From positions 1 through 49,722 of IMG/VR virus record IMGVR_UViG_3300049491_000329: a stretch of DNA of 49,722 nucleotides. One strand, 5' to 3'. The notes under the pieces were generated by a model. That model saw only the letters and a list, made by a program, of their open reading frames with translations. It searched no databases and had not been told where the DNA came from. Shown piece after piece: positions 1 to 49,722 of the stretch. The first letter of the stretch is position 1, and every line of letters starts with the position of its first letter. Both the position numbers and the translations under genes were made by a program. The stretch comes from a virus.

Positions 1-24
1 GCACCTCTGTTCGTGTTCAAGTAA
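1..24 (+). CDS. C-terminal end of an upstream gene (partial)
   Basis: An open frame runs in from the left edge and ends at a TAA at 22-24, giving the last residues APLFVFK. The next gene's ribosome binding site (AAGGAG, 23-28) overlaps this stop, which is the usual packing in this genome. Only seven codons are visible, so the identity of the gene cannot be judged. Confidence 0.3.
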   Translation, partial: APLFVFK

Positions 25-35
25 GGAGAAACACC

Positions 36-218
36 ATGGACATGCTCGTACAATACACCCCAGTCGCTGAGCTCTCGGAAGACCAGAAGAAGCGGCTGAA
101 CACCACCCCACTGAGCTCGGTCAAGTCCGGCTTCGTGACAATTGACGGCAAGGTCGTCAGCGTCTCCGAGCTCCGTGGCACGTCACAGCCAAGTGTGAAG
201 CAGAACCTGTTCGGCTGA
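36..218 (+). CDS. small hypothetical protein, 60 aa
   Basis: Not recognised. The ATG at 36 has a strong ribosome binding site (AAGGAG, 7 bases upstream). The product is short, polar and lacks cysteines, membrane segments or a signal peptide. A central stretch (VTIDGKVVSVSEL) looks like two short beta strands. Its TGA stop shares one base with the ATG of the next gene (TGATG), so the two are probably translated together. GC content and codon use match the neighbouring phage genes. Confidence 0.6.
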   Translation: MDMLVQYTPVAELSEDQKKRLNTTPLSSVKSGFVTIDGKVVSVSELRGTSQPSVKQNLFG

Positions 219-856
219 TGACGCACAGCCCGTTTCACGTCGTCGAGAACCTCATTAGCCCGCTGCAGTGCGAACAAATCGTGCAGCAGCTCGGGCTAAG
301 CCGTCCTGACTATGCGGAAGACGGGCAGCCCATAAAGCACGAGCGGCTCCTGCCGTCCGATGTCTCTGGCTTGATCCTCTCAGAGCTCGACGCGATCGCT
401 CCACTGATCGAGAAACGGTACGGCGGCACGCTGCAAGGCGATCCATCGCTGTTGTTCCAGCAGTACTTCGAGAATCCAAAGGCACCAGCTGAGGCTCGCT
501 GGGCCGAAGGTTGGAAGTACCTGCGTAAGAAGTGGACCAAGGTCAAGGACATCGACCTGGTCGGTTTCATCTGGCTCAAGGACTTCCACAACTCAGTTCC
601 GCTGGACCCTCGGTTCGAGGTGTACGGCGGCAAGCTCGAGTTCTGGACGCACAACTTCAGCCTCACTCCAGTTCGAGGCACGCTGGCCCTGTTCCCAGCC
701 ACGCCTCACTTCGAGACTGCGATGTCGCATGTGATGCTCGGCCAGCTCGAGCAGATCCGTGTAACGATGAAGCTCACGAAGCACGGTGGGCCGTGGACGT
801 ACGCCCCAACGAACTTCCCAGGCTCGTACAAAGATTGGTTTATTCCCGAAGAGTGA
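218..856 (+). CDS. 2-oxoglutarate/Fe(II) oxygenase-like jelly-roll protein, 212 aa
   Basis: The C-terminal half resembles the double-stranded beta-helix of phage 2OG-Fe(II) oxygenases (prolyl-hydroxylase type). It has YGGKLEFW (about 137-144), then a P-x-R-G turn, LALFPATPHFE with the candidate distal metal histidine, and a closing strand containing QIRVTMKL whose Arg could bind 2-oxoglutarate. In active enzymes an H-x-D pair precedes the GG-L strand. Here the preceding segment reads WLKDFHNSVPLDPRFE and contains no H-x-D, so activity is uncertain. Translation is coupled to the upstream 60-aa gene by a TGATG overlap. Such jelly-roll proteins are common in T4-like genomes, often with unknown targets. 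The fold assignment is from pattern only. Confidence 0.5.
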   Translation: MTHSPFHVVENLISPLQCEQIVQQLGLSRPDYAEDGQPIKHERLLPSDVSGLILSELDAIAPLIEKRYGGTLQGDPSLLFQQYFENPKAPAEARWAEGWKYLRKKWTKVKDIDLVGFIWLKDFHNSVPLDPRFEVYGGKLEFWTHNFSLTPVRGTLALFPATPHFETAMSHVMLGQLEQIRVTMKLTKHGGPWTYAPTNFPGSYKDWFIPEE

Positions 857-885
857 TGTACAAACCATCGGGATCAGCGTACAAT
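857..885 (+). promoter_or_regulatory. candidate sigma70-like promoter
   Basis: TGTACA (857-862), 17 bases, then TACAAT (880-885), 25 bases before the ATG of the next gene. The same TGTACA-N17-TAC(A/G)AT arrangement recurs at 39919-39947. It fits a host-type promoter used early in infection. No transcript evidence is available. Confidence 0.35.
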
Positions 886-910
886 CACCCTACAACTTCT
901 GGAGCCTCTA

Positions 911-1201
911 ATGTCGATCGCCAGCACCCTCTTCGTTCGTGTTGTCAATGCTGATCGTGGCCGTGGTCACATGCTCCTTGTTGGTTGGGACGCCAAGGTC
1001 GTTCAAGCCACTGCCGTCCAGCTCATCACCCTCTCCGCTGTGACCCGCACCCTGCTCGATTCCACCATCGCTCGCGTCAAGGCCACGTACTCCGCTTCCG
1101 AAGTGCGCGACGTCACGGCCGACGGCATCAAGCGCCAGCTCCGCGCTCTCTTCGGTGAACCGAAAGACGGCGAAGCCAAGACCGAAGAAGCTGCCGCCTA
1201 A
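911..1201 (+). CDS. hypothetical protein, 96 aa
   Basis: Not recognised. The start is supported by GGAG at 901-904 and a promoter-like sequence just upstream. The N-terminal two thirds look like an alpha/beta domain (MSIASTLFVRVVNAD at the start). The C-terminus is acidic and alanine-rich (KTEEAAA) and probably disordered. The TAA stop overlaps the TAG stop of the convergent gene on the other strand (CTAA at 1198-1201), leaving no room for a separate terminator. Confidence 0.65.
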   Translation: MSIASTLFVRVVNADRGRGHMLLVGWDAKVVQATAVQLITLSAVTRTLLDSTIARVKATYSASEVRDVTADGIKRQLRALFGEPKDGEAKTEEAAA

Positions 1202-2139
1202 GCGTACATCTGCCAGCTCCCAACGGAGCTGGAGTCGCCAACCCACTCGAAGACCTTGTTGTACTCGCCCAGCGAGCCATCGTCTTTCTCCGAGTAGTTC
1301 AAGTGCACCAGGACCCGATCGGGTCCTGTGTCGATTCCAACTGGAGCGATGGGCAATCCATCGCCGCCCCGCAACCTGGCAGGACCGAAGGGCTTCAGGA
1401 ACAGCGCGTCTGACCCGGCATCCTGCTTGTCCTCTCCCGGGATCGGGGGGCCGATCGGAACTGGCGGGGTCGTGCTTGTGCCTGGCGTCGTGTTCTGGTA
1501 CCCACGCACCGGCATCCTGACGAAGCTAGTCGGATCGGCGTTCACGGCGGCCCTCAGGGCATTCGGATTCCAGCCTGATAGGCTAATCATCGAGTTCGGT
1601 TCGTTGACGCTGAGTGGCACCAGGGTGTACCGGCGGGTGCGTGGTCGCAGGTACAGGACGTCACTTGCTCCGAAGTCGGTCGGACCGGCTGAGAGCTTGA
1701 ACGAGACGCCAGGCGAGCTGAACATCCGATCCTTCAGGACGACGCCGAGATCAGCGAGCAGCGTCTCTCCGCCGCCTATCTGCCACCTAATACCGTAGAG
1801 TTCGGCGCGCACCTCACCTCCCACCTTCTTCACACGAATCTCCTGGTTCCAGTCCAGCGTCAGCTCGTACAGCTTGACCGTCGGGATCGGGAAGTTCGCG
1901 CTCAGCATCTCATCCGGCTTGAGCACCAAGTTCTGCTCGACGAAAATTGCTTGCTTGGGCAGGTTCGCGTCCTCGACGATGCGCAGCTCGATCAGGTTCG
2001 CTTGCTCACCGCGATCGTACGAGCGGTAGTACGACTCGTTTGTCAGACGAGCCCGAGTGCTGTTCCGTGTCGGCAACCGAGGAAGCCCGGCCTGTGGCCA
2101 CGGTGGCGTGAATGCGTACGCTTTTTTGACGTTTCTCAT
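1198..2139 (-). CDS. hypothetical tail/baseplate-operon protein, 313 aa
   Basis: Last gene of a late operon that also encodes the PAAR tip, a lysin and spanins. The start chosen is the ATG at 2139, which overlaps the TGA of the PAAR gene (ATGA). A longer open frame extends upstream but only as a shadow of that gene. The product is beta-rich in appearance with Tyr/Arg-rich segments (YLRPRTRRYTLVPL), a Pro/Thr/Gly-rich linker at roughly residues 219-245, and no cysteines, signal peptide or membrane segment. I do not recognise the family. Position next to the PAAR gene suggests a virion protein of the tail tip or baseplate periphery. Confidence 0.75.
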   Translation of the reverse strand: MRNVKKAYAFTPPWPQAGLPRLPTRNSTRARLTNESYYRSYDRGEQANLIELRIVEDANLPKQAIFVEQNLVLKPDEMLSANFPIPTVKLYELTLDWNQEIRVKKVGGEVRAELYGIRWQIGGGETLLADLGVVLKDRMFSSPGVSFKLSAGPTDFGASDVLYLRPRTRRYTLVPLSVNEPNSMISLSGWNPNALRAAVNADPTSFVRMPVRGYQNTTPGTSTTPPVPIGPPIPGEDKQDAGSDALFLKPFGPARLRGGDGLPIAPVGIDTGPDRVLVHLNYSEKDDGSLGEYNKVFEWVGDSSSVGSWQMYA

Positions 2140-2429
2140 TGCTCGATCGACACGTCGCCAGAGCTTGAGGCCGCCGCCCCACCATGAACCACTTTGCCAC
2201 ACTTGTGCGGCGCGATGGACGACCCGATCAGCGTCACGACCGAGTTGTTCACGAACACGGTGCTGGAGAAGCCGCCGACGAATGAGGTGCCTGGAAAGCA
2301 CCCATGCCCGGTGACGGCATTCATCGACTGGGTACTGATTGGGATGCCGTTAGCGAACACGTTAGCCGACCCTGCGGCTGCACTTGAGCCGCAGGATACC
2401 GAGTCTCCAATCCTGACAACATTCCCCAT
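2136..2429 (-). CDS. PAAR-domain tail spike tip protein (gp5.4-like), 97 aa
   Basis: Two repeats of the PAAR type are visible: VVRIGDSVSCGSS with a V-x-x-NG turn, then HGCFPG and TVFVNN, followed by IAPHKCG. The His/Cys residues in HGC and PHKC are candidate zinc ligands. PAAR proteins form the sharp metal-stabilised cone capping the central spike of contractile tails and secretion systems, and 97 residues is about the size of T4 gp5.4. The start is the ATG at 2429. A longer frame upstream overlaps the lysin gene and is rejected. The stop overlaps the next start by four bases. The spike it would cap is the gp5-like protein at 25563-26690. Confidence 0.8.
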   Translation of the reverse strand: MGNVVRIGDSVSCGSSAAAGSANVFANGIPISTQSMNAVTGHGCFPGTSFVGGFSSTVFVNNSVVTLIGSSIAPHKCGKVVHGGAAASSSGDVSIEQ

Positions 2430-2437
2430 GGCAACCC

Positions 2438-4075
2438 TTAGAATGGTGGAAGAGACTTGACGTAAGCCAAGCATTTGGCGGCTCGATTGAGCCACCCTTG
2501 GGTGAACTCTGGTCGCGGAATGGCCTTGATGAACGCGACACGTGCCTCGTACAAGACCTGACACTGAGCCAGCTGCGCGGCGTACGGATCGGTAAAGGCT
2601 GATGTGAGCCCAGAGTTTTGGTACATCTTCCTAGCGTTTCCATCGCCATGCAGGTAGTTCATGTCGAAAAGCATGATCCCAATGAGCTGCCCTTTGCTGC
2701 CACAGGGGGCCTTAGGACTTTGCCAGTAGTTGTTGAACCCCGTGTTCTTAGCGGTAACATAATCCACAGTCGTGACCTTGATTCTTGGATTGGGCTTCTG
2801 AGCAATGCCAAACTTTGTCTCGCCTCCTGGAAAGTTCGGTGCGTTCACATACCCCGTCTTGTGCCGTTGAGCCGAAGTTTCGATCGCGCCAGCGTCCACA
2901 TCTGGATCGCCTGGTGAGTACTGCGGTTGGGTCATCCACCACGAGCCGACCTCTTGGGTCATCGTGAAGTACCACGCGAGCTCGAATGGATCGGTCGTGG
3001 CTGGTGTTGGGTCAGTTGTCTCGGCTGGATCAGCGACCGGGTACGCTGGACCAAACGCCTTGCACGAGTCCTGCCGCGCCTGAACTTCGGTGGCGCTCAG
3101 CGAGGCGCCAGAGTTCTGCGAGGTCAGTGAGGTTGGATCAGCGTCGCCGTTCGCCAGCGTCTTGCCGGCCACAAGCAGTTGGCCGTTGATCAGTGGTTCA
3201 GGGTCGATGAACTTGCCGTCTGGCAGCTTGACCTCGAAGTGCAGGTGATTTCCAGTGCTGGAGCCAGTAGTGCCTTCCAAGCCAAGCTTCTGGCCGGCGA
3301 TCAGCTTCTGGCCGACCGCCACGTACACCTTGTTCAGGTGATTGTACGTGGTAGTGCACAGGTGCTTGCCAGTCGAGGTGATGTGCTTCACGTGCACACG
3401 AATGCCGTACCCAGTGCTTGGGTTCCCGCCAGCAAGAACGACCTCACCGTCAGCCGAGCACACCACGTCCTTGACCGAGCGGTCAGCCATCTTCATGTCG
3501 ATGCCGGTGTGCGGCTTCATCACGTTCTGGATTGGGTGCAGGCGTGGACCAAACTTGCTGTTCACGATGCCACCAGGCAGCGGGCTGATCAGCCGAATGT
3601 CCGTCTTGTCGTCACCGATCGATGGTGCGAACGTGAAGCCACGGGTGTCGATGTTTCCAGTGCCGTCGACCGCGGTAACCTGCACCTTGAACGTCTTGCC
3701 AAGCGCCGCTGGTGCGATGTTCCCGTTCAGCACGCCGCCCGATGTCAGGTTCGCACCGAGGGTAGCGAGTGGTTCACCGCCATCGTTGGCCCAAGTCCAA
3801 GCGGTAGCGGTGCGGGTGCTGCCATCGGTCAGCTTGAACTGAATGTTGTCGAACTTCGCCACGCTGGTAGAGCGAGTGATCGGAATCGAGCTGTTCGCGA
3901 TCTTGCTGTCAACGTTCAGGGTGGCGTCGTCGTGCTTACCCGTCGTGTTCCCACCACGGTTCATGTAACACTCGACAGTCTCCCCTGGCCGAATGTCCGA
4001 CTCAGGGCCACTGGCTTCGTTGAAGGCTCCGCCGATCGTCGCGGATGGCGGAGCTGGAGGGCAGCATCCAGCCAT
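2438..4075 (-). CDS. bifunctional peptidoglycan hydrolase: M23 endopeptidase + GH108-like domain, 545 aa
   Basis: Residues about 165-300 form an M23/LytM metallopeptidase: SKFGPRLHP, HTGID (His189, Asp193), YNHL (His246) and GNHLHFEV (His279), covering the zinc ligands and catalytic histidine. Residues about 370-545 resemble glycosyl hydrolase 108 with its peptidoglycan-binding tail: GYVNAPNFPGGETKFGIAQ and a later LFDMNYLHGDGNA. The usual catalytic EGG-Y is broken: the GY is preceded by HKT, while an upstream EVGSWW (Glu375) may supply the acid across an insertion. The first 160 residues are beta-rich with no signal peptide. The gene lies three bases after the o-spanin and eight bases before the PAAR gene, so it may be the endolysin or a tail-associated entry lysin. 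By eye the GH108 part is less GC-rich than the M23 part. Confidence 0.85.
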   Translation of the reverse strand: MAGCCPPAPPSATIGGAFNEASGPESDIRPGETVECYMNRGGNTTGKHDDATLNVDSKIANSSIPITRSTSVAKFDNIQFKLTDGSTRTATAWTWANDGGEPLATLGANLTSGGVLNGNIAPAALGKTFKVQVTAVDGTGNIDTRGFTFAPSIGDDKTDIRLISPLPGGIVNSKFGPRLHPIQNVMKPHTGIDMKMADRSVKDVVCSADGEVVLAGGNPSTGYGIRVHVKHITSTGKHLCTTTYNHLNKVYVAVGQKLIAGQKLGLEGTTGSSTGNHLHFEVKLPDGKFIDPEPLINGQLLVAGKTLANGDADPTSLTSQNSGASLSATEVQARQDSCKAFGPAYPVADPAETTDPTPATTDPFELAWYFTMTQEVGSWWMTQPQYSPGDPDVDAGAIETSAQRHKTGYVNAPNFPGGETKFGIAQKPNPRIKVTTVDYVTAKNTGFNNYWQSPKAPCGSKGQLIGIMLFDMNYLHGDGNARKMYQNSGLTSAFTDPYAAQLAQCQVLYEARVAFIKAIPRPEFTQGWLNRAAKCLAYVKSLPPF

Positions 4076-4078
4076 GGG

Positions 4079-4324
4079 TCACTTGCAGCTCTTGAGCGCT
4101 GTCCGCAGTTCGTTTTCGTAAGCGACCGCGAGCTCACGGTCACCCAAGAGGTCACGCACCGCGTCGAAGATGTTGTCGTATGGTGGCACGTACCGGTAAG
4201 TTGGCTGCAGCGGATCTTCCGTCTTGCAAGCCACCGCGATTGGGATCTTGACCTCGGTGCTAGTGCCGAGGGTGGCACACCCGCTAAGCACACAGCTCAA
4301 GATGACTAGAGAGATGTATTTCAC
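4079..4324 (-). CDS. o-spanin (Rz1-like outer-membrane lipoprotein), 81 aa
   Basis: A short hydrophobic signal ends in the lipobox L-S-G-C (Cys16), predicting lipidation and export. The rest includes a Pro/Tyr-containing segment (LQPTYRYVPPYD) and a C-terminal helix ending YENELRTALKSCK, a pattern common to Rz1-like proteins of proteobacterial phages. Its ATG overlaps the stop of the i-spanin gene by four bases (ATGA), the classical Rz-Rz1 neighbourhood, though here the genes are sequential rather than nested. It would pair with the i-spanin to fuse inner and outer membranes at lysis. Cys32 and Cys80 could form disulfides. Confidence 0.75.
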   Translation of the reverse strand: MKYISLVILSCVLSGCATLGTSTEVKIPIAVACKTEDPLQPTYRYVPPYDNIFDAVRDLLGDRELAVAYENELRTALKSCK

Positions 4325-4662
4325 TTAGCACCCCCATTTACCAGGTCAAGTGCTGACTTACACAAATCGGCGGGGGTGCTTGGCTTTGCCTTGTACGCGT
4401 TGTTGGCTTTCATTTTAGCTTTTGCCGTTTCAGCCTGCGCCTCTGCTAGCTTGACCTCATTCGCCTGAAGCCGAGTATCAGCATCTTTCTTGAAAGCGTC
4501 AAACGCATCATTTTGGTCTTTGATCTTTGCTCCAAGCACCGTATTCTCGGAGGTGAGGCGGGTATTTTCAGCCTGGAGGTGATGCACGTACCAGTAAGCC
4601 CCGCCGAGCGCGGCGACGAGCAACCCCGCCATGATCAGTTTCGCATAGAGTCCAGCAAGCAT
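4321..4662 (-). CDS. i-spanin (Rz-like inner-membrane protein), 113 aa
   Basis: A single N-terminal membrane segment (about residues 8-27, including LLVAALGGAYWYV) is followed by a long predicted coiled coil rich in Gln, Glu, Lys and Ala (about 30-95). This is the layout of Rz-type inner-membrane spanins. The ATG at 4662 has a strong AGGAG 9 bases upstream. It overlaps the o-spanin gene and belongs to the same late operon as the lysin. AAA/AAT codons are frequent here, unlike the GC-rich flanks, suggesting the lysis pair was acquired separately. Confidence 0.78.
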   Translation of the reverse strand: MLAGLYAKLIMAGLLVAALGGAYWYVHHLQAENTRLTSENTVLGAKIKDQNDAFDAFKKDADTRLQANEVKLAEAQAETAKAKMKANNAYKAKPSTPADLCKSALDLVNGGAK

Positions 4663-4671
4663 CTCGCTCTC

Positions 4672-4896
4672 CTATAAAATCCGCTTAACTGCCGTAGTCA
4701 ACGCTTTGATCGCGTTGTTTAGGGCAACCGGCTCAACCAACGACCGGCCAAGATTGAAATCATCTAGCACAGATGATGCCACATTTGCGAAACAGAAGAT
4801 GCCACGTTTTCCATCCTTTTCTATCCGATCTAACCTAAAGCCATGCACCTTAAGTGTGGCGGCCAGCACGATATCCGATGTGTCGACGTTCTGCAT
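4672..4896 (-). CDS. DUF5659-like small protein, 74 aa
   Basis: The N-terminus (TSDIVLAATLKVHGFRLD, then a lysine/glycine turn and GIFCF) matches the pattern of the small DUF5659 family of phage proteins of unknown function: a conserved T-x-D-x-x-L-A-A-x-L-x-x-x-G-F followed by a beta hairpin. The ATG at 4896 is chosen; a GTG one codon earlier (4899) is also possible. It sits between a structural gene and the spanin genes. Function cannot be inferred from the sequence. Confidence 0.6.
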   Translation of the reverse strand: MQNVDTSDIVLAATLKVHGFRLDRIEKDGKRGIFCFANVASSVLDDFNLGRSLVEPVALNNAIKALTTAVKRIL

Positions 4897-4903
4897 CACT
4901 ACA

Positions 4904-5506
4904 TTAGGTCACGGTGATGGTGAGAGTGTACACCACGGTGAGTTCACGGTTACCAGTGTGCTCAATTGGGGAGAAGATCAGGTGCGACAGCATCAGCTCA
5001 TCAGTTTCATTCAGCAACGTTGGCGTACCGACACCCTCAGTAAACAGGCCGAGTTCATCAAAGAAGAATGTTCCCTCTGGGTTCAACACTGGTCCGCTTT
5101 GGTCAGTCGCGTTGTTCACAGCCTCATTAGCAGAGATGATCGTAGTCACAATCACGCGGGTGCTGGTGCTGGCTGGAATGTTCGTGAAAGTCACTGAGTT
5201 TCCTGCACCGACTCCAGCATCACTATCATCCACGACCTCGACATACGTGGGGTTGTACAAGTTCGCTGTAACGCCAGAAGTGTTTGGCGGCCGGAACACG
5301 ATTTGCTGCGAACTGTCGATGTACGTGCCCTGGTTGCCGAGCTTCATCTTGAAGATCGCGTAGTTCGTTGCATTCGACAACCCACGAGCGATGGCTGTTG
5401 CCATGTTCCCTGGGTGAATCGCGTTAGTCTTGTCTAGTAACACGGCGCCGTTCTGATCCTTGATGAGGACTTGGCCGGTGACCTTGGTGGTGAATGTTTC
5501 TTGCAT
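4904..5506 (-). CDS. putative virion structural protein (tail/baseplate), 200 aa
   Basis: First gene of a late operon with a CTAAATA promoter 24 bases upstream and AAGGA before the ATG. The product is beta-rich throughout. It begins with a KVTGQVLIKDQNGAVLLD strand pair, has a central FKMKLGNQG segment, and ends with FFFDELGLF, LSHLIFSPIEHTGNRELTV and YTLTITVT strands. That ending resembles short beta-sandwich proteins of T4-like tails. No enzymatic motif, signal or membrane segment is seen. The preceding 1536-aa tail gene and its own late promoter argue for a virion component, but a named T4 equivalent cannot be given. Confidence 0.65.
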   Translation of the reverse strand: MQETFTTKVTGQVLIKDQNGAVLLDKTNAIHPGNMATAIARGLSNATNYAIFKMKLGNQGTYIDSSQQIVFRPPNTSGVTANLYNPTYVEVVDDSDAGVGAGNSVTFTNIPASTSTRVIVTTIISANEAVNNATDQSGPVLNPEGTFFFDELGLFTEGVGTPTLLNETDELMLSHLIFSPIEHTGNRELTVVYTLTITVT

Positions 5507-5530
5507 GTGGTTCCTTACAGATTCAGGGAC

Positions 5531-5537
5531 TATTTAG
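5531..5537 (-). promoter_or_regulatory. T4-type late promoter (CTAAATA)
   Basis: On the minus strand this reads CTAAATA, matching the core of the T4 late promoter (TATAAATA) recognised by gp55. It lies in the 36-base gap between two genes, 24 bases before the ATG at 5506, and would drive the spanin/lysin/PAAR operon. Confidence 0.75.
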
Positions 5538-5542
5538 GCCTG

Positions 5543-8500
5543 TCAGCCAACGATGACCTTGACCTCAGAGGCTGCTGGCATGCTGATCCTGAGAACGCGT
5601 GTTCCTACGCGTTCTACGGCTGCCAAAACTGGCGCCGGCTCAAGTGGGCGCCAGAGTCGCACCGCAGGAGTAATGGCACCAATATCGGCCGCAAATGAGA
5701 TCTCGATGATTCTTGCGCCTGGGGCAGGTACGAATAGCGGAGTGGTCAACCCAGAGTATGTTGTGATAGCTGGCAACGGGGCCGGAACTGGTGGTAGAGT
5801 GCTTGAGAACAGAATTGCGGTCAACTCAACCGGCTCGTCGAATGGCCCAATGTCAAAACCGCCAAGATCAAGCGGAAACCCCAGGTCATCGGCGATAACA
5901 ACCATGCTCTCGTCAATTTTTGCCCCGACAGCTTGCGCCTGAGTATCATCTACTGACATACCCATGCCTACAGCCGGCACGCCAAAACTGCCAGATCCCG
6001 GAAGATAGTTCACCACAGGCTCGGCATTCAATGCAGTTAGAAACGACTCGAGGGTTGTGCCAGCAATGCCGCCAATTAGGTACGGATCAAGCAAAGCGGT
6101 CAAATCATTCAACAGCGCCTGTTGTGTTGGGGACGGAACATTGATCGCGTTCAGAGTCTTTGCCTGTTGGAAGTAATCCGTGAGCGCTTGGCCGGCGTCA
6201 TAGTACCCAACATCGTCTGCATTTGGATCTCCGCCAAGCTCAAAATCAAATGGCGTGTTGTCATATCCAGGCAAAAAACCACCAAAGGGGCCATCTTGGA
6301 TTAGCGCCTGCACTGCTTCTGCTAGGCTTTGCTTGATCAAGAGCTGTGTGTCGTCCGCAACGTGCACGGTCAAAGTTTCAGAGAAGAGCGCATCGTCTAA
6401 CAACCCGCCGCCACTAACTAAGAACAGCGCGTTGTCAGTCATTGTGACGAGCACCCGCTCGTCCATCCCTGACCCAAGCGTCACTACGGTGGCATCTGCA
6501 TTCAGAGGCAAATACGAGGCAGCAAAGGCGCTGTCCCAGGTGAAGATCACTGGCTCTGCTGGAGAGACGCCAGTTGATGACACGGTGCCTATCACTTCCC
6601 CCGTCGCAGCTGCCCTGACCACTACTGACGTTGTTGGATCCTTGAACTCCGCAATTGACGAGGAGCTATCACGATACGTCAATAGTGAAGGAATCCACCC
6701 TTGCAAAACAGCAGTTTCAGGTGATGTGTTAGAGAGGACACCGCCCCCATTCAGAACGTTCAGGTCGACAAATCTAAGATCCGTGGTGATGGGCGCAAGT
6801 GCCTGAAGGGCAAGCGTGTGCGGCACGTCAAGTGGCTTGATGCTGATAGACAGGGTATCTGTCTCAGCGCGCTCAAACAGCACAAAATCTGAACCCGACG
6901 GCGTGCGGCCCGGAGTAGTCCTGACAACCCCGAGATTCTGACCAATTGGCAAGAGGTGTTCATCGGCCTCGATCAAGAATTCAAGTACCGTCCCTTGCAC
7001 CCCCACTGGGGTGTCAAGACTCAAATATTCATCTGACACTCCGCTGGATCCGTCACCCACCAGCTTGCCATCACGATATAGCGTCCAATGACCATTGACA
7101 TGCGAAATGAGTTTGTACACCGCGTGCCACGCATCTCGCCGCACCCGATTTAACGTGATCGTCCCAACTGAGGTTGCCCATGGCGAACCATCAAGCCTGA
7201 TCCCGCCTTCAAAACACACGACTTTAGGGAGCTGGAGCTTGAATCCGATCTTACCGTTCCAGTAGTACTTGTCTAGCTGAGCTGGTGGTTGCCACCCGGA
7301 GATTGAGCCGTGCACGAGATATGTCGGCTTTACATCATATGTATTGAACGTGAAGGTGTCGCTAGGCAACAACCCCGCCGCCCCTGCGACGATTGTGTAA
7401 TGCACCCCGAGCGTGTCGTCTCTAAAACTCAAGCCACTCGCCATTGTGTTGACACTGAGGCCACCAGCGAAAACTTGCTGGCCATTCAGCGGCCCCGCCG
7501 TGTACGCCCCCGTAAGAGTGTACGTGTTGGCCGCATTCCAGGTCAGCTCGTACGATGCAGGAATGGTGTCAGCGAAGCTGCCGCCGTGCATGATGAGCCG
7601 CGGAGTATTGGGTCCGCTAATTGACGCAGGTTCTGTCTGAACTGGCGGCGAGTTCACCACAGTCCACGCGATCACGTCACCACCGTTCACCGTTTCAGTG
7701 ACAAATGGGTCAATGGTGTTCTGGAAGTACGAACTGTTAATGGTGCTGGCAATAAATGGCTTCGATGCCGGCACTATGGTAAATGACACCCCGTGTGTGC
7801 TATTTGTGTATGGCACATTTATCTGCACGGTGTCGACAGTCACCCAAAGGCCCATTGCAGAATTGTAATACTCGAGCCTGAAAGTATTCGCATAAAACAG
7901 CCGTAGGTCGCCAACAACATCAGGATCAGTAGCCGACCACGCCCCATCCGAGCCAACATCGTTTACACTATCAAACAGGAATGGCGCATTTGGGTTTGCT
8001 GCAGCTCCTTCGTACACCAGATTAGCCTGGCCCGTCGGGCTGTAATTTCCAAGTACTAAATCGCCACCGTCTGGCTGCGCAAGAAGACGCCATTGCACCC
8101 CATCAACGGCGCCTGGTTCTAGCTGCAAGTTCATGGCGGCTAGATCGTACGAGGTGAAACGACTGTCCCACCCAAAATCTAGCGTCTTCAGATATTCAGT
8201 GACGCTGGTGTTCACATTATCGTACACCATGTCATTCGCATCATACGGCCCAACATCGAATCCGTAATACAGATCAAGATCCTGCGCAACTGGAAGCGGA
8301 TTTTCAATCTCAATGAAAAACTTGTCGCCTGGTTGGAACGTGTAAGCTGTCCCCGCCACAATCGTGAATGCTAACTTGCCATCATTGAACGGGGTGTTTA
8401 CCGTCGCAATAGCAGTGTATGAGCCGGCGCTGTGTGTCAGCGTGAAGCTCGCGCTGCTCGTGGCAGTCATTGTGACGGTGCCACTTTGAAATGACTGGTC

Positions 8501-10153
8501 CAGCACTGTTACGAAGTTTGGCACCGATGTCGCGCTGATCACCCGCCCATATCTTGTGCTGCTAAACACCGGACGAGAGAATGAGAGGGCGTTCACCTTC
8601 ATCAGGCTCCAACTCTCAAGGGGCGCGTTTTTGTGCACGGTGATACTGGCTCGCGGTGTCAGCACGAAAGTATCATCAGGCTCGATTTGTTGAATTGCTT
8701 GCCCGCCGCCATTCACGGCAGCGCTCGCCACGAACACCGTTCCAACCAAATTGGCACTTGCACCAGCCGATACAAAATCGGTGCTCCCAATTAGCACGAT
8801 TTTGTATGTTCGCCCGATTATCAATTTGTCGGCGACAGTGGGCACCGTATTAAGGGTGAAGTTTATCTGCGCAGAGGTAAAAGTTCCAGGCAAAGTCGCA
8901 ACGCCAAGCACACCAGATGAAGAGCCAGTGACGACCAATGTTGTTGCAGAACTGTAAACGAGAGTGAATTCTTCGTACGCTGATCTAGTTGGGTCAGCGT
9001 TAATTGCGCTGATCTCAAGTTGTGTGTTTAAGAGTCTGTCATACGCAAGCGCACCATTTTCTCGTAGGCCAACATCAGTGTACGTGTTGAAATACAAGCC
9101 TGGAGACAGTTCCTCAAGCGTTTGATTCACATACCGGTCAGTGTATGGCGCCGTGACATCACGCCCTCGCCAGCCAGTGTATCCAACAGGCACCGGAACT
9201 GCTGCAGCGATCAGCGCGTCCAGCAGAGCCTCGTAAGAGTTCGGAAGTAGTGGGACGTTAAGAATTGACACGACCGAGTTGAGCGCCGCGGAGCTGGCAG
9301 CATCTGGAGTCAGCAGCAGTTGGGCCGCGATACCATTCATGACGCCCTTCAGTCTGTTCACTGACGAATTTGGATTTGAAATGTCTAATGCCTGCGCCTG
9401 AACCGTGGCCGTAGTTGACGCTATCAGGTTCTCGTTCTGTCTTTCGGTAAACAATGGCGCATAGTTTGCAAGACTTGAAAGCCCAACCACCTTAACATGT
9501 CCTGGCCCAGACACGGTGATCTGAGTCAATGTCACCTGAGTCGCTGGCCCAGTGATGCTCAGCGTATCTGACACAAACCCAAGATTCACAATGACTGGAA
9601 ACGGACCATCCGCCTGGGTGTATTCTCGATTAAAGCGACCGAGGACAGTCGGTTGCGAGCTTACTGTCTGTTTGATCGTGAAGACGTTCGCACCAAGAAC
9701 GTGGTGGAAGTCGTGCCCCTCTAGCAGTGGCTCAGCGAAAATTGCTGAGCCACCTCGCTGCACGAATGCGTCAGAGATCCCCGTGCCTTGAATGCTCTTT
9801 GGGTCAAAAGCGAGAGGTACCAGTGGTAGGTCAGTGTTCTCATCACGACCGACCTTGAAGGCGCCGCGGTTTGCCAGCGGCTGGTCGTTCTTGAACATCT
9901 GGCGGAACACCGGGTTCACGACCTGATGGAGCCCCATCACTGGCGCCGGAACTGGAACGCCGTTCGAGAAGTACGAGTACGGCCAGGCAGCCTTGAGCGT
10001 GGTGTTCGAGAACAGCCGCTCGTCGAAGTGCACGGCCATCGTGTCGAAGAACTTGTAGATCTCAATAACGGAATCGAGTTTGCTGTGGTAGGGCTTGGTA
10101 TCACGGATGAAATCCACCAAGCTCTGCACGTAGATAGAGTTCTTATTTGCCAT
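5543..10153 (-). CDS. large tail protein, probable fibre/baseplate-attached, 1536 aa
   Basis: A very large protein with no enzymatic motif. The N-terminus is compact and carries FIRDTKPYHSKLDSVIEI and FFDTMAVHFDERLF. The remaining ~1400 residues are beta-rich and contain modules with the pattern F-T-I-x-x-G ... F-x-x-G-D-x-F (for example LAFTIVAG...FQPGDKFFIEI), also seen in the 3021-aa protein and in gp6. The start is the ATG at 10153, which overlaps the TGA of the homing endonuclease gene; five extra codons upstream are rejected. DNA for roughly residues 1-118 is GC-rich like the baseplate genes, while the rest is visibly richer in A/T. This suggests a conserved attachment domain joined to an exchanged body, as in receptor-binding fibres. 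It could instead be a peripheral baseplate wedge protein. Confidence 0.75.
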   Translation of the reverse strand: MANKNSIYVQSLVDFIRDTKPYHSKLDSVIEIYKFFDTMAVHFDERLFSNTTLKAAWPYSYFSNGVPVPAPVMGLHQVVNPVFRQMFKNDQPLANRGAFKVGRDENTDLPLVPLAFDPKSIQGTGISDAFVQRGGSAIFAEPLLEGHDFHHVLGANVFTIKQTVSSQPTVLGRFNREYTQADGPFPVIVNLGFVSDTLSITGPATQVTLTQITVSGPGHVKVVGLSSLANYAPLFTERQNENLIASTTATVQAQALDISNPNSSVNRLKGVMNGIAAQLLLTPDAASSAALNSVVSILNVPLLPNSYEALLDALIAAAVPVPVGYTGWRGRDVTAPYTDRYVNQTLEELSPGLYFNTYTDVGLRENGALAYDRLLNTQLEISAINADPTRSAYEEFTLVYSSATTLVVTGSSSGVLGVATLPGTFTSAQINFTLNTVPTVADKLIIGRTYKIVLIGSTDFVSAGASANLVGTVFVASAAVNGGGQAIQQIEPDDTFVLTPRASITVHKNAPLESWSLMKVNALSFSRPVFSSTRYGRVISATSVPNFVTVLDQSFQSGTVTMTATSSASFTLTHSAGSYTAIATVNTPFNDGKLAFTIVAGTAYTFQPGDKFFIEIENPLPVAQDLDLYYGFDVGPYDANDMVYDNVNTSVTEYLKTLDFGWDSRFTSYDLAAMNLQLEPGAVDGVQWRLLAQPDGGDLVLGNYSPTGQANLVYEGAAANPNAPFLFDSVNDVGSDGAWSATDPDVVGDLRLFYANTFRLEYYNSAMGLWVTVDTVQINVPYTNSTHGVSFTIVPASKPFIASTINSSYFQNTIDPFVTETVNGGDVIAWTVVNSPPVQTEPASISGPNTPRLIMHGGSFADTIPASYELTWNAANTYTLTGAYTAGPLNGQQVFAGGLSVNTMASGLSFRDDTLGVHYTIVAGAAGLLPSDTFTFNTYDVKPTYLVHGSISGWQPPAQLDKYYWNGKIGFKLQLPKVVCFEGGIRLDGSPWATSVGTITLNRVRRDAWHAVYKLISHVNGHWTLYRDGKLVGDGSSGVSDEYLSLDTPVGVQGTVLEFLIEADEHLLPIGQNLGVVRTTPGRTPSGSDFVLFERAETDTLSISIKPLDVPHTLALQALAPITTDLRFVDLNVLNGGGVLSNTSPETAVLQGWIPSLLTYRDSSSSIAEFKDPTTSVVVRAAATGEVIGTVSSTGVSPAEPVIFTWDSAFAASYLPLNADATVVTLGSGMDERVLVTMTDNALFLVSGGGLLDDALFSETLTVHVADDTQLLIKQSLAEAVQALIQDGPFGGFLPGYDNTPFDFELGGDPNADDVGYYDAGQALTDYFQQAKTLNAINVPSPTQQALLNDLTALLDPYLIGGIAGTTLESFLTALNAEPVVNYLPGSGSFGVPAVGMGMSVDDTQAQAVGAKIDESMVVIADDLGFPLDLGGFDIGPFDEPVELTAILFSSTLPPVPAPLPAITTYSGLTTPLFVPAPGARIIEISFAADIGAITPAVRLWRPLEPAPVLAAVERVGTRVLRISMPAASEVKVIVG

Positions 10154-10767
10154 CACTTCACCTTGCACGCGTCAAAGTGCCAACGGCGCATTGGCATCAG
10201 CGCGCCAACTTTTCCGCAGTGTGGGCAGGTGCTAAGTGGCATCTGCATTCCCTTTTTCTGAGCAGAGAGACGTTGACCATATTCTGGATCGAGCTTGACA
10301 CCTTGCTTCGAACTAGACATCTTCTCGCATGCCTCCTTCGTGTGTCGCCAGCCGGTCCTTCCAGTTCCGCCAAGGCCGATTGCCCTGCGATGTTCATTGC
10401 TTAGTGGACCACGCGCGCGCGCTTTCTCACCAATCTTCTGCTTGGTCATTGGGCTCACCACCCATCCAGATGATCCCTCACCCCCATCAGTGAGGTTCAA
10501 TAGTGGACCTAGCCCCAAATCCTTACGACCATATTTTGCAATGGCTTCCTCTTCCACGAGATGCGCCAGCTCTTCATCAACACCGCTGATCAGGTACTTG
10601 ATTACTGGTTCAATCCCCAACTTTTTCATCGATGAAAGCCGATGAGTGAACGGATGCATGTCCTTGCGCTTGAGATGCACTTCCACGCGCCGCCCCGTCC
10701 CCTTGCCGACATAGATTGGTTCCTGACGGCTAGGGTCAATGTAGAGGTATGTGTAGAACTCACTCAT
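10153..10767 (-). CDS. GIY-YIG homing endonuclease with NUMOD3 repeats and C-terminal zinc finger, 204 aa
   Basis: The N-terminus carries a GIY-YIG variant: Y-T-Y-L-Y (5-9) and I-Y-V-G-K-G (18-23), followed by R26/R27 and a candidate catalytic Glu in VEEEAIAKYG. Residues ~104-165 hold NUMOD3-like DNA-binding repeats (MTKQKIGEKARARG, SNEHRRAIG, HTKEACEKMSSSKQG). The C-terminus is a C2HC zinc finger: Cys181, Cys184, His197, Cys201. Such free-standing endonucleases cut phages lacking the insertion and spread by repair. It overlaps the 3021-aa gene by 8 bases and the 1536-aa gene by 1-3 bases, so it sits between two giant tail genes without breaking either. Its DNA is less GC-rich than the gene upstream. 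Confidence 0.85.
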   Translation of the reverse strand: MSEFYTYLYIDPSRQEPIYVGKGTGRRVEVHLKRKDMHPFTHRLSSMKKLGIEPVIKYLISGVDEELAHLVEEEAIAKYGRKDLGLGPLLNLTDGGEGSSGWVVSPMTKQKIGEKARARGPLSNEHRRAIGLGGTGRTGWRHTKEACEKMSSSKQGVKLDPEYGQRLSAQKKGMQMPLSTCPHCGKVGALMPMRRWHFDACKVK

Positions 10768-13700
10768 ATGTTGGGACGACTGGGGCAGAAGTTACCACCT
10801 TGATGCTGTATGCAGAGAGGCGAGATGTTTTGAAAATGTCTGTTAGTTCGTATTGGGCGGCACAGATGTCCTCGAGCACGGCGAAGAAGAGTTCGTTGAT
10901 TTGCTGCACTTTGGCCTGGTTCCAGATCTTGGTCAAGGTGTTCCGCGCGTTGCTTGCCGTGCTGAACCACGTGTCACTCTGGTTGAAGTCCAGGAAAGTC
11001 ATGTAGTCAGGCACTGGGGTTGCCCCGCTATCGTCCACCAGCTTGGTATTTAGGACGGTGAACAGCAGCGTCGAAAGCACCAAGTCCGTCGGCGCCAGAA
11101 CCTGATCCTGACCGAAGCCGAACTGGGTGCGCGTGCCGTTCCGCTCGTCGTACGACGCGCGAGCTGGCGATGGAAGCTGGTTCCCAGCGGTGTCTTGAGC
11201 GCACGCGGTGTTCACCATAGTGTTCCACAGCTGCTCTGGAATCTTGGTGCGCTGCCCTGGACGAATCAGCGTCCACTCCACGTGTGTATCCTTCAGGTCG
11301 AGCCCTTCTGGATCGTCGCGCAGCGTGAAGTTCCGCGTGAAGCGGAGCTTGAACGTGTCGTCCTTGGTGACCACGTACGACAGGCCGCTGATCGTGATCG
11401 CGTCGTACCGGTACTCGTCGCCTACCGTGCCCGCGCCAATCAGGTGCTGGAACGTAAGGTACTGCGATGGCCCTTCGGTCAGCAGCTCGGTGATGGCCTT
11501 CACGGACAGGTTCTTGCCACGAGCGGCAGTCGAGCGACCCTGTACCCAGAAGTAGTACTTGGTCGTGCTGATCGAGCCGTCGCTGTCGCGCTGCGGCACC
11601 GACACGTACTGGTAGTCGGACTTGTACTGGCGTTGGATCAGCAGGTTCTCTTTCACCGCTGGATCGAATGAGAGCTCCTCAGCGCTTGGGCTGTACGCCC
11701 GCACGATCACCGTGACCGCGTGGCCTTGGGTGACGGTGAGCACCGTGAGAACACTGCCAACCAACGTGTACGTGCCAGCGAGCTGGGCAACGCCGTTCAC
11801 GTACACCGAGACGCGATCAAGCGTGATGCCAGTCGCGAGCGTGAACGCCACGTTCCCGGTCGTTTCAGCGACGGAGTTCAGCACTGTGTTCTGGAGCTCA
11901 GTCCAGTCTTCCCAGGCTGTCTGGTACTTGTTGATCACGGTGCCGTCGTTCAGCGTGTACGTGCCACCACCATCAGCGGCGTCCTTGACGACGGCGACTG
12001 AGACTTGGGATGGCGCGTCGAACTCGCCGACGTACGGGAAGTACTCGCTGTTCGGAACACGGCTGTCAGCATCGAGCTGCGCCTGTGTCGGCACGCTCCA
12101 AGCACGCCAACCCACGCCATTGTTCGTCACATTCAGCGGGTCGTTGCTGAACTCGGACGGGTCGAACACCAGGTTGTCTGGATCGCTCAGCACGGCAATC
12201 AACTCGATTGGAGCCGCGTCGCGCATTGTGATCAGGCTGTTCAGGGTGCCAGTGATGAGTGAGAGCAGAACCGCGGTGTCGTACGTGCCGGCACTGGTGG
12301 CCTTCACGGTCAGGCGCAGGCCGAAGTCGGACAGGTCATATACGAACTGGTCACCAACGGCGGTCGTGAACGTTGCACCAAAGTTCGCTGGAGCTGGGAC
12401 AGCTGGAGCGGCGGCAACACCTGCAACCGGAGTCAGGAACTGGTTGAAGTCGTACAGTGAGCCGAACAGTGACGAGCCACCATCAACGATCGACACTGAG
12501 GTCGTGGCGAACGCGTACAGGTCGCCGTCAATCAGCTCGAACGGAGCACCAGCAAGCTGGGTGTTGATCTGGCTGACCAAGGCAGAGAAGGTGGTTGCGT
12601 TGCTGCCAAGCACTGACACCACGAACGGCGTGCCGTCAAGGGTGACCGTGAAGTTGTACGTGGTTGCTGGCACCAGCCCAGTTGGGTCATCGCCGAACTT
12701 GACCGAGCCGAACTGTGCGACTTGGTACGCACGAGCAGCAGCGACTGCGTCTGAACCGCCATTGATGCCGCGGTCGTTCCGGATCTGGATGACTTGGCTC
12801 TCACCGCTGTCATCTTCGGTGACACGAAGGTACGTGGCAACGTCGTACTGCTCGACGAGCAACCCGTTCGCGTCACGCAGTTGGGTTGCTACTGGTGGCG
12901 AAGCCGCGCTGAAGACGAGTGGGCCGACCTTGTCCGTCCAAGCGGTGACTGCCAGGCTAACGTCAGCCGTGAGGCCGCCGTACGCGCTGGCGAGTGGGAA
13001 CGCCGCGCCAATCAGGTTCTTGGTGATGGCACCGGTGATCAGGTACTCTGAGAGAGGGCGGGTCGCGTTCGCGTCCTGCTGCCACGCGCCGAGTCGCATA
13101 CCAGTCACGATGCCGTGATCGCTGAACAACCCTTCGGTCAGAACCGCCAGGCCTGGCGTTGTGAACTGCAGCACCCCACCAGTCGCACCAAGCAACGCCG
13201 GGTGCGCGGCCTCGAGCGGCACGCCAGCACGGCTCCAAGCGATTGGGCGCACGTACCAAGCACGTTCACGAGCGTACGTCTTCGCGCCGTACACGGTGCC
13301 GTCGGCCTTGGTGTACGGGTTCAGATCAGCGTCACCGGCATCTAGTGCGGCTTGCGCGTCGTACTCGGAAGGTGGCACCGCGCTCTCGACCCACTCAACC
13401 ACGTCGACCGTGGCGAAGTCGGCCAGCGTGCCCCAACGGGACAGGCGCTCGTCGATCGCGTTGAAGATCACTTGGTCGCTGTACGGCAGGTACGACAGGT
13501 TCGTCGTGTCCCACCAGACGCGGCCAACTTCCTTGGCACCCCACGTCCGCAGCGGATCGTAGTTCGCGTTCCCGCTGACCAGCGTGCTGAAGTTGTACCG
13601 AGCTGGGTCCAGCTCGCTGATCACGTTCACGCTCTCAAGCGCGGCAGGCGTGTGCTGCCCAATCGCTGGGTGCCACTCTGGAATCTCTTCGATCAGCTCG

Positions 13701-16700
13701 GCACTCACGTAGTTGAAGAGCTTGACTGGGTTGAACTTCGGCGTGGCTGGGCCGTACCCAGTGACGACGAGTGTACCGCCTGTTGTGACCTTGATTGTTG
13801 TGCCGTTCAGTTGGGTGACCACTGCGGTGCCAGTGGTCACCAGCTTGTCAGCAACGAATGGCAGTGTGATGACGTCGCCTGCGAGAACAAGTGCCCTGCT
13901 GTACGTGCCAGCGACCTGCGCCTCGAATGAGGTCTCACCGTCGAGGTCGTCGATCGAGAACCAACGGCTCTCGTCATCAGCCTGAACGATCGTGAAGGTC
14001 TCGTACCCAGTCACCGAACTCGGATCGAAGATCAGCTTGGTGAACTGCTGCACCGTGTCGTTCACCGACAGCTTGAGCTCAGGGAAGATCTTGGAGCGTG
14101 AGTCGCCGTACTCAGCGACCTTGTACGCCCAGTACTCGTCGATCTTGGCGTCCTCGAAGCGGTCGTTGTTCAGGAACGCGTCGATGGAGGCGTTCGTGCC
14201 CTTCATCTGGATGAGGCCACGCCAGAAGTTGAACTGCGTGCGCTCGTTCAGGTCGAGGTTCGACATGTACTCCTTGAGCGAGAAGCCCAAGAGCGCCAGG
14301 GCGTGACGGGTAGACAGCTCGTCCTCGTACACGTGGTCGGTGTCGTAGTACCGCGCGACCTTGTCGGTGCTGGCCTTCAGGTTCTGCTTGACCTCATCAC
14401 CAACCAGGTAGTGACCACCGAACTCTGGGCGCAGGGTCTGAGCGGCCTGGCGCCGGCCGTTGAGCTTCACGGTGGCGATGCGAGCGCCAGAGAACGGGTC
14501 GTACAGCAAGCCACTGTTCGTGCTTGGCGACGACAGGTTGCTGAACACGAACAGGTGCTCGTACTCGTTGAGCTGCGCGTGCGCCGAGAACATTGGCACG
14601 TTCGCGCTGATCATTGACTTCTCACGACCGCGGAGGATCGTCAGCGCGTCAGTGTCGATCTTGACGCCCAACGTGTCGAACACGCCTGGGTGGCCAGTCA
14701 CGTCGAACAGCGCGGTGTCGAAGAACCGGCTCATCAGGCCGATGTCGTGTGTCAGCCAGACACGGTCCATAAATGGGTTGCACACGTGCCCCTCACCGAG
14801 GGCGATGCCAGTGTACACGCGGTCGATCAGCTTCTCGATCTCGAGCTGCCACGAGCGAACGCGGCCGGTGGCGAGATCGATGTTCTGGATGCCGTCATCG
14901 TTGAAGCGCCAGCCTTGGTCGTACACGTACTGGCTGTACCCGAACAGCACGTCAACGACGGCTTGCAAGCCAACCACGGTGATTGGTAGCACGGTGTTCA
15001 CGGTGCCGGTGATCAGCGTCGGCTGGTACCAAGGCAGGTCAGTGTGCTCCTTGTTCAGCGCATAGAACGAGACTTGGCTCGAGGCGGTGTTGTACGTGTA
15101 GTACGAGACGTCCAGGTGACGGGAGTTGTACCCCTCAATCCGGAAGGTCCAGTCGCTGGCGTCGGAGCTGGCGATCACGTTCCCGTACTTGTCGAGCTTA
15201 GACGCGCCAATCTGCACGACCGTGACACGCAGCCCTTGAACCCAAAGGTCCTTGGCGTACGAGGAGCGCTTGAACCGCAGATCGTATGCGGAGGCTGGGA
15301 TCGCCTCACCGTCATCAAACAGGCGCAGGTCGTCAGTGGCAACAAGGCCTCCCGCACGGTAGCCAAGGTTCACGTCCCAGCCCCTGTACGCCTTGAGCGC
15401 GTACCCTTGAGAGGTGTCAATCGACGAGGCGCGCAGCGCGTTCGTGAATGTCTGACCGAAGCCAAGGAACCGAGCGTACGTCGCTTGGTTCAGCGTCGCG
15501 GTGAACGGGCCGGTGCCATCAGCGACGATGTGGAAGTAGTCACCAACGCGGAACGGCTTGCCCTCGTCCTCAAGGCGCAGGCCAGTCAGCGTGTACCCAG
15601 CACCGGTGATGGTCGTGGTAACACCTTCATCGGCGTGACCAATGATCAGGCCGCCGGCCGTCTTGATCGTGAACGACTGCTTGCGGGTAGCGGTGTACCC
15701 ATCGTGAACGATCACGAGGTCGGCACCGGGCCCGGTGACAGAGGCCAGGGTGAGCGGAGCACGTGTAGTCGGCGCGATTGGGTCTCCGTGCAGGCGGAAG
15801 CGTGGGTGACCAGGCACCGCGAGGTCGAAGCCATCGTACAGAATGTCATCGATCTCAACCCACTCAAAGCCCCAGCAGTTCCCAAGGAACGACAGTGGAT
15901 CCTTGCGGAACAGGGCGCGAGCAAGCGAGTACCGGTACTCGATCGACTTCTGCCACACCGTCTCAACTGGCGACCCCTCGCCAAACAAGTACGCTTTGGA
16001 CGGGTTAGGCGGCAGCGTAGTAGTGATGGCGTTTACTGACCAAGGGAACACCGAGTTTACATACGGTGGCAACAATGCCTCTCGCCGCGTGTCAATTGAC
16101 AGCTTGAGAGATGGTCGAGCGAGCTGGATCATCGTCCACATCGCGGTCTTCCAACCGCGCACCTGCTCAAATGGCGCTGGATCCACGTTCAGAGTAGTGA
16201 CAGTTTGGCTCAGCCACCAGTTCGTGCTTGAGTACAACAATCCATCAGTTACCGTCACCACAAGGTTCTGCACCAGCGGGGCTGTCGACCTGGCCCACCC
16301 GCCTGAAGCAACAACCCACAGGCCGTTATTTGCCTGTGACAGCTCAGAAACGAGCAGCACGGTTTGCCCAGCCGCAAGGACAACCCCGTCAATGACTGGC
16401 AGTCCCGCAAGAACGGTGATTAGTGGTGCTGGAGAGTACAGCACCGCATTGGCCGTCACGCCTGTGATGAAACCCCCTGCAGCCACATCACTTGGTGTTA
16501 CTGGAGCGGCCCAAAGAGCGTCCCACCCTAACGGCTTGACGGTGTTTCCAACTAACTTCCATGGTTCGAGATTTGGCCGAGCCGTTGGAACAACGCCTGG
16601 TACGGAGGATTGGTGCGCCCTTAACAGACGGTACCAGCGTGCTGGTACCGTCGGGCTTGACAGTGACGCAGTTTGGGTGATGCCCAATGAAGAGTAGTTC

Positions 16701-19700
16701 CAAGTGAAGGCATCACCGCTCACATAGTCCGGGGCAGTTTGATCATACCCATTCACGGCTGACCAGGCAGCGAGCTCGTGCTCGAGTTGTTGTGACAACG
16801 GCCCATCTAGGGCGTTGTCAACCGCGCTCGTGTTGAAGTACGAACGATGGTGCGGATTGATCCCGACAAACAGGCGCTGTTCAACGGTAAGTATGAGGTC
16901 GTTCAAAATGCCAGCTGGGTCAAACGTCACCCACGGAGCAAGTGGATTTGGCTCGTTCACCCACAGCGCCCCGTCCCAAACTGACAGAACATTCGATCCG
17001 CGGTTGAACCAAAACTGACCAACCTCAGCACTAGCCGGGGAGCTGAACTCATCACTGATCACGTTGAAGATCTTGATCTGGGCGCCTGGTTGGGCCCAGA
17101 GTTGACCCTTGTATGGCAGGGCGGGTGGAACCCCGGTCAGCGAGCCTATCACGGGGGTCAATGAATTGTCAGAGCGCTTGATCAGCAACCCTGGAGAGTA
17201 CAGCCGGTCCAGGAAGTCCTGTGAGTTCACGTACAGCGGCGAGGCGTGCCCGTCGTGGTGACGCAACAGTGTCACGCCAAGCTCGTTGTCGAAGTACCGT
17301 GATGGGGCGACCAGTGGTGCTACGCCGAGCTGCGGCAGCGTGCTTGGGAAGCCAGCAACTGGGGACGTCGTGTCGTACAGCACCGAGCGAACCTCGTAGT
17401 CCTTGACGCGCTGCGTAAGCAGGAAGTCCAGGAGCTGGCTGGTGTCGGATGGGGAGACGAGCACCTCAACCTTGCTGACGTACTGCATCAGCTCGCGCAC
17501 GTACGCATCTACCAGCGAGTTCAGCGCGGCCTCGTACTCGCGCTGGGCTAGGTCGATCATCGAGGACGGGGTGATGTCCCGCTGCATTAGCAGCGCGGCA
17601 AGCAGGTTCTGCTGCTCTGACCACAGCTTGATCGAGCCTCCGAACGCCCGGTCCTCTGGCGTTGAGTCCAGCTGGTTTGCAAGCACGCCACGGAAATGGC
17701 TGTACAGCGTGCCTTCAGGCACCTCTTCGCCGTTGTCCGCCGCGACGTTGTTGAAGAACATCCGTGGCACTTGCCAAGCACCAACCTTGTTCGTGTCTGC
17801 TGGTTCACCACCAAACAGGTCGTACAATGCAGCGTTGCCGTCGCGGTACACGTACCGTGTAGTCTCGAAGTTCCCGAGCCGGAAGGTGAAGGTGTCGCCC
17901 GACGCGAAAGGCGTGCCGCCCGCCGTGATGGTGCAGTTGAACAGGCCATTCGAGTACGGCACGCCGACAGTGATCACGTCGTATGGCGCTGGAATAACCT
18001 TGGTCTTCGAGCCACCGATACTGAAGGTCGTGCTGTCGTTTGCGGTGAGCGTCCAGATCTGCTGCGCGCTGAATGGGTCGGAACCAGGTGTCACGACCAG
18101 CGTGCCGTTACCAGTGCCACCGTACTCTTGGTCTACGACCGTTGCTTGCGAGTACCCAGGGTGCCAGATCGTTTTCAGCGAGCTGTTCGCCTTGTAGAAC
18201 AGCAAGGTGTTCTCGCCCTCGAGCAGCCCGTGGTTGAACAGGAAGTCCGATGAGGTGTTCGTGCTGTGCTTGACACGGCGCTGCAGCGCGACGTCGATTT
18301 GAGCCGTTGGGTCCTCAGCGTAGAAGAAGATCGAGGAGACTTGACGTGCGTGGTGGCCGTCGTACCGGTACAGGTCGAACAGGGGTGCTTGGTTGAACTC
18401 GGACTTGACCTGCTCATAGAACGTGGCGGTCGGGTCAGCACCATCAGAAGGCAGGCCATCAGCGCCGACGTACCGGTTCAGCTGCGTGCTGGCGGTGTAC
18501 TCGATGATTGGGCGTGTAGCTTGAATGACCTTGGCAAGATCAACGCCGAGTGTGACCAGGTCGGTACCCTTGGCCCAGAAGTTCGTCTCTTGCCAGTCAG
18601 TGGTGTTGCTGACCGTGGCCGCCACGTCTTGTGCCCAGCCCCAGCCTGGGAACGTCGCGTACGACACCCACATCGTGTTTGCGTTCGCACCTTCACGCAC
18701 CCAGACACGGGCGCCAACGGCTGCCGTTGTGGTGTCAAAGTCAGAAGCCCGCACCCAAGTGCCAGGCTTGACGATGTAGATCCCCTGCGCGGTGTTTGTA
18801 CCGTCCTTGATCAGAACACGATCGTTCTCTTGCAGCACGACACCGCCAATGGTCTGATACGTGTCAAGGCTGTTCACCGCTTGGAACTTGCCCTTGACGC
18901 CCGGGCCGACCGACACTGGCGTCACGGCGTACGTGCTGCTGATGAACGGTGCGGTGATGCTGAACGTGTCGCCAGCCGCGAAGTCCTCGTACCCCAGTGG
19001 GAAGCCAACGCCATCAAGCACGATGTCGCGCACGATGTTGAATGAGAGAATAGTTCCCCTTGACGCGATCGAGAATGAGAAACTCTGGGTGTGAGTAGGC
19101 CATGGCCCTGGGAAGGGCACAACAGGCGGTACTGGCAGAGTGAAAGGCCCCTGCAGGTCTTCGCCAACGCCAAAGCCGACCAGCGGGCCGGTGGCTTGTA
19201 CTGTGAACTGCGTGCTCGAGATGAACGTGATCACCCAAGTTTGGGCGTACAGGCCCGTGCCAGTCGGCACGAATGGCAAGTCTGAAGGGACTGAGGCAGC
19301 TCGAACGTTCGGCTTGTCCAGATCAGTCAGCAACGGTGCGGCGATGGTGTAGTACTCTGGCGCGTTCGTCGGGTTCCACGCCATCGACGGCGTGTTTGGC
19401 AGTGCGTTTGCGATCCAGTAGTAGTTGAAGAAGTTCGTGAACTTATCGAACGTGATCGGCGGCGAGTAATTGTTCCCTTGCGAGTACAACCATGATGACT
19501 GATCGGTGCTGACACCAAGAACCTCGGCCTTGCGGATCAGATCTTGTGGCGTGAACGAGTACGTCTCGGTGCCGACCTTGAAGGACATCACGGGGATCAG
19601 GGCGTTCACATCACGTTCAACAGTTGCCTGTGGAACCTTGGGGGTACGATCGTCCGGCGACGCCGGCTTGCGACCAACATACCCGTACAACGGAACGGCC

Positions 19701-19825
19701 TCATCAGCCGTCAGGAAACGGTTGAACAAGTTGTCAATCAGCGACGTGATCATCGGGTTCCGAAGATTCTTCGGAACGTACGAGGTCAGATCTTGAAAGG
19801 GCAAGGAGTAGTCTTTGATGGCCAT
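10760..19825 (-). CDS. giant tail/baseplate structural protein, 3021 aa
   Basis: The largest gene of the window, about 9 kb. The N-terminal ~150 residues are distinctive: KNLRNPMITSLIDNLFNRFL, LYGYVGRK, RDVNALIPVMSFKVGTE, SFTPQDLIRKAEVLGV and FTNFFNYYWI. This looks like a conserved assembly domain of large T4-like baseplate/tail proteins. The rest is beta-rich with repeated F-x-x-I...F-x-x-G-D-x-F modules (for example CTITAGGTPFASGDTFTFRLG). No catalytic motif is seen. It stands where T4 has baseplate wedge genes after gp6 (gp7, gp8, gp10), so it may replace several of them. The start is the ATG at 19825, only four bases after a late-promoter box with no ribosome binding site; an in-frame ATG 13 codons upstream lies before the promoter and is rejected. 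DNA between about 16000 and 17050 looks less GC-rich. Confidence 0.8.
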   Translation of the reverse strand: MAIKDYSLPFQDLTSYVPKNLRNPMITSLIDNLFNRFLTADEAVPLYGYVGRKPASPDDRTPKVPQATVERDVNALIPVMSFKVGTETYSFTPQDLIRKAEVLGVSTDQSSWLYSQGNNYSPPITFDKFTNFFNYYWIANALPNTPSMAWNPTNAPEYYTIAAPLLTDLDKPNVRAASVPSDLPFVPTGTGLYAQTWVITFISSTQFTVQATGPLVGFGVGEDLQGPFTLPVPPVVPFPGPWPTHTQSFSFSIASRGTILSFNIVRDIVLDGVGFPLGYEDFAAGDTFSITAPFISSTYAVTPVSVGPGVKGKFQAVNSLDTYQTIGGVVLQENDRVLIKDGTNTAQGIYIVKPGTWVRASDFDTTTAAVGARVWVREGANANTMWVSYATFPGWGWAQDVAATVSNTTDWQETNFWAKGTDLVTLGVDLAKVIQATRPIIEYTASTQLNRYVGADGLPSDGADPTATFYEQVKSEFNQAPLFDLYRYDGHHARQVSSIFFYAEDPTAQIDVALQRRVKHSTNTSSDFLFNHGLLEGENTLLFYKANSSLKTIWHPGYSQATVVDQEYGGTGNGTLVVTPGSDPFSAQQIWTLTANDSTTFSIGGSKTKVIPAPYDVITVGVPYSNGLFNCTITAGGTPFASGDTFTFRLGNFETTRYVYRDGNAALYDLFGGEPADTNKVGAWQVPRMFFNNVAADNGEEVPEGTLYSHFRGVLANQLDSTPEDRAFGGSIKLWSEQQNLLAALLMQRDITPSSMIDLAQREYEAALNSLVDAYVRELMQYVSKVEVLVSPSDTSQLLDFLLTQRVKDYEVRSVLYDTTSPVAGFPSTLPQLGVAPLVAPSRYFDNELGVTLLRHHDGHASPLYVNSQDFLDRLYSPGLLIKRSDNSLTPVIGSLTGVPPALPYKGQLWAQPGAQIKIFNVISDEFSSPASAEVGQFWFNRGSNVLSVWDGALWVNEPNPLAPWVTFDPAGILNDLILTVEQRLFVGINPHHRSYFNTSAVDNALDGPLSQQLEHELAAWSAVNGYDQTAPDYVSGDAFTWNYSSLGITQTASLSSPTVPARWYRLLRAHQSSVPGVVPTARPNLEPWKLVGNTVKPLGWDALWAAPVTPSDVAAGGFITGVTANAVLYSPAPLITVLAGLPVIDGVVLAAGQTVLLVSELSQANNGLWVVASGGWARSTAPLVQNLVVTVTDGLLYSSTNWWLSQTVTTLNVDPAPFEQVRGWKTAMWTMIQLARPSLKLSIDTRREALLPPYVNSVFPWSVNAITTTLPPNPSKAYLFGEGSPVETVWQKSIEYRYSLARALFRKDPLSFLGNCWGFEWVEIDDILYDGFDLAVPGHPRFRLHGDPIAPTTRAPLTLASVTGPGADLVIVHDGYTATRKQSFTIKTAGGLIIGHADEGVTTTITGAGYTLTGLRLEDEGKPFRVGDYFHIVADGTGPFTATLNQATYARFLGFGQTFTNALRASSIDTSQGYALKAYRGWDVNLGYRAGGLVATDDLRLFDDGEAIPASAYDLRFKRSSYAKDLWVQGLRVTVVQIGASKLDKYGNVIASSDASDWTFRIEGYNSRHLDVSYYTYNTASSQVSFYALNKEHTDLPWYQPTLITGTVNTVLPITVVGLQAVVDVLFGYSQYVYDQGWRFNDDGIQNIDLATGRVRSWQLEIEKLIDRVYTGIALGEGHVCNPFMDRVWLTHDIGLMSRFFDTALFDVTGHPGVFDTLGVKIDTDALTILRGREKSMISANVPMFSAHAQLNEYEHLFVFSNLSSPSTNSGLLYDPFSGARIATVKLNGRRQAAQTLRPEFGGHYLVGDEVKQNLKASTDKVARYYDTDHVYEDELSTRHALALLGFSLKEYMSNLDLNERTQFNFWRGLIQMKGTNASIDAFLNNDRFEDAKIDEYWAYKVAEYGDSRSKIFPELKLSVNDTVQQFTKLIFDPSSVTGYETFTIVQADDESRWFSIDDLDGETSFEAQVAGTYSRALVLAGDVITLPFVADKLVTTGTAVVTQLNGTTIKVTTGGTLVVTGYGPATPKFNPVKLFNYVSAELIEEIPEWHPAIGQHTPAALESVNVISELDPARYNFSTLVSGNANYDPLRTWGAKEVGRVWWDTTNLSYLPYSDQVIFNAIDERLSRWGTLADFATVDVVEWVESAVPPSEYDAQAALDAGDADLNPYTKADGTVYGAKTYARERAWYVRPIAWSRAGVPLEAAHPALLGATGGVLQFTTPGLAVLTEGLFSDHGIVTGMRLGAWQQDANATRPLSEYLITGAITKNLIGAAFPLASAYGGLTADVSLAVTAWTDKVGPLVFSAASPPVATQLRDANGLLVEQYDVATYLRVTEDDSGESQVIQIRNDRGINGGSDAVAAARAYQVAQFGSVKFGDDPTGLVPATTYNFTVTLDGTPFVVSVLGSNATTFSALVSQINTQLAGAPFELIDGDLYAFATTSVSIVDGGSSLFGSLYDFNQFLTPVAGVAAAPAVPAPANFGATFTTAVGDQFVYDLSDFGLRLTVKATSAGTYDTAVLLSLITGTLNSLITMRDAAPIELIAVLSDPDNLVFDPSEFSNDPLNVTNNGVGWRAWSVPTQAQLDADSRVPNSEYFPYVGEFDAPSQVSVAVVKDAADGGGTYTLNDGTVINKYQTAWEDWTELQNTVLNSVAETTGNVAFTLATGITLDRVSVYVNGVAQLAGTYTLVGSVLTVLTVTQGHAVTVIVRAYSPSAEELSFDPAVKENLLIQRQYKSDYQYVSVPQRDSDGSISTTKYYFWVQGRSTAARGKNLSVKAITELLTEGPSQYLTFQHLIGAGTVGDEYRYDAITISGLSYVVTKDDTFKLRFTRNFTLRDDPEGLDLKDTHVEWTLIRPGQRTKIPEQLWNTMVNTACAQDTAGNQLPSPARASYDERNGTRTQFGFGQDQVLAPTDLVLSTLLFTVLNTKLVDDSGATPVPDYMTFLDFNQSDTWFSTASNARNTLTKIWNQAKVQQINELFFAVLEDICAAQYELTDIFKTSRLSAYSIKVVTSAPVVPTYE
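11047..11053 (-). promoter_or_regulatory. possible internal late promoter (CTAAATA)
   Basis: The exact CTAAATA core lies on the minus strand inside the 3' end of the 3021-aa gene, 279 bases before the homing endonuclease ATG. It could give that gene its own late transcript, but it codes for L-N-T in the host gene and may be chance. Confidence 0.3.
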
Positions 19826-19829
19826 CCCG

Positions 19830-19836
19830 TATTTAG
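19830..19836 (-). promoter_or_regulatory. T4-type late promoter, 4 bases before the start codon
   Basis: Minus-strand CTAAATA followed by CGGG and then the ATG at 19825. A gp55-type start about six bases after the box would fall at or just inside the start codon, predicting a leaderless mRNA for the 3021-aa gene. No Shine-Dalgarno sequence is present upstream. Confidence 0.7.
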
Positions 19837-19947
19837 GGCCGGTGAGGTTGGCCTCGCGGGGCACTATCCCGGAGGAGAGTGTAACGGGCGGCGACGACTG
19901 AGCACCTCAGGCCTGGGTGGTGTTGAGCACAGCACACTGGCTGGAAC

Positions 19948-19967
19948 AGGATCGTCGTCGCGATCCT
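19948..19967 (-). terminator. hairpin after the 141-aa gene, possible terminator
   Basis: AGGATCG, a six-base loop and CGATCCT form a perfect 7-bp stem starting 9 bases past the TAG of the 141-aa gene and ~110 bases before the next late promoter. There is no T-run after it, so it may be a transcript-stabilising hairpin rather than an intrinsic terminator. The rest of the 150-base gap shows nothing else. Confidence 0.35.
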
Positions 19968-19975
19968 AGTGTCGT

Positions 19976-20401
19976 CTACTTGCGTTCGGCTGGTGGCTTG
20001 AGCGTGAACGTGTACACGCCTCCACCGCTCTCAAGGCCAACGGCCTTGGCACCGTGGTAGTCCTTGAGGATTCTGGTTGCCATCCGCTGGTACATCTTCG
20101 CACGGGTGTCGGTATCAGCGCTGAACTGGATCGTGAGCGGTGTGTACCGACCGATGAACTCCTCGAGGGAGTGCTTGACGAACGCGCCGACCTTGAGCTC
20201 CGACCCCGAGCCAGTGGCAGCGAACGTTTTCTTGTTCCCTTGAACCTCTCCAAAGCTGATGTCCCAGGTCCAGTCGTCATCGACGGACGCTGAGAACACG
20301 ACCTCACGCCCACCAATTGTTGCACTGGTTCCGAAGTGCGTGCGCGACGACTTCTCGACCTTGTACGGTACGTCAGAGTTCAGGACTTCGGAGAGCAGCA
20401 T
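19976..20401 (-). CDS. leader-bearing hypothetical protein, 141 aa
   Basis: Begins MLLSEVLNSDVPYKVEK, one of the M-(K/L)-L-x-x-hydrophobic leaders shared by nine proteins here. The body looks alpha/beta: ATIGGREVVFSASVDDD and a WDISFGE strand, then a helix, GRYTPLTIQFSADTDTR, and a helix with MYQRMATRILKDY. I recall similar uncharacterised proteins in other T4-like phages, but no function. The gene is separated by three bases from the 219-aa leader protein, in the gp6 operon. It is possibly a packaged internal head protein, by analogy with T4 internal proteins; this is inference. Confidence 0.7.
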   Translation of the reverse strand: MLLSEVLNSDVPYKVEKSSRTHFGTSATIGGREVVFSASVDDDWTWDISFGEVQGNKKTFAATGSGSELKVGAFVKHSLEEFIGRYTPLTIQFSADTDTRAKMYQRMATRILKDYHGAKAVGLESGGGVYTFTLKPPAERK

Positions 20402-20404
20402 AGA

Positions 20405-21064
20405 TCAGGCAAGCGTGATGATCGCGAAGCCGTCCTTGAAGTTCGCGCCCCAGTCCTTGCCAATAGTCTCTTGCGGGCAGTGGAAGTCGAAGTTTGTAAG
20501 GACGCTAGCAAGGCCTCGATCGTACTTCTCTTGGGTCATTGGGATCAGGATCTTGCTGCCCTTGACCTCAGCTTTGTCGCCGTACTCTGACTTGACCCAG
20601 GCCTTGACTTCCTTGTTGAAGCCTTCAGTCACGGTCTTCGCCCTGTCGAGCTTGTCGACGCGCTCATAGTCCTTGTCTTCAGAGCCAACGCCTTTCTTGC
20701 GGTCGTTGTACTTGTACGTGATCAGCTTTTCGAGCTGCTCAACGGCTTGGTACTTGGTGTCGAACTCCCAGTCCTTGGTCTGCTTCCAGTCCTTGGCATT
20801 GGAGGTGACGACCCACTTGTTCCCCTGCTCCTCGACCTTGTACATCTTCTTGACGACTTCCCACCAGTCGGTGCCACCGTACTTGGACTCCCAGTCGCGC
20901 TTCTTCAGCTTGAACTTCTCGTCCATCAGCGAGTTCGCGATAGAGAGCACCTTGGCCAGCAGCTCGGGAGCTGCGTGCGACTTCTTGAGGCTCTGGTACC
21001 GAAGGAACGCGCCCTCGGCAGTTTCGGCCTTCATCTTACCTTCGTGGAGGTCTTGGAGTTTCAT
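20405..21064 (-). CDS. leader-bearing hypothetical protein, 219 aa
   Basis: Begins MKLQDLHEGKMKAETAEG, with an L-H-E and later A-E that could be prohead-protease sites. The mature part is very charged, rich in Lys, Asp, Glu and Trp (DWESKYGGTDWWEVVKK), which is the composition of T4 internal head proteins. The ATG at 21064 shares a base with the TAA of gp6 (TAATG), so a longer upstream frame is rejected. It ends with a short beta segment (FAIITLA). No known domain is recognised. It lies between gp6 and another leader protein under the gp6 late promoter. Confidence 0.7.
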   Translation of the reverse strand: MKLQDLHEGKMKAETAEGAFLRYQSLKKSHAAPELLAKVLSIANSLMDEKFKLKKRDWESKYGGTDWWEVVKKMYKVEEQGNKWVVTSNAKDWKQTKDWEFDTKYQAVEQLEKLITYKYNDRKKGVGSEDKDYERVDKLDRAKTVTEGFNKEVKAWVKSEYGDKAEVKGSKILIPMTQEKYDRGLASVLTNFDFHCPQETIGKDWGANFKDGFAIITLA

Positions 21065-24000
21065 TACTTCACCTGTCGGATAGTTGTTGGGGTCAGGGCA
21101 TCGACCACTTCGATGTCTGTCAGTTGAGCGGCGCTTTGGAGGATCTCGTCGAAGCCGCACTCGACGGTGAACATGTCGCCAAACGAGTTCGTGCTGTACA
21201 GCGGCACGAGCACGACAGAGGCGATCTCGGTTGGGAGACGTTGGTGCATCAGGGCAATCAGCTCGGTTGCGTAGAACGTCTCGCCGAAGTCCCAGTTCCC
21301 AATGTCGAAGTACGTGTTGATCACGATCAACAGCTCTTCCTTGACGCGCTCGTTCGTGAGCACGGCACCGGAGGCACGGACGACTTTGAACTTCGCACGG
21401 AGTTGCGGCTCAGCCAGCGTGCCAAAAAGCAACCGCAGCTTGCCAGGGTGCAGTGCAACGGTGTCGCTCAGCATCTTGTTCTTCAGCAAGTACGCGTACG
21501 AGGAGCGCAGCTCGAGCGGCGTTGGTGCGGTTGGTGCCACCGTGCTGAGGCCACGGAGGTAGCTGATCACGCTGTCGTAGTACCCCTGCGTCACCACGAA
21601 CGCGTCGTGAATGTTCGTCACCGACGGGTCGATGATGTTCGTGAATGGCGCAAAGTGTTCCCACATGAAGTCAAGGCCAGTGTCACCACCGGTCAATGAC
21701 GGCATCCTAGCGCGACGACCGTACAGCAGCAGGCCGATGTTTCCAGGCGTGCTGGAAGCGATGACCGTTCCAGCGAAGGCACCAGGCTGGAACAACACGG
21801 TCTCACCAGCGTACGTGATCTGATCGCCACCTAGAGTCGGCACCACCAGCGTGTAGTCAAGTGTGACAGCAGGTGAAGCAAGTTGGAAGTACTCGAACGA
21901 GCCGACCGTGAAGTTCTCGAACTGCAGCAAGCGGTCCGGAATCAGGTCGCCAGAGCTGTCCTCCTGTAGCAGGTCGGTTGGGACAAGCTGCAGCTTGTGG
22001 AAGTCGATCACGCCATCGCCGTCCTTGACTGGGCCTACCACGTCGTACTGTTGGCTGACGCCAAGCACCGCGCCCGCACTGTTCAAGTTTGAGCGCAGAA
22101 TCTTGACGTTGTCGAACACACGCTTCTTCGTGTCATTGTCCAGCAGCTGATCGACCTCGTTGAACCAGAACTTGGTGGTTGGCGACTCGATGGTCAGCTT
22201 CAGGTCGCGGTAGTGAACTTCGTACCCGATCACGTTGTTCGTTGGCTGTTGGCGAACCTTGCGCACGAAGATCAGCCAGCTGTGTTGCTTGACCGCCGCC
22301 GAGCTGTTGTCCTGCGTGAACAGGAGCTCATCACCGTCGGTGATGTTCCCGCCAAGGTAGTGCGGAAGCTGCGCCGAGCCAAGGATCTCCCACCATCCGT
22401 CGAGATTGATGGTGCCTGGAACACTTGCGCCGTTCGTGTTGTTGTACCCTGAACCGTGTGAGAGCGCAGTGCGACCAGTAGGAAGCGTGCCATCAGGCCC
22501 GTTCGTGTCAAGCACGAATGCATCTCCCGGCTCGAATGCCGTGACGCCAGTGCTGACCGTGAAGAACGGCATCGAGGTGTTGTACCCGACTGGGGTGATG
22601 TCGTACGTGCTACCAACCGTGCCCGAGGGAAATGTGCCACGCAGCGAAGAGCGAACGTTCAGCGTTGCGCCGTCAGCGGCGACCTCGATGGTCCACACCT
22701 CACCGGCCTTGGAGCGATCGAATGACGTGTTCAGCGTGATCACGCCGTTGCCAACGCCAGTCATGTACCGATTGTACCGCAGCGCGAAGAAATCCTGCTC
22801 GGCAATTGGCTGCAGGCCGGAGCCGATGTCACCAGGTGGGAACTTGTTGATGCCATCAATCGTGCGTGGCACGGTGGCAGCGTAGATCCGGGAATCATCC
22901 TTCGGGAAGAGCGCTGGATCGGGGATCTTCGCCCAAATCTGTGAGCTTGGCGATTCAACAAACTCGAGCGGCTCGCCGTACCAGTGCCGATCGATCAAGC
23001 CCTGCATTGCCGTCTTCTCCTTGAGCGAGCCGTCAGCCAAGCCGCCGCTGATCAGCCGCACTGGAACGCCGTTAGCGCTGTAGTACAGGCCGGTTCGGTT
23101 GTCCTCGATGAACGAGCGGCGTGGCGAGCTGACGACGCCAACCGTGGCTGGGTTCGTCGCGCTGATGTGCAGCATCGAGTTGATCACGCCGTTCGACGTG
23201 AGCAGAGGCTCGATCACGGAGTCAATCAGCGCCTGCCCTGACAGCGATGTCGTCAGCGAGTTCAGTGTGAGCTCGTACCGCATGACCAGGTCGTCACCGA
23301 AGAGCTTCACGTTCTCGTACGAGCCAGAGGCGTCGTTCCAGTCGATGTACTTCGGTTGACCAGCGAACGTGCGGTTCACGGTCTTCAGGCGCAGGATCGT
23401 TGGATCCTTGAGCATGTACGTGTTGTAGTCCTGCCCGTTCACCATGCGGTTCTGGGCGTAGTACGTGGCTGGTGCGGACTGGCGCACGTGCTCGATCGTC
23501 TCGGAGCCAGCACCGTTCTGCAGCGTGGTGGTCAGGCTGAACGTCATCGTGCAGGTCTCAGTGTTCCCACTGGTGCTGACGTACGTGAACTGTAGCGCTT
23601 GGTTCACCACCTTGTTCTTTGGAATCACCACCGCACGGTTCGCGGACTGGCGCATCCAGAAACGGTACAGACCTTGTGGGGCCTCAGTGAAATCACCATC
23701 ACCGAACACAACGGCGATCTGGTCGTTCTCCAGAGTGTCGACCTCGTACTTCTTGCGGGTGCTGCGATCCGAGTTGAAGATCAGATTCTGCTCGTTCACC
23801 GTCTCGACCTGCGTCCAACGCTCGCTGATCGAGCCAGTGGTGCCGAGTTTCTGCACCCAGACGTCCGTGTTGTTCACGTTGTCTGGCAGGAACTCGAGGC
23901 GCCGGTTCGGCAGTTGCTCGGTGATGCTGTAGTCGATGCGGGCGAGGGTGCCTTGCTTGACGTACGCCAGGAAGCCCGTGTAGTCAGAGCCGTCACCGAT

Positions 24001-24717
24001 GCCGTCGTTCGCGTACACCACACTGAGCGGTGCGTCGAGGTCAGGCTCACGTTCGAATGGGCCGTCACCGTCGAGGTCGGCTGGCACCACTTCCATCGGG
24101 AAGGAGTCCAGGCCGGTGGAGGCCGTGAATGGGAACACGCCGTTCGGGAACGAGGTGTTGTTCGCGTTCAGGCTGTACAGGTCCATCACCACGTCACCGA
24201 CCTGGAAGGTCTTCTGTGGCTGGCCGAATTGGGAGGACAGGATGCGGTTCGCGACCAGCAGGAATTGCTCTTTCCAGTTCACGTTGTTCGGGTCGTTCCA
24301 GGTGATGATCAGGCCGGAGAGGTCGACGCCACGGCTGTCGATGATTCGCTCGGTGCTGGACACGCTGGTGAACTTGACGAGGCCACGAACCGGAATGTTC
24401 CGAGTGGCCTTGTACGAGATGAGCTTGGCGAGACGGAGGATCGACTGCTTGCGCTGTGCGGTCGTGATGAAGTTCTCATGGCTGACCATGTCAACCCGGT
24501 ACGCGAGCTGCTCCGCCACGGTGGCGAACATCTCCATCATCATGATCAGCTCGGACGACTCGATCAAGTCGTTGAAGATCTCTGGGTAGTACAGGCGCAG
24601 GTAGTCCACAAGCGACTGCTTGATCGTGTCGAAGTCGAACGAGGTGAAGTTCACCTGCGCGAACGCTTCGTAGATCTTGTCCCAGCTCTCGGCCGAGTTC
24701 GTGTTCCGGAATGCCAT
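21064..24717 (-). CDS. 6: baseplate wedge protein gp6, 1217 aa
   Basis: N-terminal helices (SWDKIYEAFAQVNFTSFDF, YYPEIFNDLIESSELIMMM) and a central APATYYAQNRMVNGQDYN motif match T4 gp6, the wedge protein of the baseplate_J superfamily. It dimerises around the hub and triggers sheath contraction. At 1217 residues it is nearly twice T4 gp6 (about 660). The extra length includes a TVSTG...FEPGDAFVLD module like those in the neighbouring tail proteins. It has its own late promoter 22 bases upstream and an AGGA ribosome site. It should partner gp25 and gp53, encoded in the operon to the right. Confidence 0.88.
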   Translation of the reverse strand: MAFRNTNSAESWDKIYEAFAQVNFTSFDFDTIKQSLVDYLRLYYPEIFNDLIESSELIMMMEMFATVAEQLAYRVDMVSHENFITTAQRKQSILRLAKLISYKATRNIPVRGLVKFTSVSSTERIIDSRGVDLSGLIITWNDPNNVNWKEQFLLVANRILSSQFGQPQKTFQVGDVVMDLYSLNANNTSFPNGVFPFTASTGLDSFPMEVVPADLDGDGPFEREPDLDAPLSVVYANDGIGDGSDYTGFLAYVKQGTLARIDYSITEQLPNRRLEFLPDNVNNTDVWVQKLGTTGSISERWTQVETVNEQNLIFNSDRSTRKKYEVDTLENDQIAVVFGDGDFTEAPQGLYRFWMRQSANRAVVIPKNKVVNQALQFTYVSTSGNTETCTMTFSLTTTLQNGAGSETIEHVRQSAPATYYAQNRMVNGQDYNTYMLKDPTILRLKTVNRTFAGQPKYIDWNDASGSYENVKLFGDDLVMRYELTLNSLTTSLSGQALIDSVIEPLLTSNGVINSMLHISATNPATVGVVSSPRRSFIEDNRTGLYYSANGVPVRLISGGLADGSLKEKTAMQGLIDRHWYGEPLEFVESPSSQIWAKIPDPALFPKDDSRIYAATVPRTIDGINKFPPGDIGSGLQPIAEQDFFALRYNRYMTGVGNGVITLNTSFDRSKAGEVWTIEVAADGATLNVRSSLRGTFPSGTVGSTYDITPVGYNTSMPFFTVSTGVTAFEPGDAFVLDTNGPDGTLPTGRTALSHGSGYNNTNGASVPGTINLDGWWEILGSAQLPHYLGGNITDGDELLFTQDNSSAAVKQHSWLIFVRKVRQQPTNNVIGYEVHYRDLKLTIESPTTKFWFNEVDQLLDNDTKKRVFDNVKILRSNLNSAGAVLGVSQQYDVVGPVKDGDGVIDFHKLQLVPTDLLQEDSSGDLIPDRLLQFENFTVGSFEYFQLASPAVTLDYTLVVPTLGGDQITYAGETVLFQPGAFAGTVIASSTPGNIGLLLYGRRARMPSLTGGDTGLDFMWEHFAPFTNIIDPSVTNIHDAFVVTQGYYDSVISYLRGLSTVAPTAPTPLELRSSYAYLLKNKMLSDTVALHPGKLRLLFGTLAEPQLRAKFKVVRASGAVLTNERVKEELLIVINTYFDIGNWDFGETFYATELIALMHQRLPTEIASVVLVPLYSTNSFGDMFTVECGFDEILQSAAQLTDIEVVDALTPTTIRQVK

Positions 24718-24739
24718 GTACGTTTCCTGTCGTGCGGGC

Positions 24740-24746
24740 TATTTAG
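24740..24746 (-). promoter_or_regulatory. T4-type late promoter (CTAAATA) for gp6
   Basis: Minus-strand CCTAAATAG, 22 bases before the gp6 ATG with a ribosome site (AGGAAA) between. It overlaps the end of the GNAT gene (stop at 24743-24745), so the promoter box and the stop codon share bases. Confidence 0.75.
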
Positions 24747-25177
24747 GTCGGCAGCAAGGCGTCAGGAATCTCGCCCTTCCTGACCAGCCACATGCGCTTC
24801 GTGGCCGACTTCGGATTGTGCCTGAAGCCGTACCGCTTGTAGAACCGGACGAGGTCCGCCACCTGCCGGTCCTCTGACTTGGAGGACTTGAAATTCGCGC
24901 CGAGGCCAGGCACTGGGTCGAGGAAGATCAGGTCGGCTTTCTTGGCCTCAGGCGAGTCCAGGAACTGCTTCATGAGCTGGTCGCCCTGGCCCTTGCCAGG
25001 TTCGGCGGCGAAGATCCCGCCGAGCTCCAAGATCTTGGTGTACCCGTCTGGGATGTACTTCTTGTTGTCCTCTTCGTCGCACAGCTCTTTCTTGCTCTTC
25101 CAGCCGTACGTGAGCTCGCCGAGCTCGCTGTTCTTGAACTCCCGGGTCTCGAGCAGCACGAGGTCGATCAGCTTCAT
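24743..25177 (-). CDS. GNAT-family acetyltransferase with capsid-targeting-like leader, 144 aa
   Basis: GNAT features: a strand leading into EPGKGQGDQLMKQF (about 59-72), equivalent to the acetyl-CoA-binding R/Q-x-x-G-x-G loop, and VADLVRFYKRYGFRHNP (107-122), the typical C-terminal tyrosine helix and beta-bulge. The N-terminus is MKLIDLVLLETREF, a member of the leader set, with L-L-E as a possible gp21 cleavage site. It is the last gene of the baseplate operon, overlapping gp25 by four bases. Family members acetylate small molecules or proteins; the substrate here is unknown. The leader suggests packaging in the head and delivery to the host, which is inference. Confidence 0.72.
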   Translation of the reverse strand: MKLIDLVLLETREFKNSELGELTYGWKSKKELCDEEDNKKYIPDGYTKILELGGIFAAEPGKGQGDQLMKQFLDSPEAKKADLIFLDPVPGLGANFKSSKSEDRQVADLVRFYKRYGFRHNPKSATKRMWLVRKGEIPDALLPT

Positions 25178-25560
25178 GCGCCAACTCCGAACTCAAGCTT
25201 CAGGGTCTCCGTCACGTCGAGCTCCAGGTACCGCAGGTCGACGAACGCGATGATCATGTTCTGTGCTGGAACGCCCTGCACCGCCATGTCCACAAGCTGC
25301 AAGCGTGGGTCGTACGTCACGGCCTTGGTCAGGTCCTCACGCACAATGCTGATGGTCTTCTCGTCCAGCGGCTCGAACGCGAGCAGCGGAATGCGAGTGC
25401 CGAATGACGGCAGGTGCATGCGCTCGCCAGGGATCGTGTAGATGAAGTTCAGCAGGTCCTGCTTCACGAGCTCTTGGTTCGTGAGCATGAAGCCCTTCTT
25501 CCGATCGATGATGAAGTTCGCGGTGCTGAAGCCGCGGTACAGCGGGAGAGGTGTTGCCAT
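25174..25560 (-). CDS. 25: baseplate wedge protein gp25, 128 aa
   Basis: Matches the gpW/gp25 family: DRKKGFMLTNQELVKQDLLN, the conserved LPSFGTRIPLLAFEPLD and DPRLQLVDM, and a C-terminal strand with VTETLKLEFG. gp25 joins gp6 and gp53 in the wedge core and starts sheath assembly; its length is close to T4 gp25 (132). The ATG at 25560 is chosen because it begins two bases after the gp5 stop; an in-frame ATG upstream overlaps gp5. Confidence 0.9.
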   Translation of the reverse strand: MATPLPLYRGFSTANFIIDRKKGFMLTNQELVKQDLLNFIYTIPGERMHLPSFGTRIPLLAFEPLDEKTISIVREDLTKAVTYDPRLQLVDMAVQGVPAQNMIIAFVDLRYLELDVTETLKLEFGVGA

Positions 25561-25562
25561 GA

Positions 25563-26690
25563 TCAGGACTTCCAGTGTTTGCCACGTGTCGCTTGGCTGG
25601 CGGGCCGGGTCCACGGCTCATGCGTCGGAATGATGCTTGGTGGCTCAGGGCACTCGGCGCTTGCGGCGCTTGGGCCGTTCAGGTGAATGTTCGACGCGGT
25701 CTGTAGCAGGTCACCACTTGCCAGGATGTTGAACGCGGCCGAGCTCTCGAGGTTCAGGCCAGCTCCGGACAGGTGAGCCGCGCCGCAGCCAGCCAGCTTC
25801 AGCGAGCCGCCCGCTTGGATGGACACGTCGCCACCAGCGTCGAGGTTGATGTCACCGACCGCGGTGAGGTTGAAGTCGCCGCCAGACGAGATGCTGACGC
25901 CACCAGCGGCGTACAGGTGCACTCGACCGTCTTGGTCCAGCTCGATCCATGACGCGCCCTTCGCGGTGCTGACGTAGATCCGCTCGTTCGCGTCGTCCAG
26001 AATGATCTGGTGCCCAGCGCTGGTCTTGATCCGCACTCGCCCGTTCTCTGGGTTGTCTTGCATGATTAGGCTGTGCCGCCCTGGGGTGGTGAGCACGTAC
26101 GTCTGTGGGTCGAACTGCGGCACCACCTTGCCACCCACCGTCTTCTTCGGCTCGATCAGGTCCGTCTGGTACCCTTGCGTGCCGTCCTTGTCGGTCTGGT
26201 CCTGTGCAACCGCGCGCTCGTACGCGCCACGGGTCTGCGCCTCAGAGGCGTCGAGCTTGTTCCGGAACTGCGCGTTCAGGTTTGAGGTCTGTGGCTCGAC
26301 TGGATCAAGCGTGTCGGAGATTGGGGCCTTAGCGAGGTCAGCACGGTTGCGACCGACTGGCAGCGAGCGGTTCCCGTGGTCACGGAAGTACGAGCCCATG
26401 TACACCCGACGGTTCGGGTCGTTGTACAGGAAGCCGACGATCACCAGGGCGCCGTTCTTCGGCACCGCAAAGAACCCGTACGACATGAACCCTGGCGTCA
26501 CCTGCGCGCTTGGTCCAGCCGGATAGTCACGAGTCTGCCCAGCCAACGGCGACATGTACGTCGCCCATGGCAGGTTCTCAATCTCGTACAGGTCGCCGTC
26601 CAGCCCTGGCACCCAGATCTTGACGCGCCCCATCTGCTGAGGATCGTTCGTGTCGACGACGACACCTTCCATCATGCCCATGCTCATCAC
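25563..26690 (-). CDS. 5: baseplate central spike protein, gp5/gpV-like without lysozyme, 375 aa
   Basis: Residues ~7-120 form the OB-fold of gp5/VgrG/gpV spikes: GVVVDTNDPQQMGRVKIWVPG, then PKNGALVIVGFLYNDPNRRVY. After a charged linker, residues ~195-345 include a long series of short beta strands with repeated Gly-Gly-Asp turns (SSGGDFNLTAVGDINLDAGG and following), typical of the trimeric beta-helix needle. The lysozyme domain of T4 gp5 is absent; peptidoglycan cleavage may fall to the separate M23/GH108 protein. The PAAR protein probably caps it. The ATG overlaps the hub gene's stop by four bases. Confidence 0.85.
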   Translation of the reverse strand: MMSMGMMEGVVVDTNDPQQMGRVKIWVPGLDGDLYEIENLPWATYMSPLAGQTRDYPAGPSAQVTPGFMSYGFFAVPKNGALVIVGFLYNDPNRRVYMGSYFRDHGNRSLPVGRNRADLAKAPISDTLDPVEPQTSNLNAQFRNKLDASEAQTRGAYERAVAQDQTDKDGTQGYQTDLIEPKKTVGGKVVPQFDPQTYVLTTPGRHSLIMQDNPENGRVRIKTSAGHQIILDDANERIYVSTAKGASWIELDQDGRVHLYAAGGVSISSGGDFNLTAVGDINLDAGGDVSIQAGGSLKLAGCGAAHLSGAGLNLESSAAFNILASGDLLQTASNIHLNGPSAASAECPEPPSIIPTHEPWTRPASQATRGKHWKS

Positions 26691-28864
26691 TTCTCCTGCG
26701 CTTTGTTCACCACGCCGCCATCGGCGACCGGTGAGGAGTACCCGTACACGCTGTACGATGAGAGCTCAAGGTCCTGCGTGAACTTCACGCCATCGATCTT
26801 GGACGTGATCTTGCTCAGCCAGTAGTAGTTGTCGTACAGCAGCTTCTGCGAGAAGTTCTGGCCAGCGATCAGCTCGTTGGTCGTGAAGTCGACGTTCGGG
26901 CCGAACACGTTCACCTTGACAAACACTGGGCTGGACACGAAGCTCGGGCCAGTCAGCATGCGCACGTCCACCGCACCACGTGGCAGCGGCGTCTTGCCAT
27001 CGAGGCGGAGCAGGTTCCGATCAAAGTTCGCACGGTACTGCGACTTCACCGCGGTGTTCGCGGAGCTGGTGACCCCGCCAGCAGCGGTGATGGTCAGCCC
27101 GTTCACGTGCTGTGGCACCTGCGTAAGTGCAACTTGCGCGAACAGATCAGGGTTTCCACGCAGCTCGAGCTTCGCGTTAATCGGCCCAGCATTGTAGAAC
27201 GCTGACAGGTTCCGTTGGTACTGTTGGTTCAGCTCGCCAGGTGTGGCGTCACCGGTTTGGCGGGCGTTCGCCGCGAAGTTCGAGAAGTTCTTGCTCTCGG
27301 CCGCGGTACGTTGTGGAATCAACAGCGGGTCCTTGGCCTTCATGCCCTGCACGGTCCGCGTGTCCTGACCGACGCCGTCGCCATCCTCAGACTTCTGGCC
27401 AGCATCTGACACGGAGTTCAGCACGCTCGCACCGAGCTTCACGCCGCGGAGCAGCAGCCAGTTCAGGTTCTCGATCTTGAGGTCAAGGTGCAGCACGTCC
27501 AGGTTCTTGCCACTGAAGATGTAGTCCAGCTCGATGAAGTTCCGTGGCAGCTTCTTGGTTGCGTGCCGCGCGTCCTTCACCTCTTGCCCGGCCTCGTTCA
27601 CGTACATGAACAGCTGGGTGTCACGGCTCTGTGCTGAGGCCTGGTTGGTTGCAGTCTCGTTCAGCGCGACGTTCGGCACCAGGTACTCGACCACGTCGAT
27701 GTGCACGGTGAACGAGCTGTCATCACTGGTCACGGTCACCAGGTGCTTGTAGTACTTCAGGTTCCCCTGTTGGTCCTGTTTCTTGGTGAAGTTCCCGAGC
27801 TCGGCGACCTTCGCCGTCTGGCTGAAGATCACGTCCAACACCTCGGTGATTGTGAGGTTCGGATTCACCGCGACGTACGCGTCCTTGGCAGGGCTGTTCG
27901 CGTTCGCTTGCGCCTTCTTTTGAGCCTCTGCCGCGGTGGTGGCTTTCTGAGTCTCAGCGGCAACGAGCTGCTTGAACACGGTCTCCACCGCGCTGTGCTG
28001 TGTCGGTCCGTTGAACTCGAAACCGGCCCAGCCACCCTCGGATGTTGGGTCACCGTCTCCTGGCAGTGTGATCATGTACTGGACTGGGCGACCGAAGTTC
28101 CCAACCGTGGTGTCTTTCTGCCCAGAGGTCTGTGTCACCGCGTTCAGCTCACCGTACCGCTTGAGCGACTCGGCGTTCAAGTTCTCCTCGAACGACTTCA
28201 CCATCGCACCGAGCGTGTTCGCACCAGCGCCTGTGAAGTACGAGCTGGCGGTGCCGATCGAGGTCCACTTCGCATTGTACCCGGCGTTCGATGGCATGCC
28301 GATCATTGGGTGCAGGGTGCAGGCGTAGACGCCGCGCGTGTCGTTCAGATCGACTTGGATCTTGTCGAAGATTGCCGGAATCGTGACCGACTGCACGGTC
28401 TTGCTGGTGCCGTCAGCCAGGTGACCAACGAACAGGATACGCACCAGCAGCGTCATGCCGTTGAAGCTGACTTGGAGCTTGCGGTCCATCAGGTACTGCA
28501 AGAAGTTTGCGAACGAGATGCCGACGTTGTCAATCACGTTGAATGACATCGCGACCGCGGCGTTGTGCGGTGAGCGTGAGCCAGGCACCGTGAAGCCGGA
28601 GATCAGGGTGTCCATCGAGAAGTTCTCGATCGTGAACTGTGAGAACCGACGGGTGTCCAACATCAGGAACACCTTGCCGTTCGCGTTCCTCAGCCGAACT
28701 TCTCCACCCAGGGTCTTGCATGCATCGATCGCCTGAAGGCTCTCGGCTTGGGCTCGATCACTCTGGTCGGTGAAGGCACGGATGTCCTCAGTTGTACGGC
28801 ACGCCAGCACGGTGTAGTGCACGCTGTGCGAGTTGAACTGGTCTAGCGGGTTCACTGTCTTCAT
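26687..28864 (-). CDS. putative baseplate hub protein (gp27 position), 725 aa
   Basis: Lies directly before the gp5 spike gene, where a hub protein is expected. The sequence is beta-rich with FTIENFSMDTLISGFTVPG and an adjacent YLMDRKLQVSFNG...RILFVGH segment early on, and a helical Ala/Gln/Lys-rich stretch at about 300-330. No gp27 motif is distinctive enough to name it from the sequence alone, and 725 residues is much longer than T4 gp27 (about 390). The assignment therefore rests on position, overlap with gp5 and gp53, and the absence of enzymatic motifs. It could be a fusion of hub and another wedge function. Confidence 0.6.
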   Translation of the reverse strand: MKTVNPLDQFNSHSVHYTVLACRTTEDIRAFTDQSDRAQAESLQAIDACKTLGGEVRLRNANGKVFLMLDTRRFSQFTIENFSMDTLISGFTVPGSRSPHNAAVAMSFNVIDNVGISFANFLQYLMDRKLQVSFNGMTLLVRILFVGHLADGTSKTVQSVTIPAIFDKIQVDLNDTRGVYACTLHPMIGMPSNAGYNAKWTSIGTASSYFTGAGANTLGAMVKSFEENLNAESLKRYGELNAVTQTSGQKDTTVGNFGRPVQYMITLPGDGDPTSEGGWAGFEFNGPTQHSAVETVFKQLVAAETQKATTAAEAQKKAQANANSPAKDAYVAVNPNLTITEVLDVIFSQTAKVAELGNFTKKQDQQGNLKYYKHLVTVTSDDSSFTVHIDVVEYLVPNVALNETATNQASAQSRDTQLFMYVNEAGQEVKDARHATKKLPRNFIELDYIFSGKNLDVLHLDLKIENLNWLLLRGVKLGASVLNSVSDAGQKSEDGDGVGQDTRTVQGMKAKDPLLIPQRTAAESKNFSNFAANARQTGDATPGELNQQYQRNLSAFYNAGPINAKLELRGNPDLFAQVALTQVPQHVNGLTITAAGGVTSSANTAVKSQYRANFDRNLLRLDGKTPLPRGAVDVRMLTGPSFVSSPVFVKVNVFGPNVDFTTNELIAGQNFSQKLLYDNYYWLSKITSKIDGVKFTQDLELSSYSVYGYSSPVADGGVVNKAQEK

Positions 28865-29235
28865 ACGATCGGCGTGATGGCTGATAGTGGAACCTCACGT
28901 GCGCTTGGGTATCCACCTTGCTTGCCGCTCAGCATGGCTTGAGCGCGAGACTTGGATGGGATGCGAATCACACGGCCAATCGTGATCTCGTTGTACGGAT
29001 CTAGGATCGCATTGTACTGCGCGAGCACCCACCAGAGCTTGCTGTCACCGAGGAACGCCACGCTAATCAGATCGAGACGGCCTTCGGTGTTCGTATCAAC
29101 CACGTACGTGGTGTCTGACGAGTCGAGCTTGAACACCACTCGCTCCCACCACTCGAGGGCGTTCGTGTTCACCTCGGTCTGACCACCGGCCACGTACCGT
29201 GAGTTCGCCACCAGCGTTGAGTTACGTTCAGCCAT
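28861..29235 (-). CDS. 53: LysM-like baseplate wedge protein gp53, 124 aa
   Basis: A LysM-like core covers most of the protein: YVVDTNTEGRLDLISVAFLG, DSKLWWVLAQYNAILDP and EITIGRVIRIPS. This matches T4 gp53 and related small LysM baseplate proteins that clamp neighbouring wedges. The ATG at 29235 overlaps the gp48 stop by 8 bases, and the gene's own stop overlaps the hub ATG by four. At 124 residues it is shorter than T4 gp53 (196), keeping mainly the LysM domain. Confidence 0.75.
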   Translation of the reverse strand: MAERNSTLVANSRYVAGGQTEVNTNALEWWERVVFKLDSSDTTYVVDTNTEGRLDLISVAFLGDSKLWWVLAQYNAILDPYNEITIGRVIRIPSKSRAQAMLSGKQGGYPSAREVPLSAITPIV

Positions 29236-30697
29236 TCTTCTGCCCGTCCAATGTTCCAAGCTTGCCGTACAGCACGCGGATCTGCTTGTTCAGATCGTCA
29301 CGGATCTGGAGCTGGTTGACGCTTGCGGCGAAGATCTCATTCTTCTTGATTGGATCAGTCTCGGCGGCGTACGCCGACTTGCCAACGTCGATCGCATTCG
29401 AGTACGAGGTGCTCTGCGCCTGCAACGTGTTGATCTCGTTCACGATCAAGGAGCGAGTTGCGGCTTGCGAAGCGGCTGCCTGCTCAGGTGGCTGCGCCAT
29501 CGTGCTGTCACCGCTGGTCGCCTTAGCGCTGGTGTTCCCAATCGCCTCGGCAGTCTGATCTGGCGAGTTCCCGTCGCGTCGATCGTTGAACGAGGCTTGT
29601 GGTACGCCGTTCGTCACACCTTGCGCCCCGCCAACTGGCTCGGCGTTGGTTGGCGCTTCTGACTGCGCCTCGCTGAACGAGAACGCGTCGACCATGTGAC
29701 CGAGGCGGAACGCCACAAGATCGAACCCGTTGAACTGCTGGGCGCTGAAGCTCTCAACCATCACGATGTTCACTTGCATCACGGTTGGGAACGGCACGAG
29801 CTGGCCGTTCTTATCGACCTCGTTGGTTGGGATCCAGTCCACGTCCTTTGGCCACACCCAGCTCAGTGAGGTGATCACCACGGGTACCGTGCCGACCAGG
29901 CCACGCCAGCCAGAGAACTGCAGCACTGGTGGTGGCGCGCCAAGCTTGCCACTTGCGGCGAACTGGATCCGTTGCTTCTCACCGAAGTACGGCATCGACC
30001 AGCCACGCAAGGTGTTCAGGTACCGCAGGTTCCGGTGTGCCTCATCACGGGTGCGGCACGTGAAGGTCGCGCTGATCTGCCACTGCGTGCTCTTGGTGCC
30101 CTTGTACTTCTGGAACTCACCTGGCATCTGGCTGATCGAGAGCGCCTCGTAGTCAATGCCACGAGTCTCCGTGACCTCTGGTGTGACGTCGAACTCGACC
30201 ACACGCTCGTTCAGCGGCTCAACTGGGAAGTTCACGTCGTTCTGGATGATCGTGCTCTCGCCGTCATTGGTCGAGGCAGTGAGCTTCACCTTGTGGAACG
30301 TGTTCTGAGCGGCGCCGTCCGTGCCGGTCTCTTGCTTGATCGCGGACGCGGTGGCCGAGCTGGTTGTCGCACCAAGCGCCGCGGCCTTCAGCGCGCCGCC
30401 TTTGCCGTCGAACGACAGGAACGACTTCAGCTTCTGCTCCGCGGTGTTCAGGCCGTCGGCCAACGAGGTGCCGAACGCGCTCACCCCTTGAGCCGCGCTG
30501 GCGTACAAGGACGCGAAGCTCGGGGCGCCTTGGCTCTGGCGGTCGAACTGGCCAGTTCCACCGAACGTGTTCTGCACGGCGGTGAAGCTCTCGTTCAGCT
30601 TCACACCAACTGACGGCAGCGAGTAGTCCACCGCTTGGTTCAGCGGCAGGCTCGAGGTCAGAGTAGGCAGGCTGAACGCCGAATCAAGCAGTCCCAT
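29228..30697 (-). CDS. 48: baseplate tail-tube cap protein gp48-like, 489 aa
   Basis: The middle part (about 200-355) matches the gp48/gp54 tube-like fold: HRNLRYLNTLRGWSMPYFGE, PPVLQFSGWRG, VPVVITSLSWVWPKDVDWIP and MQVNIVMVESFSAQQFNGFD. In T4, gp48 sits on the hub and starts tail-tube polymerisation around the tape measure. The C-terminal ~120 residues are Gln/Ala/Ser-rich, partly helical and unlike T4, making the protein longer (T4 gp48 about 364). It overlaps the nucleotidyltransferase gene by 14 bases and gp53 by 8. A gp54 identity cannot be excluded. Confidence 0.75.
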   Translation of the reverse strand: MGLLDSAFSLPTLTSSLPLNQAVDYSLPSVGVKLNESFTAVQNTFGGTGQFDRQSQGAPSFASLYASAAQGVSAFGTSLADGLNTAEQKLKSFLSFDGKGGALKAAALGATTSSATASAIKQETGTDGAAQNTFHKVKLTASTNDGESTIIQNDVNFPVEPLNERVVEFDVTPEVTETRGIDYEALSISQMPGEFQKYKGTKSTQWQISATFTCRTRDEAHRNLRYLNTLRGWSMPYFGEKQRIQFAASGKLGAPPPVLQFSGWRGLVGTVPVVITSLSWVWPKDVDWIPTNEVDKNGQLVPFPTVMQVNIVMVESFSAQQFNGFDLVAFRLGHMVDAFSFSEAQSEAPTNAEPVGGAQGVTNGVPQASFNDRRDGNSPDQTAEAIGNTSAKATSGDSTMAQPPEQAAASQAATRSLIVNEINTLQAQSTSYSNAIDVGKSAYAAETDPIKKNEIFAASVNQLQIRDDLNKQIRVLYGKLGTLDGQKNG

Positions 30698-31391
30698 CGT
30701 CGTCCTTCATGGTGGCCATTGAGGCCTTGATCTTGTCGAACATCAGCTTCGCCAGCTTCGGATTCCGGGTCAGGCCGGTGATGATCGCGAACTTGTCGAG
30801 CTCGTCCTTGGAGACAGCATGGCGGGCCAGTGAGCCGCTGACCATGTGTGTCGGAATCTCGTCGTCGGTGTACTGCAACAGGTCGTCCAACGCCGCGGTC
30901 TTGTCGAGCTTGTCCAGCCCGCCAGAGGTTGAGGCCTCCGCGTCGCGATCGAGCTTGATCAGGTAGTGGTCGATCGGCTTCTCATCCGGCCCCTTGAAGT
31001 ACTTGTCGAGCAACTCGAGGTACTTGTCGGCACGGTCGGAGCCAGCAGCCACCGCGATCGGTTCGAATCCTGCGGCACGAGCCGCATGAAACGCGTCCAT
31101 TGCCGAGCCAGCGATCAGGAACTTCACGCCGTTCGCCTTGCCAGAGCCGGTCATGAACGACACGCGCTCCTCGCCGGTCAGCGGGTTCTTGGTCTTGTCC
31201 TCGGACGTCTTCTTGCCTTCCACCACAACGACCACCGGAACAGGGTCAAGCCGCAGTTCAGGGTTCGCACGGATGTACTTCTTCACCGCGTCAATCACCT
31301 CGTAGTGACCGATCGTCGGAGGATTGAAGCGCCCCACGACGATGGCGGCACGCTTGGTCGCTGGCTTAGAGGCGGAGGCTTGTTCGGTCAT
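30684..31391 (-). CDS. HxGH-type nucleotidyltransferase (cytidylyl/adenylyltransferase family), 235 aa
   Basis: Nucleotidyltransferase signatures: GRFNPPTIGHYEVI (20-33) with the (H/T)-x-G-H site, a conserved AAGSDRADK (115-123) and SGSLAR (185-190), equivalent to I-S-G-T-x-x-R. The family includes NMN adenylyltransferase and glycerol-3-phosphate cytidylyltransferase; the substrate cannot be read from the motifs. The start is the ATG at 31391, only five bases after a late-promoter box and without a ribosome site. Its position heading the baseplate operon and overlapping gp48 by 14 bases is unexpected for a metabolic enzyme. It may be a virion component or may reuse nucleotides late in infection. 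Confidence 0.8.
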   Translation of the reverse strand: MTEQASASKPATKRAAIVVGRFNPPTIGHYEVIDAVKKYIRANPELRLDPVPVVVVVEGKKTSEDKTKNPLTGEERVSFMTGSGKANGVKFLIAGSAMDAFHAARAAGFEPIAVAAGSDRADKYLELLDKYFKGPDEKPIDHYLIKLDRDAEASTSGGLDKLDKTAALDDLLQYTDDEIPTHMVSGSLARHAVSKDELDKFAIITGLTRNPKLAKLMFDKIKASMATMKDDDGTA

Positions 31392-31396
31392 GGGCC

Positions 31397-31403
31397 TATT
31401 TAG
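31397..31403 (-). promoter_or_regulatory. T4-type late promoter, 5 bases before the start codon
   Basis: Minus-strand CCTAAATAGGCCC then ATG (31391). With a start six bases after the box, the mRNA would begin at the A of ATG. It drives the seven-gene baseplate operon down to the GNAT gene. Confidence 0.7.
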
Positions 31404-31427
31404 GTCGGTGCAGAACACGATCGCGGG

Positions 31428-31456
31428 GTCACACAGATCCCGGGTTGTAGTACAAT
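31428..31456 (+). promoter_or_regulatory. candidate sigma70-like promoter upstream of gp55
   Basis: GTCACA (31428-31433), 17 bases, TACAAT (31451-31456). It fits early or middle transcription into gp55. It lies back to back with the minus-strand late promoter at 31397. Confidence 0.3.
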
Positions 31457-31515
31457 CGTGCTCAAGTCCGTGGACGCTCAACCCGGGCAGGGTGGGGTGC
31501 AACCCGTTTTCTGGT

Positions 31516-31521
31516 TACAAT
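31516..31521 (+). promoter_or_regulatory. candidate -10 element (TACAAT) before gp55
   Basis: CTGGTTACAAT 31 bases before the gp55 ATG. The same 11 bases recur at 32108-32118, before the homing endonuclease/gp47 segment. No clear -35 was found. Confidence 0.3.
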
Positions 31522-31552
31522 CAACCCATGCTGTCCCAACCACAAGGTTCAC

Positions 31553-32065
31553 ATGACAGCGCTAACCGAAACGACCACCAAAGAACCGAAGCCAGTCAAG
31601 GTCAAGCCCGCGAAGAAAGAACGTGCGAAGTCCACCAAGGGCCAGTACGTCACGAACGCGCAGCTCCTCGAGGAGTTTCACATCTCGAAGGCACAAGGCA
31701 AGCTGACCGACAAGATGGCCGGGTACCTGATGAAGGTAGCCGAGAAGTACTCTTACCACCCATGGTTCGCTGGGTACTCGTTCCGTGAGGACATGGTCTG
31801 CACCGCCGTCGTCAATCTCTGCGCGAACTGGCACAAGTTCAACCCCGAGAAGCAGGAGAATCCTAATCCCTTCTCGTACTATACTACCGCTTGCTATCGC
31901 AGTTTCCTCTCCTATCTCGACGCTGAACGGAAAGAACGCGACATTCGCGATGAGTTGCTGATCGAGGCAGGTGCCAACCCCTCCTTCAACTATCAGGCGC
32001 GAGGCGGATCTTCTGGTAAGACCTCGGACGACACGGCATTCGTGGGCGGCGGCTCCGAGGATTGA
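31553..32065 (+). CDS. 55: late-transcription sigma factor gp55, 170 aa
   Basis: After a Lys-rich N-terminus (1-30), the sequence follows T4 gp55: YVTNAQLLEEF (32-42), then the sigma region-2 core with FREDMVCTAVVNLCANWHKF (78-97), NPFSYYTTACYRSFLSYLD (105-123) and a basic AERKERDIRDE. gp55 directs host RNA polymerase to late promoters, with gp33 and the sliding clamp in T4. It explains the many CTAAATA/GTAAATA boxes in this window. The gene order gp55, gp47, gp46 follows T4. The C-terminal Gly/Ser/Asp tail is the place of the clamp-binding motif in T4, but no clear hydrophobic clamp motif is visible. The ribosome site is AAGG. Confidence 0.85.
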   Translation: MTALTETTTKEPKPVKVKPAKKERAKSTKGQYVTNAQLLEEFHISKAQGKLTDKMAGYLMKVAEKYSYHPWFAGYSFREDMVCTAVVNLCANWHKFNPEKQENPNPFSYYTTACYRSFLSYLDAERKERDIRDELLIEAGANPSFNYQARGGSSGKTSDDTAFVGGGSED

Positions 32066-32112
32066 GGTTGGTCCTGAACACCATCTCGGGAAGAGGTGTA
32101 ACGATTCCTGGT

Positions 32113-32118
32113 TACAAT
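32113..32118 (+). promoter_or_regulatory. candidate -10 element (TACAAT) between gp55 and gp47
   Basis: CTGGTTACAAT matches the copy before gp55 exactly. It may be the ancestral gp47 promoter, now separated from gp47 by the inserted homing endonuclease gene. Confidence 0.3.
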
Positions 32119-32123
32119 TGCTC

Positions 32124-32130
32124 GTAAATA
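32124..32130 (+). promoter_or_regulatory. T4-type late promoter (GTAAATA) for the homing endonuclease
   Basis: CGTAAATAG, 25 bases before the ATG at 32156. An inverted copy (TATTTAC, 32141-32147) follows 10 bases later, so the two boxes face each other. Confidence 0.6.
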
Positions 32131-32155
32131 GTTACACAGATATTTACTTGAGCAC

Positions 32156-32866
32156 ATGTTCGTCTACACCATCACGCACAAAACCAATGGCAAACAATAC
32201 GTAGGGCTTGACACGGCCCCACTTACTGAATTGCATCGGGTGCGCTGTCACTTTGCCGCTGCGAGAGTTCTTAAGCGTGGTGGAGTCCTGAAGACCCGGA
32301 GCAAGATTGCAAATGCCATCGCCAAATATGGCGATGACTCCTTCATCATCAACATCGAAAAGACCTTCGATGATTTTGAAGCATGCAAGGACTTCGAGAT
32401 TGAACTGATTGCCTGCCGCGACACAGTCAAGAACGGCTACAACATCCTGCCAGGTGGCCAAGGAATGCCTCGTGATGATGACGTGAAAGACCCAGAGGTG
32501 CTAGCCGTGTTAAGGGAGGCTAGATCAAGAGGATCAAAGACCGCAAATCGAAATAGATGGGCCAAGCAAAATGCAAGGGCTGAGATGGGGGCGTGGCTTC
32601 ATACACCTGAAGTTGCCGCCAAGAAGGCTGATTCCCTCAGTCACTATTGGCAGATGCTTTCACCAGAAGACCGAGCGGCCAGATCTATAGCAAGAGCCGC
32701 CGGAAACCCCTGGCTTTATGTGTCTGGAGAGGACTCTGACACGAATCTTCGCTCATTGTTGAGGCGTCTCCCAAAGGGCAGCGTTTCACACAGAACCATC
32801 GAACAGATCGTGCGATTGGAGGGGAAGTATGAAGGGCATATTGTCATCGAGAAGCGAGCCAATTAA
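32156..32866 (+). CDS. GIY-YIG homing endonuclease, 236 aa
   Basis: The N-terminus has V-Y-T-I (3-6) and Q-Y-V-G (14-17) of the GIY-YIG fold, then HRVRCHF with candidate catalytic arginines, SKIANAIAKYGDDSFIINI and FEIELIACRD, whose Glu is the likely metal ligand, and YNILPGGQG. This follows T4 Seg/Mob-type free-standing endonucleases. The C-terminal half is basic and likely DNA-binding (ARSIARAAGNPWLYV). It sits between gp55 and gp47 and ends one base before the gp47 ATG. Its AT-rich codon use differs from both neighbours, indicating insertion. It has its own late promoter. Confidence 0.85.
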   Translation: MFVYTITHKTNGKQYVGLDTAPLTELHRVRCHFAAARVLKRGGVLKTRSKIANAIAKYGDDSFIINIEKTFDDFEACKDFEIELIACRDTVKNGYNILPGGQGMPRDDDVKDPEVLAVLREARSRGSKTANRNRWAKQNARAEMGAWLHTPEVAAKKADSLSHYWQMLSPEDRAARSIARAAGNPWLYVSGEDSDTNLRSLLRRLPKGSVSHRTIEQIVRLEGKYEGHIVIEKRAN

Positions 32867-32867
32867 A

Positions 32868-33905
32868 ATGAGGCTAGCTTGCTTTACCGACATCCACTGG
32901 GGCGCCCGCTCGAACTCTGACCAGCATCTCCAGGACTGCCTCGATTACATTGACTGGTTCTGCGCCCTCGCCATCAAGGAAAAGGCGACGCACATCGCGT
33001 TCCTGGGCGACTGGTTCGAGTCGCGAAACGCGATCAACGTTCGCACCCTGAAGTATTCGCAGGAAGGTGCCCGCCGCTTGAACGCACTCGGCTTGCCGAT
33101 CTTCTTCTTGGTCGGAAACCACGATCTGTACCACCGGTCGAACCGAGAGGTGTTCAGTACTGATCCGTTCGGCGACCTCACGAATTTCGTGATGGTGAAC
33201 GAGCCAATGGAGATCACCCCCGAACTATTCGCGACGCCATTCCTGTTCAAGGACGAGTACCCGAAGCTCGCCGAGCAGATCAACTCGTACAAGTACGTGC
33301 TAGGGCACTTCGAGTTCCGGAACTTCGTGGTCAGCGGTTCCGACCGACGCCTGGAACACGGGCCTGACGCATCTGCCTTCACTGGACCGAAGTACCTCTT
33401 GAGCGGCCACTTCCACATGCGGCAGCTGAACAAGAACGTGATCTACATCGGGAACACCTTCCCGACCACGTACGGTGACGCGGGCGACGACCAACGCGGC
33501 GCGGCGATTCTGCAGACCGACACCGAGGACCTGAACTTCTGGAACTACGAGAACGCCCCGCTGTTCTACAAGACTCGGCTGACACAGGTGCTTGCGGGCC
33601 AGGTTGAATTCAAGGAACGCTCACGCGTTCGGTGCTTGCTCGATGCCGACGTTGGGTACTCCGACGTGCAGGCGCTGCGCGAGGAGATGATGAGCATGTT
33701 CAAGCTCCGCGAGTTCAGCGTGGAGGAAGACGTGCAGTCCAAGCGCGACTCCATCAGCTCAGGCATGGAGCTCGAAGGCGAGCTTGACCTCTCCAGCCTG
33801 GACGCCACGGTGCGGCAGCTGATCCATGAAGGCGTGCAACCAACTCCGACGATCGATCCAGCCGTGCTGGTCGAGCTGTACGAGGAACTGAAGATCGAGA
33901 CATGA
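32868..33905 (+). CDS. 47: recombination nuclease subunit gp47 (Mre11/SbcD-like), 345 aa
   Basis: Calcineurin-like phosphoesterase motifs are complete: D8-x-H10 (FTDIHWG), GDWF (Asp48), GNHD (Asn84, His85), GHFEF (His147) and SGHFHMR (His181, His183). Length is close to T4 gp47 (339). With gp46 it forms the Mre11/Rad50-type complex that resects DNA ends for recombination-dependent replication. The ATG at 32868 is chosen because it aligns with the family N-terminus and follows the endonuclease stop; 13 extra codons upstream are rejected. It overlaps the next gene by four bases. Confidence 0.93.
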   Translation: MRLACFTDIHWGARSNSDQHLQDCLDYIDWFCALAIKEKATHIAFLGDWFESRNAINVRTLKYSQEGARRLNALGLPIFFLVGNHDLYHRSNREVFSTDPFGDLTNFVMVNEPMEITPELFATPFLFKDEYPKLAEQINSYKYVLGHFEFRNFVVSGSDRRLEHGPDASAFTGPKYLLSGHFHMRQLNKNVIYIGNTFPTTYGDAGDDQRGAAILQTDTEDLNFWNYENAPLFYKTRLTQVLAGQVEFKERSRVRCLLDADVGYSDVQALREEMMSMFKLREFSVEEDVQSKRDSISSGMELEGELDLSSLDATVRQLIHEGVQPTPTIDPAVLVELYEELKIET

Positions 33906-34135
33906 GCAAGACCCTGACGACTCGACGGCTGACCATCGACCTCGACGAGATCCACAAGATTCAGATCGAGGAAGACGACGTGATCATTGTTCAAGCGGAC
34001 ATGAGCGCGTGGTCAGGCACGCAGCGCATGAACTGGATCGACGCGATCCAGCGCGGCTTCAAGGACGTGTTCCCCGAGAACAAGACGGTCGTGCTGGACA
34101 AGAACATCCGCATCACGATCGCAAGCCTCAAGTGA
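33902..34135 (+). CDS. small hypothetical protein between gp47 and gp46, 77 aa
   Basis: Not recognised. It overlaps gp47 (ATGA) and the next gene (GTGA) by four bases each, so it is translated with the nuclease subunits. The sequence has beta strands (LTIDLDEIHKIQI, DVIIVQAD), a helix with MNWIDAIQRGF and a final strand pair (KTVVLDKNIRITIA). T4 also has small genes between 47 and 46. A role with the complex is possible but unproven. Confidence 0.75.
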   Translation: MSKTLTTRRLTIDLDEIHKIQIEEDDVIIVQADMSAWSGTQRMNWIDAIQRGFKDVFPENKTVVLDKNIRITIASLK

Positions 34136-34404
34136 CTGAACCCGTCGTGTTCGCGCACCAGCGGGCCGCCGACCTGCCATCAGATCGACCACGCAAGATC
34201 GGCTTCAGCTGCGTGTGCAGCTGGCAGCTAGTCACGATCGTCAAGCCAGGTGACAAAGCCGGCGCGTACTGCGAGAAGTGCTCGCAAGTGTACGACGTCT
34301 GGTACGACGGCAAGGTCGACTTCATGCCACTGCCGAGCGGTGCTGGCATCACACAGAAGGGCGTGCTAGGCGGCCCCACATACACAAGGATCTCTGTACA
34401 ATGA
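34132..34404 (+). CDS. small zinc-ribbon-like protein with GTG start, 90 aa
   Basis: Starts at GTG 34132, overlapping the previous TGA, and its TGA overlaps the gp46 ATG. Two cysteine pairs, Cys27-x-Cys29 and Cys47-x-x-Cys50 (FSCVCSW, YCEKCSQVYDVW), suggest a zinc ribbon. The rest has no recognised domain. Its position inside the 47-46 overlap chain suggests co-regulation with the recombination nuclease. Confidence 0.7.
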   Translation: MTEPVVFAHQRAADLPSDRPRKIGFSCVCSWQLVTIVKPGDKAGAYCEKCSQVYDVWYDGKVDFMPLPSGAGITQKGVLGGPTYTRISVQ

Positions 34405-36140
34405 GCAGCACCCTGAACTTCATCGAGCTCGCCATCCGAAACTTCCTGAGCTTCGGCAACCAGGAGACGGTGATTGACCTCGCTGAGCCTGGCACCGTGA
34501 GCATCGAGGGCCAGAACCTGGACCAAGGCGGGTCGAACGGGGCTGGCAAGACGACGCTGATCAATGCGATCTGTTACGCGCTGTACAACAAACCGTTCGA
34601 CAACATCAGCTTGCAGCGCCTGATCAACAGCACGAACGCCACCAAGAGCACGCTGATGGAGGTGCGCCTGAAGTTCGAGCGAGCTGGTGACGAGTACGAG
34701 ATCACCCGCATTCGTGGCGAGTTCTACACGATCAAGATCACGAAGAACGGCGATGACATCACGCCGGGCAAGGGCGTGGTCGAGTGCGACAAGCTGATCG
34801 AGTCGATCATCGGCATCTCGTACGACCTGTTCACCAAGACCATCATCTTCTCGGGGAACGCGCAAGCGTTTCTACAGCTGCCGATCGCGCAACAACGACT
34901 CCAGATCGAGGAGCTGTTCAACATCACGCTGCTGTCTGAGAAGGCCAAGATCCTGCGTGAGAACATCAAGGTCACTGAAGGCGACCTCAAGGTGCAGCAA
35001 GCGATCGTGAAGCAGCAAGAGGTCGCCCTCGAGCTGCACGAGCGACACATCAAGGAAGCGCAGGACCGCGTCGAGAACTGGGACGAGGTGCGAGCCCGCG
35101 AGATCAACAACATCAAGAACACGCTGGCGACGATCGGGGCGGTGGACTTCAAGCTCGAGCAACTGCTGCACGATGAGAAGAACGCGCTGATCCAGGAGGG
35201 GGCGTACCTGCACGCGAAGCTGGCACCCGCCCGCAAGGACAAGCAGAACCTGACCGCAGCCGTCGAGAAGCTGATGGCCGAGCACGCGCACCTCGAAGAG
35301 GCCAAGTGCCCGTACTGCACGCAGTCCTTCGCCGACGCTCCAGCCAAGCTGGCGCTGGTCGACACCGACATCGAGCTCAAGGGCGCCAAGCTCTTGGAGA
35401 TCGAGGACACGGTGTACGCGCTGACGGAGAAGGAGATCGCGCAGCAAGTTCGCTTGCACGAGGTCGAGAGCCAGATCCAACACCCGAACTTCAGCTCGTT
35501 GCTCGCCGCACGAGACAACGCGTCTGTGCTGTCGTCGAAGCTGGAGACTCTCGAATCCGCGGTGAACCCGCACCTGGAGGCGCTTGAGCGACTCTGCACT
35601 GAGGCGCAGAAAGCGGTCGAGAACGACAAGGTCGACGCGTTGCGTAAGCGGCTCGAGCACCAGTCGTTCTTGCTGAAGCTGCTCGTGAACAAGGACTCGT
35701 TCCTCCGTCGTCGGATCATCAACAAGACGATCCCATTCCTGAACGATCGCATCAACACGTACACCGCAAACCTGGGCTTGCCGCACATCGTTCGGTTTGA
35801 CGCTGACCTGTCTTGCACCGTGTCGGAGTTCGGCCGTGAGCTGGACTTCGGGAACCTGTCAGCTGGCGAGAAGAAGCGGGTGAACACCGGCATGGCCCTT
35901 GCCTTCCGCGACGTGCTGCACCACCTGCACGCGAAGAGCAATCTCCTGCTGATCGACGAGCTCGACGGGCAGCTCGACGGCTCTGGCATCGACGCGATCA
36001 TCCGGATCCTGAAGGAGAAAGCACGTGAGGAAGAGCTTGGAATCTACGTGATCTCACATCATCCCAACGTCGCCGGAAGATTGGACAGAACAATGGTGAT
36101 CGCAAAGCAGCACGGCTTCAGCACGATCACTGAAGGCTAA
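34401..36140 (+). CDS. 46: recombination nuclease ATPase subunit gp46 (Rad50/SbcC-like), 579 aa
   Basis: Walker A GSNGAGKTT (44-52), Q-loop region around FSGNAQAFLQL (150-160), two coiled-coil arms (about 175-300 and 320-430) joined by the zinc hook Cys303-x-x-Cys306 (KCPYC), ABC signature NLSAGEKKR (485-493) and Walker B LLLIDELD (515-522). This is the SMC-like partner of gp47; T4 gp46 is about 560 residues. The ATG at 34401 overlaps the previous stop. Its TAA stop is embedded in the CTAAATA late promoter of the next gene. Confidence 0.93.
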   Translation: MSSTLNFIELAIRNFLSFGNQETVIDLAEPGTVSIEGQNLDQGGSNGAGKTTLINAICYALYNKPFDNISLQRLINSTNATKSTLMEVRLKFERAGDEYEITRIRGEFYTIKITKNGDDITPGKGVVECDKLIESIIGISYDLFTKTIIFSGNAQAFLQLPIAQQRLQIEELFNITLLSEKAKILRENIKVTEGDLKVQQAIVKQQEVALELHERHIKEAQDRVENWDEVRAREINNIKNTLATIGAVDFKLEQLLHDEKNALIQEGAYLHAKLAPARKDKQNLTAAVEKLMAEHAHLEEAKCPYCTQSFADAPAKLALVDTDIELKGAKLLEIEDTVYALTEKEIAQQVRLHEVESQIQHPNFSSLLAARDNASVLSSKLETLESAVNPHLEALERLCTEAQKAVENDKVDALRKRLEHQSFLLKLLVNKDSFLRRRIINKTIPFLNDRINTYTANLGLPHIVRFDADLSCTVSEFGRELDFGNLSAGEKKRVNTGMALAFRDVLHHLHAKSNLLLIDELDGQLDGSGIDAIIRILKEKAREEELGIYVISHHPNVAGRLDRTMVIAKQHGFSTITEG

Positions 36141-36143
36141 ATA
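36137..36143 (+). promoter_or_regulatory. T4-type late promoter, 4 bases before the start codon
   Basis: CTAAATACCCGATG: the box contains the gp46 TAA stop and is followed after CCCG by the ATG at 36148. A leaderless late transcript is predicted; no ribosome site is present. Confidence 0.65.
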
Positions 36144-36147
36144 CCCG

Positions 36148-36711
36148 ATGCTGCTCAACCAGATCAAGAAACCGACTCTCCAAGAGGCCCTCGGCCTGGA
36201 ATGGGTGTTTGATCTGCACGAGATCCTAAACACTCGCTTCGATGATGAGGCTTGGGAGCAGCTTGGGAACAAGCAAGTTGGCACAGCTAAGCTCGGGGAA
36301 GAAACGTTCCAGCTGTACCTGGAACCTGGAACCTTCCCAATTGACGGAATCAAGTACCGCTTTATCAACGTGGCATTCGCGAAGCTGATTGACGGAAAAC
36401 CATCCGAAGATCTGCAATGGAACTCAAAGAACGCTAGCGCGGTTGTCGGCGCCATCACGCACGCGCTGCTGGACCGGGTGGCGCTGTACGACTATGACGC
36501 CGTAGTCTTTGTTGCTAACGGTGAACACGCCAAGAAGCGCATGACAATCTACAACCAGGTTGCACGTCGCAAGTGGAGCTCAGCTGGGTTGGGCGTCTGC
36601 GTTGAGAACCAGAAGGTAGAAAACGGCCTCATTACGATCTTGCTCTCAAAGGCCCTCGCCAAAGAACCTCTCGACGCGTTTTACGCGCACCTATCGAAAC
36701 TCAAGAAGTGA
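36148..36711 (+). CDS. leader-bearing hypothetical protein, 187 aa
   Basis: Begins MLLNQIKKPTLQEALG, a member of the leader set with L-Q-E as a possible prohead protease site. The body contains YDAVVFVANGEHAKKRMTIYNQVARRK (about 115-141), a strand followed by a basic helix with an R-x-x-x-Y-x-x-x-A pattern, and ends in a helix. I have seen similar unnamed phage proteins; no function is assigned. The promoter box lies four bases before its ATG. Its DNA looks a little less GC-rich than gp46. Confidence 0.7.
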   Translation: MLLNQIKKPTLQEALGLEWVFDLHEILNTRFDDEAWEQLGNKQVGTAKLGEETFQLYLEPGTFPIDGIKYRFINVAFAKLIDGKPSEDLQWNSKNASAVVGAITHALLDRVALYDYDAVVFVANGEHAKKRMTIYNQVARRKWSSAGLGVCVENQKVENGLITILLSKALAKEPLDAFYAHLSKLKK

Positions 36712-36715
36712 CACC

Positions 36716-37312
36716 ATGAAGCTCCAAGAACTGAAGAACGTCATTGTGCGGGACCATACTGGAAAGCCTCTTAGGGGCCTGGCAAGAGAGATCGCCCTGC
36801 GCGCCAAGGCAGATAGGATCGCAGGCCCCGAACCAAAGATCAAGGACGAGCGGATCGGGAATGCGAAGATCGTCAAGGAAGACGCCCTCGACACCAAGTC
36901 CGCTGAGGACCTGTGGTCAGAGAACGCCGATTCCGCTGCCGAGTACCGGACTGCCGCGCAGTACCTAGTGCGACCGATCAAGGGCAGCAATCCACCGTCG
37001 TTCGAGGCCTTCGAAGTGACCGGGAACCAGCGCAAGCCGTTCGGCAAGTACAACGCTAAGGAACTGGACGGCGTGCTGTCCCCAATCCGGGCTGGCCAGA
37101 CACCCGATGCCGAGGGGTTCACGGTGTACGTCGACGCTGAGTCGGTCGAGGCGTTCCAGTACGACGGCGATCCGATCAAGGTCGTGCTCGGCGATGAAGG
37201 CGGTCAACGCCTCTCAAAGGGCGACTACGTGATCCGGACGAACGACGGGAACGACTTCAAGTACAGCATCGACAAGGCATCGAGCTTCGAAGCGACGCTG
37301 AAGAAGGTGTGA
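36716..37312 (+). CDS. leader-bearing hypothetical protein, 198 aa
   Basis: Begins MKLQELKNVIVRD, again of the leader type. The N-terminal ~70 residues are basic/acidic helical (REIALRAKADRI). The C-terminal half is a beta-rich domain with SVEAFQYDGDPIKVVLGDEGG and GDYVIRTNDGNDFKYSIDKASFE-like strands, recalling small PGDYI-type phage proteins (inference). The gene follows the 187-aa gene by four bases and was probably its partner before a homing endonuclease gene landed downstream. Confidence 0.7.
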   Translation: MKLQELKNVIVRDHTGKPLRGLAREIALRAKADRIAGPEPKIKDERIGNAKIVKEDALDTKSAEDLWSENADSAAEYRTAAQYLVRPIKGSNPPSFEAFEVTGNQRKPFGKYNAKELDGVLSPIRAGQTPDAEGFTVYVDAESVEAFQYDGDPIKVVLGDEGGQRLSKGDYVIRTNDGNDFKYSIDKASSFEATLKKV

Positions 37313-37377
37313 TCGCCGGGTCGTATCAATAGGGGATGACCCTACCAAACTGAAGACCACCATGACCATAGGAACGG

Positions 37378-37384
37378 CTAAATA
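37378..37384 (+). promoter_or_regulatory. T4-type late promoter (CTAAATA) for the third homing endonuclease
   Basis: GGCTAAATACC in the 90-base gap, 18 bases before the ATG at 37403, followed by a GGAG ribosome site. The first 60 bases of the gap show only a weak 5-bp hairpin (TAGGG/CCCTA near 37329-37343). Confidence 0.7.
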
Positions 37385-37402
37385 CCGTTTTATGGAGCAT
37401 TC

Positions 37403-38146
37403 ATGGCAATTGAAAAAGAGCATAAGTGGTGTGTGTACAAATGCGTGCACCCACGAGGTTTCTATTACTGGGGCAAGGGAATAACGCAGGCAGTGATGAA
37501 GGGATCCTACAAAGGATCAGGCACTAAGCTCTACGCAGCATGGGAACTCGGCGGCTATCCTAAGAGCGAATGGACAGCTACCGTAATTGAAACATTTCCA
37601 GTAGAACCGCTCAATGACAAGGGCAAGGATCCTGGAGAGGCAAAAGCCTATGCCCGAGAGAAGGAAATCATTACCTTTGAAATGCTTTCAGATCCCTTTT
37701 GCCTCAATGACACATCTGGCGGCGTTGGCGGGTGGAAGTGGCGCAAGTTGACTAAGACCAGCATCAAGAAGCGAAAAGACGCGATCAAGGCAGCAATGGC
37801 TCGCCCAGAGGTAAAGGAAAAACACACTTTTGCCATGCAGCGTATCAACAAAGACCCGGCAATTAGAGCCAAACGGGCCGCCTCCACTAAAGCATCGTGG
37901 GAAACAAGAGAAAAGTTGCCAATGCCGAAAGAAGCGCTGACTGCAAAACGGGCGAATGAAGAAGCTAGATTGCTTGAAGAATGTGAGAAAGCGCTCGCCG
38001 ATCCATGCGAAATCAACGGGCTGATCTACCTTTCAGCGACGGCAAAGAAGCATAACACAAAGCCAAATAGGCTACTCGAGTACATCAGGAAAACGGGCTC
38101 AACAGTAGTTCTTGCTCCACCTCGGGCAAAGTATAGACCTACCTAG
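37403..38146 (+). CDS. GIY-YIG-type homing endonuclease, 247 aa
   Basis: The N-terminus shows C-V-Y (10-12) and Y-W-G-K-G (22-26), then SYKGSGTKLYAAWEL and a downstream AREKEIITFEM with the probable metal-binding Glu, and LNDTSGGVGGW. This is the Seg-like variant in which Y-K-G-S-G follows the second strand. Residues ~110-180 are strongly basic with repeats like those of NUMOD modules (SIKKRKDAIKAAMARPEVKE). The C-terminal ~45 residues could be a helix-turn-helix (LSATAKKHNTKPNRLLEYI). Its AT-rich codons contrast with both flanks. GGAG precedes the ATG. Confidence 0.75.
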   Translation: MAIEKEHKWCVYKCVHPRGFYYWGKGITQAVMKGSYKGSGTKLYAAWELGGYPKSEWTATVIETFPVEPLNDKGKDPGEAKAYAREKEIITFEMLSDPFCLNDTSGGVGGWKWRKLTKTSIKKRKDAIKAAMARPEVKEKHTFAMQRINKDPAIRAKRAASTKASWETREKLPMPKEALTAKRANEEARLLEECEKALADPCEINGLIYLSATAKKHNTKPNRLLEYIRKTGSTVVLAPPRAKYRPT

Positions 38147-38161
38147 GACATCACCACTACT

Positions 38162-38755
38162 ATGACAGAGCTACCGCGCTGGAACGTGCGGCTTGATGCC
38201 ACACGCCCGCAAACCGAGTACACCGACCTGCTGATGGTCGTTGCTCACCACTTCAAGGCGTACGCCGAGGCTGAGGCCTTCCTTGGGCCGTACAACGCCC
38301 GAGAGCGTGGCAAGAAGTTCTACACCGCGCCGACCAAGGAAGCGCTGCGCGCTTCCATCCGCCAGGGCGGGATGAACGACATCTCGTACCTGGCATTGCT
38401 GAACGGGATCGTTCGGTTTTGCGAGGAAACCAAGGGAACCCGAGCCCTGCCGATCGCGCACCCGTCGACCGTGCACAGCATTCAGCTGCCTCAACCTGCG
38501 TTCGAGTTGAGCGGCACCCCGCGTGGCAGTACAATGGGCTCACATGTGCTGACGGTGCCCGGTGCCGAGCCAATCTACCTGAACGGCGTTCGCGCCCCAG
38601 AGCAGATCCGGTTCGTGATCCTGCGCCCGAAGCTGTCGAAGCTCGGAACCCCGTCAGCCAAGCTGTGGGAGGCCCTGTTGTTCAACCAGAACCACGGGTA
38701 CCTGCCACAATGGACTGACTCCTCACTCAACCCGCGATGGGCGGGTGTGATGTAA
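38162..38755 (+). CDS. hypothetical protein, 197 aa
   Basis: Not recognised. It is GC-rich like the core genes and starts at ATG 38162 soon after the endonuclease stop. The N-terminal half is helical and aromatic (TDLLMVVAHHFKAYAEAEAFLG). The C-terminal half has LTVPGAEPIYLNGVR and IRFVILRPKLSKL strands. No signal peptide, membrane segment or cysteine pair is seen. A hairpin follows the stop. Confidence 0.65.
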   Translation: MTELPRWNVRLDATRPQTEYTDLLMVVAHHFKAYAEAEAFLGPYNARERGKKFYTAPTKEALRASIRQGGMNDISYLALLNGIVRFCEETKGTRALPIAHPSTVHSIQLPQPAFELSGTPRGSTMGSHVLTVPGAEPIYLNGVRAPEQIRFVILRPKLSKLGTPSAKLWEALLFNQNHGYLPQWTDSSLNPRWAGVM

Positions 38756-38761
38756 CGCGAT

Positions 38762-38787
38762 GGAGACCCCTAGGGGCCTCCTTCCTT
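38762..38787 (+). terminator. hairpin terminator candidate between convergent genes
   Basis: GGAG(A)CC pairs with GG(C)CTCC around a CCTAGG centre, followed by TTCCTTC. It sits just after the 197-aa gene stop and before the end of the convergent minus-strand gene. The stem has one mismatch and the T-tract is interrupted. The remaining ~100 bases of the gap show nothing else. Confidence 0.4.
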
Positions 38788-38894
38788 CACGCTGACGGTG
38801 AATGAACTAGGGACCTCTAACGTCCGCGTGAATCCAAAGAACGTCAGGAACGCATACCACAGGTCACGTATAAGCCTGAACAACCACATGGCTC

Positions 38895-39182
38895 TTACGC
38901 GCTGATTGTGATCGTGATGACATCCGGCACTTGGAGCGTTGCAGACGTCGCGTCAATTGTGAATGACTTTTCGATCGTGAGGCCGTTCTTCGACACACGT
39001 GCGGTGTATGTTGCGCCATCCGGTACAAGCGGAAAGCTTGCGCCTGGGGATGCGGTGTCAACTGACGACAGGACGAAACCATTGACATCGACTAGTTCAA
39101 ACTTGAACAGGCCGTCAACCGTACCGACCGGAAACTCCTGTGGTTTTGTAGTAACTTCAATTACGACTGTTTTCGTTGCCAT
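38895..39182 (-). CDS. small beta-rich protein with its own late promoter, 95 aa
   Basis: Starts at ATG 39182 with AAGGAAG upstream. The sequence reads as a single immunoglobulin/fibronectin-like beta sandwich: KTVVIEVTT, GLFKFELVDVNGFVLSS, ASFPLVPDGATYTARVS, IEKSFTIDA and VPDVITITISA. No cysteines or enzymatic motif. A late promoter 57 bases upstream and a monocistronic position on the minus strand suggest a virion surface or decoration protein, which is inference from fold type and timing. Confidence 0.7.
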   Translation of the reverse strand: MATKTVVIEVTTKPQEFPVGTVDGLFKFELVDVNGFVLSSVDTASPGASFPLVPDGATYTARVSKNGLTIEKSFTIDATSATLQVPDVITITISA

Positions 39183-39239
39183 GATGCTTCCTTTCAGGAA
39201 ATGTGTCACACGAACACCCTGCGGGGTATCGCGACGTAG

Positions 39240-39246
39240 TATTTAG
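39240..39246 (-). promoter_or_regulatory. T4-type late promoter (CTAAATA)
   Basis: Minus-strand CTAAATA, 57 bases before the ATG of the 95-aa gene. The rest of the gap up to 39374 holds the divergent plus-strand start region with a TACAAT at 39332-39337 but no matching -35. Confidence 0.65.
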
Positions 39247-39374
39247 TGGGAACATTTTCTCGCAGGCCACGGCGCAAAATCATTGATCGAATTCAACCCA
39301 GATCCAGGCGGTCCAATCAAATCACCGGAACTACAATGTGATCTCATGAATCAAACCTCAACTCAAGGAACAAA

Positions 39375-39632
39375 ATGATCAGCCAACGAACAGCCAAGCG
39401 TCTCCGTTCGATCGCCCGCGGTATGGTGGTCGCTGCCGAAGAAAAGACCGGGAACCAGATCCCGAAGGTCGCGTACACGGCTGACAAGAAAACCGGCCAG
39501 ATCCGCGTCGCGCAGGGCTGCTGGAAGGGCGCGTACAAGGCGCTCAAGAAGGGCCTGAAGAAGGACCACATGGGTTCCGCCTGGAACCAGAAGCTATCGA
39601 CGGTTGAGCAACGCAAGGTGGCCGTTGCCTGA
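39375..39632 (+). CDS. small basic hypothetical protein, 85 aa
   Basis: Not recognised. It is rich in Lys and Arg (about a quarter of residues), with an N-terminal basic helix (RTAKRLRSIARGM) and a central WKGAYKALKKGLKKDHMG, suggesting nucleic-acid or membrane contact. AAGGAA lies 6 bases before the ATG. The stop shares a base with the next ATG (TGATG). Confidence 0.65.
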   Translation: MISQRTAKRLRSIARGMVVAAEEKTGNQIPKVAYTADKKTGQIRVAQGCWKGAYKALKKGLKKDHMGSAWNQKLSTVEQRKVAVA

Positions 39633-39949
39633 TGAGCCTGCTCTCCTTTCATCGGACGAAGCACCCTGAGCCGCACAAGGAGTTCGAGCTGCACATCGGA
39701 CATTGCCCGATCGGCATCTACTGGCCAACGACTGGGTTGCTCGCGTTCCTGAAGAACCCCGTTGGTCGAGGCATCGACATGGAGGCCGAGGAGATGGCCA
39801 AGATCTGCGACCAGCTGATCAAGAACTGGCCGCCGTACGGCGTGAACCGGTCGATGACACAGCTCGAGCTGGCGATTGCCTTCGCCGGGACTCGGCCAAA
39901 GGCAACTGCGAAGTGGGGTGTACAACCCGGGGTCGTTGTGATACGATAG
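39632..39949 (+). CDS. hypothetical protein, 105 aa
   Basis: Not recognised. The start overlaps the previous stop by one base. The sequence contains KEFELHIGHCPIGIYW and MEAEEMAKICDQLIKNWPPYG, a mixed alpha/beta pattern with two single cysteines. The 3' end of the gene carries a promoter-like sequence for the next gene. Confidence 0.6.
   Translation: MSLLSFHRTKHPEPHKEFELHIGHCPIGIYWPTTGLLAFLKNPVGRGIDMEAEEMAKICDQLIKNWPPYGVNRSMTQLELAIAFAGTRPKATAKWGVQPGVVVIR
39919..39947 (+). promoter_or_regulatory. candidate sigma70-like promoter for the polymerase-like operon
   Basis: TGTACA (39919-39924), 17 bases, TACGAT (39942-39947), at the end of the preceding gene and 23 bases before the next ATG, which has AGGAGA. 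It is the same layout as at 857-885. Confidence 0.4.
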
Positions 39950-39970
39950 TCTCTCCACTCAGGAGACCGC

Positions 39971-40288
39971 ATGCCGCACCTTTCCGAGTTCTTTCGCCGT
40001 TGCCGAGCCATGAACGGCCACGCAGCCGAACGTCTCGCCCTGATCGGGGAGCTCCGCCAGCTCGAGCTGATGTTGGACCACTGGATCATCCGCACCGCGG
40101 CGACCGCTGGGTACAAGCCGAACGAGGAGTGGATCGCGGGCCGTGCCGCCTGCGTGCTCGAAATCTCCGCGTGCGTGGGAAAGCTGCAGGCGATCACCAA
40201 GAGACCCCGTGACAAAACCGTACAAGCTCAGCACGAGACAACCGATCTCACCGCATCACCCGCTGCACTGGTCGAAGTTCTGGCCTGA
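39971..40288 (+). CDS. hypothetical protein overlapping the polymerase-like gene, 105 aa
   Basis: Not recognised. Strong AGGAGA before the ATG. Largely helical: HAAERLALIGELRQLELMLDHWII, then AACVLEISACVGKLQAIT. Its last 80 bases overlap the polymerase-like gene in another frame if the GTG at 40209 is that gene's start. Shared promoter and overlap suggest a functional link, for example an accessory factor, but nothing in the sequence shows it. Confidence 0.65.
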   Translation: MPHLSEFFRRCRAMNGHAAERLALIGELRQLELMLDHWIIRTAATAGYKPNEEWIAGRAACVLEISACVGKLQAITKRPRDKTVQAQHETTDLTASPAALVEVLA

Positions 40289-41459
40289 CCTGCAGCGGCT
40301 GCATCGCGGCAAGATCGAGGCCAGGCAAGACCTCGTCCTCTGGCTGGCGAATCTGTACCACGGTACCATTCGGTGCGGCAAGCCACTCGGGTTCTGCAGC
40401 ATCCAGCTCAGGCTGATGGACCTGCGCGAGTGGGTCAGGGACTACCGTCCCGCCCTCGAGTACTTCTTCGAGGTCAAGCAGCTCGGCTTCCACTTCGACG
40501 AGGAGCACACCGAGCTCAGCACCCTGATGCCACGTCGTCTGGAAGCGCACGAGCTCGGGCTGTTGAACGACTCGGTGGAGGCGATGCGGTACGAGCCTCC
40601 AACGCGACCGGACACCTCGATCGTCTCGAAGGTGTACCTTACACCAGGGCTGGATCGTGTGTCCCTGGTGTCACGTTGCCTCACGACGGGCCGTCCGGAG
40701 CTGGTGCCTCAGCTGGACTGGCTGCTCAAGCAACCGTCCGAGCTGAACTTCCACTTCATGCCGTCTGGCAAGCTCCAGCTCCGTGACACCTCCGTCTGGC
40801 CGATCAGCGGGATCGAAACCTGGCCGTCCTGGCTGCGTGAGGAGCTGTTCGGCCCGGGAATCGACCTGGACTCGGCGTACGTGCAGTTCCTGGTGCATCA
40901 CCTGAAAAAGATCCACGTCGCTCGCCCTGAGCTGCTGACGATCCTGTACCCCGACTTGCTGCGCATGTTGAACGACAAGGAAGCGTTCCGACAGGCACTC
41001 TGCGAGCAGGTGCTGCAACGACCGTACAACGAGCGGTACCGTGGGGTCATCAAGGCGGTGCTGATGAGCCTGGCGAACGGCTCAAGGATCTCGCCGTCCC
41101 TGCTGCTGAACGGAAGCGGCTTCAGCCTGACCGCCCAGCAGATCCTGGAAGCGGCGCCCGAGGCCAGCGTGAACGAGCTGATCAACATTGGTGAGCGGCT
41201 CGCTGACATCAGCAAGCAGTTCAACTCGGCGCGCAAGCAGATCTGTGCGCACCTGCTCAAGCGGCTCCCGAACCGCGCGAACCTGAAGCGGGTGTTCAGC
41301 TCGTACTTCGCCTGGGAGCGAGAGGCGCGGTACGCGCTGTGGGAAGAGATTGGTCGTCAAGGCATCATGGTGCATGACGGCATCGACGGGGTGCCGCAAG
41401 CGCACCTAGACCGCGTTCCTGAGATCATGGAGCGCTTGAACCTGAGACTGACCGCATGA
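40209..41459 (+). CDS. compact family-A / T7-RNAP-like polymerase palm protein, 416 aa (novel assignment)
   Basis: Motifs in order: SGKLQLRD (186-193), like the TGR/RGR motif before the palm; motif A GIDLDSAYVQ (217-226), with Asp219 and Gln226 spaced as Asp537 and Gln544 of T7 RNA polymerase; motif B R278-GVI-K282-AVLMSLA-N290-G, the exact R-x3-K-x7-(Y)-G O-helix pattern and nearly residue-for-residue like T7 RNAP except Tyr639 to Asn; motif C IMVHDGIDGVP with His389-Asp390, matching HDSFGTIP. All three catalytic-palm elements are therefore present in a very small protein. The N-terminal 180 residues show no exonuclease motifs. The GTG at 40209 is the likely start (an ATG at 40143 gives 22 extra residues). 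It overlaps genes at both ends. Template and product type are unknown; no annotation of this kind is expected in T4-like phages, which use a family-B polymerase. Confidence 0.6.
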   Translation: MTKPYKLSTRQPISPHHPLHWSKFWPDLQRLHRGKIEARQDLVLWLANLYHGTIRCGKPLGFCSIQLRLMDLREWVRDYRPALEYFFEVKQLGFHFDEEHTELSTLMPRRLEAHELGLLNDSVEAMRYEPPTRPDTSIVSKVYLTPGLDRVSLVSRCLTTGRPELVPQLDWLLKQPSELNFHFMPSGKLQLRDTSVWPISGIETWPSWLREELFGPGIDLDSAYVQFLVHHLKKIHVARPELLTILYPDLLRMLNDKEAFRQALCEQVLQRPYNERYRGVIKAVLMSLANGSRISPSLLLNGSGFSLTAQQILEAAPEASVNELINIGERLADISKQFNSARKQICAHLLKRLPNRANLKRVFSSYFAWEREARYALWEEIGRQGIMVHDGIDGVPQAHLDRVPEIMERLNLRLTA

Positions 41460-41779
41460 CGAATCTTCACGATCACGCCAGGATCCTGAAAGTCGCTGAG
41501 AAAACAACGACCTTCGATGGGCCAACAACGACGGTTGTGGCCTTCCTGCGTATCACGTACACCAAATTCTCGTACAATCAAGTCAAGCAGCACGTGCGCG
41601 AGTTGTACAAATACGCCGGGGTCGTGCCAGATTACGATGGCAGTGGTGGGGACTGGGGAGATGGTGATGAGCTTGTCACGCCATCGGCAATTTCCTCTGT
41701 GATTGAGTCGCTGGAACTGCACGGTGTGAGCGCTTACCCGTGGACCCAGAACGACATGTTTAGAGGGGAACAACCATGA
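41456..41779 (+). CDS. hypothetical protein, 107 aa
   Basis: Not recognised. It overlaps the polymerase-like gene (ATGA) and the next gene (ATGA). Features are a strand TTTVVAFLRITYTKF, a helix YNQVKQHVRELYKYAG, an acidic Gly/Asp-rich loop and a C-terminal helix. GC content is slightly lower than the neighbours. Tight overlap suggests co-translation with the polymerase-like protein. Confidence 0.65.
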   Translation: MTNLHDHARILKVAEKTTTFDGPTTTVVAFLRITYTKFSYNQVKQHVRELYKYAGVVPDYDGSGGDWGDGDELVTPSAISSVIESLELHGVSAYPWTQNDMFRGEQP

Positions 41780-42162
41780 AAATCATTCAAAGCATCGACC
41801 TTGCCGACTGGGACCACCTGATCGAGGAGACGTACGGCCGCACGTACTGCTTCCAACAGCAGGATGACTGCAAGTCGCGTGGCATCGAGCACATCACCGT
41901 GCCGGTGGACGACCCGTACGACTTCGAGAACGACACCATCGAAGAGAAGGTGAACGGCGACGAGATGGGCGTGAGCTTCGCGGCCTGGCTGGCCCGCGAT
42001 CCGAAGCAGCTGCTCGACGCGAAAGACGAGTGGGATCGAACCCGAGGGCTGGACCTGTTCTGGCGTCGGAACTTTTACCCGTCGGTCGACATGGTGATCA
42101 ACGACCTGCACGCCAAAGGCCTGCTGCCGGCCGGCCAGTACCAAATTGTGATCGACTGGTAA
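41776..42162 (+). CDS. conserved phage protein of unknown function, 128 aa
   Basis: The pattern MKIIQSIDLADWD...YGRTYCFQQQDDCKSRG...VPVDDPYDFEND...NGDEMGVSFAAWLARDP...WRRNFYPSVDMVINDLHAKGLL is familiar from uncharacterised proteins of several proteobacterial phages. No catalytic motif is known to me. It is acidic with paired cysteines in YCFQQQDDC. Its TAA stop lies inside the GTAAATA late promoter of the next gene. Confidence 0.7.
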   Translation: MKIIQSIDLADWDHLIEETYGRTYCFQQQDDCKSRGIEHITVPVDDPYDFENDTIEEKVNGDEMGVSFAAWLARDPKQLLDAKDEWDRTRGLDLFWRRNFYPSVDMVINDLHAKGLLPAGQYQIVIDW

Positions 42163-42165
42163 ATA
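42159..42165 (+). promoter_or_regulatory. T4-type late promoter (GTAAATA) overlapping a stop codon
   Basis: GGTAAATACC; TAA at 42160-42162 ends the 128-aa gene. The box is 26 bases before the ATG at 42192, with AAGGAA between. Confidence 0.7.
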
Positions 42166-42191
42166 CCCTCGAACTCCTAAGGAACCCTCAC

Positions 42192-42707
42192 ATGAAACTC
42201 TCCAAGCTCCAAGCCATTGCCGAAGGCAAAGACAGCGTGCCACCACACCCAGGCCGCGAAGAATCGGACGCCGAACTCAAGAAAATCTGGGCGGGCTTCA
42301 GCGCTGAAACGAAGGCCGCGTTCGGCGACACACTGAAGGGCTTCATGGCGTACCGCCGTGGGAACTACACCGAGTTCTTCAGCAAGTACCACAAGTCGGC
42401 AGTCTCTGCCGCAGCTCCAGTGCTGGACATCAGCACGCAGACCTCGATCGTCGAGAAGGTGCTGCGCAAGGCCGAGGCCGCGCTCCCGCACGAGTGCCGG
42501 TACAAGTCGTTCGAGGCGCTGCAGTCCATGAAGGAAGTCGAGTGGGTCACGCAGGAGTCCTCGGATGAGCAAGGCAAGGAAGCGGCGAAGACGATCGCGA
42601 AGCTGATCAGCAAGGCCGGTGTCAAGGGCTGGACGGTCAAGGTCACGATCCGTGACAACTACCACGGTGGTGTCAAGACCAAGTGGCAAGGAAAGGCCAA
42701 GTCATGA
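42192..42707 (+). CDS. leader-bearing hypothetical protein, 171 aa
   Basis: Begins MKLSKLQAIAEGKDS; I-A-E at residues 9-11 is a good T4-type prohead-protease site, with Gly following. After a Pro/His/Glu-rich linker comes a helical domain (LKKIWAGFSAETKAAFG) and a C-terminal alpha/beta half ending VKGWTVKVTIRDNYHGG and a basic tail. The ATG at 42192 has AAGGAA upstream; an open upstream extension overlaps the previous gene and is rejected. It is late-expressed from the box at 42159. No domain is recognised. Confidence 0.72.
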   Translation: MKLSKLQAIAEGKDSVPPHPGREESDAELKKIWAGFSAETKAAFGDTLKGFMAYRRGNYTEFFSKYHKSAVSAAAPVLDISTQTSIVEKVLRKAEAALPHECRYKSFEALQSMKEVEWVTQESSDEQGKEAAKTIAKLISKAGVKGWTVKVTIRDNYHGGVKTKWQGKAKS

Positions 42708-43258
42708 AGCTCTCCGAGATCAAGAGCGCCGCGCCGTTCAAGCTGTACATCGCGAACGCGTACGGCGCCGGGTACGACGACAAGCCGTGCCACAAGGGCG
42801 AGCACCTGTACACCGAGGACGGCGATGACGTCGTGTTCGTCAAGGTCGCCGACGATGGCAAGAGCGTCGTGGTGACCAAGGACGGCAAGGAAGTCAAGAT
42901 GTCGGCGGCCGACGTGAGCGGCAAGATCCGTGCGGCGGATGTCAAGGTCAAGCAAGGTGACAAGCTCGAAGAGGGCAAGAGCACCGTCGACGCCTGGGCC
43001 GCCGCCATGATCAAGGCGTCTGGCATCAAGATTCCGGCAGGCCCGGCGACGTCAGACACCGGCGATGGGTACTGGATCAGCAGCAAGCAGTTTGACAAGC
43101 TGATCGCCGGCCTGAAAGCCGCTGGGTACAAGCACTCGGCCGCGCGATCGGCGCACGTGTACGATCTGAAGTCCAAGAAACGCGGCATGTCGTTCGACTT
43201 CGACGATCCGAACGACAAGGACATGGTCGGCATTCGGTTCTTCGACGAGGGCATGTAA
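42704..43258 (+). CDS. leader-bearing hypothetical protein, 184 aa
   Basis: Begins MKLSEIKSAAPF. The N-terminal ~85 residues look like a small beta barrel (KLYIANAYGAGY, DDVVFVKVADDGKSVVVTKDG). The C-terminal ~80 form an alpha/beta part with YWISSKQFDKLIAGLKAAGY and GMSFDFDDPND. It overlaps the 171-aa gene by four bases. Lys/Asp-rich, no cysteine pair, no recognised domain. Confidence 0.72.
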   Translation: MKLSEIKSAAPFKLYIANAYGAGYDDKPCHKGEHLYTEDGDDVVFVKVADDGKSVVVTKDGKEVKMSAADVSGKIRAADVKVKQGDKLEEGKSTVDAWAAAMIKASGIKIPAGPATSDTGDGYWISSKQFDKLIAGLKAAGYKHSAARSAHVYDLKSKKRGMSFDFDDPNDKDMVGIRFFDEGM

Positions 43259-43309
43259 CAAGCCTCGACGACCGAGAGCACCGAGCAGATCGGTGCAGCG
43301 CATACCAAA

Positions 43310-43330
43310 GAGGGAGCCTTAGGCTCCCTC
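43310..43330. terminator. bidirectional terminator hairpin
   Basis: A perfect 9-bp stem GAGGGAGCC/GGCTCCCTC with loop TTA lies between convergent genes (ends at 43258 and 43358). On the minus strand the stem is followed by TTT; on the plus strand by GGTTGTT. It probably stops both transcripts. Confidence 0.7.
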
Positions 43331-43357
43331 GGTTGTTCCTGGTGAGTCCAGAGGTGC

Positions 43358-43657
43358 TTAGAACGTGAACGACACCGTGCTTGCCGGTCGGACGTAGTGA
43401 TCGGCTGACCACATGTACGTGCCCTCGTGCTCTTCGAACTCGACGTGCTGCGTGTTCGGCGACTTCTTGATGATGTCGTACAGGTCAGTGCCGAGGTCGC
43501 CGTCATTGTCGACCTGCACATGCCAGGTACCGTCCTTGCCGGCCGACCAGGTGATCTCACCAACGCTGCACCCAGCGTGCTTCACGAACGCGGCGACCTT
43601 GCGCTTCAGCGTTTCCAGCTCCTTGGCGTTCCGTCCAGCAACATCGACCAGTTTCAT
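43358..43657 (-). CDS. leader-bearing hypothetical protein, 99 aa
   Basis: Starts at ATG 43657 with GGAGTG upstream and begins MKLVDVAGRNAKELETLK. A helix (KRKVAAFVKHAG) is followed by beta strands (GEITWSAGKDGTWHVQVDND) and a helix/strand end with MWSADHYVRPASTVSFTF. Not recognised. Last gene of the gp26 operon, before the terminator. Confidence 0.68.
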   Translation of the reverse strand: MKLVDVAGRNAKELETLKRKVAAFVKHAGCSVGEITWSAGKDGTWHVQVDNDGDLGTDLYDIIKKSPNTQHVEFEEHEGTYMWSADHYVRPASTVSFTF

Positions 43658-43689
43658 ACCGCACTCCAGTGGTTGATCCTGAGATTGTA

Positions 43690-43932
43690 TCACGTGACGT
43701 GCTGAACGAGCTTGCCCTCAGGCAGGTGCTTCTTGATCGCGGCCGTGATCACGCGCCAGTTCGACAAGTCAGCGTGCAAGCCGAACACCTCGAACAGGTC
43801 GTTTCCACGGTGGATCAGCAGCGCCCCAGCCTTGCCGGCCTCGATCATGCGCTTGGCAACGTCGTCTCGCAGGATCGTGCCGTACCCGGCGGTGCCCTTA
43901 GGAAAGCGAAGCATCAGAGTTGTCTTGGACAT
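43690..43932 (-). CDS. small hypothetical protein, 80 aa
   Basis: Not recognised. The start shares a base with the preceding stop (TGATG). Strands TTLMLRFPKG and ALLIHRGNDLFEVFG surround a helix with DDVAKRMIEAGKAG, giving a compact alpha/beta pattern. It is in the gp26 operon. No motif suggests a function. Confidence 0.65.
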   Translation of the reverse strand: MSKTTLMLRFPKGTAGYGTILRDDVAKRMIEAGKAGALLIHRGNDLFEVFGLHADLSNWRVITAAIKKHLPEGKLVQHVT

Positions 43933-44156
43933 CAGAATACCGGGAAGGTCATCTTGGAGGCGGCTTCCAAGCGTTTGTTGATGAACTCGACCGCCATGTC
44001 GCGCTCTAGCGCGCTCCAGTTCATTACGGTGTCATACGACCAGCTACCACGGCTGTAGTACGAGATCTCTTGGCCGGCCGCGATGAGCCCCTTGGCCTCG
44101 TGGTTCAGCTTGTCGATCATACTTACGATCCTGGTGTGATCACCAGTCAGGATCAT
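43932..44156 (-). CDS. small hypothetical protein, 74 aa
   Basis: Not recognised. Overlaps the gp26 stop by four bases (ATGA). Helical, with HTRIVSMIDKLNHEAKGLIAAG, an aromatic central loop (ISYYSRGSWSYD) and a C-terminal helix (ERDMAVEFINKRLEAASKM). The position after gp26 is where T4 has gp51, another hub-assembly factor, but size and sequence do not support that name. Confidence 0.65.
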   Translation of the reverse strand: MILTGDHTRIVSMIDKLNHEAKGLIAAGQEISYYSRGSWSYDTVMNWSALERDMAVEFINKRLEAASKMTFPVF

Positions 44157-44941
44157 TCGGTGAAAAAAGAGACGGGGTTGAGCGGGAGCTCCACCTTCAT
44201 CGGTTCCTTGCAGTCCTTGCAGGTCAGGGTGACGACCTGCTCTGGGCCCCAGTCGTTCAGCTCGCCAGCGGCCTCAGTGATGCGAGTCACCTCAGGTGTG
44301 GTCAGCGTGCGGATCCACTCCTCGATGAACTTCGGATCCGTGACGTCATCGACCTGCTGAATCATGCACCGCAGGTTCGTGACAGCCAGCTCCTTGATGT
44401 CCTCGACCGTCAGGTCTTTCTTGCCTTCGGACTGGTGGAACAGCGCGATCACGTCCTCGTACTTCGTTGGCCGGGTGATCACCTTGTTCCCAGACGGCAG
44501 CGTGACCACGCGCTTCACCTCGACCAGCGTCGGATCAAGCAGCTTCATGTTGATCACCATCTGATCCAGGTCAACCACGTACGAGTGCTGCTTCGCGTGC
44601 TCACAGTCGTGCTTCACCTCGATCCGGTACTCCGAGCCGTACGTCACCAGCCGAAGGAAGAACAGCAAGGCATCGACGTCACGCCCAAAGAGCTCGGTCG
44701 GCTTCTTGATCTGTGGGATGCACTCCGCAACCACGCTGATCAGGGCCTTGCCGTTGAACAGCAAGTCCGGGTTCTTCAGGTTGATCTCGGTCAGGGCCGA
44801 CATCGGGTGCACGTGAAGCTCACCCTGCTTTGCCGTCGCGTCCAACTCACCGTTCTGGTACAGGGCTCCACGTGATGGGAGCTGGAACGTCCGGCCTGGC
44901 AGGCGGAGCTTGGTGAGCAGTGGATTGGTGCTGTCGGACAT
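44153..44941 (-). CDS. 26: baseplate hub assembly protein gp26-like, 262 aa
   Basis: Matches the T4 baseplate protein family (gp26): LPGRTFQLPSRG near the start, VHPMSALTEINLKNPDLLFNGKAL-type region, a block with PTELFGRDVDALLFFLRLVTYG, and a C-terminal zinc-ribbon-like CKDCKEPMKVELPL. A cysteine/histidine pair also occurs in KHDCEHAKQ. In T4 gp26 helps assemble the hub. It is divergent from the tape measure gene and has its own late promoter facing that of the tape measure. Confidence 0.78.
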   Translation of the reverse strand: MSDSTNPLLTKLRLPGRTFQLPSRGALYQNGELDATAKQGELHVHPMSALTEINLKNPDLLFNGKALISVVAECIPQIKKPTELFGRDVDALLFFLRLVTYGSEYRIEVKHDCEHAKQHSYVVDLDQMVINMKLLDPTLVEVKRVVTLPSGNKVITRPTKYEDVIALFHQSEGKKDLTVEDIKELAVTNLRCMIQQVDDVTDPKFIEEWIRTLTTPEVTRITEAAGELNDWGPEQVVTLTCKDCKEPMKVELPLNPVSFFTE

Positions 44942-44955
44942 GCGTCGTCTCTCTT

Positions 44956-44962
44956 CTAAATA
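44956..44962 (+). promoter_or_regulatory. T4-type late promoter (CTAAATA) for the tape measure gene
   Basis: TTCTAAATACC, 54 bases before the ATG at 45017. It points towards the minus-strand box at 44975-44981. Confidence 0.7.
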
Positions 44963-44974
44963 CCTCGATAGCCC

Positions 44975-44981
44975 TATTTAC
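44975..44981 (-). promoter_or_regulatory. T4-type late promoter (GTAAATA) for gp26
   Basis: Minus-strand CGTAAATAG, 33 bases before the gp26 ATG. Predicted start sites of this and the plus-strand promoter fall at about 44968-44969, essentially the same base pair. Confidence 0.65.
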
Positions 44982-45016
44982 GACGCCCTTCAAGGGCCAA
45001 ACCGGACACCGCCAGG

Positions 45017-47806
45017 ATGGATCCAGACATCATCAAGCTCCTGCAGAGCGTGAACAAGCTCGTGGCCTCAATTCAGGCGCTGGGCGGATCGGGGTCGTCT
45101 GGTGGCGTCGGTCAAGCGATTCGTGACAAGCTCAAGGGCACGATCCAGGATCGCAAGGACAAGAGCACCGCCAAGACGTTCCAGACCATCACTGAGGACC
45201 TGAAGGACAACCGCAAGGCGGTGATCGGGCTCTCCAAGAGCATGATGGGCCTGACCAAGCGGGTGGACAAGACCTCCGACAGCTTCAGCACCCTGCAGAC
45301 GCAGATGGCGAAGTTCGGCTCGATGCTGGGCATGTCGGGCGGTGGAGGCGGCGGTCGACCAAACATTCCAGGCATGTCACCGGCTCCAGGCTCGAGCGGC
45401 CCGGCACCCGGTGTGATGCGGGCGCAGAACCAGACGCTACTGCAACAGGGGCAGGGCGTCAAGCAAGTGCTAGGCACCATGCTGCAGAACGTGGCGAGCA
45501 CCTCGGCCGGCCTCGGCGGCCTGGCAACCGTGATCACGCAAGTCGGCTCGGTGCTGAAGACACTGGGTGGCCAGTTCTTTGACCTCGCCCGGATCGGCTT
45601 CGGCTCGTTGGGCTCGCTCCGTGAGCTCTCGATCGACGCCTTCAAGGCGGGCATGTCGCTCAAGGAGTACACGAAGCTCATCGAGGAGAACCAGGCGTTC
45701 GCGGCTCGCACCGGCTCGCTTGAGCAGTTCGGCAAGATCATCAGCGCCAGCGACGCGCAGCTCGCTCAGATGGGTGTCTTCGGTCAAGAGGCCAAGAACC
45801 TGCAAGCCAGCCTGGCGCAGTCGAACACGATCATGGGTGTCTCGACGAACGGCGTGGCTGACGCGAACGCTCGGCAGATCGCGGTGTTTGACCAGCTGCG
45901 CAAGACGACGTCGATGACCGCTGGCGAGTTCGCGAACCTGGTGAAGACGGTAGCCGAGAGTGACCAGACCCAGCGTGAGATTCTGAGCCTCGGACCGCAA
46001 GAGAAGCAGGCCCGGATGGCGGAGCTGCTGCAGATCACCAGCACTGGTCAGCGCCTTGGCCTGACGGCGAAGGCCTCACAGGACCTGGCCGCCGCGATGA
46101 TCGCGCAGCGCAAGGACACGGTCAAGAGCCGGTTCGAGCAAGCAGGCCGGATTCAGCAGCTCGCGGCGTTTGCAGGCCAGGGTGAAAAGGGTGAGCGAGC
46201 CGCTCAGCTGCTGCGCAAGGGCCGTGGCGCCAGCGCCGCCGAGGCTGAGGAGCTGCGAGGCCTGCTGGCCTCGATCGACAAGGCGTCTGAGGGAATCTAC
46301 CAAGCTGGTGACTTCGCTCAGCAGAACGCGATCGACCAGATGGGCCCGGACAACGGGCAACTCGGAGCCGCTGGCGAGATCATGAAAGCGAGCCGAGCTG
46401 CGACGAACACCGCTGAGGCTGGTGCGGCAACGAACAACAAGGACTTCGGGCAGCACGTCGACAAGTTCGGCCAGGCGGTCGGTAACCTGACCGTCTTCGC
46501 CCGTGGCTTCGAACAGAGCATCGGCCCTGCCATCGCCTCCGCGATTGGTGGTGCGTTGCTGCTGGCATTCAAGGGCCCGATCGTCAGTTTGCTGGGCAAG
46601 GCGCTCGGCCTGGGTGGCGGCGCTTCTGGCGGCGTGATGCAGGGCCTGGGTAGCGCGGCGAAGTCGCTGCTTTCACCGCTCACCACCGCCCGCACAGCGA
46701 TTGCCGGTTTTGGCACCGGAGTAGGTGGGTTCTTCAAGAACATCATGAGCGTGTTCAGCGAGTTCAAGGTCGCCTTGGGTGGCGGCTTGCTGGGGAACGT
46801 GATGGGCGGGGTTGCCGGGTTCTCAGAGGGTATCGTCGGCATCCTGCAAGGTGGCTGGTCGTTGGTCAAGGGCATTGGCGGCATCGTCGCGGCGTTTGGC
46901 CCGGCTGCCGGCTTGTTTGACTCGATCGTCGAGGCCTTCACCGGTGAGGTCAGCAACGCGCTGGATCCAGGCGGTGGCGTCTTCGCTCGGATCGGTGGCA
47001 TGGTCACCGCGTTCTTCAGCGCGATCCCGAACATGATCATTGGCGCGATCCAGTACGTCTTTGGTGGGGCTGATGGCCCGATGGGTGAGATCGTTGGGAA
47101 CCTGAAGAACGGGTTCGGTCAGGTGGCGTCCTGGATGAGCGCCTCGGTGAAGCTCTTCCTGGCCTCGATCGTGAACGGCGTTGGATCGCTGCTCTCCGTC
47201 TTCCTGCCCGACAAGTCGCCGCTGATCATGGACATGAAGAAGTGGGGCCAGCAGCTCTCCGACTCGGCTGACAAGAGCTTCGCGACGTTCGACAAGCTGG
47301 CCGATGATCACACGCAGACGCTGTCAACCGTCTCGGCGGCGAACACCAAGGCCGCTGAGAGCACTGAGAAAGCCACCAAGGCCGCCACGGTGAAGGCAAC
47401 GGCCGCACAGAAGCAGTTCGACAACGTGCAGTACGGCGCGACCACAACGGCCGCCCAGGTCATTGAGGACGCCAAGACGATCATGGGGTCGGCCAAGGAA
47501 GCGACGACGATCCTGGCGACGCCACAGGTTCAGAACGCACCGACCATTGCACCGGCCACCGTAAATACACCTGACGCGCAGAACGCCGTGGATCGGCTTG
47601 CGACGCAGACAACCATCGGCGTGAACTCGACTGCTGATCTGGCTGCCTTGCTGACCCAGATCCTTGCAACCCTGAACAAGACCATGAACATCGAAGAGAA
47701 CCACGCCGATCTGACTGCCATGTTGGTCGATCGATCGCGGCCTCAGGCGACCTTCACGCCAGCCGAAGTAACCGCTCGCCAGCTCCTGCACGCTGGCGGC
47801 CAATAA
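45017..47806 (+). CDS. putative tail tape measure protein, 929 aa
   Basis: Long helical protein: N-terminal polar helices (IKLLQSVNKLVASIQALGG, TITEDLKDNRKAVIGLSKS), a Gly/Pro-rich linker (about 110-140), more helices, then hydrophobic glycine-rich segments at about 500-540 and 590-690 (IGGALLLAFKGPIVSLLG, GGFFKNIMSVFSEF, GGIVAAFGPAAGLF). It ends in an Ala/Thr/Lys coiled-coil region. This is typical of tape measure proteins, which fix tail length inside the tube. It is longer than T4 gp29 (590), which by simple proportion predicts a longer tail. The gene lies beside gp26 and directly before the portal gene. An alternative is an internal virion protein. Confidence 0.7.
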   Translation: MDPDIIKLLQSVNKLVASIQALGGSGSSGGVGQAIRDKLKGTIQDRKDKSTAKTFQTITEDLKDNRKAVIGLSKSMMGLTKRVDKTSDSFSTLQTQMAKFGSMLGMSGGGGGGRPNIPGMSPAPGSSGPAPGVMRAQNQTLLQQGQGVKQVLGTMLQNVASTSAGLGGLATVITQVGSVLKTLGGQFFDLARIGFGSLGSLRELSIDAFKAGMSLKEYTKLIEENQAFAARTGSLEQFGKIISASDAQLAQMGVFGQEAKNLQASLAQSNTIMGVSTNGVADANARQIAVFDQLRKTTSMTAGEFANLVKTVAESDQTQREILSLGPQEKQARMAELLQITSTGQRLGLTAKASQDLAAAMIAQRKDTVKSRFEQAGRIQQLAAFAGQGEKGERAAQLLRKGRGASAAEAEELRGLLASIDKASEGIYQAGDFAQQNAIDQMGPDNGQLGAAGEIMKASRAATNTAEAGAATNNKDFGQHVDKFGQAVGNLTVFARGFEQSIGPAIASAIGGALLLAFKGPIVSLLGKALGLGGGASGGVMQGLGSAAKSLLSPLTTARTAIAGFGTGVGGFFKNIMSVFSEFKVALGGGLLGNVMGGVAGFSEGIVGILQGGWSLVKGIGGIVAAFGPAAGLFDSIVEAFTGEVSNALDPGGGVFARIGGMVTAFFSAIPNMIIGAIQYVFGGADGPMGEIVGNLKNGFGQVASWMSASVKLFLASIVNGVGSLLSVFLPDKSPLIMDMKKWGQQLSDSADKSFATFDKLADDHTQTLSTVSAANTKAAESTEKATKAATVKATAAQKQFDNVQYGATTTAAQVIEDAKTIMGSAKEATTILATPQVQNAPTIAPATVNTPDAQNAVDRLATQTTIGVNSTADLAALLTQILATLNKTMNIEENHADLTAMLVDRSRPQATFTPAEVTARQLLHAGGQ
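47561..47567 (+). promoter_or_regulatory. possible late promoter (GTAAATA) inside the tape measure gene
   Basis: CCGTAAATACACC, 248 bases before the portal start. It contains a GTAAATAC core like the other plus-strand late boxes and may provide extra transcripts for the portal gene. A chance coding match is possible. Confidence 0.4.
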
Positions 47807-47815
47807 GGACTCATT

Positions 47816-49561
47816 TTGAGCGCATACTCTGGATTCTGGCGGATCGTCTCGCCTAAGACACGCAAGCAGCTGTACACCACGCTGAGCACCGACGCGTACG
47901 ACCCACGGTCGACCGACATGAGCTCGATGGCGGCGGTGACGTGGTACTCGCAGGTCATGCGTGGCCCGGGTTCACGGCTCCAGACGTACAAGCAGTACGA
48001 CGCGATGGACACCGACATCGACATCGCACGTTCCCTGGACATCATCGCTGAAGAGATGTCCGGCAAGGATGACAAGACTGAGCTGCCGTTCATGATCGAC
48101 TGGCAGAAAGAAGACAACCAGGACGTGAGCGACGCCACTGTCGTCACGGTTCGCGCGGCGCTCCGTCAGTGGGCCACACTGCAGGACCTGAAGAAGCGGG
48201 TGTACAGCACCGCCCGTTGCCTCATCAAGTACGGCGACTGCTTCTTCCGCAAGAACTCCGACACTCGCAAGTGGCAGTACATCGACCCATCGCTGGTGGT
48301 CGGCATCGAGATCGACGAGATCGGCACCAAGGTGTCGTACCACATCAAGCGCCCGGCAACCGGCCAACAGGGCCTCGGGGCTGGTGGCTTCGCCGCCGGT
48401 CGCAATGAGTTCGTGGACATCGTGCCAGCGGCCGCCATGATTCACTTCAGCATGTGCGACGACATGGGCGACTCCGCTCCGTTCGGCGCTTCCGTGCTGC
48501 GCCCAGTGTTCCGCGTGTACCGTCAGCTCTCGATGCTGGAGGACTCGGTCATCATCTACAAGATCGTTCGTGCACCAGAGCGTCGCGTGTTCTACATCGA
48601 CGTCGGTAACATGAACCAGCAGCAGGTCAAGCGGTACCTGGAATCCGTGAAGAACGAGATTCGCCAGAAGCGCGTGCCAGGCTCGCAAACGAACGGCGTC
48701 AAGGACACGGTCGACGGGCAGTACGACCCAACCTCGCTGCAAGAAGACTACTTCTTCCCAGTCACGGCATCGGGCCGGGGCTCCCGCGTTGAGACGCTGC
48801 CAGGCGGCGCCGAGGACTTCGGCACGAACCTGCTCCGTCAGTTCCAAGAGAAGATCTTCCGCGGCCTGCGCATTCCGACGTCGTACATGGGGAACTCCGC
48901 CAGTGGCGGCACTGACCCACAGACGAACGACGGCAAGGTCGGCATCGCGTACATTGAGGAACTTCGGTTCGCGAACTTCATCTCGCGCTTGCAGGACCGC
49001 CTGAACGAGATCTACGACCAAGAGTTCAAGGTGTACCTCAAGGTTGCTGGCCTCCGCATCGACGATGAGGTGTTCCAGATCAAGCTCCCAGACCCAGCGA
49101 ACTTCGCGCTGTACCGTCAGGCTGCACTCGACGCTGACCTGATCAGCTCGTTCAACAACATCCAAGAGAACAAGTACCTGAGCCGGCGCCTGATCCTCAA
49201 GCGGTACCTCGGGCTTACGGACGATGAGATCCAGATGAACGAGGTGATGATCAAGGAAGAGCGGAACCTGGTTGACACCGCCGCCGTTCCAATCCTGCAG
49301 CAGTTGTACGACCCTGCCGTGTACGAGAACCGCAATCCGATCGACGCCTCGGCCGATGATCAGCAGCCAGGTGACACTGGCGGTACGGATGAGTTCGGCA
49401 CCGAGCTGACTGGCCCGGATGAGTTCGGCTCCGAAGGCCCAACCTCCGACCTCGGCCCTGACGTGACTGATGAGCCGATTGGTGGCGCACCCGCTGAACC
49501 GGCCACTTCAGCGGCCCCAGCAGGTGGCGAGCCGGCGGCCGCCGAACCAGCAGCCGCGTAA
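47816..49561 (+). CDS. 20: portal protein gp20, 581 aa, TTG start
   Basis: Matches T4 gp20: an early YDAMDTDIDIARSLDIIAEE helix, WATLQDLKKRVYSTARCLIKYGD, DPSLVVGIEIDE, the conserved YRQLSMLEDSVIIYKIVRAPERRVFYIDVG, and IFRGLRIPTSYMG with AYIEELRFANFISRLQDR. The dodecameric portal starts head assembly and is the DNA channel and tail attachment point. The start is TTG (47816) with AAGGA upstream; no ATG fits the family N-terminus. The C-terminal ~60 residues are acidic and Pro/Ala-rich with DEFGTE/DEFGSE repeats, absent from T4 gp20 (524 aa). The stop TAA lies in the promoter of gp21. Confidence 0.9.
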   Translation: MSAYSGFWRIVSPKTRKQLYTTLSTDAYDPRSTDMSSMAAVTWYSQVMRGPGSRLQTYKQYDAMDTDIDIARSLDIIAEEMSGKDDKTELPFMIDWQKEDNQDVSDATVVTVRAALRQWATLQDLKKRVYSTARCLIKYGDCFFRKNSDTRKWQYIDPSLVVGIEIDEIGTKVSYHIKRPATGQQGLGAGGFAAGRNEFVDIVPAAAMIHFSMCDDMGDSAPFGASVLRPVFRVYRQLSMLEDSVIIYKIVRAPERRVFYIDVGNMNQQQVKRYLESVKNEIRQKRVPGSQTNGVKDTVDGQYDPTSLQEDYFFPVTASGRGSRVETLPGGAEDFGTNLLRQFQEKIFRGLRIPTSYMGNSASGGTDPQTNDGKVGIAYIEELRFANFISRLQDRLNEIYDQEFKVYLKVAGLRIDDEVFQIKLPDPANFALYRQAALDADLISSFNNIQENKYLSRRLILKRYLGLTDDEIQMNEVMIKEERNLVDTAAVPILQQLYDPAVYENRNPIDASADDQQPGDTGGTDEFGTELTGPDEFGSEGPTSDLGPDVTDEPIGGAPAEPATSAAPAGGEPAAAEPAAA

Positions 49562-49564
49562 ATA
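49558..49564 (+). promoter_or_regulatory. T4-type late promoter (GTAAATA) overlapping the portal stop
   Basis: GCGTAAATAACG; TAA 49559-49561 is the gp20 stop. The box is 31 bases before the gp21 ATG, with AAGGAG between. Confidence 0.65.
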
Positions 49565-49595
49565 ACGGGACTGTACATCTCACAAGGAGCGCTCA

Positions 49596-49722
49596 ATGAA
49601 GCTGCTGCAAGAATACCTGGACCCGTCGATCGCGAACCTCACCGAGTCCAAGAAAGTCGGTGGTGACCTGTACCTACACGGCATCATGATGCAAGCCGCC
49701 CTGAAGAACGGCAACGGTCGCG
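49596..49722 (+). CDS. 21: prohead core protease gp21, N-terminal part (runs off the window)
   Basis: Only 42 residues are visible. After a leader MKLLQEYLDPSIANLTES comes DLYLHGIMMQAALKNGNGR, which parallels the T4 gp21 beginning (LYIEGIFMQAEVVNRNKR). gp21 is the serine protease that cleaves scaffold and internal head proteins, and its leader, after I/L-x-E sites. The leader here has L-T-E followed by Ser. It follows the portal gene as in T4. The catalytic residues lie beyond the window. Confidence 0.72.
   Translation, partial: MKLLQEYLDPSIANLTESKKVGGDLYLHGIMMQAALKNGNGR

Follow-up and report, generated by a model that had tools for sequence, protein, structure and literature searches.

A candidate accessory DNA polymerase of the PolA/T7-RNAP superfamily in the gp46/gp47 gene block of T4-like jumbo phages

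Second, divergent family-A DNA polymerases (PolAs) have been described in phages that also have a regular polymerase, and were named divPolA1 and divPolA2 (PMC11348598, Yutin et al. 2024). Another reduced type, TV-Pol, has a minimal core with a thumb, a hairpin Arg, a pair of palm Asp residues, and an Asp and an RxxxK motif in the fingers (PMC2579912, Iyer et al. 2008). In PolA-SSB primases, a minimal A-type core together with a small partner primes with dNTPs (PMC7581432, PMC10061031). The steric gate has been assigned to Glu710 in E. coli Pol I (PMC13228545), to Glu615 in Taq and to Tyr409 in the family-B Tgo polymerase (PMC9738464).

We analyzed a 49.7-kb virus record (49,722 nucleotides), which as a whole is called the window below, and particularly a 416-residue protein encoded in it. 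The family to which this protein belongs shares many properties with divPolA2: a similar length (divPolA2 proteins have ~430 residues), the presence of a regular DNA polymerase besides it, its own N-terminal domain instead of a known thumb, a lack of exonuclease, and a palm with catalytic residues. However, profile comparison detects no sequence similarity between the two. Moreover, RxxxK is retained in divPolA2, the fifth position after the motif A Asp (D+5) is mostly His there instead of the Tyr or Phe of the window family, and the gene neighbourhoods of divPolA2 are variable (PMC11348598), whereas that of the window family is conserved.

With TV-Pols, the window family shares the hairpin Arg, two palm Asp residues, the fingers Lys and the lack of an exonuclease. 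However, TV-Pols are found in small mobile elements, in the context of a D5-like helicase or of an integrase or resolvase. The window family occurs in large T4-like phages; this context is absent, and the recognized neighbours are gp55, gp47, gp46, a nuclease and baseplate genes. The PolA-SSB system of SCCmec, CcPol-MP, is similar in that a family-A core has a small conserved companion ORF nearby, but the window family has neither a helicase neighbour nor a known OB-fold partner. In addition, CcPol is recognizably DNA Pol I-like in sequence, and its gate residue is Glu rather than Tyr or Phe.

Conservation of the polymerase motifs

The protein is translated from a GTG start codon that is backed by its relatives, which begin at the same residue. 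An earlier reading of the sequence alone (the sequence-only reading) had placed in this ORF the ordered motifs of a T7-RNAP/family-A polymerase. Translation confirms the ORF, the order of the motifs and the position of every residue quoted. That reading also described the catalytic spacings as close to those of DNA polymerase I; 63 and 108 residues separate the successive members of the Asp-Lys-Asp series, near the 53 and 124 of Pol I. With loose spacing windows, the full motif string (D-x6-Q, R-x3-K-x7-[YN]G, HD) was found in 0 of 20,000 shuffles of the protein. Without the Gln and the Arg, however, it was found in 83 of 20,000 shuffles, and we therefore did not rely on motif matching in a single sequence. 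Conservation within the family is a stronger test.

We scanned IMG/VR for relatives in three rounds, which yielded 18, 42 and 56 loci, and aligned 47 non-redundant full-length proteins, including that of the window. Identity to the window protein ranges from 71% down to 32-33%. The family members come from uncultured phages, and many of the contigs that carry the gene are 100-370 kb in length, so we regard the carriers as jumbo phages. A tblastn search of the named phages in INPHARED found no relative of the protein, and a profile search of five large T4-like phages found no relative of the family. One relative, 49% identical, lies in a bacterial assembly, on a contig of an Omnitrophota MAG. 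This contig has the phage gene block and we read it as a phage contig, so that no cellular origin of the gene was found.

Thirteen positions show no variation among the 47 aligned proteins: R192, D219, R261, K282, M286, N290, G291, W369, E370, R374, H389, D390 and D393. The sequence-only reading had made its hypothesis depend on homologues keeping D219, K282 and D390, which all 47 do. The motif set that it proposed stands for these residues, for N290-G291 and H389-D390, and for Q226 (46 of 47), but not for R278, which is present in only 8 of 47. Thus, the beta-hairpin Arg that characterizes TV-Pols is found throughout the family (R192), while their RxxxK motif is not. Where dS is unsaturated, dN/dS is ~0.10-0.28, so purifying selection is clear. 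These patterns help to define the residues of the superfamily: the hairpin Arg, the two Asp residues and the fingers Lys would be those that cannot be lost, while the Arg of RxxxK, Tyr766 and Glu710 would be losable.

Given these alignments, we considered sugar selection. In Pol I, the gate residue lies five positions after the motif A Asp (D705, E710), and T7 RNAP has Gly at this position (sequence FDGSCSGIQ; its Asp is D537 in the numbering of the sequence-only reading). In the window family, the position corresponds to residue 224, which is aromatic in all 47 members (41 Tyr, 6 Phe). In view of the parallels with Pol I, Taq and Tgo, a preference for dNTPs is predicted, i.e., by analogy the enzyme should prefer them, and the aromatic gate weighs against its being an RNA polymerase. 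Asn had been noted at the position of Tyr639 in T7 RNAP, or Tyr766 in Pol I. This is real and holds for all 47 members. However, the window family is not alone in this, as Asn also occurs there in several divPolA2 proteins. Neither the Gly at D+5 nor the Tyr at position 639 of T7-like RNA polymerases is thus present. Compared with Pol I, the family has Asn for Tyr766, Tyr or Phe for Glu710, and Met for Phe762.

Predicted structure and remote homology

We built two AlphaFold2 (AF2) models of the protein, from 16 sequences (model 1; pLDDT 88.7, pTM 0.79) and from 44 sequences (model 2; pLDDT 93.6, pTM 0.85). In these models, DSSP places D219 at the end of a strand (218-220), K282 within a fingers helix (275-289) and D390 in the turn of a beta-hairpin (386-388/391-393), while R192 opens a strand (192-197). 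The order of strand, fingers and hairpin is that of a palm. Residues 33-108 form, in order, a helix, a strand, two helices and two strands, and the N-terminal domain (~33-108) would appear from the models to resemble a winged helix. The region of residues ~109-177 is a putative linker or thumb-equivalent, which is followed by the beta-hairpin with Arg192. It contains short helices (113-125, 150-159, 163-173 by DSSP); in TV-Pol, a pair of antiparallel helices preceding the hairpin makes up the thumb.

Structure prediction and a Foldseek search had been proposed as a check of the polymerase hypothesis, and among PDB entries, the matches of any confidence were polymerases only. For model 1, these were Klenow (probability 0.99), Taq (0.98) and Pol theta (~0.9). 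For model 2, they were Taq (0.82 and 0.77), the Pol I of phage G20c (0.60) and Pol nu (0.44). No unrelated fold exceeded a probability of 0.20 among the top 50 for either model, and the only convincing PDB matches of both are family-A polymerases. It is important to consider that the E-values are borderline (0.03 and 0.08) and the TM-scores are ~0.35, so the PDB match is at the level of the domain. The deeper alignment of model 2 raised pLDDT without improving the PDB match. Among models of viral proteins (BFVD), where the matches include entries annotated as PolA, four pass an E-value of 0.001. One of these, with a probability of 1.0, is A0A5B9N3Y4 of Aeromonas phage 4L372D, a protein of the divPolA2 type and of nearly equal length. 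The predicted fold is therefore closer to known members of superfamily A than to any other fold, with top PDB matches at probabilities of 0.77-0.99.

Searches of Pfam, PHROG and PDB sequences, using the single protein, 26 members or profiles, gave no meaningful E-value, and neither PF00476 and PF00940 nor the phrog_4756 profile matched any of the 26 members. We also compared profiles of the palm half using hhalign, and scored each comparison against 100 column shuffles. The comparisons to PolA (34 of 100 shuffles score as high) and divPolA2 (7 of 100) are not significant, and that to T7 RNAP (1 of 100) is marginal, with motif B driving the score. However, a control comparison of PolA with T7 RNAP, which are true homologues, also fails (13 of 100). 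The method thus lacks power here, and the fold carries the argument; since profiles do not join even PolA and T7 RNAP, profile similarity to PF00476 or PF00940 would be supportive but is not required. In a full-length comparison to PolA, D219 aligns with the region of the motif A Asp, and K282-x7-NG with K758-x7-YG. Profiles relate divPolA2 to PolA significantly, but not the window family to PolA, and the profile of the window family has no match in phage 4L372D, although the divPolA2 of this phage is a structural match.

Overall, the family shares with PF00476 (Klenow, Taq, Pol theta, Pol nu) its best PDB matches and the order Asp - Lys - Asp, but it falls below Pfam detection. We consider the predicted fold to be well supported, even though no statistical case for homology to PolA can be made from the sequences.

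Gene neighbourhood and genome content

To compare neighbourhoods, ORFs were clustered over 45 loci into shared neighbour families (Table 1). The conserved block runs from gp55, gp47 and gp46 through conserved proteins with no assigned role to the polymerase gene, which is followed by convergent baseplate genes. The true start of gp46 is probably downstream of the first GTG. The 197-aa protein of the block has no PHROG match and no relative in named phages.

Table 1. Features of the polymerase gene and its conserved neighbourhood in the window
Feature	Coordinates	Strand	Evidence
gp55-like late sigma factor; opens the conserved + strand run	31553..32065	+	phrog_234, E 5e-29
gp47 (SbcD/Mre11-like) nuclease subunit	32829..33905	+	phrog_100, E 1e-55; Metallophos; 31/45 loci
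gp46 (SbcC/Rad50-like) recombination nuclease subunit	34278..36140	+	phrog_77, E 7e-89, residues 41-619; 37/45 loci
Conserved 198-aa block protein	36716..37312	+	24/45 loci
Conserved 197-aa block protein	38162..38755	+	32/45 loci
Conserved small basic ORF, 85 aa, 'MNxKxAKxLR' type; candidate partner	39375..39632	+	40/45 loci, always on the same strand
Putative divergent minimal family-A-type polymerase, 416 aa	40209..41459	+	translation, relatives, AF2, Foldseek
Arg192 codon; invariant Arg of the beta-hairpin preceding motif A	40782..40784	+	R in 47/47; strands 178-186, 192-197
Asp219 codon; predicted motif A catalytic Asp	40863..40865	+	D in 47/47; strand 218-220
Tyr224 codon; predicted steric-gate position (D+5)	40878..40880	+	41 Tyr and 6 Phe of 47
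Lys282 codon; motif B Lys in fingers helix 275-289	41052..41054	+	K in 47/47; helix
His389-Asp390 codons; motif C in hairpin 386-388/391-393	41373..41378	+	H and D in 47/47; DSSP
Baseplate-hub-like gene; right bound of the block	44153..44941	-	40/45 loci; relative in named phages annotated as baseplate hub subunit

A nuclease gene (phrog_244, E 5e-16) is present in 32 of the 45 loci. At about the place where these relatives carry it, the window has a GIY-YIG homing endonuclease gene (37403-38146), and there is a second GIY-YIG gene (32156-32866) between gp55 and gp47. The phrog_244 protein, e.g., at L082:4244-4849 and equivalent positions of the same block, is nuclease-like (SGARVGGKN ... GDVVPVN ... 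ECK) and is annotated as RusA-like; judging by its motifs, it looks like a PD-(D/E)xK enzyme. In one subclade, a protein of ~168 aa is encoded between the 85-aa ORF and the polymerase gene (L048:6760-7275, L082:5505-6011 and ten other loci), and we take it to resemble nucleoside 2-deoxyribosyltransferase-type enzymes.

Two further proposals of the sequence-only reading concerned the operon, and neither holds. An early-type promoter had been suggested, but our promoter and terminator scan found promoters at chance level (2 found versus 2.2 expected in 36000-45100). The ORF at 39971-40288, which overlaps the start of the polymerase gene and had been regarded as a small partner, does not belong to the neighbour families common to at least 8 loci.

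The reading had also placed the protein in a phage lineage that already has a family-B replicase. This is correct, as PolB is present in 19 of 22 related contigs that carry the polymerase gene; the three PolB-negative contigs are pieces of 104-141 kb and may be fragments. In the window, as far as examined, no family-B replicase was found. A T4-gp61-type primase (phrog_47) and a DnaB helicase are each present in 20 of the 22 contigs, and none contains a T7-type RNAP (PF00940) above the cut-off. Because most contigs have PolB, primase and helicase, the replicase must be another protein, and there is no need to invoke this one for priming. Replacement of the replicase and the idea that the protein is a missing primase were both rejected as explanations on these counts.

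In the interval from gp46 to the baseplate genes, two named phages have no polymerase gene: Agrobacterium phage Atu_ph07 has gp46, small ORFs and a baseplate-hub homologue, and in PA5oct, gp46 is followed by a structural-protein gene. An Rfam scan of the window gave no match.

Elsewhere in the window, a gene resembling cytidyltransferase/nicotinamide-nucleotide adenylyltransferase (30684-31502, - strand), conserved in 14 loci, sits between the virion genes and the gp55-gp47-gp46 run. A 545-aa protein (2438-4075, - strand) has Peptidase_M23 and Glyco_hydro_108 domains and is likely a double-domain tail lysin. A single ORF of 3034 aa (10760-19864, - strand) probably encodes a very large structural or adhesin-like protein.

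Possible functions and relation to divPolA2

According to the sequence-only reading, the protein is a minimal polymerase with a single subunit, belongs to the PolA/T7-RNAP superfamily, and might be a primase-like, repair or dedicated RNA polymerase. Residues, models and PDB matches sustain the superfamily assignment, but not a reading as T7 RNA polymerase. Judging from the conserved residues and the models, it is very probable that the protein has a polymerase fold with an intact active site. Repair fits best among the three roles, since a gp61-type primase is already there and the Tyr/Phe gate disfavours an RNA polymerase. We lean towards an accessory DNA polymerase in repair or recombination, second to PolB in T4-like jumbo phages. 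The repair role is the most likely one from the gene context, because the conserved block directly follows gp47 and gp46, and a further nuclease is encoded in most relatives. A counterpoint is that gp55, in the same gene run, is a transcription factor.

The enzyme that we envisage would be a minimal, catalytically competent member of the PolA/T7-RNAP superfamily that lacks exonuclease domains and has an N-terminal domain of its own, with winged-helix-like topology. Asp219 and Asp390 would coordinate two metal ions, the fingers-helix residue Lys282 and the hairpin residue Arg192 would touch the nucleotide and template, and Tyr/Phe224 would keep ribonucleotides out, such that DNA 3' ends are extended on a DNA template. 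The result could be gap filling, or extension of annealed 3' ends, in double-strand-break repair and recombination-dependent replication.

Several other functions must be weighed against this accessory role. One is that the protein is a DNA-synthesizing primase (prim-pol) like CcPol-MP, whose A-type core initiates strands de novo only together with a small ssDNA-binding partner, e.g., in origin- or repair-associated priming; the partner would perhaps be the 85-aa or the 197-aa neighbour. Minimal family-A cores do prime when paired with a small SSB (PMC7581432, PMC10061031), TV-Pols have been predicted to be prim-pols (PMC2579912), and the winged-helix-like topology of the N-terminal domain could, if the models are right, bind DNA. 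Together with the PolA-SSB precedent, the conserved small ORF upstream, in 40 of 45 loci, keeps this hypothesis alive. We nevertheless consider it unlikely, given that most contigs already have a primase and a DnaB helicase, that no helicase is linked to the polymerase gene in the window, and that the candidate partner ORFs have no recognized fold.

Another possibility is an RNA polymerase of the T7/N4 type, serving a class of phage genes and perhaps working with the gp55-like factor. Among the profiles, only that of T7 RNAP beats 99 of 100 shuffles. Motif B (KAVLMSLANGS) resembles that of T7 RNAP (KRSVMTLAYGS), both following K-x3-M-x3-[YN]-G-S; motif C is HD in both; and Gln226 lies at D+7, as in T7 RNAP. 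Such a role was also left open for divPolA2 (PMC11348598). We find it quite improbable, however, because the gate is aromatic instead of the Gly of T7 RNAP, Tyr639 is exchanged for Asn, the protein is half the size of T7 RNAP, the PDB matches are DNA polymerases, and PF00940 detects neither the family nor any other protein of the contigs above its cut-off. Moreover, gp55 acts with the host RNAP in T4.

Ends made by gp46/gp47 might instead be extended without a template or through microhomology, as by a terminal transferase or in Pol theta-like end joining. Pol theta ranks high in the structural search, the gene lies near the Mre11/Rad50-like genes, and CcPol has terminal transferase activity and possibly uses microhomology (PMC7581432). 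There seems little chance that this is the function, as no Pol theta-like helicase domain or neighbour was seen, and the proximity to gp46/gp47 fits ordinary gap filling equally well. That a palm-like fold was reused for another function in an inactive protein, with partly fortuitous motif resemblance, would be consistent with the failure of every sequence profile to detect PolA homology and with the borderline Foldseek E-values. We regard this as highly improbable, because none of the 47 members, which go down to ~33% identity, has lost either catalytic Asp, the motif B Lys or the hairpin Arg, and the confident PDB matches of two models are polymerases only.

Returning to the accessory DNA polymerase, our best reading of its affiliation is that it adds a third PolA to the divergent ones of phages and can be compared with divPolA2 (2024) and TV-Pol. 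A more specific hypothesis, which we put forward tentatively and consider doubtful, is that it is a third independent lineage of superfamily A in phages, so distant that sequence does not link it to PolA, T7 RNAP, TV-Pol or divPolA2, with an invariant Asn instead of the sugar-sensing Tyr and an aromatic gate, and that it is a polymerase dedicated to break repair in the Mre11/Rad50 pathway, apart from the replicase.

In the usual view of T4-type recombination-dependent replication, a single PolB carries out all DNA synthesis. If a clade of jumbo phages keeps a second polymerase, free of exonuclease, in its gp46/gp47 block, then break repair and replication may use separate polymerases in these phages. 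With divPolA1 and divPolA2, the family would also make three cases of divergent family-A enzymes that entirely escape annotation pipelines.

The structural match in Aeromonas phage 4L372D led to an identification in PHROG. By its length of 434 aa, A0A5B9N3Y4 was matched to QEG08614, a member of phrog_4756, whose gene is at L104:37304-38608. Among the tblastn matches of this Aeromonas protein are 115 Rheinheimera phages as well as MG592441.1, which is the genome of the published divPolA2 representative. It follows that phrog_4756, which is labelled as of unknown function, is divPolA2 and can be relabelled as such. It occurs in barbaviruses, Vibrio phages, ICP1 and Aeromonas phages, and is carried by 290 named phage records, among them Vibrio phage ICP1 (L118:4803-6107). 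In the ICP1 protein, motif C reads YDE, not HDS.
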